Assembly: GCA_002709505.1 (NCBI GenBank)
Contig: PARB01000057.1
Span: 1-64,000 of the forward strand
Reading direction: 5' to 3'
Source of the DNA: Paracoccaceae bacterium
Lineage (GTDB): Bacteria > Pseudomonadota > Alphaproteobacteria > Rhizobiales > Stappiaceae
Length of the DNA: 64,000 nt
The notes under the pieces were generated by a model. That model did no database searches. It was not told where the DNA came from and was given only the letters and a program-made list of their open reading frames with translations. The position numbers and the translations under genes were made by a program. The stretch's first letter is position 1. Every line of letters starts with the position of its first letter. Below are positions 1-64,000 of this stretch, piece after piece.

Positions 1-1
1 G

Positions 2-895
2 GCGGACGCGGGCTCGCGTCCGCGCGCGCGCATCGGCCTTCGCGTCGCGCAGGCGCTGGCGCTCGTCGCAGTGCCGCTTGGAACCATCGGCCTCTATTCG
101 GTCATCGGTTCGCCGGATGTTCCCGACCAGCCGCTCCAGGCCCGTCTCCAGGAGCCGGTGCAGAACCGCTCGCTGCCGGATCTCGTTGCCAGGGTCGAGC
201 AGCGGCTGGCCGAAGAGCCGTCCGACGGGCGCGGATGGGACGTGATCGCGCCGGCCTACATGCGGCTCGGGCGTGCGGAGGATGCGGCGGCGGCTTATGC
301 CGCGGCGATCCGCATCCTTGGATCCACCGAACGCCGGGAGACCGATCGCGGCGAGGCGCTGGTGATCGCCAACAACGGCATCGTCGGCGCTGAGGCCCGC
401 GCGGCCTTCGAGCGCGCCGTGGCGCTGGACCCGGGCGCGATCAAGCCGCGCTTCTTTCTCGCCCTCGCCCTGACCCAGGAAAACCGCAAGGACGAGGCGA
501 TCGCCGCATGGCAGGCGCTTCTCGACGAGGCTGAGGGCGGGGAGGCCTGGGCCGAGGCGGTTCGCGTCGAACTGGCGAAACTCGGCGTCGAGACCGAACC
601 GGCAGTCGCCGCCGCGCCGGGGCCGAACCAGGACGACATTGCCGCCGCTGCGCAGATGACCGCCGAGGACCGCTCGGCGATGATCCGCTCGATGGTCGAC
701 CGGCTCGACACGCGCCTGTCCGAGGAGGGCGGTTCGACCGACGAATGGCTGCGTTTGATGCGCGCCGTCGCGGTGCTCGGCGATGCCGACCGCCTGCGTG
801 ACACGGCGACACGCGCTGAAGAGGCGCTGAAAGGAGATCCCGCGGCCGTGGCGCAGGTGAAATCCCTCGCCCGCGAGCTTGGCGTCGGATCATGA
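2..895 (+). CDS. ccmI: Cytochrome c biogenesis protein CcmI (CycH), 5' truncated by window edge
   Basis: The frame is open from base 2, so the true start lies outside the window; the GTG at 71 is internal. The visible part begins with a short hydrophobic stretch ending in a Leu-Tyr-Ser-Val-Ile-Gly-Ser-Pro motif, typical of the second membrane segment of CcmI. After it comes a TPR-rich periplasmic region (about residues 35-190 of the visible part) with Ala/Leu-rich helical hairpins. CcmI is the apocytochrome c chaperone that presents the CXXCH peptide to the CcmF/CcmH haem ligase in the periplasm. It ends with TGA 52 bases before ccmE, and ccmF and ccmH follow in the same direction, the standard ccmIEFH (cycHJKL) operon. 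The identity rests on context plus TPR architecture; sequence conservation in this family is low. Confidence 0.88.
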   Translation, partial: ADAGSRPRARIGLRVAQALALVAVPLGTIGLYSVIGSPDVPDQPLQARLQEPVQNRSLPDLVARVEQRLAEEPSDGRGWDVIAPAYMRLGRAEDAAAAYAAAIRILGSTERRETDRGEALVIANNGIVGAEARAAFERAVALDPGAIKPRFFLALALTQENRKDEAIAAWQALLDEAEGGEAWAEAVRVELAKLGVETEPAVAAAPGPNQDDIAAAAQMTAEDRSAMIRSMVDRLDTRLSEEGGSTDEWLRLMRAVAVLGDADRLRDTATRAEEALKGDPAAVAQVKSLARELGVGS

Positions 896-947
896 TGTTT
901 CGAACGGGGCGTGGGGGCTTCGATGATGGGATCGCACCGGGACTGAC

Positions 948-1385
948 ATGACGCGCAAACAAAGACGCCTTACGATGATCGCCGCGGCCGGCAGCGTGCT
1001 TGCCGTTGCCGTCGGCCTGATCCTGTTCGCCCTGAACGACCGGATCGTGTTCTTCCAGAGCCCGAGCGATATCGTCGCCGGCGGGCTGCCGGATGGCCAG
1101 CGGATCCGCCTCGGCGGGCTTGTCGCGGAAGGCAGCGTGCAGCGCGGCGAGAACGCGCAGGTGCGCTTCTCCGTCACCGACACCGTGGAGACCGTCGACG
1201 TTGTCTATGTCGGCTTGCTCCCCGACCTGTTTCGCGAGGGGCAGGGCGTCGTAACCGAAGGGGTGCTCACCCCGGACGGGATCTTCCGGGCCGACAATGT
1301 GCTGGCCAAGCACGACGAGAATTATATGCCCAAGGAAGTCGCCGATGCGCTCAAGGGCAAGGGCGTGTGGCAGGGCGAGCAATAG
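948..1385 (+). CDS. ccmE: Cytochrome c maturation haem chaperone CcmE (CycJ)
   Basis: A 145-residue protein with one N-terminal membrane anchor (about residues 8-29) and a periplasmic OB-fold beta-barrel. The hallmark His-X-X-X-Tyr motif is present as HDENY with His122 and Tyr126; this His binds haem covalently before transfer to apocytochrome c. The length fits the family (about 140-160 residues). It is the second gene of the ccm operon and receives haem from CcmABCD (not in this window) to hand to CcmF. The Shine-Dalgarno sequence before the ATG is weak. Confidence 0.97.
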
Positions 1386-1546
1386 GCGCGATGCCGGGCG
1401 CGTGAATTGACCTCGACGGGGGCCTGCGCCACCGTTGCCGTACGGCCGATGCTGCAAGGAGAGGTTGACCTTCCGCCCGCCGGAAGCCCTAGACTTGATG
1501 CCGACCGCAGGCGCGTGTGATCCGAGAGCTGGAAGGATGGACCGGA

Positions 1547-3523
1547 ATGATTGTTGAAGTCGGACATTTCGCACTGATTCTCGCGTTCGTCCTGTCCCTC
1601 GTCCAGTCGGTGGTTCCGATCTGGGGCGCGCTGCGCCACGACCAGCGGATGATGGCCGTCGCACCGCCCGTGTCGGCGATGATGTTTATCCTGGTCGGGA
1701 TTTCCTTCGTCGCGCTGATGATGGCCTATGTCACGTCGGACTTCTCGGTTCTGAACGTGGTGCAGAACTCCCATTCGGCAAAGCCCGACCTCTTCAAGAT
1801 CACCGGCGTGTGGGGCAATCACGAGGGATCGCTTCTGCTGTGGGTGCTGATCCTCGTGCTCTTCGGTGCGCTGGTCGCCGCCTTTGGCCGCAACATTCCG
1901 CCTGAACTGCGGGCGACGACGCTGGGTGTGCAGGGCTGGGTGACTGCTGCCTTCCTGCTGTTCATGCTGGTCACCTCGAACCCGTTCATTCGCGTGACGC
2001 CGCCGCCGATGGAGGGGCAGGACCTCAATCCGATCCTTCAGGATATCGGCCTGGCGATCCATCCGCCGCTGCTCTACGTCGGCTATGTCGGCTTCTCGAT
2101 CACCTTCTCCTTCGCCATTGCGGCGCTGATCCTCGGGCGCGTCGATGCGGCCTGGGCACGCTGGGTCCGTCCATGGACGCTGCTGGCATGGCTGTTCCTG
2201 ACGCTCGGCATCGCCATGGGCTCCTATTGGGCCTATTACGAGCTCGGCTGGGGCGGCTACTGGTTCTGGGATCCGGTGGAGAATGCCTCCTTCATGCCCT
2301 GGCTTGCCGGCACGGCGCTGCTGCATTCCGCCATCGTCATGGAAAAGCGCGGCGCGCTGAAGGTCTGGACGGTGCTGCTTGCGATCCTGACGTTCTCGCT
2401 GTCGCTGCTCGGCACTTTCCTGGTGCGCTCGGGTGTGCTCACCAGCGTGCATGCCTTCGCCACCGACCCGGCCCGAGGCACTTTCATCCTCGGCATCCTG
2501 GTCGTCTTCATCGGCGGATCGCTGGCGCTCTACGCCTGGCGCGCGCCGCTTCTCAAGCAGGGCGGCCTGTTCGCGCCGGTCAGCCGCGAGGGCGCGCTGG
2601 TGCTGAACAACCTGCTCTTGACGGTCGCGGCCGCGGCCGTCTTCGTCGGCACGCTCTATCCGCTGGCCCTGGAGGCGGTTACCGGCGAGAAGATCTCCGT
2701 CGGACCGCCGTTCTTCAACCTCACTTTCGGCCCGCTGATGATCCCGCTCCTGCTGGCAATGCCCTTCGGGCCGTTGCTCGCCTGGAAGCGCGGCGACATC
2801 TATGCCGTCTCCCAGCGCCTTTACGGCGCCTTCGGCTTGACCCTGCTGGCAACGCTGATGGTGGTGTGGTTTCAGGGGCCGCAGCAGATCCTGGCGGCCC
2901 TTGGCATCGGTGCCGGTGTCTGGGTGATCGCCGGAGCCGTTGCGGAAATCCTCTCGCGCGCCCGGTTCGCCGATGTTGGTATGTCGACGGGGTTCCGGCG
3001 GCTCTTCGGCCTGCCGAGCTCCGCCTGGGGCGCGGCCTTCGGGCATATCGGCATGGGCGTCGTGATGCTCGGCATCGTCGCCACGGAAGCCTTCCAGGAA
3101 GAAAAGGTCCTGACGATCCGTCCGAACGAGACCGTGACCATTGGCGATTACGAGCTTGCCTTCGGCGGCCTGGTGCGTCGCACCGGACCGAACTACATCG
3201 ACGACGTCGGCCATTTCGATATCTTCAAGGGCGGCGAGAAAGTCGCGGAAGCGGATCCGGCCAAGCGGCTCTACACCGCGCGGCGCATGCCGACGACGGA
3301 GGCCGGCATCGTCACCTTCGGCCTGTCGCAGGTCTATGTCTCCATCGGCGAGGTTCACGCCGACGGCGGTGCCGATATCCGGCTCTATCACAAGCCCTTC
3401 GTGACGCTGATCTGGCTCGGCTGCCTGGTGATGGGTTTCGGCGCCGTGTTGTCGCTGTTCGACCGCCGCCTTAGGGTTGGCGCCCCGCGCCCGGCGCGCA
3501 TGCGCGCCGTCCCGGCGGAATAG
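1547..3523 (+). CDS. ccmF: Cytochrome c haem lyase subunit CcmF (CycK)
   Basis: A polytopic inner-membrane protein of about 658 residues that joins haem to the CXXCH cysteines of apocytochromes. The WWD-type haem-handling signature ([18 protein letters not shown]) is clear, followed by many hydrophobic segments and a periplasmic domain near the C terminus (from about residue 510) before a last membrane helix. I chose the ATG at 1547, which follows a GGAAGG-like ribosome site and gives the usual [10 protein letters not shown] start; an in-frame GTG at 1517 would add ten atypical residues. The stop codon lies 11 bases before the ccmH ATG, so the two are translationally close. Confidence 0.97.
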
Positions 3524-3534
3524 GAGCGGTGACA

Positions 3535-4023
3535 ATGCGCAACATCGTTCTCGCGATCCTTGCCGGGCTGGCGATTGGCCTCACGGCCTTGCCGGCGGGG
3601 GCCGTTGCCCCCGACGAGATCCTCGACGATCCGGTGCTGGAACAGCGCGCCCGCGATCTGTCTGCGAACCTGCGTTGCATGGTGTGCCAGAACCAGTCGA
3701 TCGACGACAGCGATGCGCCGCTCGCCAAGGACCTGCGCGTGCTGGTGCGCGAGCGGCTTGTGGCCGGCGACACCAATGCGGAAGTGATCGACTATCTGGT
3801 CGCGCGCTACGGCGAGTTCGTCCTGCTTAAGCCCCGCTTCTCCTGGAACACGATCCTGCTGTGGGCCGTGGCGCCGCTGGGGTTGCTGTTGGGCGCCATC
3901 GTCCTGCTGGTCGCGGCGCGACGGCGCACGCGCACGCTGGCGACGACGCGGACCACATCGCTCAGCGATGAAGAACAGGCGAAACTCGACCGTATTCTCG
4001 CCGAACAGGCCGACGGGCGCTGA
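3535..4023 (+). CDS. ccmH: Cytochrome c-type biogenesis protein CcmH (CycL)
   Basis: A 162-residue exported protein with a signal peptide (residues 1-23), a compact helical thioredoxin-partner domain carrying the [10 protein letters not shown] redox motif (two Cys), and a C-terminal membrane anchor (about residues 105-125). It reduces apocytochrome cysteines for haem ligation together with CcmF and CcmI. The ATG at 3535 sits 8 bases after AGGAG, which favours it over the GTG at 3529. It is the last gene of the ccm operon and is followed by a strong terminator. Confidence 0.96.
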
Positions 4024-4090
4024 GCGGGTCTTGCGCATGTCTCCGCGCGCCGGGGCGATGGCGCGCTAACCTCCCGCTCGACAATCCGAA

Positions 4091-4126
4091 GACGCCGTCC
4101 CACATGACAGGGGGCGGCGTCTTTTT
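4091..4126 (+). terminator. Rho-independent terminator of the ccm operon
   Basis: GACGCCG (4091-4097) pairs with CGGCGTC (4115-4121), extended by four inner pairs including one G-T, around an 8-base loop and followed by five T residues (4122-4126). It lies 68 bases after the ccmH stop and before the next gene. Confidence 0.85.
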
Positions 4127-4168
4127 GCCGCGCCGCTTGTGCCGCGCCAGAAAACCGGGGATGCGTGA

Positions 4169-5413
4169 ATGACTGCCAAGCCGATCCGACTGACCTTTGC
4201 CGGACATGCGGGAGCCGAGCTTGCCGCCCGGCTCGATCTGCCGGACGGCCCCGTGCGGGCCTATGCGCTGTTCGCGCATTGCTTCACCTGTTCCAAGGAT
4301 GTGGTCGCGGCGCGCCGCATCGCGCAGGCGCTGACGGCATCGGGCATCGGGGTGCTTCGCTTCGATTTCACCGGCCTTGGCGGTTCGGGGGGCGACTTCG
4401 CCTCCACCAATTTTTCCTCCAATCTCGCCGATCTTCTGGAGGCTGCGGACTTCCTTCGGTCCAATTACGAGGCGCCGAGCCTCTTGATCGGCCATTCGCT
4501 CGGCGGCGCGGCGGTGCTTGCTGTTGCTGCCGATATTCCAGAGACTGTGGCGGTCGCCACCATCGGCGCACCGGCGGATGCCGATCACGTGGTCCATAAT
4601 TTCCATGCCGACCTCGAGACGATCCGGCAGGACGGACAGGCGAACGTTACGCTTGCCGGGCGCAGCTTCACCATCGAGCGGCAGTTTCTCGACGACCTGT
4701 CGCAGCACGCGGTGCGCGACCGGGTGGCACGGCTCGGCAAGGCGCTTCTGGTGCTGCATGCCCCGCGCGACGAGATCGTCGGCATCGACAACGCGACGGC
4801 GCTCTTCGTGGCCGCCAAACATCCCAAGAGCTTCATCTCCCTCGATACCGCCGACCATCTGTTGAGCAACGCCGACGATGCTGCCTATGCGGCGGAAGTT
4901 ATCGCCGCCTGGGCAAGCCGCTATCTTGCGCCAGCCGAAAGCCAGGCCGACGACAGCGCGGCGGACGGGGTTGTGGTTACCGAGACGGGAAAAGGCAAGT
5001 TCCAGGCGCTCGTGCGCGCCGGCCAGCATCGCTTGCTTGCCGACGAACCGGAAGACGTCGGCGGCCTCGACAGCGGGCCGTCGCCTTACGACTATCTCGC
5101 GGCCGCGCTCGGTGCCTGTACCGTCATGACGCTGCGCATGTATGCCGAGCACAAGGGCATCGATCTGGAGCGGATCGGCACGACGGTCCGCCACACCAAG
5201 GTTCACGCCAAGGATTGTGCCGACTGCGCCGAGGAGGCACGGGCCCGCGGTGGCCGGATCGACCGCTTCGAACGGATCCTGCACCTTCCCGGCGAGATCG
5301 ATGCGGAGACCCGTGCTCGCCTGCTGGAGATCGCCGACAAATGTCCCGTTCACCGAACGCTTGAGGCCGGCGCGGCCATCGTCACGCGGGATGGGGATGC
5401 GGCCGGGGACTGA
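4169..5413 (+). CDS. Bifunctional alpha/beta-hydrolase and OsmC-family protein
   Basis: A 414-residue fusion. Residues 1 to about 255 form an alpha/beta-hydrolase with the nucleophile elbow GHSLGG, an acid in the APRDEIV stretch and a histidine in TADHLL. Residues about 270-408 form an OsmC/Ohr-type domain with one Cys in ALGACTVMTL and one in DKCPVHRTLE, the usual peroxidatic/resolving pair for reducing organic hydroperoxides. Fused proteins of this layout are known in Proteobacteria, but the substrate of the hydrolase half is not established; an ester or acylated peroxide whose product is then reduced would fit. It stands alone between two terminator/promoter gaps. Confidence 0.9.
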   Translation: MTAKPIRLTFAGHAGAELAARLDLPDGPVRAYALFAHCFTCSKDVVAARRIAQALTASGIGVLRFDFTGLGGSGGDFASTNFSSNLADLLEAADFLRSNYEAPSLLIGHSLGGAAVLAVAADIPETVAVATIGAPADADHVVHNFHADLETIRQDGQANVTLAGRSFTIERQFLDDLSQHAVRDRVARLGKALLVLHAPRDEIVGIDNATALFVAAKHPKSFISLDTADHLLSNADDAAYAAEVIAAWASRYLAPAESQADDSAADGVVVTETGKGKFQALVRAGQHRLLADEPEDVGGLDSGPSPYDYLAAALGACTVMTLRMYAEHKGIDLERIGTTVRHTKVHAKDCADCAEEARARGGRIDRFERILHLPGEIDAETRARLLEIADKCPVHRTLEAGAAIVTRDGDAAGD

Positions 5414-5589
5414 CACGGCCGCTTCTCGCTCCGTCGGGCGGCGGACGCCTGCCAACATTACCAAAGCTTAATCGCTTCGACAGGCGGCTGTAAGGCGACA
5501 TGGTCCATATCTTCAGGTGACACCCGGGCAGCCACTTCCCCTCAGGCCGGCCCGGCTTGATGTTCCTGACCAAGACGTGGAGACCAAAC

Positions 5590-7113
5590 ATGTCGACCAA
5601 GAAAATTCCCGCAGCCATTCGCCGTCTGCCGCGCGGTGGGCGCAAGGGCCTTGTCGTTGGTGCGCTGGCGCTCGGCCTTGCCGGCGGCCTGACTGCGCAG
5701 ACCGTTGTTCCCGGACAATTCGCCCTTGCTGACCCGGTGCGGGTCGAGGCGGCCGCGCCGCAAAGCTTCGCGCCGGTCGTCGCGGCGGTGAAGCCCGCCG
5801 TCGTCAGCGTCCGCGTCACCTCCGACCGGACCCCGCGCATGATGTCCTCGCGCGGGCAGGGCATTCCGGGCTTTGAGGATCTGCCCCGCGATCATCCGCT
5901 TCAGCGCTTCTTCCGCCAGTTCGGCGGCAAGCCCGGCGGCGATGACGCGCGTCCGCAGCGCCGTGCCTCAAGCCAGGGCTCGGGCTTCTTCATCTCCGAG
6001 GACGGCTATCTCGTCACCAATGAGCATGTCGTGGCCGGCGGCAGCGAATTCACCGTGGTCGGCGACGACGGGCGCGAGTATGAGGCGCGGCTGATCGGCA
6101 CCGACGAGCGCACCGACCTGGCGTTGCTCAAGGTCGATGCGGACACGGAGTTCACCTATGTCGAATTCGCCGATGAGGCGCCGGTGGTCGGCGAATGGGT
6201 GGTTGCCGTGGGCAATCCCTTCGGTCTCGGCGGATCGGTGACGGCCGGCATCGTCTCGGCCCGCGGCCGTGACATCGGCGCCGGTCCCTATGACGACTTC
6301 ATCCAGATCGATGCCCCGGTGAACCGCGGCAACTCCGGCGGGCCCGCCTTCAACACCAAGGGGCAGGTCATCGGCGTGAACGCGGCGATCTTCTCGCCGT
6401 CGGGCGGCAATGTCGGCATTGCCTTCGCCATTCCCGCGTCGACGGCGACCAACATCATCGCCGACTTGAAGGATGACGGAACGGTGGTGCGCGGCTGGCT
6501 CGGCGTGCAAATCCAGCCGGTATCCGCCGACATCGCCGAAAGCCTCGGTCTCGAGGAAGCCAAGGGCGCGATCGTTGCCGAGGCCCAGGCCGACAGCCCT
6601 GCGCTGCAGGCCGGGATCGAGTCCGGCGACACCATCCTGACGGTCGACGGGGAAGCGATCGACGGACCGCGTGAACTGGCCCGCAAGATCGCCGGCTATC
6701 CGCCGGAGACGGTGGTCGAGCTCGGCATCTGGCGCGACGGCCGCAAGCAGAGCGTCGATGTGACCCTCGGTCGCCTGCAGGAAAAGGCCAGCGTCACCGC
6801 GGCGGTCGAGCCGACCGGCGAGGCAACCGCCTTCGTCGACAGCCTCGGCCTGGAGCTGGCATCCGCCAGCAAGGTCGGCGCGGGCGAGCGCGGTGTGGTG
6901 ATCACCGATCTCGCGAACGACAGCGCGGCCGCGGAGAAGGGCCTGAAGCGCGGCGACGTGATCCTCGAGGTCGCCGGCAAGCAGGTCGACGCTCCGGGCG
7001 ATGTGGCCAGTGCCGTGCTCGGCGCCAGCGAGGGAGGCCGCAAGGCCGTCCTGATGCGGGTGAAGAGCGAAAACGCCACGCGCTTCGTGGCGGTCCCGGT
7101 CGCCCGCGGCTGA
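5590..7113 (+). CDS. degP: Do-family periplasmic serine protease DegP/HtrA
   Basis: A 507-residue protein with a signal sequence (about residues 15-40), a trypsin-like protease domain and two PDZ domains. The triad is visible: His in TNEHVV, Asp in RTDLALLK and Ser in NRGNSGGPAF. A loop of about 40 residues rich in Arg/Gly/Pro before the His corresponds to the LA loop. It degrades or refolds misfolded envelope proteins. The ATG at 5590 follows GTGGAG with good spacing; the TTG at 5557 or ATG at 5560 would add non-conserved residues. A terminator follows, but the response regulator, kinase and glnE lie downstream in the same direction, an order also found in rhizobia. Confidence 0.95.
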   Translation: MSTKKIPAAIRRLPRGGRKGLVVGALALGLAGGLTAQTVVPGQFALADPVRVEAAAPQSFAPVVAAVKPAVVSVRVTSDRTPRMMSSRGQGIPGFEDLPRDHPLQRFFRQFGGKPGGDDARPQRRASSQGSGFFISEDGYLVTNEHVVAGGSEFTVVGDDGREYEARLIGTDERTDLALLKVDADTEFTYVEFADEAPVVGEWVVAVGNPFGLGGSVTAGIVSARGRDIGAGPYDDFIQIDAPVNRGNSGGPAFNTKGQVIGVNAAIFSPSGGNVGIAFAIPASTATNIIADLKDDGTVVRGWLGVQIQPVSADIAESLGLEEAKGAIVAEAQADSPALQAGIESGDTILTVDGEAIDGPRELARKIAGYPPETVVELGIWRDGRKQSVDVTLGRLQEKASVTAAVEPTGEATAFVDSLGLELASASKVGAGERGVVITDLANDSAAAEKGLKRGDVILEVAGKQVDAPGDVASAVLGASEGGRKAVLMRVKSENATRFVAVPVARG

Positions 7114-7171
7114 CGCGGGCGGGTCCTCAAGGGGCGAAAGCCGGCGCCACCCGGCGCCTGAAACGCAACGA

Positions 7172-7203
7172 AGCCCCGGACCGGTGATACGGTCCGGGGC
7201 TTT
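7172..7203 (+). terminator. Terminator after degP
   Basis: AGCCCCGGACC (7172-7182) pairs perfectly with GGTCCGGGGCT (7191-7201) around an 8-base loop, and a short T run follows. It separates degP from the response-regulator operon. Confidence 0.8.
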
Positions 7204-7285
7204 GGCGTCGCGGGCGCGCGATTAGACCGCGCTCCCCGACGGTGATATGCAAGCAACCGCTGCGCAACGCGATGTGAAGAAGCCG

Positions 7286-7966
7286 ATGCGAATCCTGATT
7301 GTCGAGGACGATACCGAAGCCGCCAACTATCTCGCCAAGGCCCTGCGCGAGGCCGGCCATGTGGTCGATCACGCGGCCGACGGCGAGACCGGCTACGAAC
7401 TGGCGTCCTCCGCGCCCTATGACGTTCTGGTGGTCGACCGCATGCTGCCGCGCCGCGACGGTCTCTCGATGATTTCCGGCCTGCGCGCGGACGGCAATCA
7501 CACACCGGTCCTCGTGCTGTCGGCCCTTGGCCAGGTCGACGACCGGGTCACCGGATTGCGCGCCGGCGGTGACGATTATCTCCCGAAGCCCTATGCGTTT
7601 TCCGAGCTTCTCGCCCGCGTCGAGGCGCTTGGCCGGCGCCCGCGCCAGCAGGACATCGACACCAGCTATACCGTGGGCGACCTGACGCTCGACCGGCTCA
7701 CCCACACGGTCACCCGCTCGGGCCGCGACATCCCGCTTCAGCCGCGCGAGTTCAAGCTGCTGGAATATCTGATGCAGAACGCCGGGCAGGTGGTGACCCG
7801 CACGATGCTGCTGGAACATGTCTGGGAGTATCACTTCGATCCGCAGACCAATGTGATCGACGTCCACGTCTCGCGGCTTCGCGCGAAGATCGACAAGGAC
7901 TTCGACCGCCCGCTTCTCCATACGGTGCGCGGCGCCGGGTACACGATCCGTGACACCGCTCGCTAA
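7286..7966 (+). CDS. OmpR/PhoB-family response regulator
   Basis: A 226-residue protein. The receiver domain (1-115) has the acidic pair after MRILIVEDD, the phosphoacceptor Asp51 in VVDRMLP and Lys101 in LPKPY. A winged-helix DNA-binding domain follows (about 130-222, motifs QPREFKLLEYL and VDVHVSRLRAKI). I chose the ATG at 7286, which follows GAAGAAG and gives the normal receiver start; an ATG at 7247 would add 13 residues. It overlaps the kinase gene by 17 bases, so the two are co-translated. The signal is unknown; the place next to degP hints at envelope stress, which is inference only. Confidence 0.94.
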   Translation: MRILIVEDDTEAANYLAKALREAGHVVDHAADGETGYELASSAPYDVLVVDRMLPRRDGLSMISGLRADGNHTPVLVLSALGQVDDRVTGLRAGGDDYLPKPYAFSELLARVEALGRRPRQQDIDTSYTVGDLTLDRLTHTVTRSGRDIPLQPREFKLLEYLMQNAGQVVTRTMLLEHVWEYHFDPQTNVIDVHVSRLRAKIDKDFDRPLLHTVRGAGYTIRDTAR

Positions 7967-9401
7967 ATTGTTTCGCACCACGGCCATAAAGCTTGCGCTG
8001 ATCTATCTGGCGGCGCTCTCGCTCGCCTCCGGCGCGGTGATCGTCTATCTGTCGCAAAATACGGCGACGGTCTTGCGCGAGCAGATCGTCGAGACGGTGG
8101 ATGCGGAGATCGTCGGCCTAGCCGACCGCTACCGCATCGCCGGCATTCGCGGCCTGGTCGCCTCCGTCGAGGCGCGCTCCAGGCGGCCCGGCGCAAGCCT
8201 TTATCTCGTCACGGATTTTGCTGCCAACCAGCTCGTCGGCAACGTCGAGGGACTGGACGAGCGCGTGCTGGCCGGCGAGAGCGGCGAGCTGCAGCGGGTG
8301 AGCTACACGCCGCTCGGCGGCGGCGACAAGCGCGAGGCGCTTGTGCGGGTGTTCCAGCTTTCCGGCGGCTTTCGCCTTCTGGTCGGGCGCGATCTCCAGG
8401 AACAGCAGTATTTCCGCTCGCTGCTGGTCGAGGCGATGCGCTTCTGGCTGCTGGTGCTTGCCGGTCTCGGTCTGGTGACCTGGATCTACGTCAGCCGGCG
8501 CGTGCTCAAGCGCATCGACGCCATGGCGGCGACCGGCCGGCGGATCATGTCGGGCGATCTGTCGGAGCGGTTGCCGGTGGAGGGCACCGGCGACGAGTTC
8601 GACCGCCTGGCGATCGGCCTCAACACCATGCTGGAGCGCATCGAGGCGCTGATGCAGGGCCTCAAGGATGTCTCCGACAACATTGCGCACGACCTGAAGA
8701 CCCCGCTGACGCGCATGCGCAATCGGGTCGAGGAGGCGCTGCGCCAGCAGGATGCGGATGCGCCGGCGCGCGCGGCGCTGGAGGCGACGATCGAGGATTG
8801 CGACACGCTGATCCGCACCTTCGACGCGCTCTTGCGCATCGCGCGCGTGGAGGCGGGGTCCTCCGATGCCGTCCAGGAAACCTTTGACGCGGGCACTCTC
8901 GTCGCCGAGGTTGGCGAGCTCTATGCTCCGGTGGTTGAGGATCAGGGAGGCCGGCTCGAGCTGGACGCCGGCACGGGGATGACGCTTTGCGGAAACCGCG
9001 AGCTGCTGGTGCAGGCTTTGGTGAATCTCATTGAAAATGCGTTGAAATACGCTCAAAACCCGGATGACGCCGGTGTCAGGGTCGCGCTTGAGGGATACAG
9101 GGACGGCGACACGGTGGTGCTTGCCGTTCGCGATTTCGGAACCGGGATCCAGGATGCCGACAAGGAACGCGTGCTGCACCGCTTCGTGCGGCTGGAGGAA
9201 AGCCGCAATGCACCGGGGTCAGGGCTCGGCCTGAGCCTCGTGTCCGCGGTCGCGCGGCTGCATGGCGGGCGTCTGGTGTTGGCGGATGCACATCCGGGAT
9301 TGCGTGCCGAACTAAGGCTGCCGGCTGGCGGGGCATCCGGTAAACGGGGAAACGGGGGAGATGAGCGTGACGGGCGAGCAGGCGGACGCACAGGCGGCTG
9401 A
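7950..9401 (+). CDS. Membrane sensor histidine kinase, partner of the upstream regulator
   Basis: A 483-residue class I kinase: membrane helix about 14-34, a periplasmic sensor of some 125 residues, a second helix about 163-181, HAMP (about 182-235), a DHp domain with the phosphorylatable His247 in NIAHDLKTPLTR, and a HATPase domain with N box (NLIENALKYA), G1 (VRDFGTGI) and G2 (GSGLGLSLV). The start is a GTG inside the last codons of the regulator gene. Its 3' end overlaps the glnE start by 41 bases, an unusually deep overlap that points to one transcript. The periplasmic domain has no recognisable ligand fold. Confidence 0.94.
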   Translation: MTPLAKLFRTTAIKLALIYLAALSLASGAVIVYLSQNTATVLREQIVETVDAEIVGLADRYRIAGIRGLVASVEARSRRPGASLYLVTDFAANQLVGNVEGLDERVLAGESGELQRVSYTPLGGGDKREALVRVFQLSGGFRLLVGRDLQEQQYFRSLLVEAMRFWLLVLAGLGLVTWIYVSRRVLKRIDAMAATGRRIMSGDLSERLPVEGTGDEFDRLAIGLNTMLERIEALMQGLKDVSDNIAHDLKTPLTRMRNRVEEALRQQDADAPARAALEATIEDCDTLIRTFDALLRIARVEAGSSDAVQETFDAGTLVAEVGELYAPVVEDQGGRLELDAGTGMTLCGNRELLVQALVNLIENALKYAQNPDDAGVRVALEGYRDGDTVVLAVRDFGTGIQDADKERVLHRFVRLEESRNAPGSGLGLSLVSAVARLHGGRLVLADAHPGLRAELRLPAGGASGKRGNGGDERDGRAGGRTGG

Positions 9402-12345
9402 CGACCAAATGGCGGGCGAACGGTCGCTGATCGAGGCGCTGACCGTGGAACCGGCCCCGGCCGACCGACAGGCCGGCGAGGTCATTCTGGCCGATCTCGC
9501 GCCGGCACTGGAGGCGATCGCCGATGCCGGCCTGCAGGGAAGGGCTCGCGCCTTCCTGTCCGGGGCGCTCTCCAATGCGCCGTATCTGCGCGATCTCGCC
9601 TGTTCCGATCCCGAGCGCCTTGCGACCATCCTGACCACGCCGCCGCGCCAGCGCGCCGAACGCCTGATCGCGGAGGCGCGCGCGCTCGACGTGGACGACG
9701 AGGCGGGCCTGATGCGCGCGCTGCGCGATCTGAAAAAGGATCTGGCGCTGACGCTCGCGCTCGCCGACATCGGCCAGGCGATCGATCTCGATGCGGTGAC
9801 CGGCGGTCTCAGCCGCTTTGCCGATGCGGCGCTGACCGCCGCGATCCGCTTCTGCCTGCGCGATCTGGAGCGCCGCGGCCGCTTCGTTCCCAAGGATGCG
9901 ACGCGCCCGGAAGAGGGCTCCGGTTTCGTCATTCTGGCGATGGGCAAATATGGCGCCTTCGAGCTGAATTACTCCTCCGACATCGATCTGATCGTGCTCT
10001 ACGACCCGGATCTGGCGCCGATGGGGGGCGGGGCGGAAGCTCCGGTGGAATTCGTCCGCCTGACCAAGCGTCTGGTCAAGATCATGGGTGACCGGACGGC
10101 GGATGGATATGTGTTCCGCACGGACCTGCGGCTGCGTCCCGATCCCGGCGCGACGCCGCTTGCCATGTCGATCCCCGGCGCGCTCGTCTACTATGAGAGC
10201 CTGGGTCAGAACTGGGAACGTGCCGCGCTGATCAAGGCGCGGGCCTGCGCCGGCGACATTTCCTGCGGCGACGCCTTTCTCAAGGAAATCGTTCCCTTCA
10301 TCTGGCGCAAGTATCTCGATTACGCCTCGATCGCCGACGTGCATTCCATCAAGCGCCAGATCCATGTGCACAAGGGGCACGGCGAGATCGCGGTCGCCGG
10401 CCACAACGTGAAGCTCGGGCGCGGCGGCATCCGCGAGGTCGAGTTCTTCGCCCAGACCCAGCAGCTGATCGCGGGCGGCCGGATCACCGAACTGCGCGGG
10501 CGGCGCACGCTCGACACGCTCGGCACGCTGGCGGATCTCGACTGGATCACGCCGGACACGCGGGACGAACTGGCCGAGGCCTATGTCTATATGCGCAACG
10601 TCGAGCACCGTATCCAGATGGTGAACGACGAGCAGACCCATATCCTGCCGGCGGACGAGAGCGCCCGCGCGCGGGTGTCGCGCCTGATGGGCTACACCGA
10701 CCTCACGGCATTCGAAAACGATCTGCGCACCCGGTTCAAGACGGTCCAGCGGCACTATTCGGCGCTGTTTGAGAACGAGCCGGAGCTCGCCTCCGATCTC
10801 GGCAACCTCGTTTTCACCGGCGACGACGACGATCCTGAAACATTGGAAACGCTGAGCGGGCTCGGCTACGCCCGGCCGAAGGAGGCGGCGAAGATCATTC
10901 GCGCCTGGCACTTCGGTCGCTATCCGGCCGTGCGCTCCTCCAAGGCGCGCGAGCGGCTCACCGAGCTGCACCCTGTCCTGATCGCGGCATTGGCAAGCAC
11001 CGACAACGCCGATCAGGCGCTGCTTTCCTTCGACGGGTTCCTGTCCAAGCTGCCTGCCGGCGTGCAGCTGTTCTCGTTGCTCAGGTCGAACCCGGAACTG
11101 CTGCGCCTGCTGGCGACCGTGATGGGCTCGGCCCCCCGCCTTGCCGAGGTCGTCTCCAAGCGCGTGCATGTGCTGGATGCGGTTCTCGATCCGGCCTTCT
11201 TCGGCGCGATGCCGACCTCCGAGGAATTCCGGGCCGGCCTTGCCCGCACGCTGGACCTCGCGCGCTTCTATGAGGATGCGCTCGACCGTGCGCGCATCTT
11301 CGCGCAGGAGCAGCAGTTCCTGATCGGCCTCCGGCTTCTGTCGGACACGCTGACCGCCCACCAGGTCGGCGAGGCGCTGGCACGCCTGGCGGAGACGATC
11401 ATTGAGGGCTTGCTGCCGTATGTGATCGCTCATGTGGCGGAAAACCACGGCCGGCTGCCCGGCGGGTCCTGGGCGGTTCTCGCCATGGGCAAGCTCGGAG
11501 GCCGGGAAATGACGGCTTCCTCCGATCTCGACCTGATCCTGCTCTACGATCACCCGGACGAGACCGCCCAGACGGACGGGTCACGCCCGCTTGCCGCCAG
11601 CCAGTATTACATCCGCCTGACCCAGCGACTGGTGTCGGCGCTCTCGGCACCGACGGCGGAAGGGCTTCTCTACGAGGTCGACTTCCGGCTGCGCCCGTCG
11701 GGCAACGCCGGCCCGCTCGCCACCCGTCTTGCGTCCTTCGAGGCCTATCAGGCCAAGGAAGCCTGGACCTGGGAGCATATGGCGTTGACGCGGGCACGGG
11801 TTATCGCCACCTCGTCGGACGCCTTCGCGGACCGCATTCATGCGTTGATCCGAGAGACGCTGGCGCGGCCGCGCGACGCGGCGAAGGTGGCCCGGGAAGT
11901 GGCGTCCATGCGCGCGCGCATCGAGGCGGAGAAGGGCACATCCGACATCTGGGACATGAAGCAGGTAGCGGGCGGACTGGTCGATATCGAGTTCATCGCG
12001 CAGTTTCTGCAGCTTGTGCATGCCGAGGCAGATCCCGCCATCCTGTCCCAGACCACGGAGACGGCGCTGGAAAACGCGGCGCGCGCCGGTTTTCTGTCCG
12101 CCGGCGATGCCGAAGTGCTGTTGCCCGCCATCCGCCTCTATCACGCCCTGACCCAGGTGCAGCGCCTGACCCTCGACGGGCCGTTCAAGGCTGACGCCGC
12201 GCCCAAGGGCGTGCGCGACCTTCTGGTCCATGCCGGAGAGGCACCGGACTTCAGCCATCTGGAACATCGGTTGAAGGATTGTCAGGACGCGGTCAGGCAA
12301 GCCTTCGCGCGGATCGTCGGACCGGTGGAAAAGGCGGGCGACTGA
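9361..12345 (+). CDS. glnE: Bifunctional glutamine synthetase adenylyltransferase/adenylyl-removing enzyme GlnE
   Basis: A 994-residue cytosolic enzyme that adenylylates and deadenylylates glutamine synthetase in response to PII state and glutamine. Two nucleotidyltransferase domains are visible. The N-terminal one (adenylyl removal) has GKYGAFELNYSSDIDLIVLYD split around Ser-Ser-Asp-X-Asp; the C-terminal one (adenylylation) has AMGKLGGREM followed by Ser-Ser-Asp-Leu-Asp. Each is followed by the helical GlnD/PII-uridylyltransferase-like domain. The length is normal for alphaproteobacteria. It begins within the 3' end of the sensor kinase gene and converges on the PleC-like kinase gene with only 23 bases between the stops. 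Confidence 0.97.
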   Translation: MSVTGEQADAQAADDQMAGERSLIEALTVEPAPADRQAGEVILADLAPALEAIADAGLQGRARAFLSGALSNAPYLRDLACSDPERLATILTTPPRQRAERLIAEARALDVDDEAGLMRALRDLKKDLALTLALADIGQAIDLDAVTGGLSRFADAALTAAIRFCLRDLERRGRFVPKDATRPEEGSGFVILAMGKYGAFELNYSSDIDLIVLYDPDLAPMGGGAEAPVEFVRLTKRLVKIMGDRTADGYVFRTDLRLRPDPGATPLAMSIPGALVYYESLGQNWERAALIKARACAGDISCGDAFLKEIVPFIWRKYLDYASIADVHSIKRQIHVHKGHGEIAVAGHNVKLGRGGIREVEFFAQTQQLIAGGRITELRGRRTLDTLGTLADLDWITPDTRDELAEAYVYMRNVEHRIQMVNDEQTHILPADESARARVSRLMGYTDLTAFENDLRTRFKTVQRHYSALFENEPELASDLGNLVFTGDDDDPETLETLSGLGYARPKEAAKIIRAWHFGRYPAVRSSKARERLTELHPVLIAALASTDNADQALLSFDGFLSKLPAGVQLFSLLRSNPELLRLLATVMGSAPRLAEVVSKRVHVLDAVLDPAFFGAMPTSEEFRAGLARTLDLARFYEDALDRARIFAQEQQFLIGLRLLSDTLTAHQVGEALARLAETIIEGLLPYVIAHVAENHGRLPGGSWAVLAMGKLGGREMTASSDLDLILLYDHPDETAQTDGSRPLAASQYYIRLTQRLVSALSAPTAEGLLYEVDFRLRPSGNAGPLATRLASFEAYQAKEAWTWEHMALTRARVIATSSDAFADRIHALIRETLARPRDAAKVAREVASMRARIEAEKGTSDIWDMKQVAGGLVDIEFIAQFLQLVHAEADPAILSQTTETALENAARAGFLSAGDAEVLLPAIRLYHALTQVQRLTLDGPFKADAAPKGVRDLLVHAGEAPDFSHLEHRLKDCQDAVRQAFARIVGPVEKAGD

Positions 12346-12368
12346 ACCGCCGCGCGCGCCTTTGGAAT

Positions 12369-14738
12369 TCAGGCCGCTGGCAGCTCGACCGGCGGTGTCG
12401 CCGGGCGACGGACCGGCAAGGTCACGGTGACGCAGGTGCCCTTGCCAACGGTCGACTGAATGGCCATCGACCCGCCGTGCAGCTTGATGAGCGACTGGGC
12501 GATGGCCAGCCCGAGGCCCGAGCCCTTGTGGGTCTTGGTGAACTGGTTCTCGACCTGCACGAAGGGCTTGGCGAGGCGCACGATGTCGCTCTGCTTGATG
12601 CCGATGCCCGTGTCGCGGATGTCGACAACAATCTGCGCGGTGTCGCCCTTGCCCGAGTGAGCGGCGGAAAGGCTGACCGCCCCGCCGTCGGGCGTGAACT
12701 TCACGGCATTTGCCAGCAGGTTCAGGAGAACCTGCTTCATCGCCCGGCGGTCGCCGTTCAGCAGGAGATCGTCGGCCGTCTCGGTGGTGACGGAGATGTT
12801 CTTCTCGTCGGCGGCCGAGGCGATGATCCGCGAGACGTCGCTGACGACGGCGCCGAAATCCATTTCCTCGTATTTCAGCTCCAGCCGGCCGGCCTCGATC
12901 TTCGACATGTCGAGAATGTCGTTGATGACGTTCAGCAGGTAACGGCCGCTGTCGTGGATATCGCTGCAATACTCGCGGTATTTGTCCGATCCGAGCGGGC
13001 CGAACATGCCCTGGTCCATGATTTCCGAAAAGCCGATGATCGCATTGAGCGGCGTGCGCAGCTCATGGGAAATATTGGCGAGGAACTCGCTCTTCGCCTG
13101 GTTCGCCTCTTCGGCCTTGGTCTTTTCTTCCGAATATTTCTCGGCAAGCTCGACGAGCTGCTGGGCCTGGATCTCGAGCTTCTGGCGGGACTGGCGCAGG
13201 TCGGCGACGGTCGCCATCAGCCGGCGCTCGCTTTCCATCAGCTTTTCCTCGTGCCGCTTGAGCGCGGTGATGTCGGTGCCGACCGACACGAAGCCGCCGT
13301 CCTTGGTGCGGCGCTCGGAGATCTGCAGCCAGCGCCCGTCGGCGAGATGCGCCTCGTAGCTCGAAGAGGGGTCGGATCCGTCGCTGCCGATCGTCGGGCT
13401 GGCGGAGACCACCGTCTGTCGGGCGCTTGACATCACCTGGGCATAGGGCGTTCCGGCCTTGATGGCGGAGTTCGGCAGATTGTGCAGCGTCTGGTAGTTG
13501 GAGTTGCACATCACCATCCGGTTTTCCGTGTCCCACAGGACGAAGGCCTCGGAAATCGTCTCGATGGCATCGCGCAGGCGCAGGTCCGCGGTCCGGCTCT
13601 GCTCGGCCAGCTGCTTCTGTTCGGTAACGTCGATGCAGATGCCGATCAGATGCGGTTCGGAGATGCCCGGTTCGCTCTGCACCTGGGCGCGGGCGCGCAG
13701 CCACACCCATTCGCCGTTGGCGTGGCGCATGCGGAACTGCTTGTCGACGGTTGTTTCCCCGGTCTCCAGCAGCGATTCCGCGAGATCGTAAAGGTCGATG
13801 TCGTCGGGGTGGGTCAGGGCGGAGATCTCGGAGAAGCCGAGAATGTCGTCCCGCGGCGGCATGCCCAGCATTTCGTAGAGCGAGGCCGACCAGAAGATCC
13901 GTCCGCGCGACAGGTCCCAGTCGAACAGGCCGCAGCGGCCGCGGTTGAGCGCGAGGTCGATGCGCGCGCGCGTCGCCGCGTAGATCTGGTCCGCCTGCTC
14001 GGCGCGGGTCGCCTGGGCGAAGAAGGCGTAGATCAGGATCAGCATCACCGTGGCGGTGCCGACGAAAAGCGTGACATTGGCCGAGACGCCGGCGCGCCAT
14101 TCGGCGAACAGCATGTCCTTCGACTGAATGAGCGCGACCATGCCGAGACGTCCGTCCAGATGGTGCACGGTGGCATAGGCCTCGTCATCCGTGTCGGCGG
14201 CGATCGTCAGCACACCGGCACGCGCGCCGAACACGGTCAGCGGCTGGCCCACGCCCAGAAGGTCCGACAGCGGGCGGCCTTCCAGGTCCGAGCGAAGCGG
14301 CGCGGTAGCGACGATGCGGCCGTCCTTGTCGGCCACCAGAATGCGGCGGGCGTCGCTCGTGGCGCGCGGCGGCAGGCTGTCGGCAAGCGCCGCCTGCAGT
14401 GCGGTATGGAACCCCTGTTCCGGCAGGTCGGCTTCCTCGGCGCCGAGGCGGGCGGCGAGGGTCGTTGCGATCATTGTGAGGTCGTCGCGCGCCCGCTGGT
14501 CGGTCTCTTCATGCTCGTAAGACAGGGTGAGGGCGCGATAGGTGGCGAGCGTGGCGATGAAAACGACGCAGAGAACGGGAATGGCGCGGCGAAAGAACGG
14601 TTCTGCGGTCAGGAGCCGCTGATAGGCCGGTTGGGCCAGCAGGCGAATGTGTCCGGTCAGCGACTGGGCGTCGCGTTGTTTCCGAAGCAGCTCCGCGAAT
14701 CGACGCGCGGACGCTGAACCTGCAAGGGCACGCGCCAT
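12369..14738 (-). CDS. pleC: PleC-like PAS sensor histidine kinase
   Basis: A 789-residue kinase: membrane helix about 53-72, a periplasmic domain of about 145 residues, membrane helix about 219-241, PAS domains at about 260-375 and 388-495, a coiled coil (495-548), a DHp domain with His558 in FLANISHELRTPLNAI, and HATPase (NLLANAVKFTPDG, DTGIGI, GSGLGLAI). The DHp continuation GPLGSDKY and DILDMSKIEAGRLEL is characteristic of the PleC/DivJ/PdhS kinases that act on DivK and PleD in the alphaproteobacterial cell cycle. Position between glnE and pepN matches the rhizobial pleC locus as I recall it. The upstream region carries a CtrA-type box. Family assignment is firm; PleC rather than a paralogue is likely, not proven. 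Confidence 0.8.
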   Translation of the reverse strand: MARALAGSASARRFAELLRKQRDAQSLTGHIRLLAQPAYQRLLTAEPFFRRAIPVLCVVFIATLATYRALTLSYEHEETDQRARDDLTMIATTLAARLGAEEADLPEQGFHTALQAALADSLPPRATSDARRILVADKDGRIVATAPLRSDLEGRPLSDLLGVGQPLTVFGARAGVLTIAADTDDEAYATVHHLDGRLGMVALIQSKDMLFAEWRAGVSANVTLFVGTATVMLILIYAFFAQATRAEQADQIYAATRARIDLALNRGRCGLFDWDLSRGRIFWSASLYEMLGMPPRDDILGFSEISALTHPDDIDLYDLAESLLETGETTVDKQFRMRHANGEWVWLRARAQVQSEPGISEPHLIGICIDVTEQKQLAEQSRTADLRLRDAIETISEAFVLWDTENRMVMCNSNYQTLHNLPNSAIKAGTPYAQVMSSARQTVVSASPTIGSDGSDPSSSYEAHLADGRWLQISERRTKDGGFVSVGTDITALKRHEEKLMESERRLMATVADLRQSRQKLEIQAQQLVELAEKYSEEKTKAEEANQAKSEFLANISHELRTPLNAIIGFSEIMDQGMFGPLGSDKYREYCSDIHDSGRYLLNVINDILDMSKIEAGRLELKYEEMDFGAVVSDVSRIIASAADEKNISVTTETADDLLLNGDRRAMKQVLLNLLANAVKFTPDGGAVSLSAAHSGKGDTAQIVVDIRDTGIGIKQSDIVRLAKPFVQVENQFTKTHKGSGLGLAIAQSLIKLHGGSMAIQSTVGKGTCVTVTLPVRRPATPPVELPAA

Positions 14739-14792
14739 CGTAATGGCTCCCGATGTTTCGATGTATCCGCAACGAGAACGCGACAGGCGTTC

Positions 14793-14812
14793 GAATCAAC
14801 TTTATTTGAATC
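14793..14812. promoter_or_regulatory. Pair of GANTC methylation sites in the pleC-like promoter
   Basis: Two GAATC sequences (14793-14797 and 14808-14812) lie 15 bases apart, about 55-75 bases upstream of the kinase start. GANTC is the target of the cell-cycle methyltransferase CcrM in alphaproteobacteria. Regulation by methylation here is inference. Confidence 0.5.
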
Positions 14813-14854
14813 GCATTCGTTGATTTTGTCCAGAGCTGGGCAAGAAAAATATAG

Positions 14855-14869
14855 TTAATCGAAGGTTAA
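14855..14869. promoter_or_regulatory. CtrA-type binding site upstream of the pleC-like kinase
   Basis: A perfect TTAA-N7-TTAA element (TTAATCGAAGGTTAA), the full consensus for CtrA, lies 117-131 bases upstream of the kinase start codon in the 237-base pepN-pleC gap. It is symmetric at the half-sites, so it can be read from either strand. Confidence 0.6.
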
Positions 14870-14921
14870 TGCGTCGGTCTTTAAACACAACTATCGCGAG
14901 TCTGGCCTTGGCCGGCGCGAT

Positions 14922-14954
14922 GGAGACGGCAGAGGCTTCTTGTCCGCCGTCTCC
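14922..14954 (-). terminator. Hairpin downstream of pepN, possible terminator
   Basis: GGAGACGGC (14922-14930) pairs with GCCGTCTCC (14946-14954) around a 15-base loop, 22 bases past the pepN stop. There is no T run on the minus strand, so intrinsic termination would be weak. Confidence 0.4.
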
Positions 14955-14975
14955 GGGCCTTTTGGCCGCCCGGCG

Positions 14976-17621
14976 TTATTGCAAGCAGCGGTCGACGATA
15001 TCGCGCACGTCGGGCGACAGGTCGCTTGCCTGCGCCATGCGCTCAAGGGTCGCCCGCGCCCGGGCGCGGCGGCCGGGCTCGAGTGCCCGCCAGGAGCGGA
15101 ATGCGGACAGAAGCCGGGCCGCGGCCTGCGGGTTGCGCGTGTCGAGATCCAGCGCGAAGTCGGCGATGAAGTCGAAACCCGCGCCGTCGGCGCGGTTGAA
15201 CTGGCTCTGGTTCCCGCTGGCAAAGGCGCCGATCAGGGCGCGGACGCGGTTCGGGTTTGCCGCCGAGAAGCCCGGATGCGCGGTGAGCGTCTTGACCGCG
15301 GCCAAGGTTTCCTCGCGTGGCGCCGTGGCCTGGACCATGAACCACTTGTCCATCGCAAGCGGCGTGCGCGCGTGGCGGTCGGCGAAGGCGGAAAGCGCGT
15401 CCTCATACCCCGGCAGGCGCGCGTGCACGAGGACGGTGAGGGCGGCGAGCCGGTCCGTCATGTTGTCGGCCGCGTCGAACTGCTGGCGCACGAGGGCGTC
15501 ATATTCGCCGCCGTGGGCATGACCCAGATACTCGAGCAGGACGTTTTTCAGCGCACGGCGACCGGCGGCGGCTGCATCCGGCGCATAGGGCGCCGTCTCC
15601 CTCATGCCGTCGTAGATCCGCTTGATGGACGGTGCGAGTGCGGCGGCGAGCCCGGCGCGCATCTGCGAGCGGGCAAGGTGGATCGCCTCCGGATCGACAT
15701 TGCTTCCGATTTCCCGGGCGATATCTGCCTCGCCCGGCAGCTGCAGGCACAGGGCGCGGAAGGCGGGCTCGAGAGTGTCGTCCGTCATGGTCGCCTCGAT
15801 GGCGGCGGTCAGGCGCGGGTCGATCTCGAGCGGCTGCTGGCGCGGACCGGCGAAAGTCTGCGCGATCAGGGTCTTGAAGACGACCGTCTGCAACGCCTCC
15901 CAGCGGTTGAAGGCGTCCGTGTCATTGGCGGCGAGGAACAGGAGGTCGGTGTCGCCCAGATCGCTCTTCAGGGTGACGGGGGCTGAAAAGCCGCGCAACA
16001 GCGAGGGGACGGGACGTTCCGCGACGTCGTGGAAGACGACCCTCTGCTTCGGGGCGGTGATATGCACCACGTCGCCGGTCGTTTCCGCGCCGGTAACGGC
16101 CCCTTGCGAGAGCTCCGTCCCGGTCGGTCCGACGAGGCCGATCCGCACCGGGATATGAAGCGCGGGCTTGTCGCTCTGCTTCGGGGTCGGCGGCGTGTGT
16201 TGCGCCACCGTCAGCGTCAGGCGCTGTTCATTCGCGTCATAGTCGCTGTCGATGCGCAAGGACGGCGTTCCGGCCTGCTCGTACCACAGCGCGAACTGGT
16301 TGAGGTCGCGGCCGCTCGTCTCCGCGAAACAGGCGAGAAAGGCCTCGATCGTGGTCGCCTCGCCGTCGTGGCGCTCGAAGAACAGATCCATGCCCTTGCG
16401 GAAATCATCCGCACCCAGCACGGTCTTGAGCATGCGCACGACCTCCGCGCCCTTCTCGTAGACGGTGGCCGTGTAGAAGTTGTTGATCTCGTGATAAAGG
16501 CGCGGGCGCACCGGATGCGCCAGCGGACCGGCATCCTCGGGGAACTGGTGCGACTTCAGCAGGCGCACGTCGGAGATCCGCTTGACCGCGCGCGAGCGCA
16601 TGTCGGCGGAAAACTCCTGATCGCGGAACACCGTGAGGCCTTCCTTCAGGCACAGCTGGAACCAGTCGCGGCAGGTGATGCGGTTGCCCGTCCAGTTGTG
16701 GAAATACTCATGCGCGATCACGGCCTCGATGCCGGCATAGTCCTGATCGGTTGCCGTATCGGGGTCGGCCAGCACGTATTTGTCGTTGAAGATGTTGAGG
16801 CCCTTGTTCTCCATCGCGCCCATGTTGAAATCGGAGACGGCGACGATGTTGAAGACGTCGAGGTCGTAGCACCGCCCGAAGGTCTCCTCGTCCCAGCGCA
16901 TCGACCGCTTGAGACTGTCCATTGCCCATCCGCAATGGTTCTCGTTGCCATGCTCCACATAGATGTTGAGCGCGACGTCCCGGCCTTCGGCGGTGGTGAA
17001 ACGGTCGCTGACGCAGGCGAGGTCGCCGGCGACAAGCGCGAAGAGATAGCTCGGCTTGGGATGCGGATCGTGCCAGACCGCATAGTGCCGGTCCGTTCCC
17101 GGCACCTCGCCCTGTTCGACCGGATTGCCGTTTCCAAGCAGGAGCGGCGCCTCGCTGGCCCGGGCCTCGATGCGGGTGGTGTAGACGGCGAGGCAGTCCG
17201 GCCGGTCGAGGAAATAGGTGATGCGGCGAAATCCTTCCGCCTCGCATTGCGTGCAATAGGTGCCGTTCGAGCGGTAAAGCCCCATCAGCTTGGTGTTTGC
17301 GTCCGGATCCAGCCGCGTTTCGATATCGAGCCGGAACGGGCCGTCGGGCAGCTTGTCGATCTCAAGCCGCGACGGGGTCGCGCGGTAGCGGTCGGCGGCC
17401 AGCACCTGGCCGTCGAGCGCCAGCGAAACGAGGGTCAGTTCGTCGCCGTCGAGGACGAGCGGCGCGTCCGCCGGCGCATCGGCCGCGCGGCGGATCGTCA
17501 GGCGCGCGGCGACCCTTGTGGCGCGCGGAGCCAGCCGGATATCGAGGTCGACGGTGTCGATCCGGAAGCTCGGCGGGCGATAGTCCTCGAGGCGGACCGG
17601 GGCAGGGGTCTCCGTGCGCAT
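14976..17621 (-). CDS. pepN: Aminopeptidase N (M1 family zinc metallopeptidase)
   Basis: An 881-residue gluzincin that removes N-terminal residues from peptides in the cytoplasm. The M1 signatures are complete: substrate-anchoring GAMEN at 268-272, zinc site HEYFH at 304-308 with the third ligand Glu327 in LCLKEGLTVF. The N-terminal beta-saddle and C-terminal helical solenoid fill the rest. I chose the ATG at 17621, seven bases after AAGGAG; an upstream in-frame start at 17681 would add 20 poorly conserved residues. The length equals the E. coli-type PepN. Confidence 0.96.
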   Translation of the reverse strand: MRTETPAPVRLEDYRPPSFRIDTVDLDIRLAPRATRVAARLTIRRAADAPADAPLVLDGDELTLVSLALDGQVLAADRYRATPSRLEIDKLPDGPFRLDIETRLDPDANTKLMGLYRSNGTYCTQCEAEGFRRITYFLDRPDCLAVYTTRIEARASEAPLLLGNGNPVEQGEVPGTDRHYAVWHDPHPKPSYLFALVAGDLACVSDRFTTAEGRDVALNIYVEHGNENHCGWAMDSLKRSMRWDEETFGRCYDLDVFNIVAVSDFNMGAMENKGLNIFNDKYVLADPDTATDQDYAGIEAVIAHEYFHNWTGNRITCRDWFQLCLKEGLTVFRDQEFSADMRSRAVKRISDVRLLKSHQFPEDAGPLAHPVRPRLYHEINNFYTATVYEKGAEVVRMLKTVLGADDFRKGMDLFFERHDGEATTIEAFLACFAETSGRDLNQFALWYEQAGTPSLRIDSDYDANEQRLTLTVAQHTPPTPKQSDKPALHIPVRIGLVGPTGTELSQGAVTGAETTGDVVHITAPKQRVVFHDVAERPVPSLLRGFSAPVTLKSDLGDTDLLFLAANDTDAFNRWEALQTVVFKTLIAQTFAGPRQQPLEIDPRLTAAIEATMTDDTLEPAFRALCLQLPGEADIAREIGSNVDPEAIHLARSQMRAGLAAALAPSIKRIYDGMRETAPYAPDAAAAGRRALKNVLLEYLGHAHGGEYDALVRQQFDAADNMTDRLAALTVLVHARLPGYEDALSAFADRHARTPLAMDKWFMVQATAPREETLAAVKTLTAHPGFSAANPNRVRALIGAFASGNQSQFNRADGAGFDFIADFALDLDTRNPQAAARLLSAFRSWRALEPGRRARARATLERMAQASDLSPDVRDIVDRCLQ

Positions 17622-17740
17622 CAATGGCTCCTTCTTGCGGCTCGCATCCTCGGGCGCTTGTGTCCGGCCGGTGCCGGGCATCGTCGGGAGGCATGCGGCA
17701 ATCGTGGTTTCGCGGGTCTGCCGCGTCGCTTCTCGGCTGC

Positions 17741-18568
17741 TCAGCAGACCGCTTTGGTCATGGCGGCGAGGGTCTGCGTCAGATCGCTGTGCGGATCGGC
17801 CAGAGGGGCGATCACGGTGAAATGGTTGTCGGTCCCGCGAATATCGAGGCGCGTGTCGACGCCGCCGCGTCCCCAGATGTCGGCGATGATGCGGGACTGG
17901 CGGATGAACTCGCTGGATTCGCCGCCGCCGACAGCCGCGGTGAGATGGGTGCCGGACGGCGCCACCATGGCAAGCGGCGAGACGTCGATGGCTTCCTTGC
18001 GGTCAAGGCGCAGGTTCGCGTTGAGCGAGGTGTCGATCAGCGGCTGCAGGTCGAAGACCCCGGAAATCGACAGGCCCGCCGGCACCAGGCGCAGCGGCAG
18101 GCCGCGTTGCGCCCAGTCGGTGGCGAGCAGGGAGGCCGTCAGGTGCCCGCCCGCGGAATGACCGAAGGCGACAATCGGTTTGCGATAACGCTCCCAGATG
18201 TGGCCGGCCAGATGGCGGATTTCCTCGACGATGTCTCCGACGCGCACCTGCGGGCACAGGGTGTAATTCGCCACCGCGCAGGGAATGCCATGCGCCACGA
18301 TCCCGCGGGCCATATGGGAGAAGAAGGTGCGATCAAGCGCCTGCCAGTAGCCGCCATGCAGGAAGAGGGCGATGGCGCCGCCGCGGGGCATGCCGTCTTC
18401 GGGCAGGAAAAGATCGTAGGTCGTGCGTTCCGACAGCTCGTAGGGGATCGCCAGATCGCAGTGCGCCTCGGCCCTGTAGGCGGCCGCATCCCGCTTCCAG
18501 CCCTCGATCAGCGCCGGATGCTCCGGGACAAGCGCCCTGTTGTTGTATTCCGCTTCGTAGTCGATCAC
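17741..18568 (-). CDS. Alpha/beta-hydrolase, esterase or kynurenine-formamidase-like
   Basis: A 275-residue hydrolase with the HGGYW oxyanion motif (71-75) typical of the hormone-sensitive-lipase and arylformamidase branch, nucleophile Ser138 in GHSAGGH, and a late His in DNHFTVI. The N-terminal stretch MIDYEAEYNNRA resembles bacterial arylformamidase-like proteins. No kynureninase or tryptophan dioxygenase gene is nearby, so a kynurenine role is not supported by context; a general carboxylesterase is equally possible. It is transcribed with pepN, 119 bases upstream of it. Confidence 0.8.
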   Translation of the reverse strand: MIDYEAEYNNRALVPEHPALIEGWKRDAAAYRAEAHCDLAIPYELSERTTYDLFLPEDGMPRGGAIALFLHGGYWQALDRTFFSHMARGIVAHGIPCAVANYTLCPQVRVGDIVEEIRHLAGHIWERYRKPIVAFGHSAGGHLTASLLATDWAQRGLPLRLVPAGLSISGVFDLQPLIDTSLNANLRLDRKEAIDVSPLAMVAPSGTHLTAAVGGGESSEFIRQSRIIADIWGRGGVDTRLDIRGTDNHFTVIAPLADPHSDLTQTLAAMTKAVC

Positions 18569-18743
18569 GCCGGTGCTCCTGTTTCATCTGCCGTCTTACC
18601 TGCCCGTCGCCCGCGAGTACAGAGAGAGCATGCGCGCCTTCGACCCTTGCGCTGGCGTGACGTCCGGGGTCGCCGCCGCGCGTCTTTCCGGTGTAAGGTG
18701 CGTCTGATTTTCAAGACTGCACGGGCAGGAATCGACGCGCCGA

Positions 18744-20630
18744 ATGATCAAGCGTTTGAGAAAATATGGGCGCTCCCGCGTGCGGGGGATCTCGATGACG
18801 GTTCTGGTGGGCGCTGCCTTCGGGGCGCTGCTGACCGTGTCCATGCTTCTCGTGCTCGGCCTCGCCGTGACCGCGAACGTCCAGAACACGTTCTCGCTCC
18901 TCAACGACAAGGCGGTCCTGGCCACCGGCGCTCTTGAACGGCAGGTGCGTGATCACCTCGATCTTGCGGCAAGTGCGGTCAACGGCCTGAAGGCCCAGAT
19001 GGACGGCCGTCCGCTTGATGTCTCCGCCTATCCGGAGCTGCGCCCGGTGTTGCTCGCCGCCGTGAACGCCAATCCCGCCATCGATGTTCTGGTCGTCTCC
19101 CGCCCTGACGGCGAGGCCTTTGGCATCTATCGGTCGGAAACGGGAAAGCTCTGGCCGTTTCAGCGCCAGCAGGTGCCGGAAGTCGCGTCGCGCTACAGTA
19201 TTCCCGAAATCGGCATGGATGCGCCGGCGACCTGGGGGCCGCTGATGGAGTCCGACGGCGCGCTCTATGCGAATGTCACCGTGCCGCTTGTGCAAGAGGG
19301 GCAACTGTCCGGCTATCTCACGGCCGCCGTTTCGACCGAAGAGATCGGCAACACGGTGCGTCAGCTCGACGACGGTCCCTTCGCGACCGTTTTCATCATT
19401 GCCGATGGCGACGAGGTCATTGCGCATTCCGACCTGGAACGTCTTCCGCAGATCGACGGCCGGCCCGCGGTGGTGCCGGCGACGATCGAGGAACTTGGCG
19501 ACGTCGCCCTTCAACGCCTCAGGACAAGCCCGCGCCTCGACAATTTCCGCCGCGCCAGCGCGGCCGGCGTCGATGTGCGCGACCTGGAAACGCCCGAGGA
19601 CGGGCCCAACTATCTCTCTATGACCAAAACCATCGCCGGCTACGGTCCCGGTGTGTGGACGGTGGGTCAGTATTACGAGGCATCCAGCATTTCGCGCGAG
19701 GTGCGGCGCCTGTTCGGGTCTGCCGCGGTCGGGCTGGTGTCGATCGTGATCGCGCTGGGGCTGTCGATCTTGCTGGTGCGCCGGGCGGCGCGGCCGCTGT
19801 CGGAAATCGCCAGGCGCGCGGAACATGTCGGCGCACTCGAGTTCGACCAGGTCGCTCCCTTGCCGAGAAGCCGGATCAAGGAGCTCGATCAGGTCTATCA
19901 GGCCTTCAACGCGATGGTGATCGGCCTGAAGGCGATGAACACCTATGTGCCGCGCAGCCTGTTTCGCAAGCTGATGCGCCTCGGTGTCGACAGCGCCGCC
20001 GTGGCCCAGGAGCGCGACCTGACGTGCATCTTCACTGACATCGTCGGCTTCACCTCGGTTTCGGAGCACCTTACGGCGCCGGAAACCGCGCAGCTATTGA
20101 ACGACCATTTCGCCCTGCTGGTCGCGGCCGTGGAGGCCGAGGGCGGAACGGTGGACAAATTCGTCGGCGACGGCATGCTCGCCTTCTGGGGCGCGCCGGA
20201 CGCGCGCGACGATCACGCTCTGGCCGCGACGCGCGCCTGCCTCGCCATTTCACAGAAGGTGAAGCTGGCAAACGCGCAAGCCGTCGAGGCGGGCGGCAAG
20301 CCGATCCGGCTGCGCATCGGCATTCACAGCGGTCGGGCGGTTGTCGGCAACGTCGGGGCGCTCGATCGCTGGAACTACACGGTTGTGGGAGACGCGGTAA
20401 ACCTGTGCGACCGCCTGCAGACCCTTGGCCGGGACGTGGCGCCCGATGCGGAGGTGGTGATTCTGGCGAGCGACGAGACCGTTTCGCGGATCGGGCCGGT
20501 CGGCGCCTCATCGCTTGGCGCCTACCAGTTGCGTGGTCGCAGCGGAGCGGTCACAGTGTGGCGCATTGACGACACGGCCGCGCCGGATGCGGTTGCGGAG
20601 CCGGCGCTCATCGGCCTTGCCGGTGAATGA
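18744..20630 (+). CDS. Membrane adenylate/guanylate cyclase with periplasmic sensor
   Basis: A 628-residue class III cyclase. A membrane helix at about 18-42, a Cache-like extracytoplasmic domain of about 280 residues, a second helix at about 325-345 and a HAMP-like linker lead into the catalytic domain (from about 420). Metal-binding Asp432 (IFTDIVGFT) and Asp476 (DKFVGDGMLAFWG) and the purine-selecting Lys472 in VDKF favour ATP as substrate. The transition-state Asn/Arg pair appears in AVNLCDRLQ. It should make cAMP in response to an external signal. It reads away from the esterase gene and ends 164 bases before the peptide transporter operon, whose leader has a CRP-like site. Confidence 0.92.
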   Translation: MIKRLRKYGRSRVRGISMTVLVGAAFGALLTVSMLLVLGLAVTANVQNTFSLLNDKAVLATGALERQVRDHLDLAASAVNGLKAQMDGRPLDVSAYPELRPVLLAAVNANPAIDVLVVSRPDGEAFGIYRSETGKLWPFQRQQVPEVASRYSIPEIGMDAPATWGPLMESDGALYANVTVPLVQEGQLSGYLTAAVSTEEIGNTVRQLDDGPFATVFIIADGDEVIAHSDLERLPQIDGRPAVVPATIEELGDVALQRLRTSPRLDNFRRASAAGVDVRDLETPEDGPNYLSMTKTIAGYGPGVWTVGQYYEASSISREVRRLFGSAAVGLVSIVIALGLSILLVRRAARPLSEIARRAEHVGALEFDQVAPLPRSRIKELDQVYQAFNAMVIGLKAMNTYVPRSLFRKLMRLGVDSAAVAQERDLTCIFTDIVGFTSVSEHLTAPETAQLLNDHFALLVAAVEAEGGTVDKFVGDGMLAFWGAPDARDDHALAATRACLAISQKVKLANAQAVEAGGKPIRLRIGIHSGRAVVGNVGALDRWNYTVVGDAVNLCDRLQTLGRDVAPDAEVVILASDETVSRIGPVGASSLGAYQLRGRSGAVTVWRIDDTAAPDAVAEPALIGLAGE

Positions 20631-20659
20631 AATGCACCGTCAATCGCAAGACATTCTTT

Positions 20660-20675
20660 TGTGATTTTCATCACT
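20660..20675. promoter_or_regulatory. CRP-like palindrome upstream of the peptide transporter operon
   Basis: TGTGA-TTTTCA-TCACT matches the cAMP-receptor-protein consensus TGTGA-N6-TCACA at nine of ten fixed positions. It lies 30 bases after the cyclase stop and 120 bases before the transporter start. No crp gene is in this window, and alphaproteobacterial CRP-like proteins can have other consensuses, so binding is inference. Confidence 0.45.
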
Positions 20676-20794
20676 TGTCTTTAAAGTCGCCGTGACACTG
20701 TGTCGGCGGGGTGGGGAAACGGCATGGCGCTCTTGCGGGCGCCCTTTTTCCGCCCCCCGTTCGGATTGAATTCGCCGGGAGGAGGGCGATCTAG

Positions 20795-22690
20795 GTGAAT
20801 GTGTTGTCGGTCGAAGGGCTGAGCGTCGATTTCGTGACCGCGGAGGGACGTTCGCGGGCAGTGAACGACGTTTCCTTTTCGGTTCCGCGCAACCGCACCG
20901 TCGCGCTGGTAGGCGAATCGGGCTCCGGCAAGACCGTGATTTCCCAGACGATCATGGGGCTTTTGCCGGAAAAGGCCCATGTCACCGGCGGGCGCGTCCT
21001 GTTCCGGGATCCGGCGACCGAGGGGGACCCGGTCGATATCGCGCAGCTCGACCGCAAGGGGCCGACCCTGCGCGCCATCCGCGGCAACCGCATCGCCATC
21101 ATCTTTCAGGAGCCGATGACCTCGCTGTCGCCCCTGCATACGATTGGCGATCAGATTGGCGAGGCAGCCCAACTTCATCGCGGCGCAGGGCCGGCGGAAG
21201 CGCGTGAACTCACCCGCGAAATGCTGAGCCTTGTCCGCTTTCCCGATCCCGTGCGCGGCCTGGATGCCTATCCTTTCGAGTTGTCGGGCGGCTTGCGCCA
21301 GCGCGCGATGATCGCCATGGCGATGATCTGCCATCCCGCGCTCCTGATTGCCGACGAACCGACAACGGCCCTGGACGTCACCATTCAGGCGGAAATCCTG
21401 AAGTTGATGAAGGACGTCCAGGAAACCCTGAAGATGTCGATGTTGCTGATCACCCATGATTTCGGCGTGGTCGCCAACATGGCCGACGAGGTCGTCGTCG
21501 TCTACCACGGGCGGGTAATGGAGCAGGGCAGCGCCGCCCAGCTGTTCGGCAATCCGCAGCATGCCTATCTCAAGGCGCTGCTCAACGCCGTGCCGCGGTT
21601 CGGGATGGAGCCGGGAGAACGGCTGGTTCCCATCCGGCCCATCGAGCCGCACGCGGAAGGGTTCCTGAAGAGCGGCCGCACCCGTGCGGCCACGCCGGGC
21701 ACGCCGCTCGTTTCGCTCTCCGGCGTGACCAAACGCTTCGTGACACGCAAGGCCGGGATGTTCGGCGGAAAATCCCACGCGCTGCTGGCGCTCGACGACA
21801 TCAACCTCACGGTCAATCGCGGCGAATGCCTCGGGCTTGTCGGCGAATCCGGATCCGGCAAGACGACGACCGCCAAGGCGATCCTGCGGGCGATCGAGAT
21901 CGACGGGGGCGAGATCCGCTACGATGCCGGCGCCGGGCCGGTTGATGTCTCCAAACTCTCCGGCGCCGATCTTCTCGATTACCGCAAGCGGGTCCAGTTG
22001 ATCTTCCAGGATCCGTTTTCCTCGCTCAACCCACGCATGACGGTCAACGACCTCTTGTCCGAGCCGCTGGTGATCCACAAGGTCGGAACACCCGAGGAGC
22101 GCGCCGAACGCGTGCGCGAATTGATGCGGCTGGTCGGTCTCGACGCCCGCTTCCTGCGTCGCTATCCGCATTCCTTCTCCGGCGGACAGCGCCAGCGCAT
22201 CGGCATCGCGCGCGCGCTTGCGCTCAATCCGGAATTCATTCTCTGCGACGAGCCGACCTCCGCGCTCGATGTGTCCGTCCAGGCGCAGATCCTCAACCTG
22301 CTGAAGGACCTGAAGCGGGAACTCGGCCTTACCTATCTGTTCGTCAGCCACAACCTGGCCGTCGTCGACTATATCGCCGACCGCATCGCCGTGATGTGCC
22401 GCGGACGGGTCGTGGAAGTCGCGCCGACCCGCGAGCTGATCGAAAATCCGCTGCATCCCTATACGCGCGCCTTGCTCGATTCGGTCCCCGAGCCGGATCT
22501 CGACGCGCCGCTCGATTTCGCCAGGCTCGACGCGGGACGCGCGTCGGAGCCCGATGCCTGGCCGCACCCCTATCGACTGACCGACGGCATGACGCCGACG
22601 CTTGTCGAAACGGAGCCGGGCCATTTTGTCTGCGCCCCCGGCCTTGCCGGCCGCGCTCCCCTTTCATCCGTCAAGGAGGCTGTATCATGA
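20795..22690 (+). CDS. Peptide-type ABC transporter, fused double ATPase (DppD-DppF-like)
   Basis: A 631-residue protein with two complete nucleotide-binding domains in tandem, the arrangement seen when DppD/OppD and DppF/OppF are fused. Each half has Walker A GESGSGKT, a Q loop ([12 protein letters not shown] and [12 protein letters not shown]), a signature ([13 protein letters not shown] and [13 protein letters not shown]), Walker B with DEPT and an H-loop His ([16 protein letters not shown]). The GTG start follows GGGAGGAGGG at about ten bases. The last four bases overlap the start of the binding-protein gene (ATGA). Confidence 0.94.
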
Positions 22691-24594
22691 GCCTGGGCTT
22701 GAGGCTTTCCTCGACCATCGTGTCAATCGCACTGCTGACGTTCACGACCCTCGGCACAGCCGCTTCGGCCCTTGACCTGAAGGAAACGCCGGGACTGGCG
22801 GAGCGTGTCGGCAAGGACCTCCCGCCGGTGGCGGAGCGGGTTCCGGCCGAACCTCTCGTGGTCGACCTTGAGGCGGCCGGGCGCGAGATCGGCACGTCGG
22901 GGGGAGAGATCAACACCCTGATCGGCCGCTCGAAGGACGTCCGCCTGATCAACGTCTGGGGCTACGCGCGCCTCGTCGGATACACCGAGGACCTCGTTCT
23001 CGTTCCCGATCTCCTCAAGGATCTGGTGTCGGAGGATGATCGCCGCTTCACGCTGCATCTGCGAAAAGGGCACAAGTGGTCGGACGGTGCGCCCTTCACC
23101 AGCGAGGATATCCGCTTCTGGTACGAAGACATTGCGTTGAACCAGGAGCTGCAGCCGGCCGGTCTTCCCGCCTTCATGCTGGCCGGCGGAAAGCCGCCCG
23201 TGTTCGAGGTGATCGACGAAACGACCGTGCGGTTCGCCTGGGACGCGCCCAATCCGCTTTTTGCTCCGGAACTGGCCAAGTCGCGTCCGCCGTTCATCTA
23301 CCGGCCTGCGCATTATCTCAAGCAGTTCCACGCCAAATACGGCGACATGGACGAGATCGCCGAGCTTGCGGCCGCGCGCAAGCTGCGCAACTGGGCGTCG
23401 TTGTTCAACAAGATGGACGACATGTATGACGCCAGGAACCCGGATCTGCCCAGCCTGCAGCCCTGGCTCAGGCTGACGGACGATGGCGAGCGGCGTTTCG
23501 TCCTGGAGCGGAACCCCTATTATCACCGGGTCGATACGGCCGGAAACCAGTTGCCCTATATCGACCGGGTGATCATGACGGTCGCCGACGGAAAGATCAT
23601 TCCCGCCAAGGCGCAGGCGGGAGAGTCCGATCTGCAGGCCCGCAACATCGGTTTTTCCGACATCACGATCCTGAAGCAGGGCGAGAAGTCCGGAAAGTTC
23701 AAGACCTATCTCTGGCCGATCTCCAAGGGATCGGAGATTTCGATCCTGCCGAACCTGACGGTCGCCGATCCGGTCTGGCGCAAGGTCCTGCGCGATACCC
23801 GCTTCCGGCGCGCTCTTTCGCTCGGGATCGACCGCGACATGATCAACAAGGTGCTCTACCTCGGTTTCGGAAAGCCCGGAAACGACACGGTCCTGTCCAA
23901 GAGTCCGCTGTACAAGCCGCATTATCGCGAGGCCTATGCCTCCTACGACCCGGATCAGGCCAACGCGTTGCTTGACGAGATGGGCCTGACCGAACGCCGC
24001 AGCGACGGCACAAGGCTCTTGCCGGACGGCCGGCCGCTGGAAATCATCATCGAGGCGTCCGGGGAAAGCCAGGAACAGCTCGATGCGCTGGAGCTCGTCA
24101 GCGAGACCTGGCGCGGAATCGGCGTGCGCCTGTTCCCCAAGCCGAGCCAGCGCGACATCATGCGGGAGCGCGCGCTCTCGGGGCTTTTGGTGATGTCTGT
24201 GTGGTCCGGCTTCGAGAACGGCATCCCTACCTCCGACATGCCGCCGGAGGACTTCGCGCCGGTTCGCGGCGATTTCCTGTCCTGGGCACGGTGGGGCGAC
24301 TATTACGAGACCGACGGCCTCACCGGTGAAAAACCGGATTGGGCACCGGCCGTGCGCCTGATCGAACTCTATGACGCCTGGCTCGTCTCGACCTCCAAGG
24401 CGGAGCGCGAGCGCATCTGGCACGAGATCCTGGAGATTCACGCCGAGGAAACGATCCATATCGGGCTGGTGTCCGAGGTGCGTCAGCCGGTGGTCGTGAA
24501 AAACCTCGGAAACGTGCCGAAGGAAGGCATCTACGGGTGGGACCCGGGTGCGCATTTCGGCATTCACCGCATGGATGAGTTCTTCGTGAGATGA
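22687..24594 (+). CDS. Peptide-type ABC transporter substrate-binding protein (SBP family 5)
   Basis: A 635-residue periplasmic protein with a Sec signal peptide ending near residue 27 (Ala-Ser-Ala) and no lipobox Cys. It belongs to the large extracellular solute-binding protein family 5 used by dipeptide, oligopeptide and some sugar-oligomer transporters: FTLHLRKGHKWSDGAPFTSEDI is the family signature region, and RRALSLGIDRDMI lies in domain II. The unusually long sequence (over 600 residues) is closer to the subgroup that binds oligosaccharides or larger ligands than to DppA (about 500 residues). Ligand unknown. The start overlaps the ATPase stop by four bases. Confidence 0.88.
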   Translation: MSLGLRLSSTIVSIALLTFTTLGTAASALDLKETPGLAERVGKDLPPVAERVPAEPLVVDLEAAGREIGTSGGEINTLIGRSKDVRLINVWGYARLVGYTEDLVLVPDLLKDLVSEDDRRFTLHLRKGHKWSDGAPFTSEDIRFWYEDIALNQELQPAGLPAFMLAGGKPPVFEVIDETTVRFAWDAPNPLFAPELAKSRPPFIYRPAHYLKQFHAKYGDMDEIAELAAARKLRNWASLFNKMDDMYDARNPDLPSLQPWLRLTDDGERRFVLERNPYYHRVDTAGNQLPYIDRVIMTVADGKIIPAKAQAGESDLQARNIGFSDITILKQGEKSGKFKTYLWPISKGSEISILPNLTVADPVWRKVLRDTRFRRALSLGIDRDMINKVLYLGFGKPGNDTVLSKSPLYKPHYREAYASYDPDQANALLDEMGLTERRSDGTRLLPDGRPLEIIIEASGESQEQLDALELVSETWRGIGVRLFPKPSQRDIMRERALSGLLVMSVWSGFENGIPTSDMPPEDFAPVRGDFLSWARWGDYYETDGLTGEKPDWAPAVRLIELYDAWLVSTSKAERERIWHEILEIHAEETIHIGLVSEVRQPVVVKNLGNVPKEGIYGWDPGAHFGIHRMDEFFVR

Positions 24595-24640
24595 TTGGTT
24601 TAATACGCAATATGACGATCCCCCTGCAGGAGGTCGCCTG

Positions 24641-25666
24641 ATGGCCTTCTATGTGCTGCGCCGGATCCTGACGATGATCCCGACGCTGCTGGTCATCTCG
24701 TTGCTGACCTTCATCATCATCGAGTTGCCGGCGGGGGACTATATTTCCAATCAGATCGCCGCCCTGAGGGCTGCGGGAGAAAGCGCGTCGATCGCCAAGC
24801 TGGAGTTCATGCGTAGCGAGTTTGCGCTCGACCGCCCGTTCCTTGAACGCTATCTGATCTGGATCGGGTTCTGGCCCGGACCGCACGGCTTCGACGGGCT
24901 GATCCAGGGCAACTGGGGCTGGTCCTTCGAATACGACAAGCCGGTGGCGGAGGTGGTCGGCCCGACGCTGCCGCTGACCATCGTGCTGAACACGGCGACC
25001 ATCCTTTTTGTCTATGTCGTCTCCTTCCCGATCGGCATCTACTCGGCCACAAGGCAGTATTCCTGGGGGGACTACGGCTTTACCCTGGTCGGCTATATCG
25101 GCCTTGCCACGCCGAACTTCCTGCTCGGCCTGATCCTGCTGTATTTTTCCAACCGCTGGTTCGGCCTGTCGATCGGCGGGCTGATGGATCCGCAATACAT
25201 CGGCGAGCCCTGGAGCGTTGCCAAGGCGCTGTCGATCCTGGCGCATCTGATCGTGCCGACGATCGTGATCGGGACCGCCGGCACCGCCGCGATGATCCGC
25301 CGGCTGCGGGCCAACCTGCTCGACGAACTGCACAAGCAGTATGTCACGACCGCGCGCGCCAAGGGCATGCGCGAGGCCCGGCTCTTGCTCAAGTATCCGC
25401 TGCGCATGGCGCTCAACCCCTTCATCGCCGACATCGGCAACCTGATCCCCTCGCTTGTGTCGGGGTCGGTGATCGTGTCGGTGGTGCTGAACCTGCCGAC
25501 AGTCGGGCCGGTCCTGCTCAATGCGCTGCAATCGCAGGACCAGTTCCTGTCCGGCTTCGTCCTGCTCTTCGTGGCGATCCTGACGCTGTTCGGCATGCTG
25601 GTGTCTGATCTGTTGCTCGCCGTGCTCGACCCGCGCATCCGCCTGGGCGGAAAGGCGCCGTCATGA
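24641..25666 (+). CDS. Peptide-type ABC transporter permease (DppB-like)
   Basis: A 341-residue inner-membrane permease with an N-terminal membrane helix (about 8-28), a periplasmic loop and the five-helix BPD_transp_1 core. The EAA loop reads TTARAKGMREARLLLKYPLR, which docks with the ATPase. It starts after a gap of 46 bases with a GCAGGAGG ribosome site. The final four bases overlap the second permease gene (ATGA), so the pair is translationally coupled. Confidence 0.93.
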   Translation: MAFYVLRRILTMIPTLLVISLLTFIIIELPAGDYISNQIAALRAAGESASIAKLEFMRSEFALDRPFLERYLIWIGFWPGPHGFDGLIQGNWGWSFEYDKPVAEVVGPTLPLTIVLNTATILFVYVVSFPIGIYSATRQYSWGDYGFTLVGYIGLATPNFLLGLILLYFSNRWFGLSIGGLMDPQYIGEPWSVAKALSILAHLIVPTIVIGTAGTAAMIRRLRANLLDELHKQYVTTARAKGMREARLLLKYPLRMALNPFIADIGNLIPSLVSGSVIVSVVLNLPTVGPVLLNALQSQDQFLSGFVLLFVAILTLFGMLVSDLLLAVLDPRIRLGGKAPS

Positions 25667-26835
25667 CCGTGAAGGGGGGCGATCCGCTGGATCGGGATCA
25701 CTATGTGAACCCCGAGCCGTTCAATCCGACCGCGGCCGAGACACTGTCGCCGGAACAGGAGCGCTACTACCAGGCCTCGCAGTGGAAGATCATGTGGTGG
25801 AAGTTCCGCCGCCACAAGCTGGCCGTATGGTCGGGCGCGATCCTGATCCTGTTCTATCTGGCCGTGCCCTTTGCCGAGCTGATCGCGCCCTACACGGCAA
25901 ACGAACGCTCGAACGATCACCTCTATTCGCCGCCGCAGGCCGTTCACTTCTTCCACGAAGGCCGTTTCGCCGGTCCCTTCGTCTATGGACTGGAGGCAAG
26001 CGTCGATCTGGAAACGGTGCGCTGGGTCTTCACCGAAGACCGGACCGACGTCCAGCCGATCCGGTTTTTCTGTTTCGGGTCGCAGTACAAGTTCTGGGGC
26101 CTGATCGATGGCAGTTTCCGCCTGTTCTGTCCGGCGGAAGGCGGCACGCTCTTCCTGCTCGGCACGGACAGGCTGGGCCGCGACGTGTTTTCCGGGCTGG
26201 TCTACGGCGCGCGTCTGTCGCTCACCGTCGGTCTGGTCGGCGTGACCATCTCCATCGTTCTCGGCCTGTTCTTCGGCGGGATCGCCGGGTTCTTCGGCGG
26301 CATCATCGACAGCCTGGTCCAGCGTGTGATCGAGATCCTGCGCTCGCTGCCGGAGCTTCCGCTTTGGATGGCGCTCTCCGCAGCACTTCCCGTCACCTGG
26401 TCGCCGGTGTGGATCTATCTCGGCATCACTGTGATCCTCGGGCTGCTCGACTGGCCGGGGCTTGCGCGCGCGGTGAGATCGAAGCTGCTTGCGCTTCGCG
26501 AGGAGGAATATGCCCGCGCCGCGACGCTGATGGGCGCCACCCCCTCGCGCGTGATCCGCAAGCATCTGCTGCCGGGTTTCACCAGCCACATCATCGCTTC
26601 CGCCTCGCTGTCGATCCCGGCGATGATCCTGGGCGAGACGGCGCTCTCCTACCTCAATCTCGGGCTGCGGCGCCCGGCGGTGTCCTGGGGCGTGCTGCTC
26701 AACGAGGCGCAGGATATCTCGGTCGTTGTGGTCTATCCGTGGCTGATGGCGCCGGTTGTCCCCATCATCATCGTCGTTCTTGCGTTCAATTTCCTCGGCG
26801 ACGGTTTGCGTGATGCCGCCGACCCGTATAAGTGA
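25663..26835 (+). CDS. Peptide-type ABC transporter permease (DppC-like)
   Basis: A 390-residue permease. It has a hydrophilic N-terminal extension of about 45 residues, a membrane helix (about 50-70), a long periplasmic segment (about 75-165) and the BPD_transp_1 core with EAA loop YARAATLMGATPSRVIRKH. The DppC-type motif GTDRLGRDVFSGLVYGAR is present. It is longer than DppC (about 300 residues) because of the enlarged periplasmic segment, which fits the oversized binding protein and suggests a ligand other than simple dipeptides. Confidence 0.92.
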   Translation: MTVKGGDPLDRDHYVNPEPFNPTAAETLSPEQERYYQASQWKIMWWKFRRHKLAVWSGAILILFYLAVPFAELIAPYTANERSNDHLYSPPQAVHFFHEGRFAGPFVYGLEASVDLETVRWVFTEDRTDVQPIRFFCFGSQYKFWGLIDGSFRLFCPAEGGTLFLLGTDRLGRDVFSGLVYGARLSLTVGLVGVTISIVLGLFFGGIAGFFGGIIDSLVQRVIEILRSLPELPLWMALSAALPVTWSPVWIYLGITVILGLLDWPGLARAVRSKLLALREEEYARAATLMGATPSRVIRKHLLPGFTSHIIASASLSIPAMILGETALSYLNLGLRRPAVSWGVLLNEAQDISVVVVYPWLMAPVVPIIIVVLAFNFLGDGLRDAADPYK

Positions 26836-26878
26836 GGCGGGACGCGCGGGGGCGTGTGCTGGCAAACCGGAGACGAGA

Positions 26879-27469
26879 ATGGCGAAGAACGCATCGACCG
26901 CTGACGGCTGGGACGAGGAATACCGCGCCGGGCGCTGGTCGTTCCTGCGCGATCTGCCCGAAAGCGGTCGCTATGGCATCATCGGCATGTGGCTGTCGCT
27001 GACGGAGACGCTCGACAGCGTGCTCGACATCGGCTGCGGCGAAGGGCTGCTCTACGAGCGCCTGCAGCCGATGGGCATCAAGCGTTACGTCGGCGTCGAT
27101 CTGGCGCCGGCCGCGCTCAACATTGCCAATGTCGACCCGGACCTCGCCTCGCTGCGCGCCGGCGATCTGCACACCTTCACGCCGGAGGAGGGCGAGACCT
27201 TCTCCGCGATCGTTTTCAACGAGGTGCTGCATTTCTCCGACGATCCGGCCGCAGCCGTTGCGCGCTACGTTCCGTTCCTGGCGCCGGGCGGCGTGATTGC
27301 CGTGTCGATGTATTCGCCCAAACGGCTTGAATCCGGCGCCAACCGCCTGATTTCCCGCCTGTGGGAAGCAACCGACGGTGCGGAGTGGGACGTTCTCGAC
27401 GATTACCGGCTGACCTCCGACAAGAAGAACGTCACCTGGCGGCTGCGCCTGGTCAGGCCGGCGGTCTAA
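26879..27469 (+). CDS. Class I SAM-dependent methyltransferase
   Basis: A 196-residue Rossmann-fold methyltransferase. Motif I is VLDIGCGEGLLYERL, followed by an acidic residue in VGVDLAPAAL, motif II in SAIVFNEVLHF and the post-motif LAPGGVIAVSMY. It has the short form (Methyltransf_23-like, NodS-like size) often found in polysaccharide and lipid clusters. The ATG at 26879 follows a weak GGAGACGAG site and lies 43 bases after the permease stop. Its stop overlaps the stop of the convergent deacetylase-like gene by four bases. Target unknown; the adjoining glycan genes suggest a sugar or glycolipid. Confidence 0.85.
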   Translation: MAKNASTADGWDEEYRAGRWSFLRDLPESGRYGIIGMWLSLTETLDSVLDIGCGEGLLYERLQPMGIKRYVGVDLAPAALNIANVDPDLASLRAGDLHTFTPEEGETFSAIVFNEVLHFSDDPAAAVARYVPFLAPGGVIAVSMYSPKRLESGANRLISRLWEATDGAEWDVLDDYRLTSDKKNVTWRLRLVRPAV

Positions 27470-28233
27470 CGCGCGGCCAGAAGCGCGCCGGCGCGCGGGA
27501 AGCGCGCGCCGGGATGGGCCCGCAGGATCTCGAAGGTCTTGTCCAGAAAGTCGAAACAGGCGTCGTTCTGCGCCAGATGGTGCGACAGGATGCCGAGCGG
27601 CTCGCCCGCATTGGTGCGCCGCCGCGCCAGCTGGTAGTCGAAGCGCAGCGCGGCCGAGCGCCATCCGATGAAGCGCCGGTCCTTCTTCCACTTGATCATG
27701 TCGATATGGGTCTGCAGATAGGGCAGGGCGCGCGGGTGAAACTGCGTGAAGGTGGATGAGGCCACCAGTCCGGCCTCCGGCAGGCGGCGCGCGATCTGCG
27801 GCGACAGGCGGTTCCAGGGCGGCACGAACACGGGCACGAACCGCGGGCCGAACAGGGCCGTGAGCCTTTCGCAGCCCTTTGCCAGCTGACGGATCGACTC
27901 ATCGGCATCGCGGCGCGATCCGAACTCCGCCGCCTTTTCGCCGCGCGCCTTGTCCTGATGGTTTCGGTGTTCGTACCCGTGCTGGAGCACCGCGACGAAG
28001 GGTTCGTTCGCGATTCGCTCCGCAAGCGCCTCTGTCGCCTCCTTCGGGATCACCGCAAGCGAGACCTCGATGTCATGCGTGTTGGCGATGGCGATCAGGC
28101 GGTCGAGCGCCGGTGTCGGTTCGACGGCGTCGTCGTCGCGCCACCAGACCGGCACGCTCAAGCCCCGTTCGGCGAACCAGTCGAGATGCGCCTCGAGTTG
28201 CGCCCGGAAGTCGCTGAACCCGTCATCGGTCAT
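27466..28233 (-). CDS. Polysaccharide deacetylase-like (NodB-fold) protein
   Basis: A 255-residue protein of the carbohydrate esterase 4-like fold. The early acidic motif WWRDDDAVEPT corresponds to the NodB metal/catalytic Asp motif and QHGYEHRNH to the His-X-X-X-His metal motif; VPPWNRLSP fits the RxPY/W region. There is no signal peptide, so it would act on a cytosolic or membrane-facing precursor. It forms an overlapping stretch with two glycosyltransferase genes (4-base overlap with the next one), so deacetylation of a nucleotide- or lipid-linked sugar in a glycan pathway is the likely role. Confidence 0.8.
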   Translation of the reverse strand: MTDDGFSDFRAQLEAHLDWFAERGLSVPVWWRDDDAVEPTPALDRLIAIANTHDIEVSLAVIPKEATEALAERIANEPFVAVLQHGYEHRNHQDKARGEKAAEFGSRRDADESIRQLAKGCERLTALFGPRFVPVFVPPWNRLSPQIARRLPEAGLVASSTFTQFHPRALPYLQTHIDMIKWKKDRRFIGWRSAALRFDYQLARRRTNAGEPLGILSHHLAQNDACFDFLDKTFEILRAHPGARFPRAGALLAAR

Positions 28234-29387
28234 CGGCTCCGCTGCTCCAGGTCGTCCATCAGGATCTCGGCGCTGCGCTCTGCCCCGCCCGTTTGAACGG
28301 TAAACCGGCGTTTCGGCAGCGCAAGCGCGTCGTCGATGGCGCCGGCCAGGGCTTCCGGCGTCAAGGACGCTTCCGGGGTGACGACCGCCCGCCCATGGCG
28401 CTGCAGCGCTTCGGCGCGTTGCTGCTGTTCGGTTTCCTTGATCTGGGCGAAGGGCACAAAGACTGCCGGAACGCCTGCCCGCAGGACATCAAGCACCGTG
28501 TTGTAGCCGGCCTGACTGACGGAAAGCCGTGCGCGGGCCAGAAGCGAGGGAAAGTCCCGCCGTGCGCGCTCCAGGACAATGCCGGTTGAGGCCTTGTTCG
28601 AAAGTGCATCGAAGGTGGCGGCGTCGATGTCATGGCCGGCAAGCAGCCGCCATGTGCAATCGCCGGCGCGCCTGGAGAGCGGGCGGGCGTCGATGGCCGC
28701 TGCCAGAAGGTCGGCGCCGACGGCCCCGCCGCCGCAGGAGACGACCACCTCGTCCTCGCCGTCTCCCTCCTGCGCGTCAGGGCGACCGGTCGACGTGTCG
28801 ACAAAGCCGGTGTAGCGCAGGAGCGGCGCGATACGATCGGTGAAGGGGAAACTGTCCTCAAGCCGGATGAACTCCGGATCGGAATGCACCAGCACGCGGT
28901 CGCAGAAGGCCTCGGCAAGCTCGGCCATCTGCTCTTCTTTCCAGAGCTGCTGCTTGCGCACCAGGATGTCGCGGATCGAGGCGGCGACAAGCGGCGGGCG
29001 ATCCAACGCCCGGGCGGTCGCGGTCAGAGCCTCCATCTCGAAGGCGAAGGGACGGCGGCCGAAGGGCCAGGTCTCGGTCAGAAGCAGGTCATAGGGCCGG
29101 GCGGTGAAGGCGCCAAGCGTCGCCTGCCGGCGGGCCGTCTTCCAGCCGTCGTCGATCTCCCGTCCCTCGGGCGTCAGGAACGTCTTGAACCGCGCGTCGG
29201 CGGCGCGCACTGGCGGCAGTTCGACGATCTCCAGTCCACCGACATCGGCATGCGGCGGCAGCGTGTTGCCGGTGGCGAGTGTTACCGCCACGCCCCGCTC
29301 GGCGAGCGCGCGCCCGATCGCGGCGGCCCGCAGCACATGGCCGGTCCCCAGCAGGTGCTGGACGTGGATGAAGGCGGAGAGGGTCAT
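28230..29387 (-). CDS. MurG/GT28-like glycosyltransferase
   Basis: A 385-residue GT-B protein. The N-terminal LLGTGHVLRAAAIGRALAERG resembles the glycine-rich start of MurG and of UDP-sugar transferases. The C-terminal half has LSVSQAGYNTVLDVLRAGVPAVFVPF, the donor-binding region of GT28 C-terminal domains. Acceptor and donor are unknown. Four-base overlaps on both sides place it inside a single transcript with the deacetylase-like gene and the next glycosyltransferase. Confidence 0.82.
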   Translation of the reverse strand: MTLSAFIHVQHLLGTGHVLRAAAIGRALAERGVAVTLATGNTLPPHADVGGLEIVELPPVRAADARFKTFLTPEGREIDDGWKTARRQATLGAFTARPYDLLLTETWPFGRRPFAFEMEALTATARALDRPPLVAASIRDILVRKQQLWKEEQMAELAEAFCDRVLVHSDPEFIRLEDSFPFTDRIAPLLRYTGFVDTSTGRPDAQEGDGEDEVVVSCGGGAVGADLLAAAIDARPLSRRAGDCTWRLLAGHDIDAATFDALSNKASTGIVLERARRDFPSLLARARLSVSQAGYNTVLDVLRAGVPAVFVPFAQIKETEQQQRAEALQRHGRAVVTPEASLTPEALAGAIDDALALPKRRFTVQTGGAERSAEILMDDLEQRSR

Positions 29388-30508
29388 GACGGCAAGGTCC
29401 CGCTTCGGGCGGCATGGGTGGCGCCGGCCGCTTGCATCAAGGCATCAAGCCGCTGCGCCCCGCTGGCGAGGCTGTGACGTTGGGCGATGTTTGCCCTCGC
29501 GCCGCTGGCGAGACGCGCCACAAGGCCGGGATCGTCGATCAGACGGCGGATGTTGGCGGCGAATGCGGTCGTGTCGCCCTCCGGTGACAAAAGCCCGCTT
29601 TTGCCGTCGGCCACCACCTCCGGTACGCCGAAGGTGTCGCCGCCGACAACAGCAAGCCCGCTCGCCTGCGCTTCCAGAAAGACGAAGCCGAAGGCCTCGC
29701 GGATCGCCGGCCAGACGAGGACGTCATGACGGGCGTAGAGCGCGGGCATGTCATCCTCCGCAAGGGCTCCGGTGAAGGTGACGCGCGCGGGATCGAACCA
29801 CCCTGCGATTTCCGTCCGGCAAGGCCCGTCGCCGGCTATGGTCAGCTGCCAGGGTCGCCCCGCCAGCAGGGCAAGCGCGTCCGCGAGCAGTCTGTAGGAG
29901 GCGTGCTTGTCTCCGGGCCGCATCATCCCGACCGCCAGCAGCCGCAAGGGCGAGGTCGCCGCACTGCGGGACGACGCCGCATCGCGAAACGGTGCCTCGT
30001 CCAGGAACGGCGGGCACACCTCCAGCCGGTCGGCCGGCACGACCTCCTTGAGGCAGCCCAGGTCGGCGCTGTGCAGGGCAGCAACCCGGTCGGCGCGGGC
30101 GAGGGCCGCATCGGCTGCGGCGAACCCGTGCGACCAGGGGCCGGTGCGACGCTTGGGCGCCCGGCTTGCCTCGATCACGACGTAGGGAAGGTCGAAGGCG
30201 TCGGCAAGCGCGGGGCCAATCCAGTCCGGCGCCTTGTGGTAGAGGTGGTAGGTCAGGAACGCGTCGGGCCGGGTGCCGTCAGATCGCCATTCGCGCGCGA
30301 TCCGCGCCGCCTCGCGCCTGGCCTCGGCCTCCAGCGCAAGCTGCATGTCGATGCCGCCGTCCTTGCGCCAGGCGCGAAACCGCGAGGTGACCGAGACTTC
30401 GTGCCCGGCCGTTTCCAGCGCGCGCAGAATCAGCCGGCCCATGGTGCGATCGCCGGACGGCACGGGATCGTCCAGCGGTTTCATCGGAGCGGTGAAGGCG
30501 ATGCGCAT
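29384..30508 (-). CDS. GT4-family glycosyltransferase
   Basis: A 374-residue GT-B transferase with the C-terminal Glycos_transf_1 domain. The acidic donor motif is EAFGFVFLEAQASGLAVVGGDTFGVPE, an EX7E motif of family GT4 (about residues 267-293). The N-terminal half (KPLDDPVPSGDRTMGRLI) is the acceptor domain. No signal peptide. Overlaps the GT28-like gene by four bases and lies nine bases from the upstream GT4 gene, so all are one operon. Confidence 0.87.
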   Translation of the reverse strand: MRIAFTAPMKPLDDPVPSGDRTMGRLILRALETAGHEVSVTSRFRAWRKDGGIDMQLALEAEARREAARIAREWRSDGTRPDAFLTYHLYHKAPDWIGPALADAFDLPYVVIEASRAPKRRTGPWSHGFAAADAALARADRVAALHSADLGCLKEVVPADRLEVCPPFLDEAPFRDAASSRSAATSPLRLLAVGMMRPGDKHASYRLLADALALLAGRPWQLTIAGDGPCRTEIAGWFDPARVTFTGALAEDDMPALYARHDVLVWPAIREAFGFVFLEAQASGLAVVGGDTFGVPEVVADGKSGLLSPEGDTTAFAANIRRLIDDPGLVARLASGARANIAQRHSLASGAQRLDALMQAAGATHAARSGTLPS

Positions 30509-30517
30509 CGCTGTGCC

Positions 30518-31741
30518 TTACAGGATCTTGCGAAACCGGTCTGCCAGAAAATCGAGCCCAGGGTCGGCGGAAAACCGGGCGCGGACGTCCTGTGCCGCCG
30601 CCTGGCCGAGCCGGTGGCGGGTGTCGGGCGAGCGGATCAGCGTTTCCATGGCGGCAGCAATCGCCGAGCGATCCGCCGGCGGAACCAGAACGCCGGTCTC
30701 GCCATCGCGGATCAGTTCGGGAATCGCGGAGACCCTGGTGGCGAGGCAGCACAGGCCCATTGCCTGCGCTTCCATCAGCACGTTCGGCAGTCCGTCGCGG
30801 TCGCCGGACTTGGCGACCTTAGAAGTCAGGACGAAGAGGTCCGCGCGGCTCGCCGCGGCAATTACGTCCTCGCGCGGACGCGCGCCCTGCCAGGAGATGC
30901 GGTCGGTCAGGCCAAGGCGCTCGGCGAGCGCCTTCAGGTCATCGGCCTTTTCCCCGCCGCCGATATGGTCGAAGTGCCAGTTGAGCGAGGCGGGCAGGGC
31001 AGCCAGCGCATGCAGCAGGTCGTCGTAGCCCTTCTTTTCCACCGCGCGCCCGACGGAGAGCAGGCGCACGGGCGCGCCCGTCGCGCCGTTTGCCGTGCCG
31101 GGTGGCCCGTCCGGTTGCGGAAAGGGCGAGAAATCCAGCCCGTGGTAGACGAGATCCACCTTGTCCGGCGTGTCGGCGAGCGCGTTCAGGTGATCGACGT
31201 TGATCTTCGTGCAGGTGACGCCCCAGGCGGCATCGGCGAGTTTGACCTTCAGGTCCCACTCCGCACTCGTCCAGATGTCCTTGGCGTGAGCGGAAAACGA
31301 CCAGCGCCGGCCCGACAGATGCGCGGCATAACGGGCAACCGTGCAGGGCGTATGCAGATAATGGGTGTGGATCCAGGAGACGTCGTCGGGAAGCTCGTGG
31401 GCAAGCACGCAGGCCTGGCCCCAGCGCCGCTGCCGCCCGGCATTGGACTCGCGCGCGAAGTCCGCCTCGAAAAGCGCGCGCGCTTCCGCATAGGTCGGCT
31501 GCGCCTGCGCCCAGCGGCGCGCGCGGGCAACGCGGGCCGGGTCATCCTTCAGATACTCGGGAAGATAGAGAACATCGGCGGTGATCTTGCGATGCACTTC
31601 GTGGATGAAGGGATCGTAGGGCTTGCGCAAGGCCACGATGAGCTGGTCGATCCCGCGTGTCTGAAGCCCGTGGATCTCCTGGGCGATGAAGGTTTCCGAC
31701 AGGCGTGGATAGCCTTTTACGACGACGGCGAGGCGCGACAT
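30518..31741 (-). CDS. GT4-family glycosyltransferase
   Basis: A 407-residue GT-B enzyme beginning MSRLAVVVKGYPRLSETFI, a start common to exopolysaccharide transferases. The C-terminal domain has LLSVGRAVEKKGYDDLLHAL and the EX7E-type region GLPNVLMEAQAMGLCCLAT. The ATG at 31741 follows AGGA with five-base spacing; a TTG at 31768 would add nine residues. It is one of four transferases in this cluster, so it probably adds one residue of a repeating unit or glycolipid head. Confidence 0.87.
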   Translation of the reverse strand: MSRLAVVVKGYPRLSETFIAQEIHGLQTRGIDQLIVALRKPYDPFIHEVHRKITADVLYLPEYLKDDPARVARARRWAQAQPTYAEARALFEADFARESNAGRQRRWGQACVLAHELPDDVSWIHTHYLHTPCTVARYAAHLSGRRWSFSAHAKDIWTSAEWDLKVKLADAAWGVTCTKINVDHLNALADTPDKVDLVYHGLDFSPFPQPDGPPGTANGATGAPVRLLSVGRAVEKKGYDDLLHALAALPASLNWHFDHIGGGEKADDLKALAERLGLTDRISWQGARPREDVIAAASRADLFVLTSKVAKSGDRDGLPNVLMEAQAMGLCCLATRVSAIPELIRDGETGVLVPPADRSAIAAAMETLIRSPDTRHRLGQAAAQDVRARFSADPGLDFLADRFRKIL

Positions 31742-31786
31742 GTGATCCTGATGTTCAACAGGGTTCAAAGGGCAGGCGAGAAGCGG

Positions 31787-33013
31787 TCAGTCACCGCCGC
31801 GCGCTGTGATGCGCAGCGCATCCGGGCGCGGCTTGTCCGCCAGGATGGTTTCGACGCGGTCGCCGATCACGTCCAGCCCGCCAAGCAGATTATCGATTCC
31901 GGCCGCGGACGGCGGATTTGAGTTCGGCAGGGCAACCAGCGCCGCGATCATCTTGTCGACATCGGGGTAGTCCTCGATCGGTAGCACCTTGAGCAGGCCG
32001 ATGGCCTGGGCCCGTGTCGCGCGAATGGACTGTTCCCGCCGCGGGACGACGCGCGGCACCATCAGCGTCGGCTTGTCGAACGACAGGATCTCGCAAAACG
32101 TGTTGTAGCCGCCCATCCCGACGATCGCCTTTGCGCCGGCCATATAGGGCTCGATGGTCGGCAGGAAGCGCAGGATATGGACATCGCGCAGGTGTTCCGC
32201 CCGTGCCAGGAATTCGGTCGCCGATGAGGCCGGCATGAAGGGGCCGAGAACGATCAGGGCGGGAAACAGCGGCTGGGAGCGGGCCTCATAGGCGCGCATC
32301 ACCCAGTCGACCAGCTCGACGCCGTCGCCGCCGCCGCCGGGCGTGACGAGAATATAGGGTTCGTCGTCGAAGGGCAGCGGTTCGGTGATCTTGGCGTCGG
32401 CGGGAATGTCGCGGCGCAGGTATCCGGTGTTCGTCGCCTTGGCATGAACGGCGGGCGTCAGGTCCATGCCAGCCAACGGGTCGTGCAGGTCGGGCGGTCC
32501 GTAGATCCAGATCTCGTCGTAGAGCCGCTCAAGCGCCGGGTCGACATTCTTGCGGGTCCATTCCTCGCGCAGATGCGCCGGATCGTCCATCACGTCGCGC
32601 AGGCCGAGAACGAGCCGTGTGGTCCCGCGCGCCTTGAGCATCTCCAGCGTGCTGAGGATCTCGCCGCGCAATCCGAGCGGTTCCTTGTCGACGATCAGGA
32701 TGTCGGGATCGAACACCTGTGCCGTGTGTTCGATGATCGACGAGCGAATCGCCAGGATGTGCTCGATGTTGAGCGACAGCGACAGCGGCGTGTATTCGCC
32801 ATTCCTGAGCTTGATGACGCCGGGAATGCGAACGAAGTCGACGCGCGTGCGGAATTCGAAGCTGCCGATGATCGGGGATCCGGACAGGATCAGGACCGAG
32901 AGGTCGCCAAACCGCTCGGTGAGCGCATGCGCAATTGTCCGGCAGCGCCGAAGATGGCCCAGACCAAAGGAATCATGGCTGTAAATCAGCACTTTCGGGG
33001 AAGTGTTCGTCAT
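31787..33013 (-). CDS. GT28-like glycosyltransferase
   Basis: A 408-residue protein with a GT-B layout. The start IYSHDSFGLGHLRRCRTIAHAL is a glycine-rich nucleotide-sugar transferase N-terminus. The C-terminal half has ILVTPGGGGDG, FLPTIEPYMAGAKAIVGMGGYNTFCEIL and a late RREQSIRATRA, as in the C-terminal domain of MurG-type enzymes. It is the promoter-proximal gene of the minus-strand glycan operon and stands back to back, across 272 bases, with the aberrant ABC transporter gene. Confidence 0.83.
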   Translation of the reverse strand: MTNTSPKVLIYSHDSFGLGHLRRCRTIAHALTERFGDLSVLILSGSPIIGSFEFRTRVDFVRIPGVIKLRNGEYTPLSLSLNIEHILAIRSSIIEHTAQVFDPDILIVDKEPLGLRGEILSTLEMLKARGTTRLVLGLRDVMDDPAHLREEWTRKNVDPALERLYDEIWIYGPPDLHDPLAGMDLTPAVHAKATNTGYLRRDIPADAKITEPLPFDDEPYILVTPGGGGDGVELVDWVMRAYEARSQPLFPALIVLGPFMPASSATEFLARAEHLRDVHILRFLPTIEPYMAGAKAIVGMGGYNTFCEILSFDKPTLMVPRVVPRREQSIRATRAQAIGLLKVLPIEDYPDVDKMIAALVALPNSNPPSAAGIDNLLGGLDVIGDRVETILADKPRPDALRITARGGD

Positions 33014-33285
33014 TCGGCCCCATTCGGTCAGCGCAACCGGTGTCCGGCACGACCACGCATTCCCTCATATCCTTCTGCTCTAGCCCCGGCGCCAACGCGA
33101 TGCAAGACCGGAACGCTCCGGTTGTCCCGCGCAAGGCTGAAGCCCCGTTGCATACTCAGCCGCTCGCACGACCTGGACCGCAACGGTTGCCAAATGCATC
33201 CTGCGCTAACTGGCGCTTTGAAAACACCGCGTTATGATGCGAGAAGATCGAGAGCGACCAACGCCAGCCAGGCACACAACCCCCT

Positions 33286-35889
33286 ATGGAAAAAAGCCTC
33301 TTCCGCTTCATCTGGCAGTATAGCGCAAGGCAGCAGATGGTGATCCTGCTGATCACCGTGCTGTCGTATCCGGTGAGCTATATCCTGCTGGAGCTGCCGA
33401 AGCTGATCGTGAACGACGCGATCCAGGGAGAATTGTTTCCCCGCGAGGTCCTGGGCTTCGAGTTCGACCAGATCTCTTATCTGGTGCTCTTGTGTTTCGC
33501 CTTCCTCGGCCTGGTGATCCTGTCGAACGGGATCAAGCTCGTTCTCAATGTCTACAAGGGGCGTCTTGGCGAGCGCATGCTCCGCCGGCTGCGCTTCGAG
33601 CTGTTTCAGCGGGTGCTGCGCTTCCGTCTTCCGCATTTCAAGAAGGTGAGTTCGGGCGAGATCATTCCGATGATCACCTCCGAGGTCGAGGATGTCGGCG
33701 GCTTCATCGGCGAGGCGGTGGCCTTGCCGGCCTATCAGGGCGGCATGCTGGCCGTCCAGATCGGCTTCATCTTCATGCAGGACCCGCTTCTGGGGCTGGC
33801 GGCAATCTCGTCCTACCCGATGCAGGCCTACATCATTCCCAAGCTGCAGAAGAAGGTCGTGCTGCTGTCCCGGCAAAGGGTGCGCAACGTGCGCGTCATC
33901 GCCGACAAGATCGGCGAAAGCATCACCGGGGTGTCGGAGATCCACGCCAACGATGCGTCGGCCTGGCATTCGGCCGACCTTTCCGATCGCCTCTATACCA
34001 ACTACAAGATCCGCTTCAAGATCTTCAATTGGAAGTATTTCATAAAGTTTCTCAATAACTTCATGAATCAGCTGACGCCGTTCCTGTTCTATCTGATCGG
34101 CGGCTGGCTGGTGATTGAGGGCAACCTGTCCATTGGTGCGCTGCTTGCCGTGATTGCCGCCTACAAGGACCTTGCCGGTCCCTGGAAGGAACTGCTCGCC
34201 TACTATCAGATGGTTGCCGATGTCGACGTGAAGTACCAGACGGTCGTGGAAAACTTCGATCCGCCGGACATCTACCCCGTCGCGCGCCTGGTCACCGACG
34301 AGCCCGAGCCGCTCTCCGGCGCGCTGGCTCTGAAGAATGTCAGCGTCTCGGGCGGCGCGGCCGGTCAGGAGGCCTTCGACGTGACGGTGACGGTGGAGCC
34401 GGACCAACATCTGGCGGTCATCGGCCCGGACGGATCGGGCCGCTCGGAGGTGCTGCAACTGGCCGCCGGCCTGCTCGGCCCGACAAGCGGGCGGGTCGAG
34501 ATCGGCGGGCGAAACCTGGAGACCTTGAGCGAATCCGTGCTCGGCCGCCAGATCGCCTATGTCGGGCCGTCCGTGCATGTCTGGACCGGGACGGTGCGCG
34601 ACAACATCTTCTACGGTCTGCGGCACCGGCCCCTGCGCCCGCCCGAGCGGACCGGCGAGCGCAAGGCGGATTACGCCCGACGGCTTTCCGAGGCCCAGCT
34701 GACCAGCAACCCGCAATATGACATCGAGGCGGAATGGGAGGATCTGGACGCGCTGGCCTGTGCGGATGTCGACGACCTTGTCGAGCACGCGCTCGCCCTG
34801 ATCGAGCTCACCGGCCTGGCGGCGGATGTGTTCCGCATGGGATTGCAGGCAACCATCGATCCGGAGTCGCAGCCGGAGTTCGCGGAGGCGATCCTGGCCG
34901 CGCGTCGGGCGCTTGCCGACCGGGTCGCGCATGACGACCGCTTTTCCGCGATGATCGAGCTTTGGCAGATCGACCGTTTCAACAACAGCGCCAGCATCGC
35001 CGAGAACCTCCTGTTCGCGGCGCCCGCGGATAGCTCCATCGGGATCGACACCCTGGCGTCGGATCCCGACATCGAAGCGGCCTTGAAGGAGTCCGGGCTC
35101 TATACGCGCCTGCTGGAGATCGGCCAGAAGATCGCCGAGACGATGGTCGAGCTCTTCGCCAACATCAGCGACGATTCCGGCCTGCTCGGCGATTATTCGT
35201 TCATCACCCAGGACGAGTTGCCCGAGTTCGAGCGGATCCTGAGGGCTGCGAAGATCGGGTCCGGCAAGGGCGGGCTGACCCCGACCGACGAGCAGCGCCT
35301 CATCGGCCTTGCCTTCAAGCTGATTCCCGCCCGGCACCGCCTGGGCGTGCTCGACGACGACATGCGGGGCGAGATCGTCGCGGCCCGCGCGACCTTCCAC
35401 AAGCGTATGGACGAAGCGGAGCGCCGCTTCGTCGTGTTCGACCGCGACCGCTTCGTCGCGCCGATGACCATCGAGGACAATCTCCTCTTCGGCCGGCCCC
35501 GCGTCGACCGGCGGGATGCGCGCGAGAAGATCGACAAGGTGATCCGGGCACTCGTCGAGGAGATGGAGTTGCGCCGTCCGATCATCCGTGCGGGACTGGG
35601 CTTCCATGTCGGGGTGGCCGGGTCGCGGCTTTCGGCCGGCCAGCGTCGGCGGGTCGCGCTGGTGCGCGCGCTGATGAAGAATGCGCCGGTGACGATCCTC
35701 GACGAGACGGCAACCGGAAACAGCGACGACGACAAGGCGCTGCGCAAGGTGATCCGGGAGCAACTCGACGGGCGCATGCTGCTGTTCGGGGCGTCGAATT
35801 TGATCGTCGCGGAGGAATTCGACCATAGTATCGTGATGAACCAGGGACGGATGACGGAGAGCGCGTCGGGGGATGACAATGCGGATTGA
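33286..35889 (+). CDS. Aberrant ABC transporter: membrane domain plus greatly expanded, degenerate nucleotide-binding domain
   Basis: An 867-residue half-transporter, against about 580-620 for usual MsbA-type exporters. Residues 1-310 form an ABC-exporter membrane domain with about six helices. The ATPase domain starts near 345. Walker A is GPDGSGRS (380-387) with Arg386 where Lys is normal. The Q-loop region YVGPSVHVWTGTVRDN (425-440) lacks the Gln. An insertion of about 325 residues (450-775) precedes the signature RLSAGQRRRVAL (781-792). Walker B is TILDET (803-808), and the H-loop His is replaced (GASNLI, 835-840). Within the insertion, RFNNSASIAENLLFA (564-578) and RFVAPMTIEDNLLFG (722-736) echo the host motif at 432-444. 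Export of the product of the neighbouring glycan cluster is plausible but unproven. Confidence 0.85.
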   Translation: MEKSLFRFIWQYSARQQMVILLITVLSYPVSYILLELPKLIVNDAIQGELFPREVLGFEFDQISYLVLLCFAFLGLVILSNGIKLVLNVYKGRLGERMLRRLRFELFQRVLRFRLPHFKKVSSGEIIPMITSEVEDVGGFIGEAVALPAYQGGMLAVQIGFIFMQDPLLGLAAISSYPMQAYIIPKLQKKVVLLSRQRVRNVRVIADKIGESITGVSEIHANDASAWHSADLSDRLYTNYKIRFKIFNWKYFIKFLNNFMNQLTPFLFYLIGGWLVIEGNLSIGALLAVIAAYKDLAGPWKELLAYYQMVADVDVKYQTVVENFDPPDIYPVARLVTDEPEPLSGALALKNVSVSGGAAGQEAFDVTVTVEPDQHLAVIGPDGSGRSEVLQLAAGLLGPTSGRVEIGGRNLETLSESVLGRQIAYVGPSVHVWTGTVRDNIFYGLRHRPLRPPERTGERKADYARRLSEAQLTSNPQYDIEAEWEDLDALACADVDDLVEHALALIELTGLAADVFRMGLQATIDPESQPEFAEAILAARRALADRVAHDDRFSAMIELWQIDRFNNSASIAENLLFAAPADSSIGIDTLASDPDIEAALKESGLYTRLLEIGQKIAETMVELFANISDDSGLLGDYSFITQDELPEFERILRAAKIGSGKGGLTPTDEQRLIGLAFKLIPARHRLGVLDDDMRGEIVAARATFHKRMDEAERRFVVFDRDRFVAPMTIEDNLLFGRPRVDRRDAREKIDKVIRALVEEMELRRPIIRAGLGFHVGVAGSRLSAGQRRRVALVRALMKNAPVTILDETATGNSDDDKALRKVIREQLDGRMLLFGASNLIVAEEFDHSIVMNQGRMTESASGDDNAD

Positions 35890-35981
35890 TCCGGATTTCG
35901 CTCTCCTGTCCCGATCATATCGAGTGGCCCGAGTGCCGGCATGCGCGGCGTGTTGCGTGCCGCCGGGCCGAAGGAGGATCT

Positions 35982-36440
35982 GTGACCCTAGACTCTGAAG
36001 TTGACGCCCTGCGTCGTGTGCCTTTGTTCCGGGGCATCGATGCCACAAAACTGAGGCTGCTGGCTTTCATTTCCGACCGGACGCATTTCGCGCCCGGAGA
36101 GGAGTTGTGCCGTCAGGGAGAGGAGGGCGATTCCGCCTTCATCATTCTGGAGGGCGAGGCGGACATTCGCGTTTCCACGCCGGATGGCGAAAGGACTGTC
36201 GCCCGGCTCGGGCAGCATTCCATTGTTGGCGAAATCGCGATCCTGTGCGACGTTCCGCGCACCGCCACGGTGGCGGCGGCGACGGAAATGGACGTCCTCA
36301 CCGTATCGAAGGATGATTTTCTCCGGTTGCTCAAGGAATTTCCGGACATGTCGCTCGAGGTCATGCGCACGCTTGCGCAACGTCTGGAGCGCACGACACA
36401 AGACCTCGCGGCGCAAAAGGCGTCCGGCGCGGCAGCTTGA
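35982..36440 (+). CDS. Stand-alone cyclic-nucleotide-binding domain protein
   Basis: A 152-residue protein consisting of one cNMP-binding beta-roll with flanking helices and no DNA-binding or enzymatic domain. The phosphate-binding cassette GEIAILCDVPRTATV contains the conserved Glu85, Arg93 and Thr94. The GTG start at 35982 follows AAGGAGG at ideal spacing; frames further upstream are not conserved. It sits 92 bases after the ABC gene, and its stop region overlaps or abuts the next gene. As in CRP-type regulatory subunits, it should bind cAMP or cGMP and pass the signal to a partner, perhaps the ABC protein or the hydrolase. Confidence 0.88.
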   Translation: MTLDSEVDALRRVPLFRGIDATKLRLLAFISDRTHFAPGEELCRQGEEGDSAFIILEGEADIRVSTPDGERTVARLGQHSIVGEIAILCDVPRTATVAAATEMDVLTVSKDDFLRLLKEFPDMSLEVMRTLAQRLERTTQDLAAQKASGAAA

Positions 36441-36454
36441 GGCGAGGAAACGGA

Positions 36455-37279
36455 GTGTCGCAGTCGTTGTCGCTGAAATTGTGGGGTGTGCGCGGGTCGA
36501 CGCCCACGCCGGGGGCCGGCACGCTTCGCTATGGCGGGGAAACCACCTGTTTCGAAATCCGCGCGGGAGAAGATTCCATCCTGATCGATTGCGGGTCGGG
36601 CGCGCGCAATCTCGGTGTGGAGCTGCACGCCGCGCCGCCGCGCGCCTTCGACCTGTTCTTCACCCACACCCATCTCGACCACATCTGCGGACTGCCGTTC
36701 TTCACGCCCGCCTATGACGACCGCTTTTCCATCACGGCCTGGGCGGGGCATTTCGCCGACCGCTCCGGGCTGATGGACATCATCTGCCGGATCATGTCGC
36801 CGCCGATCTTTCCCGTCGCCGCCAACAAGCTGCGGGCGGTGTCCTTCCGCAATTTCCGGTCCGGCGAAACCGTTGAGCGCGGCGACGGCATCGCCCTGCG
36901 CACCGTCGGGCTCAACCACCCGGGCGGGGCCACCGGATACCGGCTGGACCATGCCGGCAAGTCCATTTGCATCATCACCGACCACGAGCATGGCAATGCC
37001 GAGATCGATCAGGCCGTCCGGCGGTTTGTCGAAGGCGCCGACGTGATGATTTATGACGCCATGTACACGGATGACGAATACGACCGCTTCGTCGGCTGGG
37101 GGCATTCGACCTGGCAAAAGGGCATTGAACTGGCGCTGGACGCCGGCGTCGCCTGTCCGGTTCTGTTCCATCACGACCCGCGCCGCACCGACGACCAGCT
37201 GGACGCGATCGGCGAAGCGGCGGCGAAACGCCATCCCGGGGCGCTTGTCGGGCGCGAGGGCATGGTGCTGACCCCGTAA
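36455..37279 (+). CDS. Metallo-beta-lactamase-fold hydrolase, phosphodiesterase-like
   Basis: A 274-residue MBL-fold protein opening with the strand LKLWGVRGSTPTPG and the loop LRYGGETTCFEI of the PhnP/RNase Z-like branch. The dinuclear metal motif is THTHLDH (70-76); further ligands are in GLNHPGG, ITDHEH and FHHDP. This branch includes phosphodiesterases acting on cyclic nucleotides or cyclic phosphates. The GTG at 36455 follows AGGA; a TTG at 36437 overlapping the upstream stop is an alternative. Lying between a cyclic-nucleotide-binding gene and a cyclase gene, it may hydrolyse a cyclic nucleotide, but this is inferred from context. Confidence 0.85.
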   Translation: MSQSLSLKLWGVRGSTPTPGAGTLRYGGETTCFEIRAGEDSILIDCGSGARNLGVELHAAPPRAFDLFFTHTHLDHICGLPFFTPAYDDRFSITAWAGHFADRSGLMDIICRIMSPPIFPVAANKLRAVSFRNFRSGETVERGDGIALRTVGLNHPGGATGYRLDHAGKSICIITDHEHGNAEIDQAVRRFVEGADVMIYDAMYTDDEYDRFVGWGHSTWQKGIELALDAGVACPVLFHHDPRRTDDQLDAIGEAAAKRHPGALVGREGMVLTP

Positions 37280-37412
37280 CGCGCGATCACGTCGCGGTGA
37301 CGCCGCCGGCGGTGAGTTGCCGCTGAGCGGGTTTGCGGTCTTTATGGCCGGAGGCGGGGCGCTCGCAAGTGCTCGAAGCGGCCCGTACACCCGAAGCCGG
37401 CGGAGATGCGAC

Positions 37413-38792
37413 GTGGACAATGGCAAGGCGGTTGCGCCCCCCCGGCGTCGGGACGGCTGGGTCGGCTACATTCTTCGCGGCGGTCCCCGGCAGGACGGAA
37501 TCCCCGAACGGGTGCGGGCCGAGATCCGCATGCGCGAAAACAGCGCCGAACGCCTGATCGGCTGGGTCCAGCTCGCCATGGTGGTTTTCTTCGCCGGGCT
37601 CTATTCGCTTGCGCCGCGGGCTGAGGGCGCGGACGGGTTCAATTTCGTGCCGCTGGCGCTTGCCGCCTATTTCCTCTTCACGGTCCTGCGCGTCGGCCTG
37701 TCCTACCGCTTCGTACTGCCGGCGTGGTACCTGGTGGTCTCGATTGTTGTCGACGTGGCGCTCCTGTGCGCCCTGATCTTCTCCTTTCACATCCAGTACG
37801 GTCAGCATCCGACGTTTTATCTCAAGGCACCGACCTTGATGTATCTCTTCATCTTCATCTCATTGAGGGCCCTGCGGTTCGATCCGCGGTTTGTCCTGAT
37901 CACCGGTCTGGTGGGCGTTGCCGGTTGGCTTGCGCTGGTCGGCTATGCGGTGCTCTCGGACATGGGAGACATGCGCATCACCCGCAATTACGTCGAGTAT
38001 CTCACCTCCAACGCGATCTTGATCGGGGCGGAACTCGACAAGACGATCATCATCCTGGGCGTCACCCTGTTTCTGTCGGTGGCCCTGTACCGGGGGCGGC
38101 AGGTTCTGTTCGATGCGGTGCGCGATCACGCGGCCGCGGAAGATCTCAAGCGCTTTTTCGCGCCAGAGGTGGCTCACACGATCACGGATTCCGATGTGGC
38201 GCTGACCGCGGGGCGCGGAGAGATCCGCAAGGCCGCGGTTATGTTCATCGATATTCGCGGTTTCACACGCACGGCCGCTGGGCTGCCGCCGGCGACGGTG
38301 ATGCAGGTGCTCGCCTGCTATCAGGAGGAGATGCTGGCTCTGATCTCCGCGCACGGCGGGCGGGTCGACAAGTTCCTGGGCGACGGCATTCTGGCAACCT
38401 TCGGTGCGGTGGAGCCGAGCGAAACCGCCGCCGCCGATGCCGTGCGGGCAGCCTGCGGGCTGCCCGCGGCCGTCGAGCGGCTGGTGCCCCGCGCATTGGC
38501 CTGTGGATGGCCCGAGCCCCTGCGTGCCGGCGGAGCGGTGACCTACGGGGCCGTGACGGTCGGCGTGGTCGGGGCCGCGAACCGCCTGGAATTCACGGTC
38601 ATCGGCAATACGGTGAACCGGGCGGCGAAGCTCGAAGACGCCAACAAGGCGCAGGCGACACGGGTGCTGACGGACCTGGAGACCTTCGAGGCGGCAAGGG
38701 CGCAAGGGTACCGCGAGGCGCCGCTCGACCTGCGCCCGGCCCGGGAGGTCGCCGGCATCGCGCAACCGGTGGACCTGGTGGTGCTGGCTTGA
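37413..38792 (+). CDS. Polytopic membrane adenylate/guanylate cyclase
   Basis: A 459-residue class III cyclase with about five or six membrane helices (about residues 50-240) and a cytosolic catalytic domain (about 270-450). Metal sites are MFIDIRGFT and VDKFLGDGILATFG; the Lys in VDKF favours ATP. The transition-state region reads FTVIGNTVNRAAKLE. Unlike the cyclase at 18.7 kb it has no periplasmic sensor, so it may sense the membrane or a partner. The GTG at 37413 after GGCGGAGA is preferred over a start at 37317. It is the last gene of the ABC/cNMP-binding/MBL set and is followed at once by a terminator. Confidence 0.9.
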   Translation: MDNGKAVAPPRRRDGWVGYILRGGPRQDGIPERVRAEIRMRENSAERLIGWVQLAMVVFFAGLYSLAPRAEGADGFNFVPLALAAYFLFTVLRVGLSYRFVLPAWYLVVSIVVDVALLCALIFSFHIQYGQHPTFYLKAPTLMYLFIFISLRALRFDPRFVLITGLVGVAGWLALVGYAVLSDMGDMRITRNYVEYLTSNAILIGAELDKTIIILGVTLFLSVALYRGRQVLFDAVRDHAAAEDLKRFFAPEVAHTITDSDVALTAGRGEIRKAAVMFIDIRGFTRTAAGLPPATVMQVLACYQEEMLALISAHGGRVDKFLGDGILATFGAVEPSETAAADAVRAACGLPAAVERLVPRALACGWPEPLRAGGAVTYGAVTVGVVGAANRLEFTVIGNTVNRAAKLEDANKAQATRVLTDLETFEAARAQGYREAPLDLRPAREVAGIAQPVDLVVLA

Positions 38793-38793
38793 G

Positions 38794-38825
38794 AAGACCC
38801 CGCGCCCCGCACCGGGGCGCGTCTT
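38794..38825 (+). terminator. Hairpin terminator after the cyclase gene
   Basis: AAGAC and GCGCCCC (38794-38808) pair with GGGGCGC and GTCTT (38814-38825), with three unpaired C between the two stem parts, directly after the stop codon. It marks the end of the ABC-cNMP-MBL-cyclase unit. Confidence 0.6.
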
Positions 38826-38916
38826 ACTTGACCGTCTGGCGGCTTCCTGCCACCAGTCTCCCCCGAATGCACTGCGAGGGTGGTGCCTGTATCGGGACGA
38901 CAACTGGAGAGGACAT

Positions 38917-39684
38917 ATGAAACTGGGGGATACCATTTCCGCCGTGGTGACGGGCGGTGCGTCCGGGCTTGGCGCTGCGACGGCACGCCGTCTCGCCGCC
39001 TCCGGCGTCAAGGTCACGCTCTTCGACATGAACGTCGAGGCGGGTGAGGCCGTGGCAAAGGAAATCGGCGGCGCCTTCGTGGCGGTTGACGTCACCAGTG
39101 ACGACAGCGTCACCAAAGGCTTCGCTGCCGCGCGCGAGCGCTTCGGCGTGGAGCGGATCCTGGTCAATTGCGCCGGCATCGCGCCGGTGGCGAAGACCAC
39201 CTCCCGTGGCGAGCCGCACCCCATGGACATGTTCGAGAAGGTGATCGCGGTCAATCTCGTCGGCACCTTCCGCTGTATTGCCCATTCCTCGACCGCCATG
39301 ACCGCGCTTGATCCCGTCACGCCCGACGGCGAGCGCGGCGTGATCGTCTCGACCGCCTCCGTCGCAGCTTTCGACGGCCAGATCGGTCAGGTTGCCTATG
39401 CGGCCTCCAAGGGCGGTGTCGCCGCCGCGACGCTGCCGATTGCGCGGGATCTTTCCAAATCGGGCGTGCGCGTGATGACCATTGCGCCGGGCCTGTTCGA
39501 AACGCCGATGCTGCTCGGACTTCCCGAGGAGGTTCAGGCCTCGCTCGGCCAGCAGGTTCCGTTCCCCTCGCGTCTCGGCAAGCCGGAGGAATATGCCAAT
39601 CTCGTCGCGGCGATCGTCGACAACCCGATGCTCAACGGCGAGACGATCCGTCTCGATGGCGCCATCCGGATGGCGCCGCGCTGA
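38917..39684 (+). CDS. SDR-family 3-hydroxyacyl-CoA dehydrogenase type 2-like
   Basis: A 255-residue short-chain dehydrogenase with the NAD-binding TGGASGLG motif, the NCAGIAP motif and catalytic Ser/Tyr/Lys (Tyr and Lys in VAYAASKGG). The stretch GQVAYAASKGGVAAATLPIARDL and the following APGLFETPML are characteristic of HSD17B10-type enzymes, which oxidise short-chain or 2-methyl-branched 3-hydroxyacyl-CoA with NAD, for example in isoleucine breakdown. A strong GGAGAGGA site precedes the ATG. It is a single-gene unit between two terminators. Confidence 0.9.
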   Translation: MKLGDTISAVVTGGASGLGAATARRLAASGVKVTLFDMNVEAGEAVAKEIGGAFVAVDVTSDDSVTKGFAAARERFGVERILVNCAGIAPVAKTTSRGEPHPMDMFEKVIAVNLVGTFRCIAHSSTAMTALDPVTPDGERGVIVSTASVAAFDGQIGQVAYAASKGGVAAATLPIARDLSKSGVRVMTIAPGLFETPMLLGLPEEVQASLGQQVPFPSRLGKPEEYANLVAAIVDNPMLNGETIRLDGAIRMAPR

Positions 39685-39716
39685 GGCGGGTATTCTTTTT
39701 CGTCGTGACATGACAG

Positions 39717-39750
39717 CGGCCCGGATAAGTAGATCCGGGCCGTTCTATTT
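39717..39750 (+). terminator. Rho-independent terminator after the SDR gene
   Basis: CGGCCCGGAT (39717-39726) pairs perfectly with ATCCGGGCCG (39733-39742) around a six-base loop and is followed by a T-rich tract (39743-39750). Confidence 0.85.
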
Positions 39751-39815
39751 TATTGTGCGACTCTATGTTTGGTTGTAGACACGCGCAATCGTCCCCGTTT
39801 TCTGGAAATTCGCAA

Positions 39816-41159
39816 GTGGATCAAAGTATCCGTTCGGCCGTTCCCGGCGCCGCTCAGGCATCTCCGCCGGGCCGCCTGGCCGTTCTCGATGCCCTGCGCG
39901 GCTTTGCCGCCCTTGGCATCCTGTGGCGCAACATCTTCGTGTTCGGCATGCCGGCGGTGGCTTTTTCGCTTCCCGAGGAATGGGGTGTGTCGACCGGCGC
40001 CAATGTGGCGAGCTGGCTGTTTGTCGTCATCTTCGTCGACGGCACCATGCGCGGATTGTTCTCGCTCCTGTTCGGTGCGTCCGCGATCCTGATCATGGAA
40101 AAATACGCCGTGCGCCCCGGCGGTCTTGCCGCTGCGGACCTCTATTTTCGTCGGCTGATGTGGCTGATCGTCTTCGGTCTCGTCCACGGCTATCTGCTGT
40201 TGTGGCCGCATGACGTTCTCTACGTCTACGGCGTCATCGGTATGTTCCTCTTCGTCTTTCGCAATCTTTCGGGCCGCTGGCTTCTGGTGATCGCTCTGGT
40301 GATTTTCGCCGTGTCGTCACTCAAGGACGGCACCGGCTGGAGCCTTGCGGAAGATTCCATGAACGCGCTCGACGCCAAGATGATGCTCCAGGCGGCGCAG
40401 TCGCCGCCGGATGCACCGGGCGTCCCTGACCCCGGTCCGACGGAGGAGGAGGCGAGCACGGTCGACGGCTCCGACATCGAGCGGGCGATGCTGGACGATA
40501 TCGAGCGGATGGCGCTCTACGAGATCGAGGAGCATCTGCAGGACTACCCCGGTCTTGTGAAGACCATGGCGCTGCAGACGTTCCAGGAGCAGACCTCGAT
40601 GTTCGTCTCGGATCATTTGCTGGATGTCGGGGCGATGATGTTCTTCGGCATGGCGCTGTTCCGTCTCGGGGCCTTGTCTGGCGCATGGCCGTTTCGCGCC
40701 TATCTGGCGCTTGCGGTCGGCGGACTGGGGCTCGGCCTCCTGCTCGGGTTCGGGATCCACGGGGCAACGGCGATCGAGGGTTGGGACGATTATTCGGTCG
40801 GGACGGCCGATGCCTATCTCTACAACGCCCGCCGGCTGGCATTGTGTCTGGGCGTTGTTGGCCTGTTCCATGTCCTGACGCATGCCCGGGCGACGGCGGC
40901 CGTCGTGCGGGTCCTGGCGCAGGTCGGACGGATGCCGCTGTCGGTCTACGTCAGCCAGACCATCGTCTGCATTACGGTGTTTTACGGCGTCGGCTTCGGA
41001 CAGTTCGGAACGCTGGAGCATCATCAGCTGCTGCTTGTCGCGCTGGCAATCAACGCGGTCCAGATCGTCGTGGTCCTGCTTTGGCTGCGCCGCTGGCGTC
41101 AGGGGCCGCTCGAGGCGCTGCTTCGCCGTCTGGTGGAGGGAAAGGCGCGCGCCGGCTGA
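39816..41159 (+). CDS. DUF418 family membrane protein
   Basis: A polytopic protein of about 447 residues opening with RLAVLDALRGFAALGILWRNI, the typical start of the DUF418 family (YeiB-like, related to acyltransferase-3-type membrane proteins). About nine to ten hydrophobic segments follow, with a hydrophilic loop at roughly 190-270 rich in Glu and Asp. The start is uncertain: GTG at 39816 gives a normal N terminus, while ATG 39765 or TTG 39753 would run into the preceding terminator. The function of DUF418 proteins is not established. Confidence 0.82.
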   Translation: MDQSIRSAVPGAAQASPPGRLAVLDALRGFAALGILWRNIFVFGMPAVAFSLPEEWGVSTGANVASWLFVVIFVDGTMRGLFSLLFGASAILIMEKYAVRPGGLAAADLYFRRLMWLIVFGLVHGYLLLWPHDVLYVYGVIGMFLFVFRNLSGRWLLVIALVIFAVSSLKDGTGWSLAEDSMNALDAKMMLQAAQSPPDAPGVPDPGPTEEEASTVDGSDIERAMLDDIERMALYEIEEHLQDYPGLVKTMALQTFQEQTSMFVSDHLLDVGAMMFFGMALFRLGALSGAWPFRAYLALAVGGLGLGLLLGFGIHGATAIEGWDDYSVGTADAYLYNARRLALCLGVVGLFHVLTHARATAAVVRVLAQVGRMPLSVYVSQTIVCITVFYGVGFGQFGTLEHHQLLLVALAINAVQIVVVLLWLRRWRQGPLEALLRRLVEGKARAG

Positions 41160-41253
41160 TTTCCGCTGCGTCGCCATTGCCATGCGGGCCTGCCCTTCTA
41201 CCCTAATTGTCACAAGCGCCGATGATGGCGCGAGCGGCAGGGGAGATCAGTGG

Positions 41254-42063
41254 GTGCAGCGCTTCAAGTCTATACGCCCGCGTTTTGCTGAGGACGCGGG
41301 ACCGCGGAGACCCCGGGCCGGAAGAGGCCGGCTGGCGGCAGGCGTCGCCGCCGGGCTGTCCGCCCTGATGCTTCCGGTGGCGGCGATGGCCTGTCCGCTC
41401 GCGCTGGTGCTGGCGATCGATGTGTCCTCCAGCGTCGATGCCAGCGACTATCGCCTGCAAATGCGTGGCCTGGGCGAGGCCTTCGAGGATCGCGAGGTCG
41501 TTGACGCAATCGTTTCCAACGGCGGCGTTCTGGTGACGGCCTTCGAGTGGAGCGGCCGCAACCAGCAGGTTCCCATCGCCGACTGGACCTGGCTTGAGAC
41601 GCCCGCCGCCGTGCAGACCTTTGCGGATCGTCTGGCCGGCGCATCGCGCAGTCATCACCGGTTTCCCACAGCACTCGGATATGCGCTGGGCCATGCCGCA
41701 ATCCAGTTCAACCGCGCGCCGCGAGCCTGCGCCCGGCAGGTCGTCGACGTCTCTGGCGACGGAGTGAACAACGAGGGCTTTCCGCCGGCCAGCGCCTATC
41801 GCGCTTTCGACTTCTCCCGCACAACGGTGAACGGGCTCGTCATCCGCGGCGCGGATCCGGATCCGGTGGCATATTACCGCGAGACCGTCATTCGCGGTCC
41901 CGGTGCCTTTGTTGAAACGGCGGAGAGCTTTGCCGACTACGGCACGGCGATGAAGCGAAAGTTGCTGCGCGAGATTGCCGGCAACGCCTTTGCCCGCAAT
42001 GAGCCGCAAGGAGCGCCGCGGGCGCTTGCCTATCGGCAGTTCCGGCGCGACGATGCGCCGTAG
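41254..42063 (+). CDS. Exported DUF1194 (von Willebrand factor A-like) protein
   Basis: A protein of about 269 residues with a basic N-terminus and a signal sequence ending near AMA, then an A-type domain starting LALVLAIDVSSSVD, which holds the metal-ion-dependent adhesion site DxSxS. The later VVDVSGDGVNN provides a further conserved acidic motif. DUF1194 proteins are common in alphaproteobacteria and of unknown function, presumably periplasmic binding or adhesion. The GTG at 41254 follows GGGGAGA; an ATG at 41182 is possible. The 3' end overlaps the convergent gene below by 34 bases. Confidence 0.82.
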   Translation: MQRFKSIRPRFAEDAGPRRPRAGRGRLAAGVAAGLSALMLPVAAMACPLALVLAIDVSSSVDASDYRLQMRGLGEAFEDREVVDAIVSNGGVLVTAFEWSGRNQQVPIADWTWLETPAAVQTFADRLAGASRSHHRFPTALGYALGHAAIQFNRAPRACARQVVDVSGDGVNNEGFPPASAYRAFDFSRTTVNGLVIRGADPDPVAYYRETVIRGPGAFVETAESFADYGTAMKRKLLREIAGNAFARNEPQGAPRALAYRQFRRDDAP

Positions 42064-42539
42064 AGGCCGCCCTGGCCGGACCCGGTAACCACACCCGTTG
42101 ACGGCGGGCAACGGCTGTCGGGCGGCGTCGGCATCGGCTGGCCGGACAGACAGGCCTGATACGCGGCGTTGAAGCTACGCTGCCAGTCGTTGAGGTCCGG
42201 ACCGTTCAACGCGTCAAGTGTCGCTAATCCACCGCCGAGGCGGGCGCCGCGCCGCGCTCCGCGCACGCTCCATCCTCCTGGCGCAGGCCCGGGACCGGCG
42301 AGCCCGCCAATGGTCGCGCCCTCGATTGCTGCTGCCGCCACCTCCTCGCCATCGATGCCGCGCGCACCGGCGCGGTCGGCATAGGCCGCGGCCTGGAGCG
42401 AGCAGGCATCCGGCTCCGGTCCGGAATCGGCAAGGCTCGCGGAGGTGCTGGCGAGAACCATCAAAACGGCAAGGGACCAGCTGCCGCGCGCCGTGGCGCC
42501 GGAGGCGGTGTGGTCGAACATGACAAGGTCGGCGCTCAT
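42030..42539 (-). CDS. Small exported hypothetical protein, Gly/Ala-rich
   Basis: A 169-residue protein not recognised as a known family. The ATG at 42539 follows AAAGGA at good spacing. A hydrophobic stretch (about 20-38, ending ALAD-like) suggests a signal peptide or anchor. The middle (about 60-105) is rich in Gly and Ala (AAAIEGATIGGLAGPGP) and resembles glycine-zipper segments of envelope proteins; the tail has paired Cys residues. It converges on and overlaps the DUF1194 gene by 34 bases. Confidence 0.6.
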   Translation of the reverse strand: MSADLVMFDHTASGATARGSWSLAVLMVLASTSASLADSGPEPDACSLQAAAYADRAGARGIDGEEVAAAAIEGATIGGLAGPGPAPGGWSVRGARRGARLGGGLATLDALNGPDLNDWQRSFNAAYQACLSGQPMPTPPDSRCPPSTGVVTGSGQGGLYGASSRRNCR

Positions 42540-42917
42540 GGCAGGGTCCTTTCGGTATCGTCGGCGCGGCGAACAGCCTGTCCCGACAAAGCGAACAGTC
42601 GCAGTCTGCCCTTCGATCAGGGCCATGGCGTGGCGCGCTCTGCATCCGGGCGGTCGGCGCCCCGTTTCCAGCCACGGCTTTGCGAGGGCAGGGCGAAAAC
42701 GCCGTCAGCCTATTCGAATTCTCCCTTCCGCATGCTTAACTCGGGCGCGCCGCGCAAGAATGGACTTCACACCGGAGATATTTTAGGTCTAAAATATTTC
42801 CAGCCGCCGGCAGAGCGGTGAGCCGTTCAACATGCGGCGTCAGAAGACGACAGACACCATCCAGAGGACTGCTGCTGACCGGATCGCGGCGTGCGGCGGG
42901 CCTGAGGGGAGAGACCA
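42540..42917. other. 378-base intergenic region with regulatory site
   Basis: No convincing gene is present. The left part is the 5' region of the small exported protein on the minus strand; the right part is the leader of the Liv-type transporter. AT content rises sharply at 42774-42801, where a palindromic operator lies. I see no other clear element. Confidence 0.6.
42774..42801. promoter_or_regulatory. AT-rich palindromic operator upstream of the Liv-type transporter
   Basis: ATATTTTAG-GT-CTAAAATAT (42778-42797) has perfect nine-base arms, and outside them only one mismatch breaks the extension to GGAG and TTCC. It lies about 120 bases before the binding-protein start. The 12-base stretch GGAGATATTTTA is identical to one in the divergent promoter of the aryl-CoA cluster at 54287. 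It is probably a MarR-family site. Confidence 0.65.
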
Positions 42918-44084
42918 ATGAAGCGTATTATTACTGCCGCGGTGACCGCGGCCGCAGTGGGCCTGTGTGGCGCCGCCGCGCAGGCGGAGAGCCTGAAGAT
43001 CGGATTCCTGGCGACCCTTTCCGGACCGCCTGCGGTTCTTGGCCAGCACATGCGCGACGGTTTCCTGCTGGGCGTCAAGCAGGCCGGCGGCAAGCTGGGC
43101 GGCCTCGACACCGAGGTCATCGTCGTGGACGACGAGCTGAAGCCGGATGGCGCGCTGACCAAGGTGCGCGGGCTGCTGGAGCGCGACCAGGTCGACATGA
43201 TGGCCGGCGTCGTCTTTTCCAACGTGATGATGGCCGTCTACAAGCCGATCATCGACAGCGAGACGATTTTCATCGGCGGCAACGCCGGCCCGTCGCCGAT
43301 CGCGGGCCGCGCCTGTTCGCCCTATTTCTTCACCACGTCCTATCAGAACGACCAGAATCACGAGGCGATGGGCAAATACGCCGAGGACGCCGGCTACAAG
43401 CGCATGATCGTGATGGCGCCGAACTATCAGGCGGGCAAGGATTCCATCGCCGGCTTCAAGCGCCACTTCAAGGGCGAGATCGTCGACGAGCTCTACACCA
43501 AGCTCGGCCAGCTCGACTTCTCCTCCGAGATCACCCGCATCGCGGCCGCGAAGCCCGATGCGATCTTCACCTTCATGCCGGGCGGCATGGGCGTGAACCT
43601 GGTGAAGCAATATGCCCAGGCCGGCCTTGCCGGCGAGATCCCCTTCCTCTCCGCCTTCACCGTGGACGAGACCACGCTGCCGGCGACCCAGGACGCCGCG
43701 CTTGGCCTTCAGGCCGGTGCGCAATGGGCGCCGAACCTCGACAATGCGGCCAACAAGGAGTTCGTCGCAGCCTTTGAAGCCGAATATGGCTACGCCCCGG
43801 CAACCTATGCCGCGCAGGGCTATGACGCGGCCCGCCTGATCGACGCGGCGCTCAAGAAGGCCGGCGGCAAGGGCGACAAGCAGGCCCTTATGGCCGCGCT
43901 CAAGGAGGCTCCCTTCGAAAGCGTTCGCGGCGACTTTACCTTCAACACCAACAACTTCCCGATCCAGGACGTCTATGTCGTCAAGGCGGTCAAGCGCGAC
44001 GACGGCAAATATGTCACCGAAACGGTCGAGAAGGTGTTCGAGGACAAGATCGACGCCTATGTCGACGAATGCCGGATGAACTGA
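42918..44084 (+). CDS. Branched-chain-amino-acid-type ABC transporter, periplasmic binding protein
   Basis: A 388-residue protein with a signal peptide (1-26, ending AAAQAES) and the Peripla_BP_6 fold: IGFLATLSGPPAVLGQHMRDG is the family opening motif. Members bind branched-chain amino acids, amides, urea or aromatic acids. It is the first gene of a complete five-gene LivKHMGF set. The operator in front of it matches that of the aryl-CoA degradation cluster, which makes an aromatic acid (such as 2-aminobenzoate or a related compound) as likely as an amino acid; the sequence cannot decide. Confidence 0.9.
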   Translation: MKRIITAAVTAAAVGLCGAAAQAESLKIGFLATLSGPPAVLGQHMRDGFLLGVKQAGGKLGGLDTEVIVVDDELKPDGALTKVRGLLERDQVDMMAGVVFSNVMMAVYKPIIDSETIFIGGNAGPSPIAGRACSPYFFTTSYQNDQNHEAMGKYAEDAGYKRMIVMAPNYQAGKDSIAGFKRHFKGEIVDELYTKLGQLDFSSEITRIAAAKPDAIFTFMPGGMGVNLVKQYAQAGLAGEIPFLSAFTVDETTLPATQDAALGLQAGAQWAPNLDNAANKEFVAAFEAEYGYAPATYAAQGYDAARLIDAALKKAGGKGDKQALMAALKEAPFESVRGDFTFNTNNFPIQDVYVVKAVKRDDGKYVTETVEKVFEDKIDAYVDECRMN

Positions 44085-44098
44085 CACCCGTTCGTCCT

Positions 44099-44127
44099 AC
44101 GGTCCGGGCTCCGCGCCCGGACCGTTT
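44099..44127 (+). terminator. Hairpin between binding-protein and permease genes (attenuating terminator)
   Basis: ACGGTCCGGGC (44099-44109) pairs perfectly with GCCCGGACCGT (44115-44125) around a five-base loop with a short T run. The position, after the binding-protein gene and inside the operon, suggests partial termination or mRNA stabilisation to raise binding-protein levels over the permeases. Confidence 0.65.
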
Positions 44128-44175
44128 GCACTCCCATCGCCTCCGCAGTCATGCGCAACCGACGAGGTCGGACCG

Positions 44176-45099
44176 TTGAGCGCCACCCTTTTTGCCGTCC
44201 AGACGCTGAATGGCCTGCAGCTTGGCATCCTGCTGTTTCTGATCGCCGCCGGCCTGACGCTCGTCTTCGGCGTGATGGATTTCATCAATCTCGCCCATGG
44301 CGTCCAATATATGCTCGGCGCCTATCTGGCGGTCGCGGGCTACGCCATCACCGGCACCTTCTGGGGTGCGATGCTGATTGCGCTTATCGGCGCGCTGGTT
44401 GTCGGCCTTTTGCTTGAGGCCCTGATCTTCCGACATCTCTACGACCGGGATCATCTCGATCAGGTGCTGGCGACCTTCGGCGTGATCCTGTTTCTGAACG
44501 AGGCGGTGAAGGTGATCTGGGGCGCGGCGCCGCTGACGCTGCCGATGCCCGACCTTCTCTCCGGGTCCATCGAGATCATGGACGGCTTGCTTTACCCGGT
44601 CTACCGGATCGCCCTGATCGTCACCGGACTTGCGGTCGCAGCCCTTCTCTATGTGCTCGTCAGCAAGACCCGCGCGGGCATGCTGGTGCGCGCCGGCGCG
44701 ACCAATGCGCCGATGGTCTCCGCCCTTGGCGTCGATATCCGCCGCCTGTTCATGCTGGTCTTCGGCTTCGGCACCATGCTCGCGGGCTTCGCCGGCATTC
44801 TCGCAGCCCCCATCCTCGTGGTGGAACCGGGGATGGGCGACAATCTGCTGATCCTCGCCTTCGTGGTGATCGTCATCGGCGGCATCGGCTCGATCCGCGG
44901 CGCGTTTCTGGCGGCCCTTATCGTCGGGCTGGTCGATACGCTGGGCCGGGGCTTTGCAACCGACATCGCCAAGCTGCTGCTCTCGCCCTCCGCGGCCAAT
45001 GACGTCGGCCCGGCCATCGCCTCCATGCTGATCTACATCCTGATGGCGGGCGTGCTGTTCTTCCGGCCAACCGGCCTCTTTCCGGTGCGGGGAGGCTGA
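44176..45099 (+). CDS. Branched-chain-type ABC permease (LivH-like)
   Basis: A 307-residue integral membrane protein with about eight helices and the LivH opening LNGLQLGILLFLIAAGLTLVFGVMDFINLAHG. The conserved GATNAPMVSALGVDI segment is the ATPase-contact loop. The start is TTG at 44176 with GAGG eight bases before it. It belongs to the transporter operon after the attenuating hairpin. Confidence 0.93.
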   Translation: MSATLFAVQTLNGLQLGILLFLIAAGLTLVFGVMDFINLAHGVQYMLGAYLAVAGYAITGTFWGAMLIALIGALVVGLLLEALIFRHLYDRDHLDQVLATFGVILFLNEAVKVIWGAAPLTLPMPDLLSGSIEIMDGLLYPVYRIALIVTGLAVAALLYVLVSKTRAGMLVRAGATNAPMVSALGVDIRRLFMLVFGFGTMLAGFAGILAAPILVVEPGMGDNLLILAFVVIVIGGIGSIRGAFLAALIVGLVDTLGRGFATDIAKLLLSPSAANDVGPAIASMLIYILMAGVLFFRPTGLFPVRGG

Positions 45100-45104
45100 C
45101 GCCG

Positions 45105-46070
45105 ATGTCGACGCAATCCGCTTCCACCCGCCTGTCGCGCGAACTGATCGGGGCGCTCGTCGTCTTCGCGCTCTTCGCCGGCCTTCCCGTTCTCGCCGAT
45201 GCGATGGGCGACACCTTCGTCGTCTTCTTCACCATCCGCATCATGGTGTTCGCCATTGCCGCCGTCAGCCTGTCGCTGATCCTCGGCTATGGCGCGATGG
45301 TGAGCTTCGGCCATGCCGCCTATCTCGGTCTCGGCGCCTATAGCGTCGCTATCCTGGCCGAACACGGCATCTGGGACGTGACCGTCTCGCTGCCGGTCAC
45401 TCTGGCCGTCTGCGGTCTGTTCGCGCTCGTCACCGGGGCGATCAGCCTGAAGACGCGCGGCGTCTATTTCATCATGATCACGCTCGCCTTCGGGCAGATG
45501 GCCTATTACACGGCAACCTCGCTGTCCGCCTATGGCGGCGACGACGGGCTGACCATGTGGGGGCGCACCGAGATCCTGGGCTCCACCGCGCTCGGCGACC
45601 GCACGGTGTTCTACTATGTCGTGCTCGGATGCCTGCTGACCTGCTATCTGCTGGCGCGCATGATCGTCGCCTCGCGTTTCGGACGGGTGCTGCAGGGTGC
45701 CAAGCAAAGTGAAATGCGCCTGCGCGCCATCGGCATCGACCCATACGCCTACCGGCTCGTCGCCTATGTCATTGCCGGCATGATGGCGGGGCTTGCCGGG
45801 GCGCTTCTGGCCAATGCGGCCGAATTCGTCTCGCCCGCCTATATGTCCTGGCACCGCTCGGGCGAACTCATCGTCATGGTGGTGCTCGGCGGTCTCGGGT
45901 CGCTGCTCGGCGCGATTGTCGGGGCCGCGAGTTTCCTGGTGCTGGAGGAGGTGCTGTCGCACTTCACCGAGCACTGGCGGCTTATTTTCGGCCCCTTCCT
46001 CGTGCTCGTCGTGCTGTTCGGGCGCGGCGGCCTGATTTCGCTGCTGCCGGGAGGGCGTAAGAATGGCTGA
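45105..46070 (+). CDS. Branched-chain-type ABC permease (LivM-like)
   Basis: A 321-residue permease with about nine helices and the LivM motifs ILGYGAMVSFGHAAYLGLGAY and GAKQSEMRLRAIGIDPYAYRL. It pairs with the LivH-like subunit to form the channel. Five bases separate it from the upstream stop, and its own end overlaps the LivG-like start by eight bases. Confidence 0.94.
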   Translation: MSTQSASTRLSRELIGALVVFALFAGLPVLADAMGDTFVVFFTIRIMVFAIAAVSLSLILGYGAMVSFGHAAYLGLGAYSVAILAEHGIWDVTVSLPVTLAVCGLFALVTGAISLKTRGVYFIMITLAFGQMAYYTATSLSAYGGDDGLTMWGRTEILGSTALGDRTVFYYVVLGCLLTCYLLARMIVASRFGRVLQGAKQSEMRLRAIGIDPYAYRLVAYVIAGMMAGLAGALLANAAEFVSPAYMSWHRSGELIVMVVLGGLGSLLGAIVGAASFLVLEEVLSHFTEHWRLIFGPFLVLVVLFGRGGLISLLPGGRKNG

Positions 46071-46818
46071 ACCGATCCTCGCGCTCGACGATCTCTGCAA
46101 GGCCTATGGCGCGCTGAAGGTCACAAGCCATGTCAGTCTCGACGTTCGGCCCGGCGAGATCCACGCGGTGATCGGCCCGAACGGCGCCGGCAAGACCACG
46201 CTGATCGGCCAGATCTCCGGCTCGCTCGCCCCCGACAGCGGCCGCATCAGCTTCGACGGGCGCGACGTGACGTCATTGCCGATGCATGCGCGTGCCCATG
46301 CGGGTCTGCTGCGCTCGTTCCAGATCACCGAGATCCTTCCCGCCTTCACCGCGCGCGAGAACGTGGCGCTGGCGCTGCAGGCGCGCGAGGGGCATTCCTT
46401 CCGTTTCTGGCGCAACGTGTCGCGCGACGCGGATCTCAATGCCCGCGCCGACGCCTGTCTGGCGGAACTCGGCCTGGAGGCCCGCGCCGAGGTGCCCGCC
46501 GGCACGCTGTCGCATGGCGAGAAACGCGCGCTGGAGCTTGCCATCGCCATGGCCTGCGAGCCGAAGCTCCTGCTTCTCGACGAGCCGATGGCCGGCACCG
46601 GGCGCGAGGAAACCGACCGTCTGGTCGAGGTCCTGCGCGCGCTCAAGGGGCGCTATGCGATGCTTTTGGTGGAACACGACATGAGCGCGGTCTTCGCGCT
46701 CGCCGACCGGATCTCCGTGCTGGTCTACGGCGAGATCGTCGCCACCGGAACCCCGGAAGAGATCCGGGACAATCCGCGCGTGCGCGAGGCCTATCTCGGC
46801 GAGGAGGCGGTGGCATGA
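46063..46818 (+). CDS. Branched-chain-type ABC ATPase (LivG-like)
   Basis: A 251-residue ATPase with Walker A GPNGAGKTT, a signature in the form LSHGEKRALELAIA (Ser-His-Gly-Glu, normal for LivG), Walker B LLLLDEPMAG and H-loop His in LLVEHDMSAVF. The length and these variants place it with LivG rather than LivF. Translationally coupled on both sides (eight-base and four-base overlaps). Confidence 0.94.
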   Translation: MAEPILALDDLCKAYGALKVTSHVSLDVRPGEIHAVIGPNGAGKTTLIGQISGSLAPDSGRISFDGRDVTSLPMHARAHAGLLRSFQITEILPAFTARENVALALQAREGHSFRFWRNVSRDADLNARADACLAELGLEARAEVPAGTLSHGEKRALELAIAMACEPKLLLLDEPMAGTGREETDRLVEVLRALKGRYAMLLVEHDMSAVFALADRISVLVYGEIVATGTPEEIRDNPRVREAYLGEEAVA

Positions 46819-47525
46819 CGATGCTGCTCGAAGTGTCCGGGCTGGAAGCTTCCTACGGGGCGGCGAAGGTTCTTTTCGGGATGGAGTTTTCCGTGCCGGC
46901 CGGAAAGGTCGTCACGCTCATGGGCCGCAACGGCATGGGCAAGACGACCACGATCCGCGCGCTGCTCGGCATGATTGCCGCCGACGGCGGGCGCATCGTC
47001 TTCGACGGCGAAGACGTGACGGGGCGCCCGTCCTATCGGGTCGCGCAGGCCGGCCTCGGGCTGGTGCCGGAGGGTCGGCAGATCTTCCCGACACTCTCGG
47101 TGGAGGAAAACCTCATCGCCACCAGCGCCAATCGGCACGGGGCAACGCCCGGCTGGTCGCTGGAGCGGGTCTATGAGTTCTTCCCGCGCCTGCGCGAACG
47201 CCGGCAGAACATGGGCAACCAGCTGTCGGGCGGCGAGCAGCAGATGCTCGCCATCGGCCGCGCGCTGATGACCAACCCCAAGCTGCTGATCCTGGACGAG
47301 GCGACCGAAGGCCTCGCGCCGCTGGTGCGCGCCGAGATCTGGGCCTGCCTGGAACGTCTCAAGGGCGAGGGACAGTCGATCCTCGTCGTCGACAAGAATG
47401 TCGATGCGCTGGAAAAGCTCGCCGACGCGCATGTCGTGGTGGAGAAGGGACAGGTGGTCTGGTCCGGCACGAGCGCCGAGCTCGCGGCCGATCCGACGAT
47501 CAGGGAGCGCTATTTGAGCGTTTGA
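46815..47525 (+). CDS. Branched-chain-type ABC ATPase (LivF-like)
   Basis: A 236-residue ATPase with Walker A GRNGMGKTT, the LivF loop GLGLVPEGRQIFP, signature LSGGEQQMLAIGRAL and Walker B LLILDEATEGLAP. The usual H-loop His is replaced by Lys (VVDKNVDALEKL), a change often seen in LivF subunits, in which LivG supplies the canonical site. Last gene of the transporter operon. Confidence 0.94.
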   Translation: MTMLLEVSGLEASYGAAKVLFGMEFSVPAGKVVTLMGRNGMGKTTTIRALLGMIAADGGRIVFDGEDVTGRPSYRVAQAGLGLVPEGRQIFPTLSVEENLIATSANRHGATPGWSLERVYEFFPRLRERRQNMGNQLSGGEQQMLAIGRALMTNPKLLILDEATEGLAPLVRAEIWACLERLKGEGQSILVVDKNVDALEKLADAHVVVEKGQVVWSGTSAELAADPTIRERYLSV

Positions 47526-47599
47526 GTTGACGTCGGTTGTCGGCGGCCAGCCCGATGAAGTGACACGCGCCGCGTGTTCGCCCGCGCGGGGCCTCAGTC

Positions 47600-48013
47600 T
47601 CAAGCCCGATTGCAGCCGCTAATGTCCCAATCGTTCGTCAAGGCCTTGAGACGCTCATTGGCCTGTCGGATGAGGGTTTCGGACACATTTATCCGCCCTC
47701 TCAGGCGGCCTTGCTCGGCTTTGATAGCCTCCAGTCGATCACCTGTTGCGCCATCGTGGCGTTCGCTGGTGATCCTCTCCCATTCCTGCCTGAGGTCGCT
47801 TCGCTCAGTCTCAAGCCTTGAAAGATCGGATCGTACGCCGGCCATCTCTGTACGAAGCGAGCGACAATGGTTCCTAAGATTGAAGTCGTGGGGCGAAAGC
47901 GACATTCGTTTCTCGGGTGCTTCGCCGAATGCAGTCGTCTGGCGAGACGCTTGGATACGATGGAGATCATGCATTCGAAAATCCTCATTTTCGCCAAAAT
48001 GAATTGAGGTCAT
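47600..48013 (-). CDS. Hypothetical coiled-coil protein
   Basis: A 137-residue protein that I do not recognise. Residues about 45-128 form heptad-patterned helices rich in Arg, Glu, Leu and Ser (segments RSDLSRLETERSDLRQEW and RLEAIKAEQGRLRGRINV), a credible coiled coil. No signal peptide. The GC content is visibly below that of the flanking operons. It faces away from the exported protein at 48071 across a 57-base AT-rich gap. The reading frame on the other strand is less protein-like, so I favour this one. Confidence 0.5.
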   Translation of the reverse strand: MTSIHFGENEDFRMHDLHRIQASRQTTAFGEAPEKRMSLSPHDFNLRNHCRSLRTEMAGVRSDLSRLETERSDLRQEWERITSERHDGATGDRLEAIKAEQGRLRGRINVSETLIRQANERLKALTNDWDISGCNRA

Positions 48014-48070
48014 TCAGGTTAGTGCTTTTTTTCGGAGAGTGAACAAAGTTATCATTTTTTAAGAAAGTGT

Positions 48071-49024
48071 ATGAAAATGAAAGGAGTTTTACGTCGTTAC
48101 CAGGTATTTAAGGCTGTTCTGGTCTTTGCTTGTTGGCTTTGTTTTCCCTTTCTTGGAGTCTACGCCGAGCCTTTCGACGCGGAAAAATTCAAGCGTGACG
48201 TCAGGGAGTATCGAACGCTCGTAACGGGAGGGCTCGCGCTTTCGCGGGACGATGGGCAGGACTGGTTCAGAGGGAGGAGCCCTTGGCTTCCGTTTCTTGA
48301 AAAACAGGTCTCCGAGGTGTTGGACCCGGGTGAGCGGCGCCGGCTGGATGCTGCCCTGAGGAACAGGGCGTGCGGCGAGGTCGCAGCGATCGAGCTGGGT
48401 GCTTTCGAGCATCTGTATCCGGAGTTGAGGCCTGTCCTTGCTGAACCCGATATCGGTCCGTTGTTTCGCAAGGCGATATTCCCGATCCATGCGCGCGTGT
48501 TTTCCTTTTGCCAGGCCCTCCGCATTGTCGAGCCGCTGGTTGCGGAGGCGCGAAGGCTCACCGAAGAGTGGGCGGACGAGGTCGACGTCCACACGGCGCA
48601 ATTTGTCATTGGAATCGGTCGTGCGACCGCGACCCGCCCCGTCGAGCTGGACGACGAACGTCTCTTAGACGCGACGTTTGTCCTCAAGCAGCTCGCCGCT
48701 TGCCACCATCATGCCGGGGCCTTGGAATTTCTTCTTCGCGTCGATGCGCAATTGAAAAGCCTGAAACATTTGCCCGGCGAGGGCGTGTATCTCGTCCGCC
48801 TCGCCGAGGCGCTGGGGATCCATGGGACCGAAGGTTTTCAACCTCTTCAAGATCTGTGGGACGCCCAGGACCGCGGGCGGATGGCGCGGATCAACCGGGT
48901 CTTCGAAGAATACTCCTTGGAGGACGCGGTGCGCCGGCTCCCCTACCGCGATGACGCATGCCGCATGCTTCCCGGCTCCCTCGCCAGACTGCATGGGCTC
49001 GACAGACATTCGTTGCAGCCCTGA
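48071..49024 (+). CDS. Exported hypothetical protein
   Basis: A 317-residue protein of unknown family with a signal peptide (about 1-32; basic start, hydrophobic core FKAVLVFACWLCFPFLGVY, cleavage near YAE). The mature part is predicted mostly helical and carries several Cys, including CHHHAGA, which could bind a metal. Its start region is AT-rich, and the first 250 bases use codons less biased to GC than the neighbours, which may mark recent acquisition. An ATG at 48077 is an alternative start. Confidence 0.6.
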   Translation: MKMKGVLRRYQVFKAVLVFACWLCFPFLGVYAEPFDAEKFKRDVREYRTLVTGGLALSRDDGQDWFRGRSPWLPFLEKQVSEVLDPGERRRLDAALRNRACGEVAAIELGAFEHLYPELRPVLAEPDIGPLFRKAIFPIHARVFSFCQALRIVEPLVAEARRLTEEWADEVDVHTAQFVIGIGRATATRPVELDDERLLDATFVLKQLAACHHHAGALEFLLRVDAQLKSLKHLPGEGVYLVRLAEALGIHGTEGFQPLQDLWDAQDRGRMARINRVFEEYSLEDAVRRLPYRDDACRMLPGSLARLHGLDRHSLQP

Positions 49025-49127
49025 GCCTCTGGCATACCCTTTGTCGCCGTGCTTTCTCTTGCGTTTCGGCAGGTGACAATTTACTCGTCACTTCCACTAA
49101 TAGTCATACGAACCGACAGGGGCGAGC

Positions 49128-50972
49128 ATGCCGACCTACCGCTCTAGAACCACCACTCACGGACGCAACATGGCGGGGGCGCGCGGCCTGTGGCGCGCGA
49201 CCGGCATGAAGGACGGCGATTTCGGCAAGCCGATCATCGCGGTGGTGAATTCCTTCACCCAGTTCGTGCCGGGTCACGTGCACCTGAAGGACCTTGGCCA
49301 GCTTGTGGCGCGCGAGATCGAGGCCGCCGGCGGCGTCGCCAAGGAGTTTAACACCATCGCGGTCGACGACGGCATCGCCATGGGCCACGACGGCATGCTC
49401 TATTCGCTGCCCTCGCGCGAGATCATCTCCGACAGCGTGGAATATATGGTCAATGCCCATTGCGCCGACGCGATGGTCTGCATTTCCAACTGCGACAAGA
49501 TCACGCCGGGCATGCTGAGCGCCGCGATGCGGCTGAACATTCCGGCCGTCTTCGTCTCCGGCGGACCGATGGAGGCCGGCAAGGTCCGGCTCGCCGACGG
49601 CACCGAGCGGGCGCTGGATCTGGTCGACGCCATGGTCGCGGCCGCCGACGACAACATGTCGGACGAGGATGTCGCGGCGATCGAACGCTCCGCCTGTCCG
49701 ACCTGCGGGTCGTGTTCGGGCATGTTCACGGCGAACTCCATGAACTGCCTGACCGAGGCCCTTGGCCTGTCGCTGCCGGGCAACGGCTCGACGCTTGCGA
49801 CCCATGCCGACCGTCGGCGTCTCTTCGTCGAGGCCGGGCACCTGATCGTCGATCTCGCCAAGCGTTACTATGAGCAGAACGACGAAAGCGTTCTGCCGCG
49901 CAACATCGCCAACCGTCAGGCGTTCCACAACGCCATGTTGCTCGACATTGCCATGGGCGGCTCGACCAACACGGTGCTGCACCTGCTCGCCGCCGCCCGC
50001 GAGGGCGAGGTCGATTTCACCATGTCCGACATCGACAAGCTGTCGCGCAAGGTGCCGGTGCTGTGCAAGGTGGCGCCGTCGGTGCCCGACGTGCACATGG
50101 AAGACATTCACCGCGCCGGCGGCATCATGGGCATCCTGGGCGAACTCGACCGTGCCGGCCTGATCGACACGTCGCTGCCGATGGTGCACAGCGAGAGCGT
50201 CAAGCACGCGCTCGACCAGTGGGACATCAAGCGCACAGACAGCCAGACCGCGCGCGACTTCTTCCGGGCAGGTCCGGCCGGCATCCCCTCGCAGACGGCA
50301 TTCTCGCAGGATTGCCGCTACGACAGCGTCGACGACGACCGCGAGAACGGGGTGATCCGTTCGAAGGAGCATGCCTTCTCGCAGGACGGCGGCCTGGCGG
50401 TGCTCTACGGCAACATCGCGCTCGACGGCTGCATCGTGAAGACCGCGGGCGTCGACGATTCGATCCTGAAGTTCACCGGCCGGGTGCGCATCTTCGAAAG
50501 CCAGGACAGCGCCGTCAGCGCGATCCTGACCAACAAGATCCAGGCCGGCGACGTGGTGCTGATCCGTTACGAGGGACCGCGCGGCGGCCCCGGCATGCAG
50601 GAAATGCTCTATCCGACGAGCTACCTGAAGTCGAAGGGCCTGGGCAAATCCTGCGCGCTCGTGACCGACGGCCGGTTCTCCGGCGGCACCTCGGGCCTCT
50701 CCATCGGCCACGTTTCGCCGGAAGCGGCGGAAGGTGGGGCGATCGGTCTGGCGCGGGAAGGCGATACGCTTGAGATCGACATCCCCAACCGCACGATCAA
50801 TCTGGCGATTTCCGACGAGGAGATGGCCAGCCGGCGCACCGAGATGGAAGCCAAGGGCCCGAATGCCTGGAAGCCCGAGGAAAAGCGCACCCGCAAGATC
50901 ACGACGGCGCTCAAGGCCTATGCGCTGCTGACGACCTCTGCGGCGGAAGGTGCGGTGCGCCGCGTCGATTGA
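49128..50972 (+). CDS. ilvD: Dihydroxy-acid dehydratase
   Basis: A 614-residue enzyme that converts 2,3-dihydroxy-isovalerate and its methylvalerate homologue to the 2-oxo acids in valine and isoleucine synthesis. It is close to the E. coli type in length and motifs: the start [20 protein letters not shown], cluster-ligand regions [13 protein letters not shown] and [18 protein letters not shown], and the C-terminal [20 protein letters not shown]. It depends on an Fe-S cluster and is therefore oxygen-sensitive. Its terminator follows. Confidence 0.97.
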
Positions 50973-51005
50973 GATCGCGTGCCACCATATCGCTCATGAT
51001 CCTGA

Positions 51006-51035
51006 AACGGGCGGCCTCTGGCCGCCCGTTTTCTT
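51006..51035 (+). terminator. Rho-independent terminator of ilvD
   Basis: AACGGGCGGCC (51006-51016) pairs perfectly with GGCCGCCCGTT (51020-51030) around a three-base loop, followed by a T-rich stretch (51029-51035). Confidence 0.88.
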
Positions 51036-51146
51036 GTGCGATTGCCGTGTATGTCGCCAAAGCCGTCTTTGCCTTGGGCGCGAGGGGCAGTACCGTCGCC
51101 GGACCGGAGCCCACGCGAGGCCCGGCATTGAAGGAAGGACTTTCGG

Positions 51147-51293
51147 GTGAAACGGAACGGACTGTATCTGATTATCGTTGTTCTCGCCGTCGCGGCGGGC
51201 GTGCTGGGCTACAAGGTCTACCAGGACCAGCAGGAGCCGTCGGGCATCAACATCCAGGTCGGCAAGGACGGCATTTCCGTAGAAACGAAGTAA
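51147..51293 (+). CDS. Small single-pass membrane protein, 48 residues
   Basis: GTG at 51147, eight bases after AAGGAAGGAC, opens a 48-codon frame ending in TAA at 51291. The product has a basic start (MKRNG), one membrane helix (about 6-22, LYLIIVVLAVAAGVLG), a Tyr/Gln/Asp-rich juxtamembrane part and a short C-terminal beta-like tail (INIQVGKDGISVETK). Very similar small proteins, as I recall them, are widespread and unnamed in alphaproteobacteria. The clean ribosome site and charge pattern support it as a real gene. Confidence 0.7.
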   Translation: MKRNGLYLIIVVLAVAAGVLGYKVYQDQQEPSGINIQVGKDGISVETK

Positions 51294-51305
51294 GCCGCAG
51301 CCTCC

Positions 51306-51779
51306 CTACGCCCGCTCGATGCGGCCCTGGTAGCAATTGTTGCGGGCCGAGCGCAGATGCACGAAGGCGATGTCGTTGCGTGCAAGCAAGGCTTCGGCGC
51401 GCACCTCGATCTGCGACGTGTCGACCACGTCTCCCGTCCCGTAGACGATCCGCTGGTCATGGCCGTAGCCGCGCATGATCAGCCTGTCCATTCCGGCGAA
51501 CATCTCCGGTAGCGTGTCGCTGTCGGGATGTCGTTCGCAGGGCTCAGCGCACAGGAAGATCGGTCCGATCTCCGCATAGGGCTGGGCTTGGGGGAACGGC
51601 CGGTGGGCGAGGATCAGGTACGGCGCGCCTTCGGGTATCTGCCTCAGGCAGTGCCGGCAGGGAAGGCCGTCGCCGCTGGAGGTCGCCCTTTCCGGCGTCT
51701 GGCCGTTGGCATCGGGCCCGCCCGCCTGATAGCGGCGGACGGTGTCGGTATCGAGTGCGAGAAATCGAAGTGCGGCCAT
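51306..51779 (-). CDS. DUF1203 domain-containing protein
   Basis: A 157-residue cytosolic protein. The segment GDGLPCRHCLRQIPEGAPYLILAHRPF followed by GPIFLCAEPCERH is the hallmark of DUF1203; the two pairs of Cys may bind a metal. The function of the family is unknown. It ends 12 bases from the stop of the 48-residue protein (convergent) and lies 102 bases downstream of the monooxygenase gene on the same strand. Confidence 0.82.
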   Translation of the reverse strand: MAALRFLALDTDTVRRYQAGGPDANGQTPERATSSGDGLPCRHCLRQIPEGAPYLILAHRPFPQAQPYAEIGPIFLCAEPCERHPDSDTLPEMFAGMDRLIMRGYGHDQRIVYGTGDVVDTSQIEVRAEALLARNDIAFVHLRSARNNCYQGRIERA

Positions 51780-51881
51780 GGTCTGCCTCCGTCTGGCAAT
51801 GAGTGCACCAGACGGATAGCCGTATGGGTGGGGCGTGGGCGACCCGATTTGCGAGCGGTCCCGCCCCGGATTGGCGGTGGA

Positions 51882-54221
51882 TTACTCCGCCGCCTCCCGG
51901 AAGGCCGGATTGTGGGTCTTCGGCTTGGCCTTGAGCTTGAGTTCCTTCAGCTCTTCGCGCTCCCGTTCCGCATTCCTGAGCAACTGGAACTTGCCCGGCT
52001 GATACTGTTTCGGCGCGAAGATGTCGCCGAAGCCATAGTCGCCGGCGGCCCTCAGCGTGAAGGCGGGGTCGGCCAGATGCGGCCGTCCGAGCGCGATGAG
52101 ATCCGCGCGGCCCGCCGCCAGGATCGTGTTGGCCTGGTCCGCCGAGGTGATCGCCCCGACCGCCATCGTCGCGATGCCGCTCTCGTTGCGGATCTGGTCG
52201 GCGTAGGACGTCTGGAACATGCGTCCGTAAACCGGCGCGCTGTCGGGGCTGGTCTGTCCGGTGGAGACGTCGATCAGGTCGACGCCCGCATCCGCGAAGG
52301 CCTTGGCGATAACGACGCTGTCGTCGCCGGTAATTCCGCCCTCGATCCAGTCGGTCGCCGAGACGCGCACCGACATCGGCTTGTCTTCGGGCCAGGCCGC
52401 ACGCACCGCCTTGAACACCTCCAGCGGGAAGCGCAGGCGGTTTTCCAGCGATCCGCCGTAGTCGTCGGTACGCGTGTTTGTGATCGGCGACAGGAAACTC
52501 GCCAGCAGATAGCCGTGGGCGCAATGCAGCTCCAGCATGTCGAAGCCGGCGCGCGCGCCGCGCTGCGCGGCGGCGGCGAAGTCGGCCTTCACCGCGTCCA
52601 TGTCGGCCCGGTCCATCGCCTTGGGCGTCTGGCTTTCGGGATAATAGGGCAGGGGCGAGGCGGAGAGGATCGGCCAGGCTTCTTCAGCCGGAAGCGGTCG
52701 GTCCATGCCCTCCCACATCAGCTTCGAGGCGCCCTTGCGGCCGGCGTGACCGATCTGCAGACAGATCTTCGCTTTCGACTGGCTATGGGCGAAATCGACG
52801 ATCCGCTTCCAGGCCGCTTCCTGTTCGTCGCTCCAGATGCCGGCACAGCCCGGCGTGATGCGGGCCGTCGGCGAGACGCAGGTCATCTCGGTAAAGACCA
52901 GACCCGCCCCGCCCATGGCGCGCGAGCCGTAGTGCACGAGATGGAAGTCCTGCGGAACGCCGTCGACGGCGGAATACATGCACATCGGCGAGACGACGAA
53001 GCGGTTCGCAAGCGTCATGTCGCGAAGGCGGTAGGGCTGGAACGCGGGAACGACGGGGTTTTGCGTGTCTACATTCAGGCCCGACGCCTTGACCTTTTCG
53101 GCAAAGGCGCGGGTGGCCTTGGCGACGAAATCGGGCGCGCGCAGGTCGAGGTTGTCGTAGGTGATCGCCTTGGAGCGGGTCATCACGCCGAAGGCAAAGG
53201 TGACCGGATCCATGTGCCAGTAGCGCTTGACGTGCTCGAACCAGACCAGCGACACGTCGGCGGCGTGCTGGGTCTTCTCCACTTCCTCGCGGCGGGTGTC
53301 CTCGAAGTCGGCAAGGGCGGCCGGCACGTCGGCGGTGCGCATCACGCTTTCATAAAGCGCGATGGCGTCTTCCATGGCGAGCTTGGTGCCCGAGCCGATG
53401 GAGAAATGCGCCGTCGACTTGGCGTCACCCAAGAGCACGACATTGTCCATCGTCGTGCGGGCGTTGCGGATCATCGGGAAGTTGCGCCACATCGAGCGGT
53501 TGATCTTGAGCTTGTGGCCGTCGAGTTCCTCCGCGAAGACGCCTTCCAGGAAGGTCGCGGACTCCTGCTCGCTCATGTGTTCCAGACCGGCCTTGTCGAA
53601 GGTCTCCGGATCGGTCTCCAGCACCCAGGTCGAGAGGCCCGGCTCATACTGGTAGGTATGGGCGATGAAGATGCCGTGCTCGGTTTCCTTGAAATAGAAG
53701 GTGAAGGCGTCGAGCGGCTTGGTCGAGCCCATCCAGGTGAACTTGTTGGGACGCAGGTCGACGCTCGGCTGGAAGTGGTCGCGATGCGCCTCGCGGACGG
53801 CGGAATTGATGCCGTCGGCGGCGATGATCAGGTCCGCACCGGCGAACTGCTCGATGCCCTTGATATCCGCCTCGAAGTGCATCTCGATGCCGAGCTGGCG
53901 CGCGCGCTCCTGCAGGAGCAGCAAGAGGGTGCGGCGCGAACAGCCGCAGAACCCGTTGCCGCCGATGCGGAAGACGTCGTCCTTGTAGTGGATGGCGATG
54001 TCGTCCCAATAGGCGAAATTCTCGGTGATCGCCCGGTAGCTCTCCGCGTCGTAGCGCTCGAAGGTTTCCAGCGTCTGGTCGGAAAATACCACGCCGAAGC
54101 CGAATGTGTCGTCCGCCTTGTTGCGCTCGTGCACCGTGATGCGTGTGTCCGGCCGCGCCTTCTTCATCAGGATCGCGAAATACAGGCCCGCCGGGCCGCC
54201 GCCGATTACCTCGATACGCAT
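51882..54221 (-). CDS. Aryl-CoA monooxygenase fused to an old-yellow-enzyme oxidoreductase (2-aminobenzoyl-CoA or salicylyl-CoA type)
   Basis: A 779-residue two-domain flavoprotein. Residues 1 to about 390 are an FAD monooxygenase with GGGPAG (7-12), the Asp-Gly motif in [12 protein letters not shown] and the FAD motif [17 protein letters not shown]. Residues about 405-779 are an old-yellow-enzyme FMN barrel with [35 protein letters not shown] and LGRPHLADP. The fusion is known as 2-aminobenzoyl-CoA monooxygenase/reductase and as salicylyl-CoA 5-hydroxylase. It hydroxylates and then reduces the CoA-activated ring. The ATG at 54221 follows GGAGAGGAA. It is divergent from the SDR-MarR operon and shares its operator. 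Confidence 0.92.
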
Positions 54222-54286
54222 GACCGTTCCTCTCCTTGCGCGCCGGCCGGCCCATTTCCCCGGGAGCTGGCGCTTGCGTCCGTGCT

Positions 54287-54313
54287 GGAGATATTTTAAA
54301 CTTAAAATAATTC
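54287..54313. promoter_or_regulatory. Palindromic operator in the divergent promoter of the aryl-CoA cluster
   Basis: TATTTTAA-AC-TTAAAATA (54292-54309) is a dyad with perfect eight-base arms around AC. It includes GGAGATATTTTA (54287-54298), identical to the site before the Liv-type transporter. It lies between the monooxygenase (start 54221) and the SDR gene (start 54403), where one regulator could control both directions. The MarR gene in the SDR operon is the obvious candidate. Confidence 0.65.
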
Positions 54314-54402
54314 GGGGCGCAATGGTCGTTGTTTCCCTTACGCGGACGTTAGGTGAAACGGATTGAGCCGGCCGGCGCAGGCATAAAAGGGAGTCGCATC
54401 TC

Positions 54403-55173
54403 ATGACACAGGGACCGCTGCACGGCCGTCATGCGCTTGTGACCGGGGGAAGTCGCGGCATCGGCGTGGCGATTGCAAAGCGCCTCGTCGCCGAAGGCGC
54501 GCTCGTCACGATCCTCGGGCGCAATGCGACCCGCGCCGAACAGGTCGCCAGGACCATAGGTGCCGCCGGCTTCGTCTCGGCGGATGTGACCGACCGGGAT
54601 GGCTTGAGCGAGGCGATCCGCGCGGCGGAAGAGCGCCACGGCGGCGTGTCGATCCTGATCAACAATGCCGGGGCTGCCGAAAGCGCCCCCTTCCTCAAGA
54701 CCCCGCCCGAGCAGTTCCAGCGGATGCTCTCGGTCAATCTGGACAGTGTAGTGACGGCCTGCCATGCGGTGTTGCCCGGCATGATCGCGGCCGGAACGGG
54801 CCGGATCATCAACATCGCCTCTACCGCCGGCCTCAAGGGCTATCGCTATGTCTCCGCCTATGTCGCGGCGAAACACGCGGTGGTCGGCCTGACGAAGGCG
54901 CTCGCGCTGGAGACGGCGGAGACGGGCGTGACCGTCAACGCCGTTTGCCCCGGCTTCGCCGACACGGATCTGGTGCGCGAGAGCGTTGCGAGAATTCGCG
55001 AGAAGACCGGGCGCGAGGAGGCGGACATCGTCGCCGACATGGTGCGCGACAATCCCCAGAAACGCCTGATCGACCCGCAGGAAGTGGCCGATTGCGTGTT
55101 TTGGCTCACCGGCGACGGTGCGCGGTCGGTCACCGGCCAGTCGCTGGCGGTTGCCGGCGGCGAAGTGATGTGA
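54403..55173 (+). CDS. SDR-family oxidoreductase of the aryl-CoA cluster
   Basis: A 256-residue short-chain dehydrogenase with TGGSRGIG for NAD(P), NNAGAAE, catalytic Ser in IASTAG and Tyr/Lys in YVAAKH. The tail ([27 protein letters not shown]) resembles 3-hydroxyacyl-CoA or acetoacetyl-CoA-type reductases. It is probably the 3-hydroxyacyl-CoA dehydrogenation step for the ring-derived CoA ester. First gene of the operon; the MarR gene begins seven bases after its stop. Confidence 0.9.
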
Positions 55174-55180
55174 GGCGCTG

Positions 55181-55747
55181 ATGGAAAAGCTCGTCGACGA
55201 GGACCTGCCGGAGACGGTCGATGCCGAAACCCGGGTGCAGGGCAGCGGCGATCACCACGCCGAGCTGCGGCTCTGGCTGAGAATGCTCACCTGCACCAAC
55301 CTGATCGAAAGCGAGATCCGCTCGCTGCTGCGCACGCGTTTCGACGTGACGCTGCCGCGCTTCGATCTGATGGCGCAGCTGGAGCGCGCGCCGGACGGCA
55401 TGACGCTGGGCGATTTGTCTCGCCGCATGATGGTGTCGGCCGGAAATGTCACCGGCCTGGTCGAGCGGCTGGTGCAGGACGGTCTCGTCGAGCGGCGCCC
55501 GGCGCCGGGCGACCGGCGGTCCGCGCTCGTCAGCCTGACGGACAGCGGCCGGGCGAGCTTCGAGACGATGGCTGCGGCCCATGCGGACTGGGTGGCCGAT
55601 CTGTTTTCCGGCCTCGACGCCGGCGATATCGACGTGCTGATGGGCCTGCTTGCCAAAGCCAAGGCCTCCGCGCGTTTGGCGGCCGAGGGCGCGCCGCAAG
55701 TTTCCACACAAGCAACACTGCCGAAAAAGGACACCGCCGATGGCTGA
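55181..55747 (+). CDS. MarR-family transcriptional regulator of the aryl-CoA cluster
   Basis: A 188-residue winged-helix protein. The core (about 40-140) contains the recognition helix [28 protein letters not shown] and the wing [17 protein letters not shown] with the conserved Asp-Arg-Arg. N-terminal (about 25) and C-terminal (about 45) extensions are longer than usual. MarR regulators of this group (BadR- or CouR-like) repress aromatic-acid genes and release DNA on binding an aryl-CoA. The palindromes at 42.8 and 54.3 kb are its likely targets. Its last eight bases overlap the crotonase gene. Confidence 0.9.
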
Positions 55748-56588
55748 CCTCGCCCCGCAGGAAACCTACGCGATCACGCTGCCCGTGCGGGACTACACCC
55801 CGCAGCACTTCCTGCTGGATGTGGCCGGCAAGACGGCGACGATCACGCTGAACCGGCCGGACCGCAAGAACCCGCTGACGTTTCAGTCCTACGCCGAGCT
55901 GCGCGACCTGTTTCGCGCGCTTCAGTTCGACGAGGAGGTCAAGACCATCGTCGTGACCGGGGCGGGCGGCAATTTCTGCTCCGGCGGCGACGTCTTCGAG
56001 ATCATCGAGCCGCTCTTGTCGCGCGACATGCCGGGCCTCCTGCAGTTCACCACGATGACCGGCGAACTGGTCAAGGCGATGCGCGCCTGTCCGCAGCCGA
56101 TCGTCGCCGCCATTGATGGCGTGTGCGTCGGTGCCGGCGCGATCATCGCCATGGCTTCGGACCTGCGCGTCGGAACGAAAAAGGCGAAAGTCGCCTTCCT
56201 GTTCAACCGCGTCGGCCTTGCCGGCTGCGACATGGGCGCCTGCGCGATCCTGCCGCGCATCATCGGTCACGGCCGGGCATCGGAGCTTCTCTATACCGGC
56301 CGCGTCATGAGCGGCGAGGAGGCCGAGCGCTGGGGCTTCTTCAACCGGCTGGTCGACAGTGATGCGGTGCTGTCCGACGCGCGTGCGCTCGCCGACAGCC
56401 TCTCCGCCGGTCCGACCTTCGCCAACTCCATGACGAAGCGGATGATGCACATGGAATGGGACATGTCGGTCGACCAGGCGATCGAGGCGGAGGCGCTGGC
56501 CCAGGCGGTCTGCATGAAGACCGAGGACTATCGCCGTGCCTTCGAGGCCTTCGCCGCCAAGCAGACGCCGGTGTTTCAGGGCAACTGA
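55740..56588 (+). CDS. Enoyl-CoA hydratase/isomerase-family protein of the aryl-CoA cluster
   Basis: A 282-residue crotonase-fold protein. Oxyanion-hole loops are in [11 protein letters not shown] and [13 protein letters not shown]. The second catalytic Glu position is kept (RASELLYTG), but where rat enoyl-CoA hydratase has Glu144 the sequence reads [10 protein letters not shown] with no Glu, judged from a hand alignment. The reaction may therefore be hydration by one acid, isomerisation or ring hydrolysis rather than a standard hydration. The ATG at 55740 lies inside the MarR end. Confidence 0.87.
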
Positions 56589-56615
56589 GGCCGCGCTTTT
56601 CGCAAGGATTTCGCC

Positions 56616-57818
56616 ATGACCGACACAAGCTTTCTGGACTGGCCGTTCTTCGATGACAGTCACCGTGCCTTCGCCGCCGAAGTGGACGCCTGGGCGGGTG
56701 AACACGCGGAAGCGTTGGTCGATCACCATGATGTCGACGGCTCCTGCCGCCGGCTGGTCGCGGCGCTGGGCAAGGCCGGCATCCTCAAGGCGGCTGTGCC
56801 GGCGGCCTATGGCGGCTTGAGCGAGAAACTCGACGTGCGCCGGCTCTGCATCGCCCGCGAGACGCTGGCCCGCCACGCCGGGCTGGCCGATTTCGCCTTC
56901 GCCATGCAGGGGCTGGGCACCGGATCCATCTCGCTGTTCGGCTCGGATGATCTGAAACAGCGCTATCTGCCGCCGGTCGGGCGCGGGGAAAAGCTCGCGG
57001 CCTTCGCACTTTCCGAACCGGAAGCAGGGTCCGATGTCGCCGCCCTTGCAACCGTCGCGGAACCGGACGGACCGGATCATGTCCTGATCACCGGCGAGAA
57101 GACCTGGATCTCCAATGGCGGGATCGCCGATCATTACGTCGTCTTCGCCCGCACCGGCGAGGCGCCCGGCGCGCGTGGGCTGTCCGCCTTCGTCGTCGAT
57201 GCCGATGCCCCCGGTTTCAGCGTGCGCGAGCGCATCGACACCGTCGCGCCGCATCCGCTGGCGACGCTTGGTTTCGAGGGCGTGCGCGTTCCCGTCTCCG
57301 CCCGCCTCGGCAAGGGCGGTGAGGGGTTCAAGGTGGCGATGGCGACGCTCGACATCTTCCGCTCCACCGTCGGCGCGGCCGCGCTCGGCTTCGCCCGCAG
57401 GGCGCTGGACGAGACGCTGGAACACACCACCCGCCGTGAGCTTTTCGGCGCGCCGCTTGCCGACCTGCAGATGACGCAAGGGCGGCTCGCCGACATGATC
57501 GCCGACGTCGATGCGGCGGCCCTTCTCGTCTATCGCGCCGCCTGGACCAAGGACATGGGGGCTGCCCGTGTCACCCGCGAGGCGGCGCTTGCCAAGATGG
57601 TCGCGACCGAGAACGCGCAAAAGGTCGTCGACAGCGCCGTGCAGCTTCACGGCGGCGCCGGCGTGCGCGTCGGCACCAAGATCGAGGAGCTTTACCGCGA
57701 CGTCCGCGCCCTTCGCATCTACGAGGGCGCGACGGAAATCCAGAAGGTGGTGATCGCCCGCCAGGCGATTGCCGATCACGCCGCGCGCGCCCAGTCCCGC
57801 GCAGCCGCCGCCGAATAA
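56616..57818 (+). CDS. Acyl-CoA dehydrogenase of the aryl-CoA cluster
   Basis: A 400-residue FAD enzyme with the three-domain acyl-CoA dehydrogenase fold. FAD/substrate motifs [14 protein letters not shown] and [15 protein letters not shown], the C-terminal QLHGGAGV and [17 protein letters not shown] with the catalytic Glu are all present. It would oxidise the alicyclic or ring-opened CoA ester made by the monooxygenase. It follows the crotonase gene by 27 bases. Confidence 0.93.
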
Positions 57819-57874
57819 AGCCAAGACGAAGCGCCGGACAACCGGCCGTTGACACCCATCCAGAGGAGAGCCGC

Positions 57875-59527
57875 ATGGCACAGTCAGCGCATCTCGACAC
57901 CTTCACCCGGGACAATCTTCCCCCGCAGGAGATGTGGCCGGAGTTCATCAATCTCGACCGGCTCGGCTATCCCGAGCGGTTGAACTGCGCGAGCGAACTG
58001 CTCGACCGCAATGTCGCGGAAGGACGTGGCGACAAGCCGGCGCTGGTCTCGCCGACGACGAGCTGGACCTACGCCGAGCTTGCCGAAAAGGTCAATCGCA
58101 TCGCCAATGTGCTGGTCGATGACTTCGGACTGAAGCCTGGCAACCGGGTTCTGCTGCGCTTCCCCAACACGCCGATGATGACGGCGGTCTATTTCGCCGT
58201 TCTCAAGGCCGGCGGGGTCGTCGTTGCCACCATGCCGCTGCTGCGGGCCAAGGAGCTGGCGGTCATCACCGACAAGGCGGAGCTGTCGCTCGCCATTTGC
58301 GATCATCGCCTGTCCGACGAGATGGAGCTGACCCGCAAGCGCACGGACCGTCTGGAGCAGATCCTCTACAGCGGAGGCGAGGGCGACGACACGCTGGAAG
58401 CGCGCATGGAGCGCGCATCGTCCGAGTTCACCGCCTGCGACACGGCGGCCGACGACGTCTGCCTGCTCGGCTTCACCTCGGGCACGACCGGCGAGCCGAA
58501 GGCGACCATGCACTTCCATCGTGACATGCTGGCGATCTGCGACTGCTATTCGCGCGAGGTCCTGCGTCCGCTGGAAAGCGATGTCTTCATCGGCTCGCCG
58601 CCGCTTGCCTTCACCTTCGGGCTTGGCGGCCTGGTGCTCTTTCCCTTCCGCGCCGGTGCAACCGCGATCCTTCTGGAAAAGGCGGGGCCGGATGAGCTTC
58701 TGGCCGCGATCCCGAAGATGCGCCCGACGGTGGTCTTCACCGCGCCGACCGCCTATCGCGCGATCCTGGCGAAGCGCGGCGATGCCGACCTCTCGTCCTT
58801 GCGCAAATGCGTGTCGGCCGGCGAGGCGCTGCCCAAGGCGACCTGGGACGACTGGCATGCGGCGACGGGCATCAAGATCCTCGACGGGATCGGCGCGACC
58901 GAGCTCCTGCACATCTTCATCGCCGCGCGCGAGGACGAGGTGCGACCGGGCGCGACCGGCAAACCGGTTCCCGGATACGAGGCGAAGGTCATCGGTCCCG
59001 ATGGCAAGGAGGTGCCGGACGGCACGCCCGGACGCCTGGCCGTGCGCGGACCGACCGGCTGCCGCTATCTCGCCGATCGCCGTCAGGCGGATTATGTCAT
59101 CGACGGCTGGAACGTGACTGGCGACACCTATATTCGCGATGCCGACGGCTATTTCTGGTATCAGGCGCGCTCCGACGACATGATCGTCTCGTCGGGCTAC
59201 AACATCGCCGGGCCGGAAGTGGAGGGCACGCTGCTTTCCCATCCGGCCGTGGCGGAATGCGGCGTGGTCGGCGCGCCGGACCCCGACCGCGGCCGCATCG
59301 TCAAGGCCTATATCGTGCTGAAGCCGGGCGTGACCGGTGATGCGGCGCTCGCGAAGGAATTGCAGGACTACGTCAAGGCCGAGCTTGCTCCCTACAAGTA
59401 TCCGCGCGCCATCGAGTTTGTCAGCGAGTTGCCGCGCACCGAAACCGGCAAGCTGCAACGCTTCGCCCTGCGCGAGATCGCGGCCAATGAATCGGGCGAC
59501 GCGGGTTCCGCGCGCGCCGCCTCCTGA
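57875..59527 (+). CDS. Benzoate-CoA ligase family protein (probable 2-aminobenzoate-CoA ligase)
   Basis: A 550-residue member of the acyl-adenylate/CoA ligase superfamily. The P-loop motif is GFTSGTTGEPKATMHFH, the A5 motif DGIGATELLHIFI matches benzoate- and aminobenzoate-CoA ligases, A7 is in GWNVTGDTYIRD, and the C-terminal catalytic Lys lies in RTETGKLQRF. It activates an aromatic carboxylic acid with ATP and CoA, the entry step of the pathway. The aminobenzoate assignment comes from the monooxygenase partner, not from residues I can read. Confidence 0.9.
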   Translation: MAQSAHLDTFTRDNLPPQEMWPEFINLDRLGYPERLNCASELLDRNVAEGRGDKPALVSPTTSWTYAELAEKVNRIANVLVDDFGLKPGNRVLLRFPNTPMMTAVYFAVLKAGGVVVATMPLLRAKELAVITDKAELSLAICDHRLSDEMELTRKRTDRLEQILYSGGEGDDTLEARMERASSEFTACDTAADDVCLLGFTSGTTGEPKATMHFHRDMLAICDCYSREVLRPLESDVFIGSPPLAFTFGLGGLVLFPFRAGATAILLEKAGPDELLAAIPKMRPTVVFTAPTAYRAILAKRGDADLSSLRKCVSAGEALPKATWDDWHAATGIKILDGIGATELLHIFIAAREDEVRPGATGKPVPGYEAKVIGPDGKEVPDGTPGRLAVRGPTGCRYLADRRQADYVIDGWNVTGDTYIRDADGYFWYQARSDDMIVSSGYNIAGPEVEGTLLSHPAVAECGVVGAPDPDRGRIVKAYIVLKPGVTGDAALAKELQDYVKAELAPYKYPRAIEFVSELPRTETGKLQRFALREIAANESGDAGSARAAS

Positions 59528-59543
59528 ACATGGAAATGACCGA

Positions 59544-60005
59544 ATGACCAAGACAGCCGAAACCGCAAGGATCGAACCCGGAACCGGTGCCGCACCGGCA
59601 GCCCCGCCGTCGCTTTTGCAGGCGCTTCAGCCCGAGGGCTGGCCGCAGCCTCGCGGCTATGCCAACGGCATGGCGGGACGCGGGCGCATGGCGCTCACTG
59701 GCGGCCAGATCGGCTGGACGCCGGAGGGCAAGTTCTCCGATGTCTTCGTCGAGCAGGTGCGCCAGACGCTGGAAAATGTCGTGGCCGTCGTGCGGGCGGC
59801 AGGCGGCGGCCCGGAGCATATCGCCCGGCTCACCTGGTATGTCACCGACATGGAGGCCTACCGCAATTGCCTGAAGGACCTCGGCCCGGCCTATCGCTCC
59901 GTCATGGGGCGCAATTTCCCGGCGATGGCCGTGGTCCAGGTGCTGTCGCTGGTCGAGCCGGAGGCCATGGTCGAAATCGAGGGCACGGCGATCCTGCCGG
60001 AGTGA
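59544..60005 (+). CDS. RidA family protein
   Basis: A 153-residue member of the RidA/YjgF family (the usual core of about 130 residues plus an N-terminal extension). The conserved segments LTGGQIGWTPEGKF, VVAVVRAAGGGPEHIARLTWYV and AMAVVQVLSLVEPEAMVEIEGTA are present. RidA proteins hydrolyse reactive enamine or imine intermediates. In an aminobenzoyl-CoA route an enamine/imine arises on ring reduction, so a role in deamination fits. It starts 16 bases after the ligase stop. Confidence 0.9.
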   Translation: MTKTAETARIEPGTGAAPAAPPSLLQALQPEGWPQPRGYANGMAGRGRMALTGGQIGWTPEGKFSDVFVEQVRQTLENVVAVVRAAGGGPEHIARLTWYVTDMEAYRNCLKDLGPAYRSVMGRNFPAMAVVQVLSLVEPEAMVEIEGTAILPE

Positions 60006-60097
60006 GCCGGCACCGGGAGCGATGCCGGACTTGCCGGCGGAGAGCGAAAGGCTAGTCTGGCGTTCCCGTGTCTCCGGTCAGTAAGGAATTGCCGACG

Positions 60098-60787
60098 ATG
60101 GATGTCCTGGACGCCCTCGACAGCCGCTTCAGTTGCCGCGCCTTTCTGTCCCGCCCGGTCCCGGAGCAGGTGGTGCGCGACATTCTCCAGGCGGCATCGC
60201 GCGCGCCGTCTGGTGGCAATCTCCAGCCCTGGCACGTGCATGCGCTTGCCGGTGACCCGCTTCAGCGGCTGGTTGAGGCCGTGCGCGAGCGCATGAGCGA
60301 GATGCCGCGCGGCGAACCGGGCGAATACCGCGTCTATCCGCCGGATCTCAAGGAGCCCTATGCCTCCCGCCGCTTCAGGGCCGGGGAGGATCTCTATGCG
60401 ACCATTGGTGTCGCCCGCGAGGACAAGGCGGCGCGCGGGCGGCAGTTCCGGCGCAACTTCGAGCTCTTCGGCGCGCCGGTCGGGCTTTTCGTCTATCTCG
60501 ACCGGACCATGGGGCCGTCGCAGTGGGCGGACTGCGGCATGTTCCTGCAAAGCGTGATGCTGGCGGCGCGTGCGCACGGACTGCACAGCTGCGCCCAGGA
60601 GGCCTGGGCGCAGTGGCATTCACTGGTCGCGGACCATCTGACGCCGCCGGGTGAGCACATGCTGTTTTGCGCCGTCGCGCTCGGCTATGCCGATGAGACG
60701 GCGCCGATCAACGGCTTGCGCACGGAGCGTGCCGCAGTCGATGAGTTTGCGCGGTTCGGCGGGTTCCAAGAGACGGACCCGGGCTGA
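60098..60787 (+). CDS. Nitroreductase-family FMN oxidoreductase
   Basis: A 229-residue protein of the NfsB/FRP-like fold. FMN-binding motifs are SRFSCRAFLSRPVP (Arg-Ser-Arg type loop), SRAPSGGNLQPWHVH and the C-terminal AVALGYADETAPIN followed by RTERA. It reduces nitro, quinone or related electrophiles with NAD(P)H. The ATG at 60098 follows AAGGAA; a GTG at 60068 is possible. It is 92 bases after ridA and could belong to the same transcript. Confidence 0.88.
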   Translation: MDVLDALDSRFSCRAFLSRPVPEQVVRDILQAASRAPSGGNLQPWHVHALAGDPLQRLVEAVRERMSEMPRGEPGEYRVYPPDLKEPYASRRFRAGEDLYATIGVAREDKAARGRQFRRNFELFGAPVGLFVYLDRTMGPSQWADCGMFLQSVMLAARAHGLHSCAQEAWAQWHSLVADHLTPPGEHMLFCAVALGYADETAPINGLRTERAAVDEFARFGGFQETDPG

Positions 60788-60809
60788 TCGAGGCCCGCCG
60801 CCAACCGTC

Positions 60810-61028
60810 TCAACCCTGCGCTTCGGCCGCCTTGCGCGCGCGGAAGATGTCGACCGGTTCGCCGGCGATCCCCCAGTTCTCCATGTCAACTTCGTCAATG
60901 ACGACGAACGTCGTCGCCGGATCCTTGTCGAGCACATCGACCAGCAGTTCGGTGACACCGGCGATCAGCCGTGCCTTTTGCTTTGGCGTGACACCTTCTC
61001 GCGTCACCTTGATATTCACATAGGGCAT
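60810..61028 (-). CDS. 4-oxalocrotonate tautomerase-family protein
   Basis: A 72-residue tautomerase with the catalytic Pro exposed after Met removal (MPYVNIKVTREG) and the conserved Lys and Gly turn typical of 4-OT/PptA proteins. The C-terminal part VDMENWGIAGEPV matches the PptA-like subgroup. It converges on the nitroreductase gene with a gap of 22 bases and is transcribed with the NTF2-like gene upstream. Confidence 0.9.
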   Translation of the reverse strand: MPYVNIKVTREGVTPKQKARLIAGVTELLVDVLDKDPATTFVVIDEVDMENWGIAGEPVDIFRARKAAEAQG

Positions 61029-61061
61029 GCCGTTTTCCTCCGATCCCTCAATGCGTTTTCG

Positions 61062-61445
61062 TCAGACTTTGGCGCGCGTGACGTAGTCGAAGACCTTGGC
61101 GGCGATCAGCCAGGTGTCGCCGACCCTCACCAATGACAGGAAGTCGGTGAAGAAGCGCTCGCCGATGGAACTCTGCACCTGGGCGAGTGCCGCGTTGGGC
61201 CCGGCGAAGGAGATGGCGACAACACGTCCGTCCGCGGCCTCGCCGCGCGCGCTGGGCGAAGGGCGTTGCGCCACGACCGGCAGGTAGCGATCCATCGACC
61301 AGAAGCGGATATCGCCGTCGGTCGTCGTGGCGTAGAGCGCCTTGTCATGAAACAGGCTGCCGAGCAGTTCGGCGTCGCTGCGGTGAAGCGCGTCGTGATA
61401 GCGGGCACAAAGCGCGACAATCTCGGCGCGTGCGTCATCCTGCAT
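61062..61445 (-). CDS. NTF2-like (SnoaL/lumazine-binding-type) small protein
   Basis: A 127-residue protein with an N-terminal helix pair (EIVALCARYHDALHRSD) and the cone-like sheet of the NTF2 fold, ending LVRVGDTWLIAAKVF. Related proteins are annotated as nuclear transport factor 2 family or putative lumazine-binding; many are small-molecule-binding or isomerising subunits. No catalytic residues can be assigned. It lies between the tautomerase and GST genes on the same strand. Confidence 0.78.
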   Translation of the reverse strand: MQDDARAEIVALCARYHDALHRSDAELLGSLFHDKALYATTTDGDIRFWSMDRYLPVVAQRPSPSARGEAADGRVVAISFAGPNAALAQVQSSIGERFFTDFLSLVRVGDTWLIAAKVFDYVTRAKV

Positions 61446-61518
61446 GATCTGCCTCCTTTTGGTGGACCGACGACCGGACGGAACGCGTCCGCCCGGCCGC
61501 CGGAGTGTGCGTCATTGG

Positions 61519-62139
61519 TCAGGCGGCCTTCAGCAGGCCTTCCGCCGCAAGAGCAGCGCGGGTTGCGGGGCGCTCCGCCACGCGGGCGACAAAGGCTTTC
61601 GCATGCGGATATCCGTCGAGCGAAACACCGGTGAAATTCGTCCAGTTGAGCACCGTGAAGAGATAGGCGTCGGCGACCGAGAAGGTTTCACCCAACAGAT
61701 AGGGACGATCATCGGCCAGTATCCGTTCGAAATGGGCGATCTTGCCACCGATTTTCTCGACTGCCGCGTCGCGTGCGGCTCCTTCCGGAGCGGGTTTGGC
61801 AAAGAGCGGTGAGAAGGACTTGTGCAACTCTGCCGAAATGAAGTTGAGATGCCGGTGCAACTGGGTGCGCTCCCGGGAAACAGGCGCCGGGGCGAGACTG
61901 GCTTCGGGGTGCCTGTCGGCGAGATATTGCAGGATCGCTGCGCCCTCCGTCAGCACGTCGCCGTCGGGTAGCTCGATCGCCGGGACGTAGCCGTCCGGAT
62001 TGATCTCGCGAAAGTCGCGGCCGCTTTGCGTCGTCCCGGCAGCGGTATCGACGCTCTCGACCTGGAAGGGCAGGTCCAGTTCGTGCAACACGATATGGGT
62101 GGCGAGCGAGCAGGCGCCGGTCTTGTAGTAGAGCTTCAT
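61519..62139 (-). CDS. Beta-class glutathione S-transferase
   Basis: A 206-residue GST. The start MKLYYKTGACSLATHIVL carries the beta-class Cys10, and the thioredoxin domain continues to GYVPAIELPDGDVLTEGAAILQYLADRHP (glutathione-binding cis-Pro and Glu/Gly region). The helical C-terminal domain follows. The ATG at 62139 follows GGGAGA. It is divergent from the HxlR regulator gene, which probably controls it. Confidence 0.9.
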   Translation of the reverse strand: MKLYYKTGACSLATHIVLHELDLPFQVESVDTAAGTTQSGRDFREINPDGYVPAIELPDGDVLTEGAAILQYLADRHPEASLAPAPVSRERTQLHRHLNFISAELHKSFSPLFAKPAPEGAARDAAVEKIGGKIAHFERILADDRPYLLGETFSVADAYLFTVLNWTNFTGVSLDGYPHAKAFVARVAERPATRAALAAEGLLKAA

Positions 62140-62230
62140 GAAAATCTCCCGTTGGTGGCGGCGGCCCCTCAGGCCTGCCAGGTGGTTGGTGCGGCGGTTC
62201 ACCGCGTTCGGGAGCATCTAGGAAATTGAA

Positions 62231-62316
62231 GTTACCTTTGTAAACCTGCAAACCTTATGTTACGAAATAATGAGATTTCCATGCGGTAACCAGATGCCGG
62301 GTCCACGCGTGTGGAC
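62231..62316. promoter_or_regulatory. Divergent promoter region of GST and HxlR genes
   Basis: The gap is AT-rich near 62231-62272, with GTTAC at 62231 and 62259 and GTAAC at 62286, and has an inverted repeat GTCCAC-N4-GTGGAC at 62301-62316. These are candidate sites for the HxlR protein; no half-site is certain. Confidence 0.35.
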
Positions 62317-62368
62317 GAACAATGCGGGCAAGCGAGGGAGCGAAGGCGAAAATGCGGATCATGTTCTC

Positions 62369-62752
62369 ATGGCGCTGAAACTGCGAAAAAATCAAAGTCC
62401 GCCGCCGCCCAACGGATGCCCGTTGAGCCACTGCATGGAGATTTTGAAAGGTGCGTGGACGCCGAACGTGATCTGGCATCTCGCGGCCGGCCCGCGCCGC
62501 TTTTCCGAATTGAGGCTCGATATCCCGGCCGTTTCGGCCAAGGTTCTCACGGCGCGGTTGAAGGAGCTGGAGCGCAAGGGCGTCGTCAATCGCAAGGTTC
62601 GGCCGACCTCTCCGCCGTCGGTCGAATATTCGCTCACCGACCTTGGAGCGGAACTTCTGCCGGCGATCCGGGCCATCGTCGAGGTTTCGCACAAGCTGAA
62701 AATGCGAGAGCAGGACGGTCGCCTGACGGCCGAGGGCGCGGCAACGGAGTAG
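62369..62752 (+). CDS. HxlR-family transcriptional regulator
   Basis: A winged-helix protein of about 127 residues with CPLSHCMEILKGAWTPNVIWHLAAG as the HxlR opening, then the wing region SAKVLTARLKELERKGVV and EYSLTDLGAEL. The two Cys (17 and 22) lie where redox- or quinone-sensing HxlR proteins such as YodB and HypR have theirs. The start is uncertain: the ATG at 62270 would add 33 residues, but the repeat at 62301 and the conserved core favour 62369. It is divergent from the GST gene. Confidence 0.83.
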   Translation: MALKLRKNQSPPPPNGCPLSHCMEILKGAWTPNVIWHLAAGPRRFSELRLDIPAVSAKVLTARLKELERKGVVNRKVRPTSPPSVEYSLTDLGAELLPAIRAIVEVSHKLKMREQDGRLTAEGAATE

Positions 62753-62786
62753 CCGCGCCGCTGTTTTCGATGGCCATGCGACGCGC

Positions 62787-64000
62787 TCAGCCCGTAGCGG
62801 CCGCCCCGGGCGCGACAGCGCGCGCCTTCGCCAGCCGGGTCACCACATTGTGGATGATCCGGTGGCCGGCATCCTGGTCGAGCGACATGATCGATTCGGG
62901 ATGGAACTGCACGGCCGCGATCGGCTCCTCGGCATGTTCCACGGCCATGATCACCCCGTCCGCCGTTTCGGATGTAATGCGGAAGCCGTCCGGCAGGGCC
63001 TCCCTGACCGCATGCAGCGAATGATAGCGGCCGACGGTCACCGGTGACGACAGACCGTCGAACAGAATCGATCCCGCCTCGAAGCGCACCGGCGACGGCT
63101 TGCCGTGCATCGGCACGTCGAGCTGCGCCAGTTTTCCGCCGAGCGCTTCGGTCAGCGCCTGAAGCCCGAGGCAAACGCCGAAGATCGGCAGGCCGCGCGC
63201 CCGTGCCCGTCCGATGGTGGCCGCGCAGTCGAAGTCCTTCGGGCTGCCGGGGCCGGGGGAGAGGACCACCAGGTCCGGCGCGACATCATGGAAGACGCTG
63301 TCCGACACCGGCGAGCGGTAGGTGACGACCTCCGCGCCGGTCTGGCGGAAGTAGTTGGCGAGCGTATGGACGAAACTGTCCTCATGGTCGACCAGCAGGA
63401 TTTTCAGCCCCTTGCCCGGCAGCGATGCCTCGGCTCCGGCAATGGCGGCGCGGCCCTGTCCGGCCTCGCGCACGGCGGCTCGCATGGCTTCGGCCTTGAG
63501 TTCGGTCTCCGCCTCTTCCTCTTCCGGGATGCTGTCGTATAGCAGCGTCGCGCCGGCGCGGATTTGCGCGACACCGTCCTTGATGCGCACGGTCCTGAGC
63601 GTCAGACCGGTGTTCATGTCGCCGTTGAAGAGTACGGCACCAATGGCGCCGCCGTACCAGGCGCGCGGGCTTTTCTCGTGGCGTTCGATGAAATCCATCG
63701 CCCAGCGTTTCGGAGCGCCGGTTACCGTGACGGCCCATGTGTGCGACAGGAAGGCGTCGAGCGCGTCGAGATCGTCGCGCAGGATGCCTTCGATGTGATC
63801 GACGGTATGGATCAGCCGCGAATACATCTCGATCTGGCGGCGGCCGATCACCCGCACGGAGCCGGGCACGCAGATGCGGCTCTTGTCGTTGCGGTCGACG
63901 TCGGAGCACATCGTCAGTTCCGCCTCGTCCTTGGCGGAGTTCAGCAGCTTGCGGATCTGCGCCTCGTCCTCGATGGCGTTCTTGCCGCGACGGATCGTGC
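62787..64000 (-). CDS. trpE(G): Anthranilate synthase TrpE(G), fused large and glutaminase subunits, 5' truncated by window edge
   Basis: The frame stays open to the right edge, so the true start is outside; the Met at 63911 is internal. The visible 5' part ([53 protein letters not shown]) is the C-terminal half of the chorismate-binding TrpE domain. A linker leads into the TrpG glutaminase domain ([27 protein letters not shown] with the nucleophilic Cys, AVQFHPESI with His/Glu). The fused form is typical of rhizobia. It makes anthranilate from chorismate and glutamine, the first committed step to tryptophan. Confidence 0.95.

Follow-up and report, generated by a model that had tools for sequence, protein, structure and literature searches.

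The window analysed here, a stretch of 64,000 nucleotides from the genome of a Paracoccaceae bacterium, encodes an ABC-exporter-like half-transporter whose nucleotide-binding domain (NBD), judged by profile comparison, contains the start of its own helical subdomain three times. Several residues for ATP hydrolysis are replaced in this protein, and the next gene encodes a cyclic-nucleotide-binding (CNB) protein. We consider a catalytically weakened ABC exporter that is gated by a cyclic nucleotide and serves a surface-glycan pathway to be the best explanation, with a probability of about 0.5.

Results

Both Pfam domains that characterize an exporter half-transporter were found above their curated cut-offs, ABC_membrane with 63 bits (cut-off 28) at residues 61-290 and ABC_tran with 76.6 bits (cut-off 25) split over two stretches (Table 1). 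The best NCBIfam match is MsbA TIGR02203 (E 1e-48), yet its 166.2 bits fall short of the equivalog cut-off of 602. The order of ABC_membrane and ABC_tran as well as the NBD core fold in the predicted model are the same as in MsbA and other type IV (ABCB-like) half-transporters. Unlike MsbA, the window protein has about 290 extra residues, a triplicated start of the helical subdomain and degenerate catalytic residues. The original prediction had listed Arg for Lys in Walker A, a missing Q-loop Gln, a replaced H-loop His and an LSAGQ signature behind the insertion, all of which were confirmed, with Pro at the canonical Q-loop position 428 and Ser at position 837. The Walker B motif, which had not been mentioned before, is intact. 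According to its sequence the protein has an incomplete catalytic set, and slow hydrolysis is possible because four of the seven features are kept, namely Ser387, the signature Gly, the Walker B Asp and the catalytic Glu.

Table 1. Coordinates of the ABC protein, its motifs and its neighbours in the window
Feature	Position	Strand	Basis or remark
ABC-exporter-like half-transporter with expanded, degenerate NBD, 867 aa	33286..35889	+	ORF
Transmembrane domain, residues 1-335 (ABC_membrane)	33286..34290	+	Pfam; end placed by eye
Walker A-like GPDGSGRS, residues 380-387, Lys to Arg	34423..34446	+	
Repeat unit U1, residues 417-522, canonical Q-loop copy, Gln lost	34534..34851	+	hhalign
Extra segment compared with ordinary ABC exporters, residues ~446-712	34621..35421	+	Ends placed by eye
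Repeat unit U2, residues 552-620, inserted copy (...RFNNSASIAENLLFA...)	34939..35145	+	hhalign
Repeat unit U3, residues 710-776, copy leading into signature motif	35413..35613	+	hhalign
ABC signature LSAGQ, residues 782-786	35629..35643	+	
Walker B VTILDE, residues 802-807	35689..35706	+	
H-loop position 837, Ser for His	35794..35796	+	
CNB protein	35886..36440	+	PF00027, E 8.4e-23; ORF overlaps ABC stop codon
Phosphate-binding cassette GEIAILCDVPRTAT of CNB protein	36228..36269	+	
Metallo-beta-lactamase-fold hydrolase	36437..37279	+	Weak similarity: RNase Z, cyclic-nucleotide phosphodiesterase family
Class III adenylate/guanylate cyclase	37317..38792	+	PF00211, E 1.9e-11
Glycosyltransferase GTa (GT28-C-like)	31787..33013	-	Divergent from ABC gene
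Glycosyltransferase GTb (GT4, EpsE-like)	30518..31768	-	
Glycosyltransferase GTc (GT4)	29384..30508	-	
Glycosyltransferase GTd (MurG-like)	28230..29387	-	
Conserved operon end	27466..28233	-	Weak DUF2334 match below its cut-off

From Asn440 to Leu782 there are 342 residues, where five ordinary exporters encoded by this genome have 41-49, and from Asn732 to Leu782 there are 50. The protein is hence longer by about 290-300 residues net, situated at approximately 446-712. The existence of an extra segment was thus correctly predicted, whereas its proposed size and extent (about 325 residues, 450-775) were not, residues 713-775 being the canonical link and no part of the insertion. The short stretches at 564-578 and 722-736, which had been noted to resemble residues 432-444, proved to be parts of real and longer repeats. 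Unit U2 aligned with U3 in hhalign with a score of 81.7 over 62 columns, and U1 scored 44.5 with U2 and 37.6 with U3, while the controls reached at most 17.6 (16 other family windows) and 18.5 (40 column-shuffles per pairing, four pairings). Moreover, a profile of the insertion alone gave a second match, located in the U3 region that follows, in 11 of 31 matching genomes and in 17 of 97, as counted by eye. On the basis of these alignments, the NBD contains the beginning of its helical subdomain in three copies.

The helices before U2 and U3 also match each other (score 49.1), but against the canonical signature tail or counterpart they scored only 8.5-11.3. These values are at background level; the highest background in this signature-helix comparison was 17.1, apart from a single 47.5 obtained with a piece that shares part of the tested segment. 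Descent of these helices from the signature helix was therefore dropped as an idea, and the triplication is claimed for the first half of the helical subdomain only. R540, R701 and R794 are equivalently placed, an observation that we regard as suggestive only.

The profile search that the original prediction had proposed for the insertion returned no domain. Residues 451-775 alone matched nothing in Pfam (E <=0.1) or NCBIfam (E <=0.01), residues 451-720 nothing in PHROGs and residues 451-727 no PDB sequence (E <=10), and the predicted model of the insertion alone (pLDDT 61.6) had no Foldseek match below E 0.001, for which reasons a foreign domain was rejected. VIA-align placed CFTR NBD1 496-564, AtAtm3 561-635 and MsbA NBD 425-498 in the top three rows for this model, with Z scores of 4.0-4.8 and potassium channels and others just below, a list that is at best consistent with a duplication. 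By their residue numbers, the three aligned segments correspond to the part from Q-loop to Walker B. Contrary to what had been proposed, the insertion does not appear to be a control domain, since it holds a copy of the helical-subdomain start and no foreign domain was detected, but it could take part in control. The structure prediction of the whole protein, made from an alignment of 22 sequences, recovered the NBD core intact around the insertion (222 of 239 residues of the ComA NBD 3vx4_A aligned by VIA-align, Z 20.8, rmsd 2.8 A), although the full-length model is weak (pLDDT 64.4) and its transmembrane part poor.

The family with the extra segment was found in 131 of 385 sampled alphaproteobacterial genomes (E <=0.001), mostly with one match per genome. 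The distribution of the insertion across Alphaproteobacteria in profile searches supports the earlier suggestion of a new subfamily. The annotated records examined give it no name beyond "ABC transporter protein", and no publication on the family was found in the open-licence PMC literature. Residue conservation was compared among 77 representatives, the partial L078 and the broken L101 and L102 being left out of the motif alignment. None of them has all seven catalytic residues (K386, S/T387, Q428, G785, D806, E807, H837), 24 have none, and the maximum of five is kept by one, L060. The Walker B Asp is changed to Asn in 43 of the 77, and parsimony requires a minimum of 11 changes for K386 and 15 for E807. 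R540, N574, R701, N732 and G736 are invariant in all 77. Arg386 is invariant in the near clade of 22 sequences and present in 32 of the 77 representatives. L060 has the insertion although its Walker A (Lys/Thr), its Walker B and its H-loop His are normal, hence the insertion is a trait separable from the Arg and the lost His. This is the kind of homologue that the original prediction had named as evidence against itself, except that L060 also lacks the Q-loop Gln and has the signature LSGAQ. Such a loss of catalytic residues throughout the family is in keeping with an ABC protein that hydrolyses ATP weakly or not at all.

Collinear full-length homologues occur in 21 named assemblies, and every part of the protein is under purifying selection (dN/dS 0 to 0.113, three pairs), so that an assembly artefact or a pseudogene was rejected for the window gene. 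The transmembrane domain is strongly conserved, with dN/dS values of 0 to 0.038 that are among the lowest of the four parts. Some relatives have broken copies of the family (G022, G027) or a stop inside the matched range (G018, G023, G032, G036).

A CNB domain is encoded by the same-strand neighbour of the ABC gene or fused to it in 64 of 65 loci. These comprise 60 adjacent cases, L090 with 136 bases between the two genes, and L089, L106 and L107, in which the fusion was recognized by Pfam without a BLAST hit; no CNB domain was found in L103. The 65 loci include L091 and L127, which probably belong to the same genome, and the broken L101 and L102. The CNB coordinates in Table 1 are those of a mechanical ORF, the true start of which may differ. 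The phosphate-binding cassette is canonical in 55 of the 65 loci, the other ten being seven fused ones (L089, L104-L109), L111, L130 and the CNB-less L103. The CNB protein, encoded immediately downstream or fused, is more likely to be the control element than the insertion, and its ligand would be a cyclic nucleotide, probably cAMP.

The hydrolase encoded next matched NF041851 with E 3e-9, far under the cut-off of that profile. The gene order ABC-CNB-hydrolase-cyclase of the window recurs in L100, and in L112 and L127 the cyclase lies directly upstream of a fused ABC-CNB form. Overall, a cyclase was found in the stretch in 25 of 65 loci (17 of 21 near and 8 of 44 other loci) and none was matched in 40. 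Since cyclases are common in these bacteria, with 0-36 per genome in 40 genomes, and occur in just 25 of the loci, their adjacency is only suggestive.

The divergent operon encodes four glycosyltransferases, which probably build a surface sugar chain, and ends with a protein that has a weak match to the polysaccharide-deacetylase-like DUF2334. GTa almost always accompanies the ABC family: among the 385 genomes, 124 have both GTa (E <=1e-40) and the ABC family, 7 only the ABC family, 3 only GTa and 251 neither; these counts, like those of the loci, ignore phylogeny. GTa co-occurs even when the operon lies away from the ABC gene, for example in G082, G214 and G439. Glycosyltransferases adjoin the ABC locus in all 21 near and in 31 of 44 other loci, while they are not adjacent in the remaining 13, of which at least L098 is a short contig.

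Discussion

Collectively, these data suggest that the family consists of alphaproteobacterial half-transporters derived from ABC exporters, probably homodimers, with a rebuilt NBD, in which the piece made of Q-loop strand, Asn-helix and 'GL' helix is tripled. Residues for ATP hydrolysis were lost on several occasions, whereas the transmembrane domain and the repeated modules remained constrained; ATP may serve as a structural ligand or be turned over slowly. The dedicated partner is the CNB protein, the product of the adjacent downstream gene or, in several lineages, a fused domain. It would bind a cyclic nucleotide, probably cAMP, and pass this signal to the helical face of the NBD dimer, which is enlarged and adjoins the coupling helices. 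From there the signal would gate the transmembrane part, and thereby the cyclic nucleotide would switch a transport step in which a lipid-linked glycan from the divergent glycosyltransferase operon is exported or flipped.

It is possible, though less likely, that the protein drives export with ATP but by a slow or unconventional catalysis, in which the Walker A Arg holds ATP, the Glu and the signature perform hydrolysis and the CNB protein tunes the rate. Ser387, LSAGQ, Asp806 and Glu807 of the window protein are kept, L060 retains K, T, D, E and H, the NBD fold is intact in the predicted model, and strong purifying selection acts on the transmembrane and NBD parts. However, ordinary hydrolysis is unlikely as a conserved function of the whole family, because all seven residues are missing from 24 of the 77 representatives, and in 43 the Walker B Asp became Asn.

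In SMC, Rad50 and UvrA, modules between Q-loop and signature are coiled coils or zinc- or partner-binding domains. The window NBD shares this insertion point with them, whereas its insert includes a duplicate of the helical piece of the NBD itself. Some catalytic residues are also lost in the degenerate-site heterodimers TM287/288, TmrAB, CydDC and TAP and in CFTR, which are regulated beyond ATP. In contrast to these proteins, the decay in the present family extends to the Lys of Walker A and affects each half of the site, and a CNB protein stands in place of the R domain of CFTR. A bacterial analogue of the CFTR conversion, that is a cyclic-nucleotide-gated flippase or channel that is gated without ATP hydrolysis, receives the CNB protein at its extra helical copies and releases a widespread alphaproteobacterial surface glycan, appears conceivable but doubtful to us.

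The decay of catalytic residues alongside a conserved CNB cassette, together with the co-occurrence of GTa even when unlinked, would also suit a membrane scaffold or sensor that reads the cyclic nucleotide and controls the assembly or activity of the glycosyltransferases, with the ABC fold as a remnant. Such a non-transporting protein is rather unlikely, as the conservation of the transmembrane domain mentioned above fits transport better. It is improbable as well that the protein is the degenerate subunit of a heterodimer whose canonical half-transporter partner is encoded elsewhere in the genome. Heterodimeric exporters such as TM287/288 and TmrAB pair a degenerate with a normal NBD, entries of this kind are among the structural matches of the window model, and another ABC NBD occurs in the stretch at 14 of 65 loci, that of L104 being of exporter type by Pfam. 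However, no other ABC NBD was matched in the stretch at 51 of 65 loci (BLAST, E <=1e-10, by which the transmembrane part of distant exporters is not recognized), and the Walker side and the signature side of the site have both decayed. Finally, a Pycsar-like anti-phage signalling unit, i.e. a cyclase with a CNB effector that carries a TIR or transmembrane killer domain, would suit the domain-level matches of the PADLOC profiles of Pycsar cyclase and CNB effector, but it is hardly credible, since a cyclase match is absent from the stretch in 40 of 65 loci, most family genomes have one match, the neighbourhood is conserved and the ABC family tracks a glycosyltransferase.

Two further proteins can be compared with the window protein. 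A homologue of the latter is located at 841.7-844.4 kb of pSymB in S. meliloti, and its locus tag may be SMb20813, which one paper calls the msbA homologue (PMC10945364). S. meliloti MsbA2 (SMb21191) is likewise an ABC exporter connected with glycosyltransferases, in its case encoded upstream, and with an uncharacterized polysaccharide (PMC12239276, PMC3687685). Identity of the homologue with MsbA2 was rejected, because the ChvI-bound fragment of the MsbA2 operon lies at 938 kb of pSymB. The cyanobacterial ABC exporter HetC is described as having a C39 peptidase, an essential ATPase catalytic residue and an N-terminal CNB domain that binds ppGpp and is needed in vivo (PMC10986499). HetC and the present family share the combination of ABC exporter and CNB domain, which resides within the HetC protein but here in the next gene or a C-terminal fusion. 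Unlike HetC, the catalytic residues of the family are degenerate, and the window ABC protein has no C39 peptidase domain according to Pfam, which recognized ABC_membrane and ABC_tran only. A CNB fold can bind a ligand other than cAMP, as that of HetC does with ppGpp.

If the proposed function is true, the many class III cyclases of these bacteria would be tied to a concrete non-transcriptional output, and the operon would point to a surface-glycan pathway for which we found no matching description in the open-licence PMC literature. Furthermore, if these proteins are gated by a cyclic nucleotide and not driven by ATP turnover, they would add another, independent example of an ABC exporter that has lost its engine, one that is open to bacterial genetics and carried by about one third of the sampled Alphaproteobacteria.

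Architecture and distribution of the ABC protein

A domain search of the ABC-exporter-like protein found an exporter transmembrane domain followed by a nucleotide-binding domain (NBD) split into two pieces. Its Walker A motif reads GPDGSGRS, Pro stands at the Q-loop Gln position and Ser at the H-loop His position, which confirms the three substitutions of the original prediction; Walker B (VTILDE) and the signature (LSAGQ) are both intact. The large insertion predicted before LSAGQ is also present, since 342 residues separate the signature from the conserved Asn in the Q-loop segment, versus 41-49 in five ordinary exporters encoded by this genome. However, the net extra length is about 290-300 residues, at about 446-712, and not 325, because residues 713-775 are the ordinary link to the signature. 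An antisense open frame of 938 codons (window 33232-36048, minus strand) spans the whole gene and is probably a by-product of the high G+C content.

Features of the ABC operon and of the repeated NBD module
Feature	Position	Strand	Basis or remark
ABC-exporter-like protein, 867 aa	33286-35889	+	open reading frame and domain matches
CNB-domain protein, next gene	35886-36440	+	open reading frame overlaps the ABC stop codon
MBL-fold protein	36437-37279	+	weak similarity to cyclic-nucleotide-degrading phosphodiesterase family NF041851, E 3e-9
U1	residues 417-522		profile comparison
U2	residues 552-620		profile comparison
U3	residues 710-776		profile comparison

An assembly artefact can be dismissed, as full-length collinear homologues with 65-99% identity occur in 21 named assemblies of Stappia, Roseibium, Pannonibacter and Hongsoonwoonella, and dN/dS ranges from 0 to 0.113 in comparisons with three close relatives across the transmembrane domain, both NBD parts and the insertion, the latter having the highest or near-highest value of the four. 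Further collinear homologues (about 35-36% identity) reside on plasmids of Sinorhizobium, Ensifer and Azospirillum. Used by itself, the insertion (residues 451-720) finds relatives in 131/385 genomes sampled from the class, and its profile matches 97/297 genomes of the order and 31/398 of a phylum sample, all 31 belonging to the window's own class. Judged from these sequences, the insertion-bearing protein is a family and not an accident. A frame difference splits the homologue of S. meliloti 1021 (pSymB 832000-852000); strains B399 and ml46 have it as a single open frame of about 903 aa.

Origin of the insertion and decay of the catalytic site

U1, U2 and U3, three copies of the start of the NBD helical subdomain, share a strand, a motif approximating x-x-x-A-[ST]-x-x-[ED]-N-[LI]-x-F-G (looser in U1) and a subsequent "GL" helix. 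The hhalign score was 81.7 for U2-U3 (probability 99%), 44.5 for U1-U2 and 37.6 for U1-U3, compared with at most 17.6 for 16 other windows of the family and at most 18.5 for column-shuffles (40 per pairing, four pairings). Against the genome's ordinary ABC exporters, U1 scored 58.3, U3 35.0 and U2 25.6. Independently, a second insertion-profile match fell on the U3 region directly after the insertion in 11 of the 31 matched genomes of the phylum sample and 17 of the 97 of the order. Together, these results uphold the suspected repetition of a host-domain piece and show that the insertion arose, at least partly, when the start of the NBD's own helical subdomain was duplicated. What remains of the insertion (W484, D486, stretches with TM.ELF and HRLG) is conserved and had no known relatives in Pfam, NCBIfam or PDB sequences. 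In the AlphaFold2 whole-protein model (22 sequences; pLDDT 64.4, transmembrane part poor, NBD blocks about 50-90) the insertion is mostly helical, and the NBD aligns with 222 of the 239 residues of the ComA NBD (rmsd 2.8 A, Z 20.8), hence the NBD core fold is predicted to close around the inserted segment. A model of the insertion by itself (pLDDT 61.6) is not strong enough to assign a fold.

The family set of 129 sequences was thinned to 77 representatives (<60% pairwise identity), in which seven features were scored (Walker A Lys and Ser/Thr, Q-loop Gln, signature Gly, Walker B Asp, catalytic Glu, H-loop His). All seven occurred in 0/77, five in one (L060), four in four including the window protein, and none in 24, with the alignment of these positions being less certain in the most distant members L103-L109. 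Walker A Lys was kept in 18/77 and Walker B Asp in 22/77, with Asn in 43/77, and parsimony on a FastTree phylogeny built from the transmembrane region required at least 11 changes for the Lys and at least 15 for the catalytic Glu. The Walker A Arg is invariant in the near clade (22 sequences). R540, N574, R701, N732 and G736 are each present in 77/77, R794 in 75/77 and W484 in 73/77. The catalytic residues have decayed across the family, whereas the repeats have been kept. In domains and fold the family matches ABC exporters; by sequence it fails as a competent ATPase, and it does not reach the MsbA equivalog cut-off. The original interpretation is partly supported: the proposal of a new subfamily is supported by the 131 genomes and the lack of complete sites, but the insertion as a control domain is not, since it contains a copy of a piece of the NBD itself, although it may still take part in control.

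The cyclic-nucleotide-binding partner

In 64 of 65 loci with the ABC gene, a cyclic-nucleotide-binding (CNB) domain is either encoded by the same-strand neighbour or fused C-terminally, L103 being the sole locus without one. Protein length suggests the fusion in 16/77 representatives (three changes by parsimony), and all six fused tails tested matched PF00027. A canonical phosphate-binding cassette (GEIAILCDVPRTAT or a close variant), a motif that marks cyclic-nucleotide binding, is present in 55/65 loci; the other ten are seven fused members (L089, L104-L109), L111, L130 and L103. At L104 (genome G214) the fused gene is immediately preceded by genes for an ABC exporter half-transporter and an HlyD-type protein, and L130 has a further NBD match (10633-11244) about 1.5 kb beyond its ABC-CNB pair.

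In the window, as in L100, genes for a metallo-beta-lactamase (MBL)-fold hydrolase and a class III cyclase come after the CNB gene; the hydrolase could act as the operon's cAMP off-switch. L112 and L127 have a cyclase gene immediately upstream of the fused form, and cyclase matches occur in the stretch in 25/65 loci (17/21 near, 8/44 others); this adjacency is supporting but not decisive, because a count over 40 genomes gave 0-36 cyclases per genome. Window 18744-20630 (+) encodes a further class III cyclase, which matches dCache and HAMP weakly.

Association with a glycan pathway

The operon divergent from the ABC gene encodes four glycosyltransferases (GTa-GTd) and a DUF2334-like protein. 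All four adjoin the ABC gene in 21/21 near loci, and at least one does in 31/44 others. GTa and the ABC family occur together in 124 genomes, the ABC family alone in 7, GTa alone in 3 and neither in 251 (Fisher p 6.6e-88, without phylogenetic correction). They co-occur even where no glycosyltransferase adjoins the ABC gene, for example in G214, in G439 and, on different contigs, in G082; only GTa is sited elsewhere in G402 and G228. In the relative G027 the ABC gene is broken into several pieces, GTa and the cyclase are broken and the stretch gave no match to GTb-GTd, although CNB and MBL are still matched; transporter and glycosyltransferases thus appear to have decayed together. Adjacency, co-occurrence and this joint loss make it most likely that the ABC protein serves a glycan pathway. 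Window 20795-26835 (+) encodes an ABC importer of the oligopeptide type, with a double ATPase, an SBP of family 5 and two permeases; these permeases adjoin the same glycosyltransferases also in S. meliloti, Ensifer and Azospirillum.

Proposed mechanism

The ABC-exporter architecture, the tripled module, the decayed catalytic site and the constantly associated CNB domain are evident at the sequence level. In the most likely mechanism, the CNB protein would bind cAMP and gate the ABC part via the enlarged helical face, which would control glycan flipping or export. HetC is a precedent for a CNB domain tied to an ABC exporter; this domain is reported to bind ppGpp and to be needed in vivo (PMC10986499). 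By analogy, the ligand here may be other than cAMP. The interest lies in a widespread ABC family that keeps its cyclic-nucleotide partner while its ATP engine appears lost, which is testable in laboratory strains.
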